Positions 1 through 44,591 of a stretch of DNA of 44,591 nucleotides are shown piece after piece. Numbering within the stretch: the first letter of the stretch is position 1; each line of letters begins with the position of its first letter. Origin of the DNA: an uncultured Verrucomicrobiota bacterium (GTDB lineage: Bacteria; Verrucomicrobiota; Verrucomicrobiia; Limisphaerales; UBA1100); the NCBI GenBank assembly GCA_902551155.1, contig CACDBG010000012.1, positions 1-44,591 on the forward strand. Direction: 5' to 3'. The position numbers and the translations under genes were made by a program. The notes beneath the pieces were generated by a model. That model made no database searches and was not told the origin of the DNA. It saw nothing but the letters and a program-made list of their open reading frames with translations.

Positions 1-392
1 TTGCAGCTGCTACACGCGCGATTCTTGCCCAGCGATTGGTTCGTAAATTTTGTAAAATTTGCGTTGCCCCGCATACTCTACACAAAGATGAAATTCATGC
101 CCTGTCGCTAACTGAAGAAGAAATGCAGGATTGTCGGCCGATGATGGGTGTTGGCTGCGAAACTTGTGATGGAGGAGGTTATAAGGGGCGTATGGGGCTT
201 TTCGAGGTGTTGGAGCTTGAAGATCAACTTAAGCGCATGATTATTGACGAACGTCCGGTAGGTGACTTGAGGGATTATGCCGTGGAGCATGGCCACATGA
301 ATACTTTAAGAACGGACGGTGTGCGCAAGGTTACAACAGGTCAGACTTCTGTTGCAGAAGTTATGAGGGTAACGGCAAGTGATGAACATTAA
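1..392 (+). CDS. PilB/GspE-family assembly ATPase, C-terminal fragment (5' truncated by window edge)
   Basis: Frame is open from base 3 (AAATRAILAQRLVRKFCKICVAPH...); C-terminal CxxC...CxxC zinc motif (CKIC...CETC) and GGGYKGRMGLFEVL typical of GspE/PilB. Confidence 0.88.
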   Translation, partial: AAATRAILAQRLVRKFCKICVAPHTLHKDEIHALSLTEEEMQDCRPMMGVGCETCDGGGYKGRMGLFEVLELEDQLKRMIIDERPVGDLRDYAVEHGHMNTLRTDGVRKVTTGQTSVAEVMRVTASDEH

Positions 393-400
393 ATAGATTT

Positions 401-1579
401 ATGCCAGAAAAAGAACCGATGTATAAAATGCCGGACCTACTCAACCTAATGGTTGACTCAGGGGCGGCTGATTTACACGTGCGAGTAGGTATTCCTCCTG
501 CGTATCGGGATGGAGGTACATTGAAGCGCGTTGAAGGGCCGGACTGTGAGCCTGAAGATGTAGAATATTTAGTAAAGGCAATCGCAAACGATGATGAAGT
601 TCAAAATATCAGAACTGTAGGGGGAGCTGATTTTGGCTTTGCATTCGGCACCAAGGCGCGTTTTCGGGTTTCTGCATTTAAGGAGCGAGGTAATATGGCG
701 CTTGTTCTTAGGCAAATTCCCAATGAGTTGTTGCCACTGGATGTGATTGGGCTTGATGAGACGCTCATCATGCGATTGCTTAATACGCCTCGTGGAATGA
801 TATTGGTGACAGGGCCAACTGGTTCGGGGAAATCAACTACGCTTGCCTCGATGATCAATATCATTAACGAGGAACAGGATCATGCTCATATTATTACCAT
901 TGAGGACCCCATTGAATTCTATCATCCTCATAAGGAGGCAATCACTACTCAGCGTGAAGTTCACAAGGATGTGCCGAGCTTTGCGGAGGCTTTGAGGCGT
1001 GCGCTGCGTCAGGATCCAGAAGTGATTCTAGTGGGCGAGCTGCGTGACTTGGAAACCATTGAAATGGCGGTGTCTGCAGCAGAAACTGGTCACTTAGTAT
1101 TTGGTACACTTCATACCACTGGAGCAGCAAAGACAGTTGATCGAATTGTAAATGCTTTTCCGATGCAGCAGCAGGAAACAATCCGTATTCAGTTATCTAC
1201 AGTTTTGCAGGCTGTGATTTCACAGATTTTAGTCAAACGAATTCCAAAAGGTCGGTGCGCGATTCATGATATTATGATTAATACACCATCAATTGCCGCA
1301 CTTATACGTGATAATAAAACATTCCGTATTCCTTCCGATCAGCAAACTGGACAGAAATATGGAATGGTGACACTCGATGATGGATTATTTAACAGATATG
1401 CTGAGGGTGTTGTTAGTCGGGAAGATTGTCAGGATAAGGCGCAGGACTACAATGGCATGATGATGCGTTTAAAAGAATATGATGAGCAACAGGCGGCAGA
1501 GGCTGCTGAGCGAGGGGATGCTCCTCCTGGAGCGCCCGGGGCCGAGGGCGCGCCTCCTCCGCCTCCACCACCTGGATAA
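401..1579 (+). CDS. pilT: PilT-family twitching motility/retraction ATPase with Pro-rich C-terminal tail
   Basis: GPTGSGKSTT Walker A, RQDPEVILVGELRDLETIEMAVSAAETGHLVFGTLHT; ends GAPPPPPPPG. Confidence 0.92.
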   Translation: MPEKEPMYKMPDLLNLMVDSGAADLHVRVGIPPAYRDGGTLKRVEGPDCEPEDVEYLVKAIANDDEVQNIRTVGGADFGFAFGTKARFRVSAFKERGNMALVLRQIPNELLPLDVIGLDETLIMRLLNTPRGMILVTGPTGSGKSTTLASMINIINEEQDHAHIITIEDPIEFYHPHKEAITTQREVHKDVPSFAEALRRALRQDPEVILVGELRDLETIEMAVSAAETGHLVFGTLHTTGAAKTVDRIVNAFPMQQQETIRIQLSTVLQAVISQILVKRIPKGRCAIHDIMINTPSIAALIRDNKTFRIPSDQQTGQKYGMVTLDDGLFNRYAEGVVSREDCQDKAQDYNGMMMRLKEYDEQQAAEAAERGDAPPGAPGAEGAPPPPPPPG

Positions 1580-1591
1580 ACCAATTAGATA

Positions 1592-3352
1592 ATGGAAGGA
1601 TTAATTACAAATCCGTTGTTGAATTTGATTTCAGAACGGCAGCTCGCTGATCCGCAGGATATTGAGGCGATACAGGGAGAGCATAATTTATCAGGTGAAT
1701 CGATAAACAAGCTTCTTAACGCTCAAGGTGTTCTCGATACCGCTTCGCAACTCGAGTTAATGGCTGAGTATTTAGGAACAGACGTAATTGATGTATCGGC
1801 AATTGAGTTTTCTGATGAATTACTGGAATTAATTCCTGCCGAAATAGCCAAGAACAACCATTGTATTCCAATCGGTATGGACGGAGAGACACTTCACCTG
1901 TGCCTGGTGGATCCACTTAATCCAACAATTCTGGATGATTTAGCTTTTCAGTTAAACAAACCATTGCAGGTGCGTATTGCTGATCCGGCCGCAGTGCAAA
2001 AGTTAATAGATGAAAAATATTCAGAAGAAGAAGAGTCCTATCAGCAGCTAGTGGATGCTTTTGAGGCTAAGAAGAATGCAGTTTCAGATGAAGACAGTAT
2101 CGCGGCCAAGATCAATAAACTTAGGGGCAGGGATCCGTCAGGCGAAGTCGAGGATGAAGCACCGGAAGCTTTGGAGATTTTAGAGGAAGTAGGTGATGAG
2201 GCGCCAATAGTTAGATTCGTGAATATGATTCTTTATCAGGCCTTAAAGGATTCGGCTGCAGATATACACTTTGAGCCTTTTGAAGACACCTATCAGATTC
2301 GTATGAAGGTTGATGGTTCCATGAAGATTATGACGCCGCCTCCGAAGGAATTAGCGCCAGCGATTGCGTCACGTTTGAAGATCATGGCGGGGTTGAATAT
2401 TGCTGAGCGAAGGATTCCTCAGGACGGGCGTATTCAGGAAACAATCGCTGGACTAGAGCTCGTCTTTCGCATGAGTACATTGCCAACCAAGTTTGGGGAA
2501 TCGGTGGTGCTCCGTCTATTGGATTCTTCAAACGATGATTTAACCAGCCTTGAGGCGTTAAGTATACCTGAGAAAATTGATTATAGCATTCGCCATTGCG
2601 TTGAGCAGCCTAACGGGGTTTTTCTTGTAACTGGGCCTACAGGCTCAGGCAAGACAACAACCCTGTATGCCTGCCTGCGAATGCTTAACACGGTAGAGAC
2701 CAAGATACTTACAGCAGAAGACCCCGTTGAATTTCCGGTAGAAGGAATTGTTCAATGCCACATTGTTGAATCCATGGGGATGTCGTTTGCCAAAGCACTT
2801 AAGTCATTTCTCCGGCAGGATCCTGACATTATTCTGGTAGGAGAGATGCGTGATTTAGAAACTGCTGCAATTGGTATCGAGGCGGCACTTACAGGTCACT
2901 TGGTGGTTAGTACACTGCACACAAATAGCTCCACTGAGGCAATTACTAGGCTTTTGGATATGGGGGTTGAGCCGTTTATGATTTCCTCTTCAGTTAATGG
3001 TATATTAGCACAACGCCTCTGTAAGACGATTTGTCAAAAATGTAAGGTGAGCAACAAAGTTACTCCCGATCAGCAAAAAATGCTTCGGCTTAAAGACGAG
3101 GAAGTTACTGGGGATCTATACTATGGGACCGGTTGCGATTTTTGTAGCAATACTGGATACCGGGGTAGACGTGGGATTTATGAGGCTTTAGTCATGAACG
3201 ATGAAATTCGAAATTTAATTGCTGATCGGACTCCTGCTTTGGAACTACGTGATAAATGTGTGGATGCAGGAATGCAGACCTTGCGAATTGATGGTTTGCG
3301 GCTTATGTTCGAGGGGACTTCCACCTTTGAGGAAGTCATGAAGTATACCTGA
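1592..3352 (+). CDS. PilB/GspE-family extension ATPase (second paralog)
   Basis: MshEN/GspE_N-like N-terminus, GPTGSGKTTTLYACL, RQDPDIILVGEMRD, zinc motif CQKC...CDFC, GYRGRRGIYEAL. Confidence 0.93.
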   Translation: MEGLITNPLLNLISERQLADPQDIEAIQGEHNLSGESINKLLNAQGVLDTASQLELMAEYLGTDVIDVSAIEFSDELLELIPAEIAKNNHCIPIGMDGETLHLCLVDPLNPTILDDLAFQLNKPLQVRIADPAAVQKLIDEKYSEEEESYQQLVDAFEAKKNAVSDEDSIAAKINKLRGRDPSGEVEDEAPEALEILEEVGDEAPIVRFVNMILYQALKDSAADIHFEPFEDTYQIRMKVDGSMKIMTPPPKELAPAIASRLKIMAGLNIAERRIPQDGRIQETIAGLELVFRMSTLPTKFGESVVLRLLDSSNDDLTSLEALSIPEKIDYSIRHCVEQPNGVFLVTGPTGSGKTTTLYACLRMLNTVETKILTAEDPVEFPVEGIVQCHIVESMGMSFAKALKSFLRQDPDIILVGEMRDLETAAIGIEAALTGHLVVSTLHTNSSTEAITRLLDMGVEPFMISSSVNGILAQRLCKTICQKCKVSNKVTPDQQKMLRLKDEEVTGDLYYGTGCDFCSNTGYRGRRGIYEALVMNDEIRNLIADRTPALELRDKCVDAGMQTLRIDGLRLMFEGTSTFEEVMKYT

Positions 3353-3357
3353 TACAA

Positions 3358-4620
3358 ATGCCACTTTTTAGCTACATTGCCATCGACAAGGATGGAAAGC
3401 AAAAGGAGGGGACTCTTGAAGTCACTAGCCAGAATGAGGCTATTTCACGAATCAAGGAGATGGGCTTTTATCCAACTCAGGTAGCTGAGGTTAAGGACAC
3501 ACCTGAGGAGGCAAAAAAGCGCAAAGAGAAAAAAGGAAAGAAAAAGGGGGAGATCGGTTTTGCTTTACCGTTTGTAAATACCAAAGAGCTTTGTATGTTT
3601 ACCCGCCAATTGGCGGTTTTGATTGATGCGGGTTTGCCGCTCATGAGGGGGATGAGCACCCTTTCCAAGTCTATTCCTAACGTTTACTTCAAGGGCGTCA
3701 TCAATGATATAGGAGAAACGATTGGAGGAGGTTCCACATTTTCTGAAGCATTAGCCAAGCACCCCAAGATTTTTGATAAATTGTATATCAATATGGTCAA
3801 GGCTGGAGAGATTGGCGGTGTGTTAGAGATTGCACTGAACCGTTTGGCTGAGTTCCAAGAAAAAGCTGAATCCATCAAGGGAAAGGTTAAGTCCGCAATG
3901 TTCTATCCGGTCGCGGTAATGATTGTGGCTACTATTATCGTTGGCATATTGATGACTTTTGTGATTCCGAAGTTTAAGGCAATTTTTGCCGATATGTTGG
4001 GAGATGGAGAAACGCTTCCAGGGTTTACCATGCTGGTACTGAATATTTCAGATGCTATTAGGAATAACGTGGTGGCCGTTATTGGAGGCGTATTTGCCTT
4101 CTTTATTGTTTTCAAACTAATAGTAGGAAAAACCAAGGCTGGTAGATGGGCTTGGGACAAATTTAAATTGATATTGCCAGCTCTCGGACCATTGGTAAGA
4201 AAAGTAGCAATCGCGCGTTTTGCTCGCACCTTGGGGACTCTCATTTCTTCAGGTGTGCCTATTCTTCAGGCTTTAAGTATCGTTAAAGAGACTGCTGGTA
4301 ATGTTCATCTTTCCAATGCGATCGATAAGGTATACGACGCGGTAAAAGAGGGTGAAACCATTACTAAGCCTCTTGAGGCTTCGGGCATCTTTCCTCCAAT
4401 GGTTGTGAGCATGATTGACATTGGTGAAGAAACCGGTGCCTTGCCCGAAATGTTAGTGAAAGTCGCCGATGTTTATGAGGAAGAGGTGGATAATGCGGTT
4501 AGCGCTCTTACATCACTTTTGGAACCTGTGATGATTTGTTTTCTAGCTGTTGTCGTTGGAAGTATCGTTATTGCGATGTTTTTGCCGCTTATCAAGATGA
4601 TGGATAAGCTCGGATCCTAA
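3358..4620 (+). CDS. PilC/GspF-family inner membrane platform protein
   Basis: FTRQLAVLIDAGLPLMRGMSTL and FARTLGTLISSGVPILQAL duplicated T2SSF domains, C-terminal TM helix. Confidence 0.93.
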   Translation: MPLFSYIAIDKDGKQKEGTLEVTSQNEAISRIKEMGFYPTQVAEVKDTPEEAKKRKEKKGKKKGEIGFALPFVNTKELCMFTRQLAVLIDAGLPLMRGMSTLSKSIPNVYFKGVINDIGETIGGGSTFSEALAKHPKIFDKLYINMVKAGEIGGVLEIALNRLAEFQEKAESIKGKVKSAMFYPVAVMIVATIIVGILMTFVIPKFKAIFADMLGDGETLPGFTMLVLNISDAIRNNVVAVIGGVFAFFIVFKLIVGKTKAGRWAWDKFKLILPALGPLVRKVAIARFARTLGTLISSGVPILQALSIVKETAGNVHLSNAIDKVYDAVKEGETITKPLEASGIFPPMVVSMIDIGEETGALPEMLVKVADVYEEEVDNAVSALTSLLEPVMICFLAVVVGSIVIAMFLPLIKMMDKLGS

Positions 4621-4659
4621 ATTATTTGGAAAATTTTCAAAAAAATACCCCCCGGCAGG

Positions 4660-4688
4660 TTGATTTTTACCCAAAATGGATGTAAATA
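4660..4688 (+). promoter_or_regulatory. candidate sigma70-like promoter upstream of the BrnT-like gene
   Basis: TTGATT - 17 bp - TAAATA in the 114-bp gap after pilC; visual match only. Confidence 0.3.
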
Positions 4689-4734
4689 CTTTGTAGGGAC
4701 TTGGGATGGCTATATGAATCAGACATTTTGAAGA

Positions 4735-5037
4735 ATGGATTTTGATTGGGATAAGTGGTCAGACCGCCCTGGTTGTTCCTTGAAACAGCGCGAGATAGAA
4801 GAATCCTTCGAGGATCCGTTTTCTGTCAGGCTTTTACCGGATGCCCCTCGTTTTTCAGTAAACGCCAGATATTTCAATTTTGGAAAAACGTCCTCTGGGG
4901 AGGGGGTTTTTGCGGTCTACCGAGCAAATGGCAGGCAGATTCAGGTGGTATGTGCGCGGTTGTTTACGCCGGAGGAAGGGTTCTTTTACGAGCGCCAGCA
5001 GGATAAATTATTAAGTAATAATGGAGGATCGGGATGA
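4735..5037 (+). CDS. BrnT-like toxin family protein
   Basis: FDWDKWSD...FEDPFSV...ARYFNFGKTSSGEGVFAVYRANGRQIQVVCARLFTPEEGFFYE matches the BrnT layout (FEWDxxK...F.DP...GR...VVYTERG..IRIISARxATxxERxxYE). Confidence 0.65.
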   Translation: MDFDWDKWSDRPGCSLKQREIEESFEDPFSVRLLPDAPRFSVNARYFNFGKTSSGEGVFAVYRANGRQIQVVCARLFTPEEGFFYERQQDKLLSNNGGSG

Positions 5038-5303
5038 TAGTTAGTGATTGGAAAGAAGTTCCGGAGTTTTCCGGGGAAAAAGAGGAAGCAGCCTTTTGGG
5101 AAGAGGCACAACTGGACGTGCGATTGATGGAAAATTCAGTGATGGCCAGCCCAACCTCCAAGGATTCGGTAACCATTACTCTACGCATGGATCCGCGCAT
5201 GTTGTCCAAAATCAAGTGGATTGCCCGAACACGTTTCCTGAATTACCAAAGCATGATCAAGCAATGGTTGAGCGAACGAATGGAGGAAGAAAATAAAAAA
5301 TAA
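5034..5303 (+). CDS. CopG/RHH-type antitoxin-like protein (CopG_antitoxin family layout)
   Basis: ATGA overlap with the upstream gene; 'VPEFSGEKEEAAFWEE...SVTITLRMDPRMLSKIKWIARTRFLNYQSMIKQWLSERMEEE' resembles BrnT-partner CopG antitoxins. Confidence 0.68.
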   Translation: MIVSDWKEVPEFSGEKEEAAFWEEAQLDVRLMENSVMASPTSKDSVTITLRMDPRMLSKIKWIARTRFLNYQSMIKQWLSERMEEENKK

Positions 5304-5307
5304 ACTT

Positions 5308-5880
5308 ATGAGACGGACTCAAAGACAAAATAAAGTTCGCGGCTTTACCTTGACCGAGATTCTGGTGGTGATGGTGATTGCCGGGATTTTATTGGCATTG
5401 ACACTGGGTTTGTACAGCCGAGTAAAGAGTAAGCAGGTAGAGTCACGACTGAAGACGGAAATGGCAACCATTGAACTGGCGCTGGAAAACTACAAGGCAG
5501 AGAAGAATGGGTTTCCGACAAGTATATCGTGGAATGGAATTCAATATCCGAGGAAAGGATGGGGTGAAGCTGTGGCTCTGGATACAACTGGCAAGCCTTG
5601 GGCAAACAGGCTTTATAAACATTTATGCCCAAGTCAAGGCAGGCAATTTTTACCAAACGGTCGAAATAGCGCTGATCCAAGCGATAACCCCGAAGTTCTT
5701 CTTTCATCGGCTCCAGATGTTGTGCAAGGGAAGTTAACAAAGTGGCACTACAATTCCTACAATCCAGTATATAACAAGAACTCGTATGATCTTTGGGTTG
5801 AATATGGGGATTATGGCGATGATGGAGTCGCCGGAGGTGGTGATGATGTTATAAAAGTTATTTCAAACTGGTCAAATTAA
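5308..5880 (+). CDS. GspG-like major pseudopilin / type IV prepilin
   Basis: Prepilin leader RGFTLTEILVVMVIAGILLALTLGLYSRV; C-terminal YGDDGVAGGGDDVIKVISNW resembles the GspG Ca-binding tail. Confidence 0.85.
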   Translation: MRRTQRQNKVRGFTLTEILVVMVIAGILLALTLGLYSRVKSKQVESRLKTEMATIELALENYKAEKNGFPTSISWNGIQYPRKGWGEAVALDTTGKPWANRLYKHLCPSQGRQFLPNGRNSADPSDNPEVLLSSAPDVVQGKLTKWHYNSYNPVYNKNSYDLWVEYGDYGDDGVAGGGDDVIKVISNWSN

Positions 5881-5890
5881 GAGGAGAAAC

Positions 5891-6691
5891 ATGAAAGAGA
5901 AAATAGAAATTACAAGAAGGGCCTTCACGCTGGTTGAGCTTTTAGTGGTTATCGCTATCGTTGCTATTTTGGCCGGTATTTTATTGCCGGTGATTGCCAA
6001 GTCCAAAACAAAAGCCAAAGTTGCTACTGCCCGTTTTAGTATAAAGGACTTGGACGCAGCGATTAAAGCCTATAGGACCGACTATCAACGGTTTCCGATT
6101 CCGGCCAACTATCCACGAAATATGTTTGGTGATGCGAGTGTAGACCCGGTTCCGCTACAGGCTCTAGCCAACAGGAATGCAGAATACAAAATCCCTTTCC
6201 CGACGCATTCTAATAATAACCAGCCTGCTCGTAACAGCGATATCATGTATATCCTCATGAACGATGTAAATGCGAACGGTTCGAACCCAGGAGGATCCAG
6301 GAATCCGAAGAAAAATATCTATCTCTCACCCAAGGAGTTGGGCCCAGAGAATAGTGCCAAATCGCTTAGAAAAACAGGAGTTTCCGATGCCAGAATTTAC
6401 CGTGATCCATTTGGAAATAGGTTTAAGATATCCATGGATTTAAACCGGGATGGGTACTGTTTCGATTATTATTACGGGTCAAAATTTGGCGGCACATTCG
6501 CGGAGGAAGGCTTAATAACACATCAGGCCAAAGTTAGGTGGAATGGGCATCCGCTTAATGGGCAAGATCTCCAGTACAGTGCGTTTAAGGGGGATGCTAT
6601 GATTTGGACTGCGGGTCCTGACAGGGTGGTTGAAGGAATGAGCCAGGACGCGAATAATCCTGATATTGATAATATAAAGAGCTGGGATTGA
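5891..6691 (+). CDS. GspG-like pseudopilin / type IV prepilin (second)
   Basis: RAFTLVELLVVIAIVAILAGILLPVIAKSKTKAKVATA; C-terminal TAGPDRVVEG...DIDNIKSWD. Confidence 0.85.
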   Translation: MKEKIEITRRAFTLVELLVVIAIVAILAGILLPVIAKSKTKAKVATARFSIKDLDAAIKAYRTDYQRFPIPANYPRNMFGDASVDPVPLQALANRNAEYKIPFPTHSNNNQPARNSDIMYILMNDVNANGSNPGGSRNPKKNIYLSPKELGPENSAKSLRKTGVSDARIYRDPFGNRFKISMDLNRDGYCFDYYYGSKFGGTFAEEGLITHQAKVRWNGHPLNGQDLQYSAFKGDAMIWTAGPDRVVEGMSQDANNPDIDNIKSWD

Positions 6692-6692
6692 T

Positions 6693-7892
6693 ATGAATTT
6701 AGATGGCCAGAAGACGGTTGAACTAGATAGAAGGCAAACCGCCTTTACTCTAGTTGAATTGTTGGGGGTCGTGGCGATTATTGTAATTATTCTTAGGCTT
6801 ACGCTTCCTGCATTGGATGGTATTTTAAGCGGAGACGGGGACGGGATGGCGCGAACTCAGGTGGTCGGTGATCTTAACCGCGCGCGTCAAATGGCATTGG
6901 AGAAGGGGGTGTCAGTCTACATGGTGTTCATGCCGCTCTATGATGATATACATCCGAACTCAGGTGACCCGCACAGCACACCCCCTATACCCCCAATAAA
7001 TACAGTGGTTGATGGCACTGTATTCCGTGATGCTGATAAGCGGGCTTATTTTTCACAGGATAAAGGCGTGAATGCGCTCCTTGGCTCTCAGTTAACTAGT
7101 TACGCAATTTATGCAGAGTATATGCCGGGAGATCAGCCGGGAAACCCATCAACCAAGTGGTTGACTGACTGGAAGGAGCTGCCCGCTGGGTATCATTTTA
7201 ATCGAACTGAATTAAATCTGCTGGAGCGGTTAAAGGTCCAATACTTGAAGGGCAATAAACCACTTCCTGCTAATCGTATCGGTCTTGAGCTTCCTCATAT
7301 AAAATTTAATAAGCGAGGGGAATTAGAATCGAAACGAGGTGATAGGGTTATGGGGGGTATATTTCTTTCGGTTGGCAAGGGCGGGGTGTTGCCTCCAGGG
7401 AAAAATCAATCTGATAAATATATCCCCGGTGACGCGGACCCACCTGAGGCGGTTGCTTCTGCTGATAGGAAATGGCTTTTCATCAACGGCATAACGGGGC
7501 GTGCCGAAATTAAAGAGTTGTCAGAGGAGGAGGCTGCTGCTGGGTTAGATTTAGAAAAAAGCGAATATCAGCTTTTTATCTATGCATCGCCTAAATATCC
7601 CCCTGATTTTCATGCCGCACTCATTAATTCTACCGATGTAACCGGGTACGTTAGTAAAGTGGGTGCAGTTTATGATTCAGGCTGGCCTGGGCCGAGAGAG
7701 TGGAGTGTGGGGCCGGACGGTCTCTCCTATAGGAGTAAAACTTGGCCTTCCAGTAATGATTACGTGCCGGCTTTCTCGCGTTTACTAGATCGACAATCGG
7801 CTCTCACTCTCAAGAGAAAAATTGAAAAGTTAGTGAGTTCGGACCCAGCTCTTAGAGGGAAAAAGTTAGAAGTTTATATCAGGAGTAAATAA
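6693..7892 (+). CDS. Verru_Chthon cassette protein D-like (GspH-like pseudopilin)
   Basis: AFTLVELLGVVAIIVIILRLTLPALDGI followed by DLNRARQMALEKGVSVYMVF (GspH-like); position in cassette. Confidence 0.72.
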   Translation: MNLDGQKTVELDRRQTAFTLVELLGVVAIIVIILRLTLPALDGILSGDGDGMARTQVVGDLNRARQMALEKGVSVYMVFMPLYDDIHPNSGDPHSTPPIPPINTVVDGTVFRDADKRAYFSQDKGVNALLGSQLTSYAIYAEYMPGDQPGNPSTKWLTDWKELPAGYHFNRTELNLLERLKVQYLKGNKPLPANRIGLELPHIKFNKRGELESKRGDRVMGGIFLSVGKGGVLPPGKNQSDKYIPGDADPPEAVASADRKWLFINGITGRAEIKELSEEEAAAGLDLEKSEYQLFIYASPKYPPDFHAALINSTDVTGYVSKVGAVYDSGWPGPREWSVGPDGLSYRSKTWPSSNDYVPAFSRLLDRQSALTLKRKIEKLVSSDPALRGKKLEVYIRSK

Positions 7893-9592
7893 TGATTTTA
7901 ATGCGGCTTATAGCGCCAGGAAAGCGAGCCTTCACCTTGCCGGAGGTAGCTTTGGCTATTGGGGTGATAGCATTGGGCTTAGTCGGAGTATTTTCTATTC
8001 TTCCTTTCGGATTAACGGCGCAAAAGAATAATCAAGAGGAAACGATTATTCGTTACGAAGCTCAATATTGGCATGAGGCATTACTTTCAGATGGTTTACT
8101 GTTAGAGGATATTAATGAGCGAGTAGACCGGGTAGAGGTGCATGATGAAAATGCTTCTGTAACCCATACCTTTATTAATCCACTTCGTTCTCGCCCTGAC
8201 CCGCAGAACAGTGCTCGGGAAATAGTCAGGTACGAGGAGAATGGGACTGTTAGAACCCCTTACTCTTATCCGGCTTCTAGCCTTTCCTTATTCAAGGCGA
8301 AAAAATATTGGTCTTCAGATGTGCAGGGATGGTTGTTAAATCCCATTGATATAACAGGTCTCAGTGGAAGTTTTGCTCTGGTAAGGGCTATTAACGGTCC
8401 GTTGTTTGATCGTTTTTATGGGGCGGAGCCACAGAATGATGTTTATCATTTTCCAAACCGTGATTTTTCCGCCGGTTATATTTTGCAAGTGCAGCCGGAG
8501 AATACTTCGTTCGGTTCTGAGATTAGGATGACCTTTTATTGGCCATTATTTGAGGAGGTTATGGAAAAGCTAGAGCCTAAGCCGACTACTACGGGAGGGC
8601 AAATTAATACAATTAAGAGCGTTATTGTGGATTCAATGTCGCCAGATTCAGTTATTAAATTTAAAACAAAAAGTTTTACGATAAAAGTACCGGGAAAAAT
8701 TCACCAAGCTTTGACTGAAGATAAACTTACTCTTCAGGAGCGACGTTTTATGGGAGAAATGCGTGTTCTCAGGCCGGGAGAACGGATAGATTCTGATGAT
8801 CCCAGATTGAAGGGAGTCTTTAAGGACTATTATTCTTTTTCTCATCCTTATGCAGATGATCTAGGGAACCCATGGGTTAGCCCGCTACAATATCGCCCGA
8901 GGAGAATGTTTAATAACGGGAGTAGTTTAATTTTTAAGGTGAAGATGCCGGGAGGTAGTTGGGTTAATGTATTAAATAACTATCCTGATAAGAATAAAGA
9001 TCCATCATTCCGGCCAGACAGGTGGGCTGTTCAACTTCCGGGAGAACTAGAGATTTGGGCAAGGGCGAGTTATGAAAATATTTTGGGGCCGACAAGTCAT
9101 TCGGGCATGTGGCTCCATTCGAATGGGCACCCTCCTGTTCAGATCGGCTGGGTAGGATCCAATCAGTTTCCATTTTTTGGAGTTCTTAAGTATAATGGTT
9201 CTGATGAAGGTTCTTATGCTGTTTTGGGGCCCGGCCAATTGCCTTACCATCTGGTTAACACCAGTAATTTGGGCCCCGAAAATAACTACAGGATTAGCTT
9301 TCTTGGGCTTGATCTAAAGGGGTTGCCTCAGGACTGGGAGAGCGTTTTACGTGGGTATGCTGATACCATAACCGACTCCGATGCGGTTTTGCTGAGCCGC
9401 CCTAAAATTCTTACCCCCAGGCCCAATCTGGTTACTGATGCAGGAGGTTATTTTGTGCTCGCCAGAAGGTTGAGGGTGACTACTCATCGTCCAGCTACCA
9501 CCGATGAAAAGGTGTTTAATGGTCAGGGTCTTGCTCTTTGGGATTGGGTTCCCGATGAGGATTCTGTGCCTAGATTATGGAGGGTTGAGTAG
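7892..9592 (+). CDS. Verru_Chthon cassette protein B-like (GspI-like pseudopilin)
   Basis: RAFTLPEVALAIGVIALGLVGVFSILPFGLTAQKNNQEE; start overlaps the upstream stop (TAATG). Confidence 0.74.
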   Translation: MILMRLIAPGKRAFTLPEVALAIGVIALGLVGVFSILPFGLTAQKNNQEETIIRYEAQYWHEALLSDGLLLEDINERVDRVEVHDENASVTHTFINPLRSRPDPQNSAREIVRYEENGTVRTPYSYPASSLSLFKAKKYWSSDVQGWLLNPIDITGLSGSFALVRAINGPLFDRFYGAEPQNDVYHFPNRDFSAGYILQVQPENTSFGSEIRMTFYWPLFEEVMEKLEPKPTTTGGQINTIKSVIVDSMSPDSVIKFKTKSFTIKVPGKIHQALTEDKLTLQERRFMGEMRVLRPGERIDSDDPRLKGVFKDYYSFSHPYADDLGNPWVSPLQYRPRRMFNNGSSLIFKVKMPGGSWVNVLNNYPDKNKDPSFRPDRWAVQLPGELEIWARASYENILGPTSHSGMWLHSNGHPPVQIGWVGSNQFPFFGVLKYNGSDEGSYAVLGPGQLPYHLVNTSNLGPENNYRISFLGLDLKGLPQDWESVLRGYADTITDSDAVLLSRPKILTPRPNLVTDAGGYFVLARRLRVTTHRPATTDEKVFNGQGLALWDWVPDEDSVPRLWRVE

Positions 9593-10881
9593 TGAACTTT
9601 TCTTTGGGTCATTTTCCAATAAGGATAAAAGCTTTCACAATGGTGGAATTAATGGGGGCTGTGACAATAGCCTTAGTTCTTATCATTATGCTTTATAATA
9701 TATTTGATAAAGTGCAGAGGGTTTTTGTCATTGGGCAAAACCGGGCAATTGCCATGGATGAATCTCGCTCGGCAATGGATATGATGGTTGAGGATTTTCA
9801 GCAGCTAAATGTTATTGGGGACCTAAACGGAAGCGAGCCTAACCTGAATTGGTTGCCAGAACGCGGTGTTATGTGGGATCAAAATAAAGGAGCTTTTGAA
9901 TATACATTGCCTGTCTATACGAGCTTGATAGCTCAACCATTCAAAATCACAAGGGTATCGATTAACGGGACGCGATTAGGTGCTAATGCTACACTCAGTG
10001 CGCAACCTGCTGAGTTTATCGACCATAATGGAAATGAAGCTCCCATAGCGAGTTTTCCTGCGGGTTCAAGCTTGGGGTTATATCACCATAATTGCCGGTT
10101 TTTCACATATGATGGCGGTGCATGGCGGCTGGTGCATTACAGGTTTGGAACTAGTGAGCGTTACTTTATGCCAATTTCAGATCCTCTGGGTATTCAAGCT
10201 GATTTAATGGATACTCCGGTTGGTGCTCTGTGGTTGTATCGTTCGCCTCCCTCTGGTCGTTCTGGGCTTAATGGGCATATACCTGAACATGTGAGTTTTC
10301 AAAATTTGGAAAGACCTCCAGTATGGAATTCTCTAACAAATTGGCCAAAAGGGTCATTGGTATTTTTTTATGAAGATAAAAATTATTATCGTGCTTTATC
10401 CAGTGTGTTTTCAGGATCATTAGTTTTTCCACCAAATCAAGATGCCTTAAATTGGGCAAAGCTAAATTCAGGAGGAATTGATGCCCCCATGGGCTTTTCC
10501 CGGCTAATAGATGGGGTAATTCATTTCCGTGTTCGGGCGGTGGCTGCAAATAATTTTAACCGTGGTATGGAAGAATACATTTATCCCAAAAATCCCTTTA
10601 GAGGCAACCAGCTTCCATCTTATGTCATGCTAGAACTTGCAGTTTTAGACCGTAAGCTTCGAGAGGAGGTTGGGAAAGGGATGGAGCAAGAGCTGGAAGG
10701 GGTGCAGCTTTCTGTGGCAGAAGATTCATTCATTAGCGCAAGTTATTCGTCGGCTGATCAGAAAGTGCAGCGTGAAAGAAGATTGGCCTCTGAAAGATGT
10801 AGGTTGCGATTAAAAAGGATAAACGAAAATCTGGATCGAGTTTATTTTTTTAGGCAACTTGTTAAAGTGCGCAACCAATAA
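9592..10881 (+). CDS. Verru_Chthon cassette protein C-like (GspJ-like pseudopilin)
   Basis: KAFTMVELMGAVTIALVLIIMLYNIFDKVQRVF...ESRSAMDMMVEDFQQL; GTG start overlaps the upstream stop (TAGTG). Confidence 0.74.
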   Translation: MNFSLGHFPIRIKAFTMVELMGAVTIALVLIIMLYNIFDKVQRVFVIGQNRAIAMDESRSAMDMMVEDFQQLNVIGDLNGSEPNLNWLPERGVMWDQNKGAFEYTLPVYTSLIAQPFKITRVSINGTRLGANATLSAQPAEFIDHNGNEAPIASFPAGSSLGLYHHNCRFFTYDGGAWRLVHYRFGTSERYFMPISDPLGIQADLMDTPVGALWLYRSPPSGRSGLNGHIPEHVSFQNLERPPVWNSLTNWPKGSLVFFYEDKNYYRALSSVFSGSLVFPPNQDALNWAKLNSGGIDAPMGFSRLIDGVIHFRVRAVAANNFNRGMEEYIYPKNPFRGNQLPSYVMLELAVLDRKLREEVGKGMEQELEGVQLSVAEDSFISASYSSADQKVQRERRLASERCRLRLKRINENLDRVYFFRQLVKVRNQ

Positions 10882-10887
10882 TAAGGA

Positions 10888-13800
10888 ATGTTTATGAGCC
10901 GAAATAATACTGAGAGAGGGGCGGTTTTGGTCGTTGCTTTGGTTATGTTAGCCATGGTGACTTTTTTGGTCGTTGCGTTCGTTGGCTTTGCACGTTTTGA
11001 GCGCGCCTCGGTTACGGCTTCTTTGAAGCGCACTGAGGCAATGTTTATTCAGGGTAATAGTCAGTCAGTTTCGTGGAAAACTGCAGTCAATCACGTATTC
11101 ATTGACAGCAATGCAACACCGACTATTAGGGTGTCGCAAAGATTTTCTACGAATCAAAACGTACCTGTCTACATAGATACAACTGGTGACGGGGTGCAGG
11201 ATACTATTTCTACTTACTTAAATTTGAATGCGGAGGTGAACAATCCTTTGCTTGGTGGTGATCGTTTTTTTCAGCCCTCAAATCCGGAGGCATTGGTATT
11301 CGGAGACCCTGAATGGATCGGGTTGCTTGAAAATCCAAATGAACCTCATGGTCCTGAGAATCATTTTGTCGCCCGGACGGCGTATATGGTTGTTCCGGTT
11401 AGTGAGATACTAAATGTCCGTTATAACCACCGTTTTGGGGCTAGCGCATTAAATAGTCATTACCGCGGTCAAGGGGGTTCTCCTCGTAGCATTGACCTGG
11501 CCGCACCGTTGTTTCATATGCATCCTGAATGGTTTAGTGGTCCAAGACGTAATCCTTATCTATATGCCGGCGCCTTGCATGAATTAGGTGCAGCAGTGGG
11601 GGATGCTTACTTTTATGGTCGCCCTTCCTTAGAGTTTAAACAGGCAAGAATTGAGAATAAAACAACCCCGGTTACTTTCCGAGCGCATCAGGCCGCTGAA
11701 AAGCTGTTAACTGAGACGGATCTGGCAGGAGGGTTTGGTGGTTCATTGAATGCTTGGTTCAGGGAAAATGGTGAAGGGAAAAAACCGTATGGGTTATATA
11801 AATTTTTAGGAACCTTTTCGGCTGCTGAATTGCCTGAGGAAAAAATGGGTTTCGATATCAGCTCTATTCGCGATGAATCTACAAGTGGCTTTGGCTATCC
11901 ATATATTGATGCTTTAGGAGGGTCTGCTGTGAGGTTTCTACAGCCTCACGGCCTGAAAGATGGCGATAAGATAGAAGAGCAAGCAGGGCTGCCTCCACAC
12001 ATCGTTGACCCAATTAAATTTGATCTCGTTACCTCTGACCCAGCGGAAATAAAAGCGTTGCTCATTAAGCTTATCCAAGGCGGATCCCTTCTAACCACTG
12101 TTCCCCATCGGTTGAATCCGGGTGATACAGTCAGTATGGTTATGTCTGGTATAGATTCCAATTGGCGCATATTGGCTAGAAATAAACCAAGCGATCCTTG
12201 GGTGCCTATTTCTTCCAGCCCCGGAATAGTTACTCCCAATATGATTCAGGTGCCCGCTAGTGGGAGGTTGCCTCTTCATTGGAAAACAGTAGCCTCCAAA
12301 TTGAATTCCCCCTCCTCAACGCCATTAACTCATAAGATAAGATTTAGTGTTGATGGAGAATCAGCTATTCAAGTTAATTTTAATCGTTTTCCTCCGCCGG
12401 TAGAATATGCCTGGGGTATAAAAGATACTGTTACTGGTGGCTGGGTTTCGCAGATGCTCATACTCGAGGATCCTGTTGCACCTTTGCCAGCCTCCCTACA
12501 GGATGTTACCTGCCAACTTGTTTATCGGCCTACGTATTTGGAGGCTGATAATATTCCCTATTTCACCAAAGTATGGGATAAGCAAACAGTTTCCATGCAT
12601 CGTTCAGCACAGTTGGATGAGCAATCAAGGGTACAGTTTAGAAGCAAGCCTGACTCTATTCCTTTTATTTCTCCTGGCCTCAGATCTGTTAATCCTGGTG
12701 ATATATTCAAGTACGAAGCGAGCGGTGAATTTATTACTTCCCTACCCAGTAGGTGGGAAAATGGTGATTATGTTCGGTTCCGGAGCGATGCTTCGTTTTC
12801 GAGCGGAGGAGCAGTTCATCCTGATCATGTTTTTCAGATGAAACTGATTGATACAACTGCCACTGAGCAAAAATTTAAGCTTAGCTTTATCGAGCCACCT
12901 TATGGTGAGCTTAAATTAACGGATGCAAAGAATTATAAATTGCATTTAGTACATCGTTTTAAGACAGATCGACTTACTGATGCAGTGGAGAAAATGGCTG
13001 GGGCCATGCTAAATGAATCCTTGGATGTTGAAAGTGGTGGGGCGACTCCTTTCAAGCTGGGTGGGCAAACTCTACCAATTCCAGATCCATCTAATACTTT
13101 CCCTCTTATTTACGGTATAGGCGGTCATCATGAACCCATGGGGCTATGGCATCAGACCAGTGGAGGTATTCCCATTGTTTCCTATACTAATGAGACTGAG
13201 CGTATCCTTCAAGTGGCCGCTAATATTGCAGAAATTTATTCTGACCCACCATTAACGCAACTCAAGGGCAGGGATGTTGTTTATTCTTCAGGAATGAAGT
13301 ATTTGCCATCTGGGGAAGAGGCTGCAGCTGATGGGACAGTTAGTGCGCAGATGCGTTACCTAGTTGTTAGTAAAGCGGGGATAGATTATGGCCCTTATCG
13401 AGCATTTTTTGAACCTGATTCGCCCTTTAAAATTTCAGATGGCTTTATCAGGGGGACCATTAAATTGATCGAGAAAGCCGCCTTTGACTTTGATAAGGCC
13501 CCGACGATTCTCCCTAATGACAAGCTGCTTGCTCAGTCAGCGCCTTGTAGGGTGAGGCTTTATGAAGAACAAGCTAATAGCGGTTCCTGGAAATGGAATC
13601 TTGAAGAGTGGGTGTGGAAAAATGGATATGCGGTTAGTGCGGGCAAATTTCAGTGGTTGGGGCTTCATTTGGCCATTGAGATGGAGAGCGGTCGTTTTAT
13701 TAAAGTTTTTCTCGATGGAAAAGAGGTGGTTAATTATGCATCATCTTTAAGGGTAGGTCCTGAGTTGGGGGCGACAAACTGGAAAGCTGTTGATCCTTCC

Positions 13801-16320
13801 ACTGGAAACCTTCGGCAGGGAGGTTTATGGTCTCTTGGTGGAGAGGCCTACTTTACCTGTATTCATCCTGCTGCGCCAGCACCGGGAGGTGCGTTGCCAG
13901 CGGGATGGATGTATCAATCTAATGCACGGCCACCAAATCCCCTTCCTAATGCCTATGAAGGAGTTTTCCGCCGTGATTACCTTAATAATGTTTATCTAAG
14001 TAGCTTGCAGAGAAGAGCTTGGTTCACGGGTGATGATTCTGCTACAAGTTGGTACCGAAGAGGCGCGCCCAAGATATTGGGGGTAAAGGATCGTTCCGGG
14101 AATTATGCAGGTCGAATGCCGGCGATTAGTGAAGTTTCACTGAGACTTACCTACGATCGCAAAAATAATAAGGTAATGGCTCGTTTGGCGATGGAAGTAA
14201 ATATGCCTCCAGCAGGGCTGCTTCCATCGTGCCAACTGCAGGTTAAAGAATTAACCCTGAGTGGTAACGGGATGCCAGAGTACCGGGATGTTAATGGTTT
14301 TAATGCTGAAGATGGGGCTGCCTTTCCCGTTAATGGAAATATAAATAAAACTACCACGTTAGATCTTTTTACTACAGGTAGTGATATTTCAGCTGTATTG
14401 CTCTCCGGGACCTTGCCGAACGGTTTTAATCGCGTTCTTTCCGATTCTGCCACCGGTGCTGTTAAGTCACTGGCTGATATTAAGTTTAGTGATATGCAAG
14501 TTTCATTTAAGGCACAAATAATAGCAGGAGGCAGCAGGGTGGTTGATTTCTTTGATGGAACACTGGCCTTACCCTCAGCCAGTTTGGGAAATCCCATGAC
14601 CAATCATGAACTCCATGCTCCAGTTTGGAACGCAACAGATGCTGGAGGGTACGGGGTAGGCAAGGTTGTGTTGGATCCCGTTAATCATAATTATTACCAG
14701 CTCCTGCCTAGCGGTTCGGGCACAGTCAAGCCGCCTGCTGCCGGATGGGCGCAGCTAACTGGCCGAAAATTTCGTAAGATTGATCTTTCCAGTCAGGTAA
14801 ATGATCCATTGGTCAATGGTTCACAAAGAGGTTGGCAGACTCGTGTTTATGCGCCCACTTATGTATCGGGTGGGAAGTTGGTTTCTAATATGAATGAAAC
14901 CAAGGTCTTGTGGAGTCCGTTGGTTATTGACCCTCCGATTTCAATAGGAAAAATGTATACAGATAAATCGTTCGCCACGGTATTCGGTTTGCCTGCAAGG
15001 CATTATTTTGGCGTGAATTTGGGTGCGGTTAATGATGCTTATCAACCATGGGGAAGAACTAATACTGGCGGAAAAAATGACTCCAGTATTAAGGACCCAG
15101 CTATTAATCCTTTTTATAGTTGGTGGAAATTTCCTGACGTTATGCGTGGTGGGGTAAAGAGCGTTGGTTGGCTTGGTCAAGTGCACCGCGGGACACCGTG
15201 GCAAACGTTATACCTGAAATCCAAGCCTAGTCCGGGGGTAGTTGCGATACAATCTATCAACGATGACACTGGTGTAATCACGACTGCTGAACCTCATAAT
15301 CTAGAAGTGGGTGATGTAGTGGGATTCTCAGGTAAAAAGCACGATACATGGACTGCACCGGGTGATTATCTTGGTAAAGATTATGTAGTAAAGTTAGTTG
15401 TTGGTCCTAATCAGTATACTTTAACCGAGGCCGGATTGGATGCGGTTATCAATTGGAATAAGGTTGGTGATGGATTCTACCTCACGCCAGACTTGTTTCT
15501 TGATTCCAAATTATGGACCGATTGGGCGGGAAGTTCCGATACCAAGCCGGCAAATGATCGTCGTTTATTGGAGGCATTTTATGTGTCAGGAGGTAAGAAG
15601 GTTCGTGGGAGATTGTCGGTCAATAACCGTACGGCTGAAGCGTGGAGTGGAGTGCTTCATGGAGTTTCCCTGCCCTTTATTCCTGATGTGGCCGGGTCGC
15701 CTCCGATTCCCAAGCGTATACTAGGGGTTTATGCCGGCCAAACAGGATGGAGTAGTAACTATATTGAAACCGATAAAGGGGCTACTGATACGAAATGGAA
15801 TTTTGGGATATTGGGAGGGATAGCTGCAGAAAGGAAAAAAGGTCGGTTCAAGAGAGCGACCGATATCCTTGGGGCGCCTCAATTAACTGATCAATCCCCT
15901 TATCTGCCCGCAATCGTGGGGGCAGCTAACCTTGGTCAATATTACTCCATGGTCGGTAAAGTTGATGAGTTGGATATAGAGAGAATCCCCATGCAGATAC
16001 TTTCTCTGCTAAAGGCAGGCGGCCCCAAGCGATATCAAATGTATATTTTTACCCAGCAATTAAAGCCAGCGCGCCGGTACCAGCCGACAGTTGGAGAGGG
16101 TAGGCCCGGGTTTGATGATGATGGGAATGTTTATAACTATGAAGTGGTCAGTCAGGCAGCTGAACGGGTGCTCGTTGAGTTGATTGGCGCTGAAGAATGG
16201 CATGAATCACTCAAGAGAGGTAATTATGGGCAATATAGGGATGCTGACGGAACCCTGAAGGACCTATCCAAGCCTTACCCAAAAATTATCAGAAAATATC
16301 CGATTGACATGGGATATTGA
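10888..16320 (+). CDS. Verru_Chthon cassette protein A-like giant protein (GspK/PilX-like N-terminus, 1810 aa)
   Basis: ERGAVLVVALVMLAMVTFLVVAFVGFARFERA prepilin-like segment lacking Glu5, as in GspK; very long extracellular region; last gene of cassette. Confidence 0.76.
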   Translation: MFMSRNNTERGAVLVVALVMLAMVTFLVVAFVGFARFERASVTASLKRTEAMFIQGNSQSVSWKTAVNHVFIDSNATPTIRVSQRFSTNQNVPVYIDTTGDGVQDTISTYLNLNAEVNNPLLGGDRFFQPSNPEALVFGDPEWIGLLENPNEPHGPENHFVARTAYMVVPVSEILNVRYNHRFGASALNSHYRGQGGSPRSIDLAAPLFHMHPEWFSGPRRNPYLYAGALHELGAAVGDAYFYGRPSLEFKQARIENKTTPVTFRAHQAAEKLLTETDLAGGFGGSLNAWFRENGEGKKPYGLYKFLGTFSAAELPEEKMGFDISSIRDESTSGFGYPYIDALGGSAVRFLQPHGLKDGDKIEEQAGLPPHIVDPIKFDLVTSDPAEIKALLIKLIQGGSLLTTVPHRLNPGDTVSMVMSGIDSNWRILARNKPSDPWVPISSSPGIVTPNMIQVPASGRLPLHWKTVASKLNSPSSTPLTHKIRFSVDGESAIQVNFNRFPPPVEYAWGIKDTVTGGWVSQMLILEDPVAPLPASLQDVTCQLVYRPTYLEADNIPYFTKVWDKQTVSMHRSAQLDEQSRVQFRSKPDSIPFISPGLRSVNPGDIFKYEASGEFITSLPSRWENGDYVRFRSDASFSSGGAVHPDHVFQMKLIDTTATEQKFKLSFIEPPYGELKLTDAKNYKLHLVHRFKTDRLTDAVEKMAGAMLNESLDVESGGATPFKLGGQTLPIPDPSNTFPLIYGIGGHHEPMGLWHQTSGGIPIVSYTNETERILQVAANIAEIYSDPPLTQLKGRDVVYSSGMKYLPSGEEAAADGTVSAQMRYLVVSKAGIDYGPYRAFFEPDSPFKISDGFIRGTIKLIEKAAFDFDKAPTILPNDKLLAQSAPCRVRLYEEQANSGSWKWNLEEWVWKNGYAVSAGKFQWLGLHLAIEMESGRFIKVFLDGKEVVNYASSLRVGPELGATNWKAVDPSTGNLRQGGLWSLGGEAYFTCIHPAAPAPGGALPAGWMYQSNARPPNPLPNAYEGVFRRDYLNNVYLSSLQRRAWFTGDDSATSWYRRGAPKILGVKDRSGNYAGRMPAISEVSLRLTYDRKNNKVMARLAMEVNMPPAGLLPSCQLQVKELTLSGNGMPEYRDVNGFNAEDGAAFPVNGNINKTTTLDLFTTGSDISAVLLSGTLPNGFNRVLSDSATGAVKSLADIKFSDMQVSFKAQIIAGGSRVVDFFDGTLALPSASLGNPMTNHELHAPVWNATDAGGYGVGKVVLDPVNHNYYQLLPSGSGTVKPPAAGWAQLTGRKFRKIDLSSQVNDPLVNGSQRGWQTRVYAPTYVSGGKLVSNMNETKVLWSPLVIDPPISIGKMYTDKSFATVFGLPARHYFGVNLGAVNDAYQPWGRTNTGGKNDSSIKDPAINPFYSWWKFPDVMRGGVKSVGWLGQVHRGTPWQTLYLKSKPSPGVVAIQSINDDTGVITTAEPHNLEVGDVVGFSGKKHDTWTAPGDYLGKDYVVKLVVGPNQYTLTEAGLDAVINWNKVGDGFYLTPDLFLDSKLWTDWAGSSDTKPANDRRLLEAFYVSGGKKVRGRLSVNNRTAEAWSGVLHGVSLPFIPDVAGSPPIPKRILGVYAGQTGWSSNYIETDKGATDTKWNFGILGGIAAERKKGRFKRATDILGAPQLTDQSPYLPAIVGAANLGQYYSMVGKVDELDIERIPMQILSLLKAGGPKRYQMYIFTQQLKPARRYQPTVGEGRPGFDDDGNVYNYEVVSQAAERVLVELIGAEEWHESLKRGNYGQYRDADGTLKDLSKPYPKIIRKYPIDMGY

Positions 16321-16368
16321 TTCATTGATTTGCCGGCTCGCCGGTTTGCGGTTATTCTTCAACAGCGC

Positions 16369-19329
16369 ATGGCGGTTGATGAGATTAGAATCGGGGGGGC
16401 GAAAGAACATAACTTAAAGAATCTTTCTCTTTCCATTCCTCGCGATCAGTTGGTTGTTGTTACCGGGTTAAGTGGCTCAGGTAAGTCCTCACTTGCGTTT
16501 GATACTATTTACGCAGAGGGCCAGCGCAAATATGTAGAGTCACTTTCTGCATATGCCCGCCAGTTTTTGGATCAAATGCAGAAACCGGATGTGGAGTTCA
16601 TTGAGGGGCTTTCTCCTACAATAGCTATAGAACAGCGTAGTGCAGGGGGGAGCATGCGTTCGATTATTGCCACGACTACCGAGATTTATGATTACCTGCG
16701 CTTACTCTATGCTCATGTTGGCCAACCGCATTGTCCTGAAAGTGGTGAGCCGATGTCTTCTCAGACTCCGACTCAAATTATCGATCGACTTCTTAAATTG
16801 CCTGAGGGAACGAGGTTGATGTTGTTGGCTCCGGTGATTAATCACCAAAAAGGTGAGTTCAGAGATGTCATTGAGAAGCTGGCCCGTGAGGGTTTTGTAA
16901 GGGCGCGTGTTGATGGGGAGTTGATTGAATTGGAAGTCAATACCCGAATAAAAATTGACCCCAAGAAAAAGCATTATATAGAGGCGGTGGTAGACCGACT
17001 GGTGATCAATCAGGACATGCGTCAACGATTAGCTGATTCGGTCGAGACAGCATTAAAATGGGGTAAGGGAAAGTTAATCGCACTGACTCAAGGTAAGACA
17101 AAAAAGGAAAAGGGGCAATGGGATGAAGAGCTTCATTCATCGCAGATGGTTTCAGCCAAGACTGGGAAAAGTTTTGATACGCTAACTCCGAAGCATTTTT
17201 CGTTTAATTCCCCGTTTGGGGCTTGTCCTGTTTGTCATGGGCTTGGGCAAAAACTCGTTTTTGATCCTGAACTGGTGGTTCCTAATCCTGAGAAATCTCT
17301 TTCGACCGGGGCTGTTGCACCGTGGAGACGGGGTGGGCGGCGGATGATCATTTATTATAACCATGTGATTCGAACCGTTGCTAAACATTATAACCAGTCT
17401 ACAGATGCTCCATGGCAGAATTTACCAGAGGAATTCAAAGAGGTAATTCTTTTCGGCTCGGGAGATGAGGAGATAAGTTTCAATTTTCGAAAAAATGGTA
17501 AGCCAACTGTAAAACCTTTTGAGGGAGTTATCCCGAATTTGGAGCGTCTTCTGCAGGAGACAGATAGTGAATTTACGAAGAAACGTGTAAAGGTCTGTAT
17601 GAGCAGCCAGCCTTGTGATGTTTGTAATGGACAGCGATTACGCCCTGAAATTTTGGCGTGCACTGTTGGCGGTAAAATGGCCGATAAATTCCGTCCGTCA
17701 TTGAAGGGTAAGCGCAGAAAGGTTGCTTTGCCGGGGCTATCGATAATGGAGGTTTGTCGATTATCGGTGAGGGAAGCTATGGAATTTTTTGATAAGTTGG
17801 TTTTTACCGAGCTCGAAGAAAAAATTGCCGGAGAAGTATTTAAAGAGATCCGATCTCGGTTGGGCTTTCTGAACAATGTTGGATTGGGTTACTTATCACT
17901 TAATCGAGAAAGCGGTACCTTAAGCGGAGGGGAGGCACAGAGAATCAGATTAGCTACTCAAATTGGGGCGGGTTTGGTAGGGGTGATATATATTCTGGAT
18001 GAGCCCAGTATTGGATTACATCAACGTGACAATGACAGGTTGATGGATACCCTTAAAGGGTTACGGGATTTGGGAAACACGGTAATTGTCGTTGAGCACG
18101 ATGAGGATACGATCCGTTCTGCTGATTACTTGATAGATTTAGGGCCTGGTGCAGGGGTGCATGGTGGGGAACTTGTGGCAATTGGTTCTTTAGAGGAAGT
18201 TTGCCAGTCTAAAAGATCAATAACCGGTAAATATTTGACAGGGGAATTTAAAATTGCTGTCCCTAATGAACGTGCCAAGGGCTCAATTGATAAAGGTTGG
18301 CTGGAAATTATAGGGGCAGCTGAGAACAATTTGAAGTCGATTGATGTGAAGATACCATTAGGCACACTCACATGCGTTACGGGAGTAAGTGGATCGGGTA
18401 AAAGCACATTGGTAAATGATATTTTACAGCGTGCTCTTTATAGGAAGTGGCACGGATCCAAAGAGAAGCCTGGGCTCCATGATGCCATTAACGGGGCTGA
18501 TTTATTGGACAAGGCTATTGTTATTGATCAGTCCCCCATTGGTCGTACTCCCAGAAGTAATCCAGCTACTTACACGGGTATGTTTACTCATATACGCGAT
18601 CTATTCGCAAAATTACCGGCAGCCAAGGTGAGGGCATATGGGCCAGGTCGATTCAGTTTTAATGTAAAGGGGGGGCGATGTGAAAAGTGTCAAGGGGACG
18701 GGGTATTGAAAATAGAAATGCATTTTTTACCGGCAGTTTACGTGGATTGTGAGGAATGTGCTGGGCAAAGATATAATCGTGAAACCTTAGAGATACATTA
18801 TAAAGGATTAAATATATCAGACGTACTGAAAATGACTGCAGATGAGGCCTGCTCCTTTTTTAGGGCAGTGCCTCAAATTTATGGTATATGTCTGACTTTA
18901 TCTGAGGTAGGATTAGGGTATCTACGGTTAGGGCAGTCAGCTACAACTCTTAGCGGTGGAGAGGCTCAGAGGGTTAAATTGGCTTCTGAATTATGCAAGC
19001 GATCAACTGGAAGTACATTATATCTTATGGATGAACCCACCACTGGGCTGCATTTTCAGGATGTTTCTCGTTTGCTTGATGTGTTTGGCAAATTGCGTGA
19101 TGCTGGGAATACTCTCGTTGTGATTGAGCATAATCTTGACGTGATTAAATGTTCCGATTGGATTATTGATCTCGGCCCTGACGGTGGTGATGAGGGCGGT
19201 GAATTAATTGCTCAAGGCCCTCCAGAATATATAGCTGAGAGTAAAGTGAGTTGCACTGGAAAATTTTTGAAACGATTCCTTCCGAAGGCTAAGCTTAAAA
19301 GAGGGAAAGCCAAAAAAGTGGCTGCATGA
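16369..19329 (+). CDS. uvrA: Excinuclease ABC subunit A (ORF open from 16330; ATG at 16369 is the likely start)
   Basis: MAVDEIRIGGAKEHNLKNLSLSIPRDQLVVVTGLSGSGKSSLAFDTIYAEGQRKYVESLSAYARQFL; two ABC domains; zinc modules CPVCHGLG and CEKCQGDG. Confidence 0.97.
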   Translation: MAVDEIRIGGAKEHNLKNLSLSIPRDQLVVVTGLSGSGKSSLAFDTIYAEGQRKYVESLSAYARQFLDQMQKPDVEFIEGLSPTIAIEQRSAGGSMRSIIATTTEIYDYLRLLYAHVGQPHCPESGEPMSSQTPTQIIDRLLKLPEGTRLMLLAPVINHQKGEFRDVIEKLAREGFVRARVDGELIELEVNTRIKIDPKKKHYIEAVVDRLVINQDMRQRLADSVETALKWGKGKLIALTQGKTKKEKGQWDEELHSSQMVSAKTGKSFDTLTPKHFSFNSPFGACPVCHGLGQKLVFDPELVVPNPEKSLSTGAVAPWRRGGRRMIIYYNHVIRTVAKHYNQSTDAPWQNLPEEFKEVILFGSGDEEISFNFRKNGKPTVKPFEGVIPNLERLLQETDSEFTKKRVKVCMSSQPCDVCNGQRLRPEILACTVGGKMADKFRPSLKGKRRKVALPGLSIMEVCRLSVREAMEFFDKLVFTELEEKIAGEVFKEIRSRLGFLNNVGLGYLSLNRESGTLSGGEAQRIRLATQIGAGLVGVIYILDEPSIGLHQRDNDRLMDTLKGLRDLGNTVIVVEHDEDTIRSADYLIDLGPGAGVHGGELVAIGSLEEVCQSKRSITGKYLTGEFKIAVPNERAKGSIDKGWLEIIGAAENNLKSIDVKIPLGTLTCVTGVSGSGKSTLVNDILQRALYRKWHGSKEKPGLHDAINGADLLDKAIVIDQSPIGRTPRSNPATYTGMFTHIRDLFAKLPAAKVRAYGPGRFSFNVKGGRCEKCQGDGVLKIEMHFLPAVYVDCEECAGQRYNRETLEIHYKGLNISDVLKMTADEACSFFRAVPQIYGICLTLSEVGLGYLRLGQSATTLSGGEAQRVKLASELCKRSTGSTLYLMDEPTTGLHFQDVSRLLDVFGKLRDAGNTLVVIEHNLDVIKCSDWIIDLGPDGGDEGGELIAQGPPEYIAESKVSCTGKFLKRFLPKAKLKRGKAKKVAA

Positions 19330-19330
19330 A

Positions 19331-22006
19331 ATGCGGTATCTGAAGTACTATCTTTTATTTAGTTTAGTTTTTCCGAGTTTTCATGCGGTCAGTGCTGAGT
19401 TGGTAGGTGAGGCTAAATTTGATAAAGATGACAGATATTATCTGGCCGCCCTCAAGAGTATTGATAGTAAAGCATGGGCCAATGCGGCAAAGTGGTTCAA
19501 TAGGTTGCTTAAGGAATATCCAGATTTTGAAAAACGTTCAAAGGTCGTTCTTCTTCTAGCGCAGTCGCTCTATAAACAAGGGAATATAAAAGAAGCTTAC
19601 GGTATATTATCAAATAATAAGCAAGCCGCGGGAAAGTTCGCCGACGAATATATTTACTGGATGGCTGAGTGTCGCGTTAGGCAGGGTAATTACGCTGCTG
19701 CTGACCAACATTTTAATGAGTTGTTAGCGCGTTACCCAAATTCAGAGAGGGTTTTGGAAGCCACGGTGAATTCAGCGTTTACAGCTTCTGAACGTGAGGA
19801 TTGGCCGAGAGTGATCTCACTGTTACGCCCTGTCGATAGCGCATTTCAAATAAGGGCACAAAAGAATTTTGATTCGAAGGTTTTACAAGAAGGAGGTTTG
19901 CTTTTGGCTAAGGCGTTATTGGAGCAAAAAGACGGGATATCAGCTGAACTACTTTTGGATAGGTTTCCGGAGGAGCTTGGGTCAGAGTCAGGTTGGCGCC
20001 GAGCTATATTGTATGTTGATATATTAATATTTAATAAAAGCTTCGAGGAAGCAATTACTAAAATCAGTCGCTTGCGTGAAGCATTGAGGCAGGCAAAAGC
20101 TAATTCATCATGGCAATTGAGTGCAGCGAGAAAACATTCACAACTCTTGGAGGCGATGGGTGATTTGGACATGGCCGCTGAAGTTTATAATGAACTCATA
20201 GGTGAAGGTATTCAGGGGTATGGTAGAGCATATTCATGCTTAGATGCATCTAGACTATATGTGATGTCCGGAAAGTTCGATGATTCGGTTAGGTTGCTCA
20301 AAGTATTAGAAGGTATTTCGGATTCTAATTCTACGCTGGCACTTAGTCATCTTCTCATGGGGGAAATACAAATGAGTAAAAATCAACCTCTCGAATTTGA
20401 CGTTGCCCTAAAATTTTTCCAAGAAGCATCTAAATATAATATTCAAGGTGATCTGGGAGCCAGAATTTATATGAGGGTAGGCGAGTGTTTTTTAAGGAAA
20501 GGAGAGTATCAAGCGGCAGTTGAAGAATTTCATAAAGGCATGGATCGAGCAAGCGATTCGGTTATTTTAGCCAGAATGAACTATTTGGACGGTTTAGCTA
20601 AAGTCAATTTAGGTAGACTAGAAAATGCGAAGGATGTTTTCTCCAGAATAGTGAAGATATCAAATCCCAATAAACTGGGTTTGGATCGAATAAAAGATTG
20701 TGCAAATTGGATGTGGTTCAAATCAGCTATAGAGCAGTCGAATCTGGTTGAGGCGGATGCACTGCTTACGGGTGCGAGAGAAAATTTATCATCATTTTTT
20801 CCATATTTTTTATTGGGCATGGCTCAAGCACGCATAACAGCCGGACAATTAGATTTGGCGCAAGAGCATTTGATTGAATTTAACAATCAGAAGCAAGATC
20901 ATGATCTATTTGCCGCGGCGGAGATTGAAGCAATCAGGGTTCAAATAACTAAGGGGCAATGGGTTGATGCAATAAAGCTGTATGACAGATGGCTTAAAAA
21001 ATATCCTGAGCATAATATGAGGAGTAAAGTTTTGCTGGACCGTGCGTGGGCTTTAATGCGCTCGGGGAAAAAGGCTGATGCGACGAGGGCCTACGAGAAC
21101 CTAGCGTTTACCAAGGCGAAATCTCCTGAGGTTTATACGGCGAAAATTTGGTTGGCGGATCAATACTTTAATTCGATAACAAACCGTCTAGCGGCGGAAA
21201 AGATATATCAAGAGATTGCTTCGGAAACAAATTGCCCTCCATATTTAAGACATAGGTCTCAATTGATGGCAGGACGGGCGGCAATGGTTAGACAGGGTTA
21301 TGATGATGCAAAAAAGAGCTTTGTTGACTTGATAAATAACAAGGATGTATCCGGCCCTGAGCGTATTCAAGCAACATTTGCTCTCGGAGATTTGATTATG
21401 TTTGAGTTGAAATCATCACCCGTCAATTCTCCACAAGCCGAAAAAATACAAAACGAGAAAATTCACCAGTCAACAAACACATTGTTTGGGTTGACGCAGA
21501 TTGTGCAAACCAATCGGGTAGCAGCCCGGGCTTGGGGCAGGATCGGCGATATATCCCTAATGGTGGCACGTAAACGTGAATCTCATTATGTGCACGCTAA
21601 GGTGGCTTATGAAAAATCGAGATCCATTTCAGAACAGCAGTTAAAAGGTTTATCGGGTGCCGCCGATTATGATGATATTTTATATCAGGCGCTGATGGGG
21701 TTGGCTTATTGTTCAGATAGATCTACGATAGGCAGCGTTGGTGAAATACGTAAAGTTGCGCTAGAGGATGCACTCAAGAATGTTACTGATGTGTATGAAG
21801 ATAGTTACGGTCACCCCACCAAAAAGATTAATCTGTATTGGCGCGGGCAAAGCGGAGTTATGGCTATAAGGTTTCTCACTGAGTTAGATAGATATGATGA
21901 TGCACTGCGTAAGTATGATGAATTGGAAATATTATTTCCTAATATGCGGCCCTTTTTTAGGGAAAAAAAACAGCGACTGGAGGAACTTAGGGCTGCAAAT
22001 CCCTAA
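19331..22006 (+). CDS. Tetratricopeptide repeat protein with N-terminal signal peptide
   Basis: Repeated TPR-like helices (FNRLLKEYPDFEKRSKVVLLLAQSLYKQG, HFNELLARYPNSERV, YDRWLKKYPEHNMRSKVLLDRAWALMRSGKKADA); leader MRYLKYYLLFSLVFPSFHAVSA. Confidence 0.8.
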   Translation: MRYLKYYLLFSLVFPSFHAVSAELVGEAKFDKDDRYYLAALKSIDSKAWANAAKWFNRLLKEYPDFEKRSKVVLLLAQSLYKQGNIKEAYGILSNNKQAAGKFADEYIYWMAECRVRQGNYAAADQHFNELLARYPNSERVLEATVNSAFTASEREDWPRVISLLRPVDSAFQIRAQKNFDSKVLQEGGLLLAKALLEQKDGISAELLLDRFPEELGSESGWRRAILYVDILIFNKSFEEAITKISRLREALRQAKANSSWQLSAARKHSQLLEAMGDLDMAAEVYNELIGEGIQGYGRAYSCLDASRLYVMSGKFDDSVRLLKVLEGISDSNSTLALSHLLMGEIQMSKNQPLEFDVALKFFQEASKYNIQGDLGARIYMRVGECFLRKGEYQAAVEEFHKGMDRASDSVILARMNYLDGLAKVNLGRLENAKDVFSRIVKISNPNKLGLDRIKDCANWMWFKSAIEQSNLVEADALLTGARENLSSFFPYFLLGMAQARITAGQLDLAQEHLIEFNNQKQDHDLFAAAEIEAIRVQITKGQWVDAIKLYDRWLKKYPEHNMRSKVLLDRAWALMRSGKKADATRAYENLAFTKAKSPEVYTAKIWLADQYFNSITNRLAAEKIYQEIASETNCPPYLRHRSQLMAGRAAMVRQGYDDAKKSFVDLINNKDVSGPERIQATFALGDLIMFELKSSPVNSPQAEKIQNEKIHQSTNTLFGLTQIVQTNRVAARAWGRIGDISLMVARKRESHYVHAKVAYEKSRSISEQQLKGLSGAADYDDILYQALMGLAYCSDRSTIGSVGEIRKVALEDALKNVTDVYEDSYGHPTKKINLYWRGQSGVMAIRFLTELDRYDDALRKYDELEILFPNMRPFFREKKQRLEELRAANP

Positions 22007-22035
22007 TTATGAATAGGTTTTGAAAAACACAATAG

Positions 22036-23964
<1,929 letters not shown>

Positions 23965-24094
23965 TCCTACTCTTACGTTCTTTTCCAGATTCATATTAAG
24001 CTTTAAAGATAATTTGAATTTATATCCCCAGGAATCGACTTACTGTAGATATTTTGAAGGCGAATGCTTAACAAAGTTCGGGAAGATTAAGTGA

Positions 24095-24802
24095 ATGATT
24101 ATGTCGCTTGAAAAGACTATTGCTAAAAAGGTTGTGGTGATTACTGGGGTGAGTCGGGGTTTAGGCCGTGCAATGGCGAGGGAGTTTGTTGCTCAAGGTC
24201 ACACCGTGGCAGGGTGTAGCCGAAATGAAAAAAAAATTTTAGCTTTGGGGGAGGATCTTGGTGATTCAAACATATTTTCCCAGGTAAATGTGGCCGATGA
24301 CTTTTCTGTGCAGCAGTGGGCAGTTAAGGTGATCAAAGAATTGGGAGCGCCTGATTTATTGATAAACAATGCAGCTGTGATAAACAAAAATCAGTTTTTA
24401 TGGGAACTCAGCGCTGAGGGATTTAGTGAAGTGGTTGATGTAAACATCAAAGGTGTTGCTAATGTAATTCGTCATTTTGTTAAACCAATGGCAAAAGCAG
24501 GGAGAGGAGTAATTGTTAACTTCAGTTCCGGATGGGGCAGAAGTGCTTCTCCTGAGGTGGCACCATATTGTGCCACAAAATGGGCAATTGAAGGTATGAC
24601 CCAATCACTCGCCCAAGAATTACCAGAAGGGTTGGCGGCTGTGCCTTTAAATCCAGGTGTAATAAATACAGATATGCTCAGGAGTTGCTTTGGTCCTTCT
24701 GCAGCTGATTTGCCCTCTGCAGATGAATGGGCGACGATTGCAGTTCCCTTTTTATTAGGATTGAGTACCAAAAATAATGGTCAGTCGCTGACGGTCAGCT
24801 AG
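24095..24802 (+). CDS. SDR-family NAD(P)-dependent oxidoreductase
   Basis: VVVITGVSRGLGRAMAREF, LLINNAAVI, NFSSGWGRSASPEVAPYCATKWAIEGM (Ser...YxxxK). Confidence 0.88.
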   Translation: MIMSLEKTIAKKVVVITGVSRGLGRAMAREFVAQGHTVAGCSRNEKKILALGEDLGDSNIFSQVNVADDFSVQQWAVKVIKELGAPDLLINNAAVINKNQFLWELSAEGFSEVVDVNIKGVANVIRHFVKPMAKAGRGVIVNFSSGWGRSASPEVAPYCATKWAIEGMTQSLAQELPEGLAAVPLNPGVINTDMLRSCFGPSAADLPSADEWATIAVPFLLGLSTKNNGQSLTVS

Positions 24803-24845
24803 TTTCGACTTGTTCACAGGCTGTGAATTTGATAGTGTAATCCAA

Positions 24846-25118
24846 ATGGCAAATTCGCCACGTAAAAATGATCAACCCAAAAGCATGATGCTTGGAGTTG
24901 GGTTGGATTCCGACGGTCATAAACGAATCACCAAAGGGGAAAACTTTGCCCTAGTAGGTGGCTCAAAGGATACCCACGAAGAGATGACTGAAAAGGCGGT
25001 TAAAATAAACGAAAAGTTGGATGAACGCGGTAAGAGGTTGGAAGATGTTAGCCGTGAGGAGTTCGATGACATTGCCAACGATGTTGGGCTTCAACGTTTT
25101 GATCCTGATAAAAATTAA
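24846..25118 (+). CDS. Small hypothetical protein
   Basis: Intact ORF from ATG 24846 (MANSPRKNDQPKSMMLGVGLDSDGHKRITKGENFALVGG...), co-directional, charged soluble composition. Confidence 0.55.
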   Translation: MANSPRKNDQPKSMMLGVGLDSDGHKRITKGENFALVGGSKDTHEEMTEKAVKINEKLDERGKRLEDVSREEFDDIANDVGLQRFDPDKN

Positions 25119-25271
25119 TATAACCTAAATTGAGGTTCGTTATTATCTTTTTTCACCCTGTGGTTTTAATCAAAATATTCAGTTATTTGAATTTCTCGCA
25201 AAGTCACCATATGGATTCACAGGCCTTGGTGGTGATGTGAGAGGCAGGACAAGTATTGGCTACTAAAAGGT

Positions 25272-25305
25272 CTTCACCCGTCGACTTATTAGTCGGCGGG
25301 TGAAG
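25272..25305 (-). terminator. Strong hairpin just downstream of the mtfA-like stop; probable terminator
   Basis: CTTCACCCGTCGAC-TTATTA-GTCGGCGGGTGAAG: 14-bp stem with one wobble/mismatch, 6-nt loop; weak U-run only. Confidence 0.6.
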
Positions 25306-25307
25306 TA

Positions 25308-26129
25308 TCAATTCCAGGTCAGAGGGTCTACTTTATAATACTCTGCAAATAATTCGTAAAGTTCGGGGCGTTTCTTTTTGAGATAGTAGGGTTTTTCAAA
25401 AAATGTTTCAGTAGTAACACTAAAGAATTCGGCGGGGTTGGTTGCCCCATAGTAATCAATGACTGTCTTATCACCGCTTTCAACCTTTTTTTGTAAATCT
25501 GCAAATACTCGAGTGCAGACTTTCCTCCATTGTTTGTATTGTTCCTTGGATCCGAGTATCGGTGCTCCATCAGCTAGTCCGTCGGCCTGATCCAACTGGT
25601 GTGCGAATTCATGCAGAACTAAATTCCTGCCGTCTTTGGTGTTTTGAGCTCCGGATTTGGTATTATCCCAAGATAATACTACTAATCCTGATTCCCACGA
25701 TTGACCCAAAACTTGGATGTTTTTTTCTGTGTGTATGCCGCCATAGGCCTCTTGTTTTGTGGCAGTGTAACTCTTTGGTCGGATTATCACAGAACGTAAT
25801 TTATCAGGGAAAAATGTATTTTGATTTACTAAAAGTAGGCATGCTTGGGATGCAGTCAGTACACGAATTTCATCAGTGATTTTTAAGCCTTCAGCTCCTC
25901 GGATATCTATTCGCTCAATAAATAAAAGTGTAAGCTGCTCTAGTTGATCTTGTAATTCTTTTGGGAGCCGTAAATAGAGCGGCCATTGTTTTTCGAGTAT
26001 TGATTTCCACTCAGTTGGGAAAGGTTTTCGTGGTGCATCGATTTGGGGTTGGAGTGATTTTTTAGCCAAAAATTTTGAAGACAGTATGGCTGTCAATAAA
26101 ATTAAAATTATAATGGTGGTCTCTAACAT
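25308..26129 (-). CDS. MtfA-like zinc-dependent peptidase (M90-type)
   Basis: N-terminal TM helix, HEFAHQLDQADG (HExxH), FFSVTTETFFEKP. Confidence 0.85.
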   Translation of the reverse strand: MLETTIIILILLTAILSSKFLAKKSLQPQIDAPRKPFPTEWKSILEKQWPLYLRLPKELQDQLEQLTLLFIERIDIRGAEGLKITDEIRVLTASQACLLLVNQNTFFPDKLRSVIIRPKSYTATKQEAYGGIHTEKNIQVLGQSWESGLVVLSWDNTKSGAQNTKDGRNLVLHEFAHQLDQADGLADGAPILGSKEQYKQWRKVCTRVFADLQKKVESGDKTVIDYYGATNPAEFFSVTTETFFEKPYYLKKKRPELYELFAEYYKVDPLTWN

Positions 26130-26132
26130 CTT

Positions 26133-28463
26133 TTAGTTACTTGGCCATTTGAGATGTCTGTGAAGAAAGTCAAATGTTCCTTTGCCATTTATTGTATGTG
26201 GTCCTTGGAAGAATTCTATTTCAGTTTTTTCTGGGATATCAAGGGCGGCGTACAACCTTCGAACCTTGGCATATTCGTAAGCTACCCATTCATCAGGTGC
26301 GACACCATCTTTATGTCCGCGTTCGACCATGAAAGGTCTGGGTGCTATGAGTGCAGCCATCTCCGCATAGTTAAATGTGTGGCCAAGGTTGTATTCAAAG
26401 ATTTCATATTCTCCCGTGTATAGATAACTGTAACGCCAATCTGTTGTAGTGTTTTTTTTGATCCATTCATTAAAATCAGCTGAACATATAGAAAGACAGT
26501 ATCGTGGGATCAATGCTGGTACTCTCATTGCTGTTTTGCCTCCATATGACAATCCGTAGAAACCGATTCTGTTTTTATCGACGTATGGAAGGGTTTCCAG
26601 CCAATCTATGATCCGGTTGTGTTGAGGTATAATGACCGAGAATAGTGTTTTTCCCAATGGGTTTGCTTTACGTTGTAAAACACGAAATGCATCCTGTCCA
26701 CGGTAGGGATTATGTGGAGCAAAAACAACAAAACCCCGATCAGCTAACTCCGCGGAAAAACCCTTATATGGACCAAATGCCCTCGATTTAGGATCGCGGG
26801 TTATAGTGTCATTAGGCACCCCCTCCAGTCCATGCTGACAGACAACGACTGGCCGTTTCTCCCCTGGTTCAATGCCTTTTGGTGTAAGCAGGTATCCCCA
26901 CGCAAAAACGTCCTTCCAAACGTCCAAAACGATTTCATGACATGTCCATTTACCAGTTTCCAATATCTTTCTACTTCTAGGATTAATCGGAAGATTAGCA
27001 TTGGGGAACTTCCCGATGACTTCATTCCAGAATCGCTCTTTGTGTTTATCGGTTTGCTTGTTCCAGGTAGAAGGTTTTTCATACCGGAAAGATTTCCAAA
27101 AATTTTCTTGTCTGCGGTATTCAGAAAAACGAAGAAGCCTTTGTGTATGATCAACCAATTGTATTACCTGCCGTTTTTGCCGGTCAGTTGGCGCTTCTAT
27201 TTTATGGTTGAGTGGTTTAGGTCGTAAATTTATCTCTTTAGTTGATATATTGAGCTCTTTTAAAAATTTCTTTATGGAGGTTGGGTTACAAAAATTATCT
27301 ACCGGAATTTTTTTATTTATTCCATCTTGGGTACTGTAAAGATGTATGTAATTATTTTTAAAACCGAGGTTTCTGGCTCTTAGAAATTCTGATTCAACTA
27401 GATGGGTTGCTGGGGTGGCTAATATTCCAGGGGCAGCTCCTCCACGGCGGCCTCGTCTGGCCATGGGGGGGGCATCAATTTGCTTAATGCTACTATGTTC
27501 TACGATTAGGGTCCGGGGGCATATTAGGCTGGCAATCTCAGCATCGCCAAATTGTTCTAGTAGGCCAAACACATTTCTGTATATAGGTTCATTCCAGATT
27601 CTGTCGCGTTCGCAAAAATAACCACTTACCATAGTTGCTTTTACGCGGTTATCTATGGCCGCCGCATAGAATCCTATGAGAGCTCCCTCATTATAGCCCA
27701 CTATTCCAATTGGAATTACATTGGGTGTCTTTGAGTTTTCTAAATTAAACCAATTTATTGCTGCTCGTATTTTTTGTACTTCGTAGCCGATTATATGACG
27801 ACCCATTTCAAATGCCTGACGGTAGATCCATTCCCGGTGGGTTTGGTTTGTATATGCTATTCCTTCAGCGCCTGAAAATTCATCGTCACGATTAATGAGT
27901 GTTGGTACCAATACCTGACAGCCTGCAATTGCTAGATGACGAGCAAATTGTGATTCGGGATTTATGCCGGGACTTAATCCTGCTATCTGTTCCGGGGTTT
28001 GGTCAGCGTCGGGAAGGGCAATGATGCGACCTCGGATAGGGCCAATGGGGTTAATTAATAAACCTTCCCCAGTGACGCCTTTGAAGACCGGCCAATAAAC
28101 AGAGTGTACTTCCATATGCTCATCTTTATATCGAAGCGAGCTGGTTGTTGTATTTGAGTTTAGGCCAAGACTTTTAAAAGGGATTAGTTCATCGGTAGCA
28201 CCAATGCAAAATTGAAAATGTTTTCTATTTTTTTCTATCGATTTTACGTATGCCTCATCTGATGTATTATTACGATTCCAGAAATTTTTACGGAGTTTCC
28301 GTGACAATTGGATTTTTTTATCCAGAAAAATGCTGATTCCGGAAACCATGCGAACAGACAAATCTCCATCCATTTCCAACGGGCGTGTATGTGGGAATTC
28401 TTCGCCTTCTAATGAAATACTTAGAAATAAAACTATTAAAGAGATGGCAAGGTTCATGCCCAA
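26133..28463 (-). CDS. Secreted two-domain alpha/beta hydrolase (acetylxylan esterase / dienelactone hydrolase-like)
   Basis: Signal peptide; C-terminal GLSYGG nucleophile elbow and HG oxyanion motif (VVVCQHGLEG); second hydrolase-like N-terminal half with GYNEG. Confidence 0.75.
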   Translation of the reverse strand: MGMNLAISLIVLFLSISLEGEEFPHTRPLEMDGDLSVRMVSGISIFLDKKIQLSRKLRKNFWNRNNTSDEAYVKSIEKNRKHFQFCIGATDELIPFKSLGLNSNTTTSSLRYKDEHMEVHSVYWPVFKGVTGEGLLINPIGPIRGRIIALPDADQTPEQIAGLSPGINPESQFARHLAIAGCQVLVPTLINRDDEFSGAEGIAYTNQTHREWIYRQAFEMGRHIIGYEVQKIRAAINWFNLENSKTPNVIPIGIVGYNEGALIGFYAAAIDNRVKATMVSGYFCERDRIWNEPIYRNVFGLLEQFGDAEIASLICPRTLIVEHSSIKQIDAPPMARRGRRGGAAPGILATPATHLVESEFLRARNLGFKNNYIHLYSTQDGINKKIPVDNFCNPTSIKKFLKELNISTKEINLRPKPLNHKIEAPTDRQKRQVIQLVDHTQRLLRFSEYRRQENFWKSFRYEKPSTWNKQTDKHKERFWNEVIGKFPNANLPINPRSRKILETGKWTCHEIVLDVWKDVFAWGYLLTPKGIEPGEKRPVVVCQHGLEGVPNDTITRDPKSRAFGPYKGFSAELADRGFVVFAPHNPYRGQDAFRVLQRKANPLGKTLFSVIIPQHNRIIDWLETLPYVDKNRIGFYGLSYGGKTAMRVPALIPRYCLSICSADFNEWIKKNTTTDWRYSYLYTGEYEIFEYNLGHTFNYAEMAALIAPRPFMVERGHKDGVAPDEWVAYEYAKVRRLYAALDIPEKTEIEFFQGPHTINGKGTFDFLHRHLKWPSN

Positions 28464-28500
28464 TGCCAGCTATTTGTTCCAATCTTGTCAATGAAAACGC

Positions 28501-30369
28501 TTAGCTATGCTCACCGACGCTGGCCAACTCTTGATTGTTATTTGCATCTAAAATCATGAATTGTTCAGCGTGGAAAGCTGTCTCAGCTCTAAATTCGAGT
28601 TTTACTAGGTATTTCTTTTCAAAATTAATTATCAAATCTTCATCTTCCCTGCGGAGTCTATCCAAAACATTTGGGTTTACCACAATTCGAAGGATGAAAT
28701 CTGATTCGTCTTGGTCACGTCCTCTGAGAATTTCTGTGAGTTTGCGTTGAATTTCAACACTCATTGTGACGGGGCTCTTTATGTTGCCACGTCCATTGCA
28801 ATAATGACATTCGTCATGAAATGTAGATTGAACGCTTTCGGAATGTCTTTGGCGCGTCATTTCCATTAGCCCTAGTTGTGAAATCGGCAATACGTGGGTT
28901 TTTGCTTTATCATTCCTGAGGCACTCCTTTACCTTGTTTCCTACTTTATCCCGATCACGTCGGTTTTTCATGTCAATGAAGTCGATTACAATCAACCCTC
29001 CCATATTCCTTAACTTGAGTTGACGGCAAATTTCTTCAGCGGCTTCTAAATTTACCCGAAGAATTGTGCTTCCTTGATCTTTCCCTCCGCCTTTGTGACT
29101 TCCGGTATTAACATCGATAGCTACCAATGCTTCAGTTTCATCAATCACAAGAGCTCCGCCGCTCTTGAGGCTGACTTTTCTTGAAAAGGCCTGTTCTAGC
29201 TGCTTAGTAATTCCATGCTTGTCAAAAATGGGTTGCGCATCCGTGTAAAGTTGAATTTTTTTCTTTGATTGTTTTGAGATTTTGCCAACGAGTTCCTCCA
29301 TTCTGGTAAAAGCATCCCGATTATCGATAAGAATTCGATCTACGTCTTCGGTTAAAAAATCTCGGACTGTACGTTCTATCAAATCGGGTTCTCTAAATAC
29401 ACAGGAGGGAGCCTTATTAGAATTGATATTATTTTCTACTTTTTCCCATTGATCCATTAAGATTGCTAAGTCTCTTACAAAATAACCTTTACGGCGGCCT
29501 TCTCCGGCTGTGCGTAAGATTGCCCCCATGTTGCTAGGGATATTGAGAGATTGGAGAATTGATTTAAGTCGTTTGCGCTCTTTTGGATCTTGTATCTTTT
29601 TTGAAATACCCAGTTGGTCAGAGTATGGCAGCAGGACGAGAAATCTTCCTGGGATAGATAAATGCGTAGTGGCACGGGGGCCTTTGGTGCCGATAGGGCC
29701 TTTTTGGATTTGCAGTACAATATCGCTGCCTGCTGGATATTTCTTTGGAATATCTTTTTTTGATATGCGAGGTATTTTCCGGCGACCTCCCTTTCGTTCA
29801 ATAACTTCATACTGTTTTTCAAGGTTTGCTGGAAGTATGTCCCAGTAGTGGAGGAATGCGTTTTTGTCTATGCCGATATCAACAAAAGCGGCTTCTAATC
29901 GGTTTTCTAGGTTTCGTACTTTACCTTTATATATACTCGCCACTATACGTTCGTCATTGTTTCTTTCCATTGTGAAATCTTCCAGTTGGCTAGATTTCAT
30001 TATGGCAATACGCGTTTCTAAGCTCTCAGCACTAATAATAATTTCTCTTCCCGATGGTTTTTTGGGGAGCAGTTTCTGTATAAACCTTTTTACCTTTCCG
30101 ACAAAGCCTGGCTCTTCCTCTTTCTCCCTGTTTTTAGGTATTGTCTCTTTTTGTTTGGATGGTTCAGGTGCGGGCTTAACACCAAAGGCCTTGTTTTCTG
30201 ATTTTAAAATTTCATCTTCATGACCATGGTTGAATATTGGCTCGTCTAGGATTCTCCCGTTTTCCATGTCTTCACGGCCTTTTTCTTTTTTAGGAATTTG
30301 GCTTCGCATGCCGCCTGTAGGGCGGAAGTTTTGACGTTTCTTTCTCGTGCCGAAATTTTTATTACTCAT
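28501..30369 (-). CDS. Ribonuclease E/G family protein
   Basis: S1-like N-term (RIVASIYKGKVRNLENRLEAAFVDIGIDKNAFLH), ALVAIDVNTGSHKGGG, GLIVIDFIDMKNRRDRDKV, CHYCNGRG. Confidence 0.94.
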   Translation of the reverse strand: MSNKNFGTRKKRQNFRPTGGMRSQIPKKEKGREDMENGRILDEPIFNHGHEDEILKSENKAFGVKPAPEPSKQKETIPKNREKEEEPGFVGKVKRFIQKLLPKKPSGREIIISAESLETRIAIMKSSQLEDFTMERNNDERIVASIYKGKVRNLENRLEAAFVDIGIDKNAFLHYWDILPANLEKQYEVIERKGGRRKIPRISKKDIPKKYPAGSDIVLQIQKGPIGTKGPRATTHLSIPGRFLVLLPYSDQLGISKKIQDPKERKRLKSILQSLNIPSNMGAILRTAGEGRRKGYFVRDLAILMDQWEKVENNINSNKAPSCVFREPDLIERTVRDFLTEDVDRILIDNRDAFTRMEELVGKISKQSKKKIQLYTDAQPIFDKHGITKQLEQAFSRKVSLKSGGALVIDETEALVAIDVNTGSHKGGGKDQGSTILRVNLEAAEEICRQLKLRNMGGLIVIDFIDMKNRRDRDKVGNKVKECLRNDKAKTHVLPISQLGLMEMTRQRHSESVQSTFHDECHYCNGRGNIKSPVTMSVEIQRKLTEILRGRDQDESDFILRIVVNPNVLDRLRREDEDLIINFEKKYLVKLEFRAETAFHAEQFMILDANNNQELASVGEHS

Positions 30370-30377
30370 AATTTAAA

Positions 30378-31601
30378 TTATATTGTCTTTTGGTATAGCT
30401 TAATGTTTTGCAGAAGCCCTAAGGCTGCTAACGAACAGATCACAGACGAACCGCCTGAGCTCAGTAGGGGGAGGGGTAGGCCTGTGACAGGCACCATGCG
30501 TATGTTCATGCCGATATTAACAAATACGTGGAAGAACATCATTGTTACCACTCCCATGGCAAGAATCCTACCCAGCCGGTCACGACTTCGGATCGCGGTT
30601 CTAATTCCAACAGCAATGATTGTTCCGTACAATAAGATCACTGCAGTGCTGCCGATAAATCCACTTTCCTCAGCGATGACTGAAAAAATAAAATCATTGT
30701 GGGCTACTCCTCTTGGTAAATATCCGTATGTGTTTTGTATTCCATTCTTCCAGCCTTTGCCAGTGAGTCCGCCAGATCCGACAGAAATCATAGCTTGAAC
30801 TACATTATAGGAATCCTGTTTTTGTAGAGCTCGTGCGCGGCTTATTTCTGTATTTGTGGCGTTGGGGCCTGCGTAATGTTTGGCATAATCTACGCCAAAA
30901 TATACCATCAATCTGCGTTTTTGATGGTCAGGTAGTCGGATTGGCTTCCACTCGTTGGGTACAAAAAAGACATACGCTAGGGCAAGGACTGTTAAAATTG
31001 TTGCTCCGCCTACAAGTTTTTTCATAAATCCCCAAGGCGCTCCGGCAACGTACATCATCACGAGTCCTGTGGGAAGGATCATTAGCGACGTGCCAAGATC
31101 TGGCTCCATTAGTATTAAGGCAAATGGAAGCATGGCTAATCCGATTCCTTTTAGAAGCACTCTGGAATCAGATAACTCTCTCCTTGGTCGACTTAAGAAT
31201 TGCGCTAAAGCCAAAACAAAAGCGACTTTGGCCATTTCTGACGGTTGGAACTGTGTAAAGCCAAGGTCGAACCACCTTCGGGCTCCATAGCGCATGGAGC
31301 CAATGCCGGGAATTAAGACCAGTGTCAGCATGGTGATATTAAGCCAATAGAAAACGTATGCCCACCGTGCTATCTGGTTGTAATCTTTCAGGCAAAGAAC
31401 AAATGCAATGGTCACCCCTGCAAGATAAAAAATACCCTGCTTGAAGTAGGGTTGTTTTATCAGTGTGGAAGAAGAGAAAAGCTCATTGTTGTACGTTGCG
31501 CTGTAAACGAAGAGTAGACCGAAAGTCATTAGGCCAAACAAAGCAATTAATAGTACCTTATCAACACGATTCCAGGGTAATATTTGAGTCAAAAAATTCA
31601 T
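30378..31601 (-). CDS. rodA: Rod shape-determining protein RodA (SEDS glycosyltransferase)
   Basis: QPSEMAKVAFVLALAQFL, EPDLGTSLMI, VPVTGLPLPLLSSGGSS. Confidence 0.95.
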   Translation of the reverse strand: MNFLTQILPWNRVDKVLLIALFGLMTFGLLFVYSATYNNELFSSSTLIKQPYFKQGIFYLAGVTIAFVLCLKDYNQIARWAYVFYWLNITMLTLVLIPGIGSMRYGARRWFDLGFTQFQPSEMAKVAFVLALAQFLSRPRRELSDSRVLLKGIGLAMLPFALILMEPDLGTSLMILPTGLVMMYVAGAPWGFMKKLVGGATILTVLALAYVFFVPNEWKPIRLPDHQKRRLMVYFGVDYAKHYAGPNATNTEISRARALQKQDSYNVVQAMISVGSGGLTGKGWKNGIQNTYGYLPRGVAHNDFIFSVIAEESGFIGSTAVILLYGTIIAVGIRTAIRSRDRLGRILAMGVVTMMFFHVFVNIGMNIRMVPVTGLPLPLLSSGGSSVICSLAALGLLQNIKLYQKTI

Positions 31602-33503
31602 TTATTTTCCCGCTAAGGAACCATTTCTTTTTTGGTCGATTAAAACTTCGTAGATTTCTTTAGCTATTGGGGCGCATGTTTTGCCCCCAGAAACACCTCT
31701 CTCAACCATGACAACGACAGCATATTTTGGTTTTTCGAAAGGACCAAATGAAACAAACCATGTAATTTTGTGAAAGTCTCCTGGTTTTTTTACTTCGGCA
31801 GTGCCGGTTTTCCCACAGATATTGTAATCAGGAATCATTGCGGGCTGTCCGGTTCCCTCTTCTTCGGCTACATCTGCAAACATGGCTTCACGTATTATTT
31901 TCAAGCTATCAGTTCGCTTTATTAAAAGTTGACTGCGTTTTTGCGCACGACGGAATCTTATCGTGTTTTCTTTAATATTTGGATTTGGTGACTGTATTCT
32001 ATCAACCACGCGTGGATGATAAATTGTGCCTCCGTTTGCGATGGCTGAGGTCATAAGTGCCATTTGAAGGGGTGTAACGGTAATTTCGCCTTGGCCAATG
32101 CAAAGGTTGGCTGTGTCTCCTTCGCTCCAGCCATCTCTTACTCTTTTGATTGAAGGGAATTGTCCTGCCGTTTCCTGTTCAGGTAGCAGGCCTGTTTTTT
32201 CTCCTAAATGGAACTGTTTTCCCATCTGGACTATATGCTCCTTGCCGTGCCCTTCGACTACTGCTTGGTGAATGAAATAATAATTGCTGGATTTTTTAAA
32301 GGCCCGCTTAAAGTCGTACATTCCTGGGCTTGCCGTGTCCTTGATTGATCGTTTGCCTATTCGAAAACTCCCGGTCGATTCGATTAGCTTTTTTGGATTT
32401 AAACCGTTTTCCAGTGCTGCTAGTCCAGAGATAATTTTAAATATTGACCCAGGAGGGTAACGTTCTTGAGTTGCGCGAAAGAGAAGAGGAGATGGTCGGT
32501 TAGTGAGGTATTGATTCCAGAGGGCGTGACTTATTCCAGGTGTAAATTTATTTGGATCAAATACAGGAGCTGACACCATTGCGGTTATATCACCTGAATT
32601 TACATCCATCACGATGGCGGATCCGGCCTTTGCTCCACATTTTTTTAAGCCTTTCTCTAAGGCGTTCATTGTGGCGTTTTGTATTGTCATATCCAGAGTT
32701 AATACAACATTGCTGCCGGGCTGTGAGGTAACTGGGGTTGATTCCCCCTGTCGGTAGCCGAGGTTGTTAACCTGAACAGCTCTTGTCCCTGGTTGGCCGC
32801 ATAAATATTGGTCAAACATTTTTTCTAATCCCACTTTTCCAGAATAGTCAGGCAGTCGGTAATTGTAAGGGAGTTCCTCCTTGGCCTGGTAATTGTATCG
32901 TTTCAGATGGCCTGTAAGGTGGGCGGTTGAAGGCGACGGGTACATTCTTTTTGGTGTAGCTTCCAGCTCAAGTCCCGGCACTTTCCAGCTGTTTTCCGCA
33001 AAGCGAGCTACATTAGTGATCGACAGCCCTGTGATTACCGGCAACGGAAGTGCTCTTTGGTTGGTGAAGTGGGATTCCATTTTATTTGGGGAGATGGCAA
33101 TTTGTTGATCCAATTGAAGCATTTCAATGAATCGTTTGACGACTCTGTGCCTTACTTGAATCTCAAGTTGCCTGCTTTCAGCTGCACTCAAACTTTTGGC
33201 GGGTCGGCTTCTTTTCCATTCTTCTCTGAAGTGCGGTCGTAATTCCTCGAGATAAGCATTTACTACAAACGTAGGGATATCTTGGGCTATTGGTCTTCCG
33301 TGTTTGTCCAAAATGCTGCCTCTTACCGCAGGGATGCGCACCGTTCGCATCGATTGTATCTCTTGGTCATTGATATATACGAGAGCTGTTGCTACTTGCA
33401 CATACCATAATCCAATGAGCAGCAATGTTATGCCGATGCCGATCGCTGCACCAGTCACATAAACTCGCTTATCTGTTTTCGGTTTATCTAGTGAGTTATC
33501 CAT
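31602..33503 (-). CDS. mrdA: Penicillin-binding protein 2 (ORF open to 33554; MDNSLDK start at 33503 likely)
   Basis: RGSILDKHGRPIAQDIPTF, YPPGSIFKIISGLAAL (SxxK), SSNYYF, CGKTGTAE. Confidence 0.94.
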   Translation of the reverse strand: MDNSLDKPKTDKRVYVTGAAIGIGITLLLIGLWYVQVATALVYINDQEIQSMRTVRIPAVRGSILDKHGRPIAQDIPTFVVNAYLEELRPHFREEWKRSRPAKSLSAAESRQLEIQVRHRVVKRFIEMLQLDQQIAISPNKMESHFTNQRALPLPVITGLSITNVARFAENSWKVPGLELEATPKRMYPSPSTAHLTGHLKRYNYQAKEELPYNYRLPDYSGKVGLEKMFDQYLCGQPGTRAVQVNNLGYRQGESTPVTSQPGSNVVLTLDMTIQNATMNALEKGLKKCGAKAGSAIVMDVNSGDITAMVSAPVFDPNKFTPGISHALWNQYLTNRPSPLLFRATQERYPPGSIFKIISGLAALENGLNPKKLIESTGSFRIGKRSIKDTASPGMYDFKRAFKKSSNYYFIHQAVVEGHGKEHIVQMGKQFHLGEKTGLLPEQETAGQFPSIKRVRDGWSEGDTANLCIGQGEITVTPLQMALMTSAIANGGTIYHPRVVDRIQSPNPNIKENTIRFRRAQKRSQLLIKRTDSLKIIREAMFADVAEEEGTGQPAMIPDYNICGKTGTAEVKKPGDFHKITWFVSFGPFEKPKYAVVVMVERGVSGGKTCAPIAKEIYEVLIDQKRNGSLAGK

Positions 33504-34068
33504 GAATGTGAGGGCCACGAATAATCCGAGTTGAGGTGTCGTACGGAGCAACAAGCGGCTGTTCTTCTACTGATCGATTTAGCCAGTTAACAATGGGGAA
33601 AAAGACCAGTGCTAATAGGCCGCTCATGCCGGCTGTAGCTATCCACTGCCAAAAAGAAAACCAGCCGAACAGGGGCTGTTGGTTTGAAAGCAGTAATATA
33701 CACAAAGATGTAATTGAGACAAAGGCACCGGCAGATGCGCCCAGGATGAATCGTGTTCCAACATTGTTGAATGCAATGTGTTGGCTATTCATGTGTACGA
33801 TAAACCCTAATGTGTAGAGTGGAAGGATAGTAGTACCTATAGAGCTCGTAGAAAGCGCACTTTGGGTTAGGGATCCAAATATAGACAGTATTCCGATTGT
33901 TGAGATTGGGCAGCGAAGAGCAACCACTATTAGTAAGGCGGGAAGTGGGTCTATTTGGAACCCGAATGTTCTCTGTGGAAAGCTCCATGTAGTCAGCACA
34001 TACGTACTTACAAGGGCAGTTGCTAGGATTGATAATGTGAGAAAACCTCTCATGGCATAAGTACCCAA
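33496..34068 (-). CDS. mreD: Rod shape-determining protein MreD
   Basis: Multi-TM protein between mreC and mrdA; position plus hydrophobic profile. Confidence 0.78.
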   Translation of the reverse strand: MGTYAMRGFLTLSILATALVSTYVLTTWSFPQRTFGFQIDPLPALLIVVALRCPISTIGILSIFGSLTQSALSTSSIGTTILPLYTLGFIVHMNSQHIAFNNVGTRFILGASAGAFVSITSLCILLLSNQQPLFGWFSFWQWIATAGMSGLLALVFFPIVNWLNRSVEEQPLVAPYDTSTRIIRGPHIHG

Positions 34069-34856
34069 ACTTCATGGAGTTGGGAGGTGTTGGTTGAGAG
34101 TTTTACTGTTGCTGTTGTCGTTAGGGATCCGGGTCTGGAGTGTATTGCAAGAAGTTTGCCGACATATATTCCTCTGGGAAAAATTTCGCCAAGTCCACTG
34201 CTATATAGTTTGTCGCCCGGTCTGGCAAGAGTGACTCCCGGCAGGTGGGTTAGCTTTACTAATGTCGGGTCGTAAACTGTTTCTCCAGTTGATTTGAGGA
34301 TGCCGGTCTCTTTGGTTGCCTCAATGGTCACTGAAACTCTGCAATCGGGGTCTCCCAGTAAAGCGATCTGTGAGTGGTTTGGGTACGCCTCTTGCACTCG
34401 ACCTATTAGGCCAGTTTTGGCAACCACCGGCATATCAATTTTTACACCGTCGTTCGCGCCTAAATCAATTAGGATTGATCTCCACCAGTTAGATGGGTCT
34501 CGCCCAATGATGCGTGCCAAACGAGGGTTCCACTCTGGCCGGGGGCGCATTTTGAGTTGTTCGCGCAGGTTCCGGTTTTCCTTTGATAATGGTACTGTTT
34601 GTTCAAGTTTTAGCTCTAGTATGGAGTTTTGGCGTTTTAGTTCGGCGTTTTCATCTAGCAGGGCTTCACGGGAAATAGTTTGGTTAGATAGGTATTCCCC
34701 GGTGCTTTGGGCTATTCTTTGGGTTTTAAATAACGGAGTATATAAGCTGCTAAACAAGCGCTTTGCACGCTTTGCCGCTGTAGGTGACAAACTAAAGCAG
34801 ATTACTGCAAAAAGCAGAACTATGCTAGTTGTGATGACGTATGGTCTATTAGTCAT
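34050..34856 (-). CDS. mreC: Rod shape-determining protein MreC
   Basis: N-terminal TM, coiled coil, ARIIGRDPSNWWRSILIDLGANDGVKIDMPVVAKTGLIGRV. Confidence 0.94.
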   Translation of the reverse strand: MTNRPYVITTSIVLLFAVICFSLSPTAAKRAKRLFSSLYTPLFKTQRIAQSTGEYLSNQTISREALLDENAELKRQNSILELKLEQTVPLSKENRNLREQLKMRPRPEWNPRLARIIGRDPSNWWRSILIDLGANDGVKIDMPVVAKTGLIGRVQEAYPNHSQIALLGDPDCRVSVTIEATKETGILKSTGETVYDPTLVKLTHLPGVTLARPGDKLYSSGLGEIFPRGIYVGKLLAIHSRPGSLTTTATVKLSTNTSQLHEVWVLMP

Positions 34857-34897
34857 TTACCCGGGTGGTCCGGGCGAGCGAATGTGAGAGAAATCAA

Positions 34898-35920
34898 TCA
34901 TGAAGTGGCTGCTGCATTGCGCCAGTAATCAATATTTTGAAGAACCTTTCCAGTTCCGTTTGCTACTGAAATGAGAGGGTCGTCAGCAATGACTACAGGA
35001 AGTTGGGTTTCTTTTGCTACGAGTCGGTCGATTCCTCTTAAAAGAGCACCTCCGCCAGCTATAACAATCCCGCGATCAACTAAATCTCCGGAGAGTTCCG
35101 GCAGGCACTGTTCAAGAATTTGCCGGATGGACTCGAGGATTGCAGTTAAAGGCTCTTTGAGCGCCTCGCGTATTTCCTCTGAGCGGATAGTTAATGTCCT
35201 TGGTAGTCCTTGATTTAGGTCGCGGCCCTTTACTTCCATAGTTAATTCGTCTTCCAACGGGAAGGCCGAACCGATTTTCAGTTTGATTTCCTCAGCTGTT
35301 CGTTCGCCGATTAAAAGGTTATGGGCGCGTTTCATATGATTAATGATCGCACCATCGAATTGGTCGCCACCAACCCGCAGGCTAGTAGCTTGAACAATGT
35401 TTGCCAGAGAGATGACAGCAATTTCTGCTGTTCCACCACCAATATCTACCACCATATTACCCGCTGGTTCTGCGACGGGAAGGCCAGCTCCGATGGCTGC
35501 GGCTAAAGGTTGCTTGATGGGGTAGAATTCGCTTGCCCCTGCACGCGTTACTGAATCCTCAACGGCTCGTCTTTCCACCTCAGTTATTCCGGAAGGGACC
35601 GCAACGACTACTCGAGGTTGGACTAGCTTCCGGTGATGAACCTTGGTGATGAAATAGCGAAGCATTGCTTCGGTTACGTCAAAATCTGCAATCACACCAT
35701 CCTTCATCGGACGGATGGCAGTGATATTAGGAGGGGTGCGAGCGAGCATGGATTTTGCCTCACTGCCAACTGCGAGTACATTTTTTGTACCTGACTGGAT
35801 TGCTACCACTGAAGGCTCCCGCATGACTATTCCGCGGTCTTTAAGGAAAACCAGCGTGTTTGCAGTGCCTAAATCTATCCCAATATCATTGGAAAAAAGG
35901 CCTTTTAATCCATCAAGCAT
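34898..35920 (-). CDS. mreB: Rod shape-determining protein MreB
   Basis: [64 protein letters not shown]. Confidence 0.97.
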
Positions 35921-36016
35921 CAAATGTTTCGTGACTCGCGGCTGACAATGCCCTTGGTGCCTAGGGCTAACAAGGAAAGGTTATTCAGGGTATTTCCTAA
36001 TAAAGTGCAAAAAAAA

Positions 36017-36092
36017 TGGTACCAGAGGAGGGACTTGAACCCCCGACAAATGGATTATGATCCCACTGCTCTACCGACTGAGCTACTCTGGC
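36017..36092 (-). tRNA. tRNA-Met (anticodon CAU; tRNA-Ile2 not excluded)
   Basis: Reverse complement GCCAGAGTAGCTCAGTCGGTAGAGCAGTGGGATCATAATCCATTTGTCGGGGGTTCAAGTCCCTCCTCTGGTACCA folds as a cloverleaf; CCA encoded. Confidence 0.93.
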
Positions 36093-36165
36093 TCTCTTCG
36101 GGCTGATTATCTGTTCAACAGCCCCGATTTTGTCAAATAGTTTCGGTTTATAGGCGATATTATCA

Positions 36166-36171
36166 TATAAT
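36166..36171 (+). promoter_or_regulatory. candidate -10 element upstream of rpsO
   Basis: Perfect TATAAT 53 bp before the rpsO ATG; -35 weak. Confidence 0.3.
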
Positions 36172-36223
36172 ATCTCTTGCTAATGCTGAGCGGGTATTTT
36201 AGGTTGCGCCGCTGAAAAGATAA

Positions 36224-36484
36224 ATGGATAGGAAAGTAAAAGCTGAGACAATTTCTGAATTCGGTGTTCACGAGAAGGATACCGGTTCTGCTGACGTGCA
36301 AATTGCGGTTTTGAGCCGCCGTATTAAACATTTGGAGGGTCATCTTAGGGCCAACAAAAAGGATCGTCATTCCCGTCGAGGTCTCACCAATATGGTGAGT
36401 CGACGCAAGCGCCTGTTGCGCTATCTGCAAGGGAAGGATTCAAATCGTATGGTTGAGTTGAAGAAACAGCTCGGCATTCGTTAA
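36224..36484 (+). CDS. rpsO: 30S ribosomal protein S15
   Basis: [56 protein letters not shown]. Confidence 0.97.
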
Positions 36485-36656
36485 GTCAGTTTCACTTTCC
36501 CGGGCTGCTGAAACGCCGTTTTTACACCCGGATTCCTAAAAATAATAATTGCGATGAAAAATGTCGCTGTAAATTTGGGTGATTTCATTCAGTGCCTCAC
36601 TAGGGGCCATGTATGAAGTTCCTCAAGTCAGCAGTGACTAAATCTAAATACTAATA

Positions 36657-39107
36657 ATGATTAAAGACCAAGTAACCGCCAAAGTTGGCGATAAAGAAAT
36701 CACCATCGGCAGTGGTAATATTACCAAGCAAGCTGATGGCACCGTAACAGTACAAATGGGAGAGACGATTGTAATGACCGCCGTTGTGGCGGCCACTAAA
36801 GGTCGTGAGGGGCAGGATTGGTTCCCATTGCAAGTGGATTATCGGGAGCGTGCTCATGCCGCCGGCCAAATCCCTGGAAATTATTTCCGTCGAGAAGGTC
36901 GTCCGAGTGATAAGGAAATACTTACTTGTAGGCTCACAGATCGTCCTATTAGGCCGCTCTTCAAAAAGGGCTGGTTCAATGAATGTCAGGTGTATGGCTT
37001 GCTGCTCAGCGCTGATGGTGAGAATGAGCCTGATGTGCTAAGTATTCTCGGGGCTTCTGCTGCGCTAATGGTAAGTGATATTCCCTGGGATGGACCTCTA
37101 GGGGCTGTGCGCGTAGGGAGAGTGAATGGCGAATTTGTTGCTAATCCAACTCATGAGGAAATGGCAGAGAGTGACCTTGACCTTCTTTATGTCGGTAACG
37201 AAACCGATGTGGTAATGTATGAAGGAGCTGCAGATCAGATTAAAGAGGAAGATTTTATTGCTGCTTTGAAATATGGTCAGGAATGTTGCTTGCCGCAGAT
37301 TGAAGCTCAAAAGGAGTTGGTTAAATTATGCGGAAAGGAAAAACGCGACATATCGGACCAATTGTTCGTTGTTCCGGATAAGATTTTCTCCAAGGCTGAG
37401 GAGCTTGGCGGAGGTGGTCGTATCGTAGAGGCTTTGCTTACGGTTGCCAAGTTAGAACGTGAGCGGAAAGTTGGAGCTATTAAAGATGAAGTGGCGGGTA
37501 AGTTGCGTGAAGAATTTGGTGAAGAAGAGGTGACTGATGCAGTGGTGGATCAAGCTTTTTACCACATTCAAAAGACGGCTCTGCGCGGCCTGATCCTTGA
37601 GCAGGGCAAACGGTTGGATGGTCGAGGGCTAGATGAATTGCGTTCAATCGAGTGTAAGGTAGGGGTTTTACCTCGCACTCATGGTTCGGCTCTATTTACT
37701 CGTGGGGAAACGCAAGCACTTGTTCTGACAACTCTCGGTACGACAGATTCTGCCCAGCGTTTTGATAGTTATACAGGAGGGGAAGACAGCAAGCAGTACA
37801 TGATGCATTATAACTTCCCCAATTATTCAGTCGGCGAGACAGGGCGAATTATGGGCCCAGGACGTCGTGAGGTTGGGCATGGTGCTTTGGCGGAAAGATC
37901 GCTTTTGGCGATGTTGCCTATTGATGATAATTACCCTTACGCAGTACGTCAGGTTTCTGAAATATTGGAATCCAATGGCTCTAGTTCCATGGCGACGGTC
38001 TGTGGAGGTAGTCTGTCACTCATGGATGCGGGGGTTGAAGTAAAGGGTGCCTGTGCCGGGATTAGTATAGGAATCTGCACTGATCTTGATGATGAGGGGA
38101 AAATCACCGATCATAAAATCCTTACTGACATTATGGGTTGGGAAGACGCATTCTGTGACATGGATTGTAAAATAGCTGGCTCTAAGGAAGGTATCACAGG
38201 TTTCCAGTTGGACCTTAAGCTCAAAGGCCTTCCAATGAATATTATGGAAGAAGCCATTGAGGCTGCTCGGAAATCCCGCCATGAAATCATCGATATTATG
38301 AATGAGACGATCAATGGGCCGGGGGAAATGAGTAAATACGCCCCGCGGATTACCCAGTTGAAGGTTGATCCAGATAAGATTGGAATGATTATAGGGCCGG
38401 GAGGCAAAAATATTAAAAGAATCGTCGAGGAGTCGGGTTGTGAAATTAATATCGAAGACGATGGCACGGTCAATGTTTACTCACTAAATCCGGAAGGCAT
38501 GCAGGTGGCAGTGGAGGAAATTGAGGGAATGACTGCTGAGCCAGAGGTGGGTCGTGTGTATGAGGGAACAGTTGTTTCTGTTAAGGACTTCGGCTGCTTT
38601 GTTGAGTTCCTGCCTGGCAAGGACGGTTTATGTCATATTAGTGAGCTATCTGATAAGCGCGTTGATAAAACCGAAGATGTTGCAAGAGAAGGTGACAGGA
38701 TGACTGTGAAGCTTATCGGGGTAGATGAACGTGGAAAAGTAAAGCTGTCTCGTAAAGCTGCTATGATTGAAAGCGGAGAAATAGAGGCGCCTGCAGAAGG
38801 AGAAGAGCCGAATGAGCCTAGAGCGGAACGTGAAGTAAGCGATGAAGAGCCCGAGGTAGGCAAGCTCTATCAGGGTACCGTTGTGACTGTAAAAGAATAT
38901 GGCGCTTTCGTCGAATTTCTCCCGGGACGTGATGGGTTGTGCCATGTGAGTGAACTGGCAACAGCCCGGGTTAAGAATGTTGAGGATATAGCTAAGGTTG
39001 GAGAAAAAATTTGGGTAAAACTCCTTGAGATAGATGAACGCGGCAAGGTTCGCTTATCTCGCAAGGCAGCGCTAGAGGAACGTGAGGCGGCTGAGGCGGG
39101 AGAGTAA
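36657..39107 (+). CDS. pnp: Polyribonucleotide nucleotidyltransferase with KH and two S1 domains
   Basis: PNPase core ([28 protein letters not shown]..., [15 protein letters not shown]), [16 protein letters not shown], two EG/QGTVV.VK.(F/Y)G.FVEFLPG S1 repeats. Confidence 0.96.
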
Positions 39108-39155
39108 ATATTATCGCGGCTTGCTTCAGAATCCTGCATTTAGTTAAATAATCTC

Positions 39156-39803
39156 GTGTTGAATCAGCAGACACTGGCTGGCCAAGCCAGCTTTAGTGGC
39201 ATTGGCCTGCATAGCGGCAATAAGGTGAAAATGACATTTTTACCTGCGCCGCCAAACCATGGGATATGTTTTCGCCGGGTCGATCTCGATGGGCAACCAG
39301 AGGTTGTCGCGTCGGTTGAGAATGTTTCGGAGACAAATCGATCTACCACGCTATCCAAGGGGAGTGTTAAACTTCACACTGTTGAACATGTGCTGGCTGC
39401 TTTCTCAGGGTTCGGGGTTGATAACGCAGTTGTGGAACTCGATGCGAACGAGCCGCCCATAGGTGACGGGAGCTCGGATCAGTTCTGTCAAATGATTGAG
39501 GAGGCAGGGGTCGTTGCTCAGGATGAACAACGTGAGGTGTATCTGCTTGAGGCTCCCATTGAGCTTCAGAGCGGAGAAACTCAAATGATGGCATTTCCTC
39601 ATGACCGCTTTAAGATTACCTGTACTAGTGCGGGTGAAAACGGGCGTTTCACTCAACTCTTTAGCTGTGAACTAAATTCAGACACGTGGCGTAATGAAAT
39701 TTCAAGGGCTCGTACATTTTGTTATTATGAAGAGATAGAGCACTTGTATAAAAATGGTATGATTAAAGGGGGGGGGGTTGGAAAATGCTGTAGTGATTCG
39801 TGA
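39156..39803 (+). CDS. lpxC: LpxC N-terminal part, frame ends prematurely after the poly-G tract
   Basis: GTG start; LAGQASFSGIGLHSGNKVKMTFLPAP, VKLHTVEHVLAAFSGFGVDNAVVELDANEPPIGDGSS; ends KGGGVGKCCSDS. Confidence 0.88.
   Translation: MLNQQTLAGQASFSGIGLHSGNKVKMTFLPAPPNHGICFRRVDLDGQPEVVASVENVSETNRSTTLSKGSVKLHTVEHVLAAFSGFGVDNAVVELDANEPPIGDGSSDQFCQMIEEAGVVAQDEQREVYLLEAPIELQSGETQMMAFPHDRFKITCTSAGENGRFTQLFSCELNSDTWRNEISRARTFCYYEEIEHLYKNGMIKGGGVGKCCSDS
39768..39777 (+). repeat. G10 homopolymer tract at the lpxC frame break
   Basis: ATTAAAGGGGGGGGGGTTGGAAAAT; 9 G would keep a single LpxC-FabZ frame. Confidence 0.95.
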
Positions 39804-40518
39804 TGATGCAGTTCTTACCAATGAGCCTCTAAGGTATGCCAACGAATTTGTTCGCCATAAGATTCTCGATATAATAGGCGACCTCTCTTTGATGGGTAGG
39901 CCGATCGGTGCTCATATTGTTGCTGTAAAGCCAAGTCATGCTGCAAATTGCGAGATGGCTCGAAGGATTTTATCCCAGAGTAGGAAGTCTAAGGAGGTTG
40001 CTGAAACTTTTGCGCCTCCTCCTGAAAAAGAACGTTTAGCTAAAGTGGCGGTGGAGGAAAAAGCCCGTGAATCGATCGTTCAGGATGGTGCAATTTTGGA
40101 TGTAAACCATATAATGAAAGTGTTGCCGCATCGGTTTCCTTTCCTAATGGTGGATCGGGTTACCTTGATTGAAGGCAGTCACATCGTTGCTCAAAAAAAT
40201 ATCAGTATTAATGAACCTTACTTTGAAGGACATTTCCCTAATCATCCAATAATGCCGGGAGTGTTACAATTAGAGGCGATTGCGCAGGTTGCAGGTGTTT
40301 TAATGCTTAAAAAAGCCGAGAACATAGGAAAACTTGCTTATTTCATGGCTGCCGAAAACGTAAAATGGCGTAAACCAGTGCTTCCCGGTGACGTGCTTAC
40401 CATTGACGTGGAACTGACGAAATCACGGGGTAAAATCGGAAAGGCGATTGGTAAATGTTTTGTGGATGGGGCACAAGTTAGTGAGGCATTAGTCACATTC
40501 ATGCTAGTTGATTCCTGA
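39778..40518 (+). CDS. fabZ: LpxC C-terminal part fused to FabZ (3-hydroxyacyl-ACP dehydratase)
   Basis: LENAVVIRDDAVLTNEPLRYANEFVRHKILDIIGDLSLMGRPIGAHIVAVKPSHAAN (LpxC), then IMKVLPHRFPFLMVDRV...HFPNHPIMPGVLQLEAIAQ (FabZ). Confidence 0.9.
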   Translation: MENAVVIRDDAVLTNEPLRYANEFVRHKILDIIGDLSLMGRPIGAHIVAVKPSHAANCEMARRILSQSRKSKEVAETFAPPPEKERLAKVAVEEKARESIVQDGAILDVNHIMKVLPHRFPFLMVDRVTLIEGSHIVAQKNISINEPYFEGHFPNHPIMPGVLQLEAIAQVAGVLMLKKAENIGKLAYFMAAENVKWRKPVLPGDVLTIDVELTKSRGKIGKAIGKCFVDGAQVSEALVTFMLVDS

Positions 40519-40520
40519 GA

Positions 40521-41297
40521 ATGATGAGCGAAATTCATTCTACCGCTATCATTGAAGATGGTGCACAGATTGGTGATGAATGCAAAATTGGACCCTATTG
40601 TGTTATTGGACCCAATGTGACACTGGGATCAGGATGCAATCTGCACTCTCATGTAGTGATCGATGGCCGCACTGAAATTGGCGAGGGTAATGAGTTTTAT
40701 CCGTTTTGCTCAATTGGTCTCAAGACTCAGGATTTGAAGTGGAAAGATGGGGATTCAGGCACGGAAATAGGTTCCAATAACACATTCAGGGAGTATGTAA
40801 CGGTACATAGTGCAACTGGCGATGGGGATGTTACGGTTATCGGATCACACAATAATTTATTGGCTTACACGCACGTTGCCCACGATTGTCGGTTGGGTGA
40901 CCATATTATTATTTCCAATGTAGGTACCCTAGCCGGGCACGTAATAGTGGAAGATCGAGCAATTATCGGTGGCTTGGCAGCGGTGCATCAATTTTGCCGT
41001 ATTGGAACAATGTCAATTATAGGCGGCTGCAGTAAGGTTGTGCAGGATGTTCCGCCCTATATGATGGCTGATGGTAATCCGGCTTCAACGCGTGCTTTGA
41101 ACAAGGAAGGGCTTAAGCGTAATAATATAACTGACGAAACGCAGAGCGCATTAAAGCAGGCGCATAAGATATTATTTCGAGAAAACCTCACAATGGCCGT
41201 TGCCGTGGAAAAAGTAAGGTCTGAGGTTGCAGATTGTCCTCAGTTAGACCATCTGTTGAGTTTTATAGAATCCAGTGAGCGCGGCATTGCGAAGTAG
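40521..41297 (+). CDS. lpxA: Acyl-ACP--UDP-N-acetylglucosamine O-acyltransferase
   Basis: Left-handed beta-helix hexapeptides; IHSTAIIEDGAQIGDECKIGPYCVIGPNV, HDCRLGDHIIISN, GLAAVHQFCRIG. Confidence 0.96.
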   Translation: MMSEIHSTAIIEDGAQIGDECKIGPYCVIGPNVTLGSGCNLHSHVVIDGRTEIGEGNEFYPFCSIGLKTQDLKWKDGDSGTEIGSNNTFREYVTVHSATGDGDVTVIGSHNNLLAYTHVAHDCRLGDHIIISNVGTLAGHVIVEDRAIIGGLAAVHQFCRIGTMSIIGGCSKVVQDVPPYMMADGNPASTRALNKEGLKRNNITDETQSALKQAHKILFRENLTMAVAVEKVRSEVADCPQLDHLLSFIESSERGIAK

Positions 41298-41362
41298 AAT
41301 GAAAGTGGAAACTGTAAGGATTATTTTTGTTCATTTTCCTAAAAATTGAAACGCAATTTGGG

Positions 41363-42163
41363 TTACAAATTCACCATTGCTTTTTCTAATTTGGTGAAAG
41401 TGCAGTAACTGTGATAGCCGCATTTTTTTGCTAGATTTACTGCTTCATCCAAGTTTAGGCCAACTTCATGGGGTGCGTGAGCGTCAGAGCCAAAAGAGAT
41501 TTGAACGTTGTGTGATCTGGCAAGTTTCAAAAATTCGATGTTAGGGTATATTTCTTTACAGTCTTTTCGTAGTCCGGCTGTATTTAATTCAATACAGGTA
41601 TGTGTTGCTTCGCATGCAGTGAGGAAGGATGAGTAGAGGTTGGAGCAATCATGCTTTGGGTAGTGGCCGAATTTTTTAGGGAGATCCGGATGGCCGATGA
41701 TTTGAAATAAGCCAGAGGCTGCGGCACGTGTTAGTAGGTCAAAGTATTCTGACCACACCTCATCAGCTGAGCGCTTGTCCCACTCTTTAATATGCTTTGG
41801 ATTATCAAAATCCCATTTGCCGGAGATGTAATGCACTGAGCCTATAAAATAATCCCACTCATGGTTTTCAGCCATTTTTTTTATCCAAGGTTCATGGCCG
41901 GAAATAAAGTCAACTTCAAGGCCAAGTCGAATGGGCAGGGCGGGGTAGGTGTCACGTGCATGTTCCACTTTCTCGACGTACTTTGTTAACTCAGATGAAA
42001 GCATGCGCCAGTCGTCCTGATCATCATGTTCTACGGGTGAATGATCGCTAAAGCCAATCTCTGGTAGATTTAGTTCCAGTGCGCGTGCGGCATATTCGAC
42101 AGGCTCACCCTTTGCGTGTCGGCAAAGGGGCGTATGCATGTGGTAATCAGCAGGTAGAGCCAT
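41363..42163 (-). CDS. PHP-domain histidinol-phosphatase family protein
   Basis: DYHMHTPLCRHAKGEPVEYAARALELNLPEIGFSDHSP; GSVHYISGKWDFDNP; IELNTAGLRK; FGSDAHAP. Confidence 0.9.
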   Translation of the reverse strand: MALPADYHMHTPLCRHAKGEPVEYAARALELNLPEIGFSDHSPVEHDDQDDWRMLSSELTKYVEKVEHARDTYPALPIRLGLEVDFISGHEPWIKKMAENHEWDYFIGSVHYISGKWDFDNPKHIKEWDKRSADEVWSEYFDLLTRAAASGLFQIIGHPDLPKKFGHYPKHDCSNLYSSFLTACEATHTCIELNTAGLRKDCKEIYPNIEFLKLARSHNVQISFGSDAHAPHEVGLNLDEAVNLAKKCGYHSYCTFTKLEKAMVNL

Positions 42164-42207
42164 AGGCGGAGGATAGCCATCAAATCGTCATTCGTGAAGG
42201 GATTTGA

Positions 42208-42236
42208 TTGACATGAATATGCCAGAATTTCATTAT
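42208..42236 (+). promoter_or_regulatory. candidate sigma70-like promoter of purA
   Basis: TTGACA - 17 bp - CATTAT. Confidence 0.45.
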
Positions 42237-42261
42237 CCGCAGGCAAATCCCAATGGTATTT

Positions 42262-42288
42262 GCCCCGCAAGGCGGGGCTTTTTGTTTT
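42262..42288 (+). terminator. Rho-independent-terminator-like hairpin abutting the purA start codon
   Basis: GCCCCGC-AAG-GCGGGGC followed by TTTTTGTTTT then ATG. Confidence 0.7.
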
Positions 42289-43557
42289 ATGGCTAATACA
42301 ATTTTGATAGGGGCGCAGTGGGGCGACGAAGGCAAGGGTAAGATCATCGATGTGCTCACCGAGAAGGCAGATCTAGTTGTTCGTAGCCAGGGTGGAGCCA
42401 ATGCAGGGCACACGGTTCGCGTGGGGGCTAATGAATATATATTACACCTAATTCCGTCGGGGATTTTGCGTAGGAGCAAAGTGTGCCTGATTGGAAATGG
42501 TGTAGTAATTAACCCTATCTCACTGGTTAAGGAGCTTGATGGGCTCAGAAAGAAAAAAGTCAGCGTTAAGGGTCGGCTTTTTATCAGTGATAAAGCACAT
42601 GTGGTAATGCCTTATCATAGTGAACTTGAATCCTGTGCCGAACGTTTGAAAGGCAAAAACAAAATCGGGACCACTCTCCGTGGGATTGGCCCCGCTTATG
42701 GTGATAAAATTGCCCGCACGGGACTACGGATGGCTGACTTAATTAACGTACAGCGCTTCGAAAGCCAATTGCGTAAACGGGTTCGGGATGCAAACCGACT
42801 GATCAAGGCATTAGGAGGTAAGCCGATTTCATTCAAGGCAATATATGGTGAATATTGTAGTGCGGCAAGGCGGTTGAAGCCATTTGTGGCAAATACCACT
42901 GGGATGCTGCACGAGGCGTTGGAAAAGGATAAAGAGATTTTATTTGAGGGAGCTCAGGGAACATATCTGGACATTGATCAAGGAACTTATCCGTTTGTTA
43001 CATCTTCGAATACAACTTCTGGGGGCGCATGTACCGGTTCAGGAATGCCACCCAATAAGGTTGATCATGTCATGGGTGTTATTAAGGCTTATACGACCCG
43101 GGTGGGTAGCGGACCGTTCCCTACTGAGGATGATGCGATTGGTGATATGCTCCATAATATGGGCAGGGAATTTGGGGCTACCACAGGGAGGCCTCGTAGG
43201 TGTGGTTGGTTTGATGCGGTGGCGACTCGCCAGGCCGCACAGGTAAACGGGATAGATCAGTTGGCGGTAACAAATATTGACGGGCTGGACAAGCTTTCTG
43301 AAATACGTGTTTGCACCGCATACCGTTTGCGCGGAAGAACAATAGATTACGTTCCTACAGTATCCGAGGATATTGAACAGCTTAAGCCGGTGTACGAGAC
43401 TTTCCCGGGGTGGTTAACTGATACGACCCAATCAAAAAGTTGGGTGGATCTTCCTGTTAATGCAAGGAAATATCTAAATGCCATTTCAAATTTGATTAGA
43501 GCTAAGATAGTAATCGCATCAGTAGGCCCGGCTAGGAATCAGACCATATTCAGGTGA
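42289..43557 (+). CDS. purA: Adenylosuccinate synthetase (ORF open from in-frame ATG 42253)
   Basis: MANTILIGAQWGDEGKGKIIDVLTEKADLVVRSQGGANAGHTV; GTTLRGIGPAYGDKIARTGLRM; GSGPFPTE. Confidence 0.96.
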   Translation: MANTILIGAQWGDEGKGKIIDVLTEKADLVVRSQGGANAGHTVRVGANEYILHLIPSGILRRSKVCLIGNGVVINPISLVKELDGLRKKKVSVKGRLFISDKAHVVMPYHSELESCAERLKGKNKIGTTLRGIGPAYGDKIARTGLRMADLINVQRFESQLRKRVRDANRLIKALGGKPISFKAIYGEYCSAARRLKPFVANTTGMLHEALEKDKEILFEGAQGTYLDIDQGTYPFVTSSNTTSGGACTGSGMPPNKVDHVMGVIKAYTTRVGSGPFPTEDDAIGDMLHNMGREFGATTGRPRRCGWFDAVATRQAAQVNGIDQLAVTNIDGLDKLSEIRVCTAYRLRGRTIDYVPTVSEDIEQLKPVYETFPGWLTDTTQSKSWVDLPVNARKYLNAISNLIRAKIVIASVGPARNQTIFR

Positions 43558-44291
43558 GTGTTCGAACTTCCAAGCTTAGTGCTGTGGCGCAAGAATTATT
43601 GCCACATCATGTTGCTGTGATCATGGATGGTAACGGCCGGTGGGCCAATGAAAAGGGGCTGCCTAGGGCGGAGGGGCACCGTCGCGGTGCAGAGTCAGCT
43701 AAAGCAATAACTAGGGTTGCTTCTGATTTAGGCATTCGTTATCTGACCTTGTATACTTTTTCAACTGAAAATTGGAATCGCCCCAAAATGGAAATCGACG
43801 CCATTATGAGGTATTTGGTATACTACTTGAAAAAAGAGACGCCAGAATTAAATAAGCACAATGTAAGATTAGAGGTTATCGGTCAGTTATATAGGCTTCC
43901 TGAGAAGGTTCAGGATCAAATAGCCAAATCAAAACGGGAACTATCGAAGAATACGGGATTAACATTAGTGCTTGCTCTGAATTATGGATCTCGTGCTGAA
44001 ATTGTTGAGGCAGCACGAAATATCGGAGAGAAGATCCGATCGGGAGAATTATCTCCGGAGGATATAGATGAAACTTTAATAGGCATGCATCTTTATACGA
44101 GCCAGGTTCCTGACCCCGATTTGTTAATACGCACTAGCGGTGAGGTGCGATTGAGTAATTTCTTGCTCTGGCAAATTTCTTATTCAGAAATAGTGGTTAC
44201 TCAGGTGTTATGGCCGAATTTTAGAAAGGCCGCATTTTTTGACGCGTTGGAGGAATATGCAAAACGGCATAGGAGGTTCGGTAAGATATAG
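43554..44291 (+). CDS. uppS: Isoprenyl transferase / undecaprenyl diphosphate synthase
   Basis: HHVAVIMDGNGRWANEKGLPRAEGHRRGAESAK, LTLYTFSTENWNRP, PDPDLLIRTSGEVRLSNFLLWQISYSE. Confidence 0.96.
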   Translation: MSVRTSKLSAVAQELLPHHVAVIMDGNGRWANEKGLPRAEGHRRGAESAKAITRVASDLGIRYLTLYTFSTENWNRPKMEIDAIMRYLVYYLKKETPELNKHNVRLEVIGQLYRLPEKVQDQIAKSKRELSKNTGLTLVLALNYGSRAEIVEAARNIGEKIRSGELSPEDIDETLIGMHLYTSQVPDPDLLIRTSGEVRLSNFLLWQISYSEIVVTQVLWPNFRKAAFFDALEEYAKRHRRFGKI

Positions 44292-44341
44292 TTTATATCT
44301 ATGACTGAGTAATTGCTCATTAAAATTATAATTTCAACTCC

Positions 44342-44591
44342 ATGCCAAAAATAGAGCAGGTAAAACTAACTAAATCACAGGTCCTTGTGAGGCGCCTGTG
44401 CAGCAGTTTGTTTTTATATGGTATATTGTTGTTGGGGCTCTTCGGGCCAGGTCAAATATCAGTTCTGGCTTTTGGGTTTGCCATTATAATTTCCGGACTT
44501 ATGGCTGTTAGTGAGCTGTACTATATGGCAGAGAAATGTGGTCATTCTCCCTTTAAAAATGTTGGGCTAATTTTCTCGGGCGTCCTGTTGG
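44342..44591 (+). CDS. Putative phosphatidate cytidylyltransferase, N-terminal fragment (runs off window)
   Basis: ATG at 44342: MPKIEQVKLTKSQVLVRRLCSSLFLYGILLLGLFGPGQISVLAFGFAIIISGLMAVSELYYMAEKCG; hydrophobic N-terminus directly after uppS, where cdsA is usual. Confidence 0.55.
   Translation, partial: MPKIEQVKLTKSQVLVRRLCSSLFLYGILLLGLFGPGQISVLAFGFAIIISGLMAVSELYYMAEKCGHSPFKNVGLIFSGVLL

What the first reader, a model, noticed from the sequence alone, without database searches (positions are those of the whole stretch)
4735..5303. BrnT-like/CopG-like toxin-antitoxin pair embedded in the secretion/pilus operon
Between pilC and the first pseudopilin sit two small overlapping ORFs (ATGA). The first matches the BrnT RNase-toxin layout; the second ends in an RHH/CopG-like domain preceded by the FWEE-type segment seen in CopG partners of BrnT-like toxins. 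Placement inside an otherwise tight structural operon suggests an addiction module, autoregulation of the pilus genes, or a recruited regulatory pair.
Basis: partly seen in the sequence, partly recalled or inferred. Interest (0 to 1): 0.68.

Follow-up and report, generated by a model that had tools for sequence, protein, structure and literature searches.

The report
Domesticated toxin-antitoxin-like pair controlling pilin genes
Two small genes related to a bacterial toxin and its antidote have become a fixed, single-copy part of nearly every genome in one order of Verrucomicrobiota, where they sit with a highly conserved switch-like DNA element in front of a set of pilin-like genes and have lost a key residue of the toxin, so they look like a tamed gene switch rather than a poison-and-antidote module.

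Summary
The two overlapping ORFs are real. The second is a CopG-type antitoxin (PF12441, above cut-off). The first is a remote BrnT relative: 17.5 bits alone, but 32 of 33 relatives match PF04365, and profile comparison and the fold search both give BrnT. It is not an ordinary addiction module. The antitoxin is single-copy in 153 of 168 genomes of the window's order, whereas canonical BrnT over the cut-off occurs in 31 of 144. Both genes are under strong purifying selection and track pilC divergence. All members lack the BrnT Lys-His pair, whose His is critical for toxicity in a tested homologue. The conserved unit is: promoter plus 43-bp element, toxin-like gene, antitoxin, pseudopilin genes. 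pilTBC is optional, and a terminator often follows pilC. In four genomes without the pair, pilC is followed by pilin genes and the element is missing too; three of them carry a sigma-54-like promoter instead. Best reading: a domesticated, probably non-toxic BrnT/CopG pair that autoregulates the pseudopilin operon (inferred, no binding assay). Limit: Verrucomicrobiales-like genomes keep the pair with neither pilins nor the element.

The parts
3358..4620 (+). pilC / T2SSF inner-membrane platform gene, end of the pilT-pilB-pilC group
   Evidence: PF00482 4.6e-63; TIGR02120/NF052606 sub-cut-off
4660..4688 (+). promoter-like element: TTGATT (4660-4665), 17-nt spacer, TAAATA (4683-4688)
   Evidence: sequence; TTGACA-type -35 conserved upstream of the element in relatives; not reported by the generic scan
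4681..4723 (+). conserved 43-bp element overlapping the -10 (TGTAAATACTTTGTAGGGACTTGGGATGGCTATATGAATCAGA; core palindrome TACTTTGTA 4687-4695), proposed operator for the RHH partner
   Evidence: 41.3 bits with the family matrix; next best site in the window is -2.6 bits; about 47-69 nt 5' of the toxin-like start in relatives
4735..5037 (+). BrnT-like partner (degenerate 'toxin'), 100 aa
   Evidence: PF04365 sub-cut-off, 32/33 relatives match, hhalign 98.3% against canonical BrnTs, Foldseek to 7vd7_A and 3u97
5034..5303 (+). CopG/ribbon-helix-helix antitoxin-like DNA-binding partner, 89 aa
   Evidence: PF12441 47.7 bits
5308..5880 (+). pseudopilin 1 (prepilin-type N terminus), 4 nt after the antitoxin-like gene
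   Evidence: PF07963 1.2e-7; TIGR02532 above cut-off
5891..6691 (+). pseudopilin 2
   Evidence: PF07963, PF08334
6693..7892 (+). pseudopilin 3 (N terminus like Verru_Chthon cassette protein D)
   Evidence: TIGR02596 1.5e-7, below cut-off
7892..9592 (+). pseudopilin 4 (N terminus like Verru_Chthon cassette protein B)
   Evidence: TIGR02598 5.6e-4, below cut-off
9592..10881 (+). pseudopilin 5 (N terminus like GspJ / Verru_Chthon cassette protein C)
   Evidence: TIGR01711, TIGR02599, below cut-off

Best explanation
The pair is a domesticated BrnT/CopG toxin-antitoxin derivative that works as a dedicated autoregulator of the pseudopilin operon it heads. Proposed mechanism: the CopG/RHH protein, bound to its BrnT-like partner (as BrnA and BrnT form a 2:2 complex), sits on the 43-bp element that overlaps the -10 and start region of the promoter at 4660-4688. 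It represses, or holds within a set range, the transcription of toxin-like gene, antitoxin and downstream pseudopilins, which follow with little or no gap. The BrnT-like protein has kept the fold but lost the KH pair. It most likely acts as a co-regulator that tunes DNA binding through its ratio to the RHH protein, not as a ribonuclease. Shown: gene identities, promoter/element conservation, single-copy near-universal presence in the order, purifying selection, tight link to pseudopilins, loss of the element with loss of the pair. Inferred: DNA binding to this element, repression, complex formation, lack of toxicity.
For: Core-gene distribution: antitoxin single-copy in 153/168 genomes and 71/77 genera, against canonical BrnT over the cut-off in 31/144, sometimes in several copies. 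dN/dS below about 0.2 in both genes; divergence correlates with pilC (Mantel r 0.86 toxin-like, 0.78 antitoxin-like, 0/2000 permutations). 69 of 79 species-level loci have pseudopilins directly downstream; 39 of those have pilC directly upstream, and where pilC is not adjacent the upstream genes differ while pair and pseudopilins stay together. Element: consensus match 27-39 of 43 positions in most loci, shuffle maximum 26 in 10,800; one clear site per locus and normally one exact core site per genome, always at this locus. Natural absence: four genomes with pilC followed by pilin genes but no pair also lack the element; three carry a sigma-54-like promoter there (3 of 11 matches in 2.5 Mb scanned). 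Terminator after pilC in 10/29 loci against 0.5 expected. KH absent; the equivalent His was critical for toxicity in Aave_1720 (PMC10714953).
Against: Ten of 79 loci, and 10 of 12 further genomes taken mostly from other families, carry the pair with no pilins nearby and no recognisable element; seven of the first ten and three of the second sit next to a glyoxalase-like gene. The pair must therefore do something useful there too. Presence across the phylum sample is only 28/388 at strong score. Residues F, E, R and Y of the BrnT site remain, so a shifted catalytic site is possible. No expression or binding data exist.
Confidence: 0.62

Rival explanations
1. A still-active type II toxin-antitoxin (addiction or stress) module with a divergent BrnT RNase that happens to be fixed in front of the pseudopilins; downstream genes simply ride on its promoter.
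For: BrnT fold, PF04365 relatives, conserved F, R, E, Y; ATGA-coupled toxin-then-antitoxin order; purifying selection on the toxin-like gene.
Against: Lys-His pair missing in every member; single-copy core-gene distribution, with pilC-like divergence, unlike canonical BrnT in the same order; near-constant physical link to pseudopilins.
Confidence: 0.17
2. The pair is mainly a trans-acting or metabolic regulator (or other housekeeping device) common to several verrucomicrobial lineages; the pilin link in this order is a secondary fixation.
For: Verrucomicrobiales-like genomes keep the pair beside a glyoxalase-like gene or elsewhere, without pilins or element.
Against: In the window's family the exact element core occurs only at this locus, once per genome; pilin linkage also occurs in two other families, one of them in another class with a partial element.
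Confidence: 0.13
3. The BrnT-like protein is a specific RNase that trims the operon's own transcript (post-transcriptional control of pseudopilins).
For: BECR-type fold retained, several conserved Arg plus Glu and Tyr.
Against: His and Lys of the site missing; no conserved transcript element was sought or found.
Confidence: 0.06

Closest known systems
BrnT/BrnA toxin-antitoxin (Brucella abortus; Salmonella-type 7vd7)
   Same: Toxin-then-antitoxin gene order, BrnT fold (Foldseek 7vd7_A prob 1.00, 3u97 prob 0.97), RHH-type partner, control region at its own promoter; BrnTA autoregulates (PMC10714953).
   Different: No KH pair, score below the family cut-off for the window member, single-copy core gene linked to pseudopilins, a long and highly conserved control region.
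CopG_antitoxin PF12441 family
   Same: Full-length match above cut-off, with an N-terminal W..P.F..E.E..FW segment followed by an RHH-like C terminus.
   Different: Extremely conserved RHH part across the order; below the cut-off of NCBIfam BrnA NF047399.
AmrZ/AlgZ (Pseudomonas RHH regulator of type IV pili)
   Same: An RHH DNA-binding protein that controls pilus genes (title of a reference cited in PMC4550253).
   Different: AmrZ is a global regulator without a BrnT partner (own knowledge); no homology tested here.
Verru_Chthon cassette (TIGR02596, TIGR02598, TIGR02599)
   Same: Downstream pseudopilins 3 to 5 resemble the N termini of cassette proteins D, B and C.
   Different: All below the curated cut-offs; the cassette models include no toxin-antitoxin-like pair that I know of.

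Membership tests
BrnT_toxin (PF04365) | score above the curated cut-off (34.5 bits) | tested here: not met
   17.5 bits for the window protein; one syntenic relative at 29.3 bits; 32/33 relatives match at E <= 0.1, best 4.2e-9
BrnT_toxin (PF04365) | BrnT fold | tested here: met
   AF2 pLDDT 82; best PDB hits are 7vd7_A and 3u97; hhalign 98.3% against canonical BrnTs of the same order
BrnT_toxin (PF04365) | Lys-His of the NxxKHG motif, needed for full toxicity | tested here: not met
   Columns variable and without conserved K/H in 54 non-redundant members; conserved in canonical BrnTs; function of the His and Lys from PMC10714953
BrnT_toxin (PF04365) | ribonuclease activity / toxicity | not testable with these tools
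   needs expression assay
CopG_antitoxin (PF12441) | full-length profile match above cut-off | tested here: met
   47.7 bits against 28, residues 7-81 on profile 1-78 of 79
BrnA equivalog (NF047399) | score above cut-off (60 bits) | tested here: not met
   18.5 bits
Type II toxin-antitoxin module | two small coupled genes, toxin-like protein plus DNA-binding partner | tested here: met
   ATGA overlap; the toxin-like gene lies next to the antitoxin in every antitoxin locus examined
Type II toxin-antitoxin module | autoregulation through an operator at its own promoter | tested here: inconclusive
   43-bp element conserved and lost together with the pair; binding not shown
Type II toxin-antitoxin module | toxicity neutralised by partner | not testable with these tools
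   needs co-expression assay

The most novel reading that the evidence does not exclude
A BrnT/CopG toxin-antitoxin module was captured early in one verrucomicrobial order as the dedicated promoter switch of the pseudopilin operon, lost its RNase function, and is interchangeable with sigma-54 control of the same genes: lineages without the pair lack its operator and carry a sigma-54-type promoter instead.
Probability: 0.4. Interest if true: 0.75.

Novelty: new variant of a known kind. Interest (0 to 1): 0.62.

Why it matters
Whether chromosomal toxin-antitoxin modules become useful host genes is an open argument, and clear cases of whole modules turned into core regulators are few (own knowledge). 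Here a pair with a lost catalytic residue, a highly conserved control element, near-universal single-copy presence in an order and natural absence lineages give a directly testable example. It also offers a regulator for the pseudopilin clusters of Verrucomicrobiota; no paper joining Verrucomicrobiota, toxin-antitoxin and pseudopilins was found in the held library.

Tried and rejected
Single-sequence PDB searches of both proteins gave only chance hits; the toxin-like profile put a BrnT-type toxin (7vd7_A) first, but at E 0.69. The antitoxin-like AF2 model was low confidence as a monomer (pLDDT 62), so no fold search was made with it. The idea of a larger regulon was tested: exact core sites occur once per genome at this locus in the family, and single-mismatch extras are at control level. 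The Verrucomicrobiales-like loci were searched for the element upstream of the toxin-like gene and of the glyoxalase-like gene: none. A structural role of the pair in the pilus is unlikely because four lineages keep pilC followed by pilin genes without it. Literature searches for Verrucomicrobia with BrnT or pseudopilins gave nothing relevant; the Heaton 2012 BrnT paper is not held.

Full report
WHAT IS THERE. The two ORFs are at the stated coordinates: 4735..5037 (100 aa) and 5034..5303 (89 aa), overlapping by ATGA. Upstream are pilT, pilB and pilC; downstream come five genes of pseudopilin type and one very long reading frame. The second protein matches CopG_antitoxin PF12441 over its length, 47.7 bits against a cut-off of 28. 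The first gives only 17.5 bits with BrnT PF04365, cut-off 34.5.

THE FIRST PROTEIN IS A DISTANT BrnT. Of 33 aligned relatives, 32 match PF04365, the best at 4.2e-9. Profile comparison with canonical BrnTs taken from the same order gives 98.3% probability, E 1e-14. The AF2 model (pLDDT 82) has as its two best PDB hits 7vd7_A (a toxin-antitoxin complex from Salmonella) and 3u97 (BrnT of Brucella); that search has no hit at or below E 0.001, so the fold call rests on probability (1.00, 0.97) and on agreement with the sequence profiles. In the tested homologue Aave_1720, the His of the KH pair was critical for toxicity, Phe-29 was critical, and Lys and Glu were partly needed (PMC10714953). Canonical BrnTs of this order keep N..KH. 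The family here has no conserved Lys or His at those columns in 54 non-redundant members, while the Phe, the Arg, the Glu and the Tyr remain. The protein is therefore probably, but not certainly, not an RNase.

IT IS A CORE GENE. The antitoxin profile finds one copy in 153 of 168 genomes of the order at least 90% complete, 71 of 77 genera. Of 14 antitoxin-negative genomes examined, seven (G018, G006, G419, G426, G470, G493, G533) show no full-length close pilC either, only more distant paralogues or a fragment, so missing contigs may explain about half of the absences. Canonical BrnT above the family cut-off occurs in 31 of 144 genomes of the same order, in up to several copies. dN/dS between close relatives is about 0.02 to 0.2 for the toxin-like and 0 to 0.14 for the antitoxin-like gene, and pairwise divergence of both follows that of pilC (Mantel r 0.86 and 0.78). 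Across the sampled phylum only 28 of 388 genomes have a strong match, so this is a property of certain orders and families.

THE CONSERVED UNIT. Among 79 species-level loci with readable downstream sequence, 69 have pseudopilin genes directly after the pair and 10 have none. Thirty-nine of the 69 have pilC directly upstream. In those of the rest with long upstream sequence, the upstream genes inspected were unrelated to one another, yet the pair and the pseudopilins remain together. Ten of 29 non-redundant pilC-adjacent loci have an intrinsic terminator between pilC and the pair, 0.5 expected; the window's own genus does not show one. The pair thus most likely heads the pseudopilin unit.

THE CONTROL ELEMENT. 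About 55 nt before the toxin-like start lies a TTGACA-N17-TGTAAATAC promoter-like sequence fused to a 43-bp element, consensus near TGTAAATACAWTGTAGTTACAWTGCATGGGCGATTGATTTACA, with palindromic cores spaced one helical turn apart. Matches to the consensus reach 27 to 39 of 43 in most loci, against a shuffle maximum of 26 in 10,800. A matrix built from these sites gives one clear site per locus, always before the toxin-like gene (the matrix was trained on these loci). In the window the score is 41.3 bits, and the next site is below zero. In the genomes of the family the exact core occurs once, at this locus, and four further genomes of the order have their site at this locus too (two of them with one mismatch in the core).

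NATURAL ABSENCE. Of the order's genomes without the antitoxin, four have pilC followed by pilin-type genes with no pair: G408, G407, G523 and G442 (in G442 the pilin genes are read from similarity only). None has the element near pilC. G408 is a single-contig assembly and G407 is of the same genus. In three of the four, a sigma-54-like sequence (TGGCACG or TGGCATG, four bases, TT[G/T]C) lies before the first pilin. That pattern occurs only 11 times in 2.5 Mb scanned and in none of the pair-bearing loci near the pair. The pattern was chosen after seeing these sequences, so this is a lead, not a test, and G408 and G407 are not independent.

MECHANISM. BrnA and BrnT form a 2:2 complex and autoregulate their own promoter (PMC10714953). 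The best-supported reading is the same logic kept for another purpose: the RHH protein, with the BrnT-like partner, binds the 43-bp element over the -10 region and sets transcription of itself and the pseudopilins. Steps shown: gene identity, element conservation, linkage, co-loss, selection. Steps inferred: binding, repression, complex formation, absence of toxicity.

LIMITS. In Verrucomicrobiales-like genomes the pair persists without pilins and without the element, often after a glyoxalase-like gene. The pair therefore has, or had, a role not confined to pilins. Two other families keep the pilin link, one from another class with a partial element (TGTAAATACAATGTA; L199).

VERDICT. A real, strongly conserved, domesticated toxin-antitoxin-like pair; a new variant of a known kind; interest 0.62.

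Noticed in passing
L218, L219, L220 (pair-less loci of the order), just upstream of the first pseudopilin: Sigma-54-like promoter sequences (TGGCACGATAGTTTC, TGGCACGAATGTTTC, TGGCATGAAATTTGC) where the pair and its element are missing, suggesting a promoter swap.
   Followed up: partly
window 6693..10881: Pseudopilins 3 to 5 resemble the N termini of Verru_Chthon cassette proteins D, B and C (TIGR02596, TIGR02598, TIGR02599), all below the cut-offs.
   Followed up: partly
window 10888..16320: 1810-aa protein with a hydrophobic N terminus directly after the pseudopilins, no NCBIfam match; a long protein of similar start (1280-1445 aa) follows the cassette in L218-L220.
   Followed up: no
window 39156..40518: lpxC-like ORF ends at 39803 and a second, overlapping frame (from 39778) continues with lpxC-like then fabZ-like sequence: possible frameshift, in the organism or in the assembly (named by eye).
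   Followed up: no
L025, L058, L067, L072, L074, L089, L093 and L190, L193, L198: In Verrucomicrobiales-like genomes the pair follows a conserved glyoxalase-family (PF00903) gene instead of pilC.
   Followed up: partly
window 30378..35923 (minus strand): Reading frames that look like rodA, a penicillin-binding protein, mreD, mreC and mreB in a row; ordinary (named by eye from the translations).
   Followed up: no
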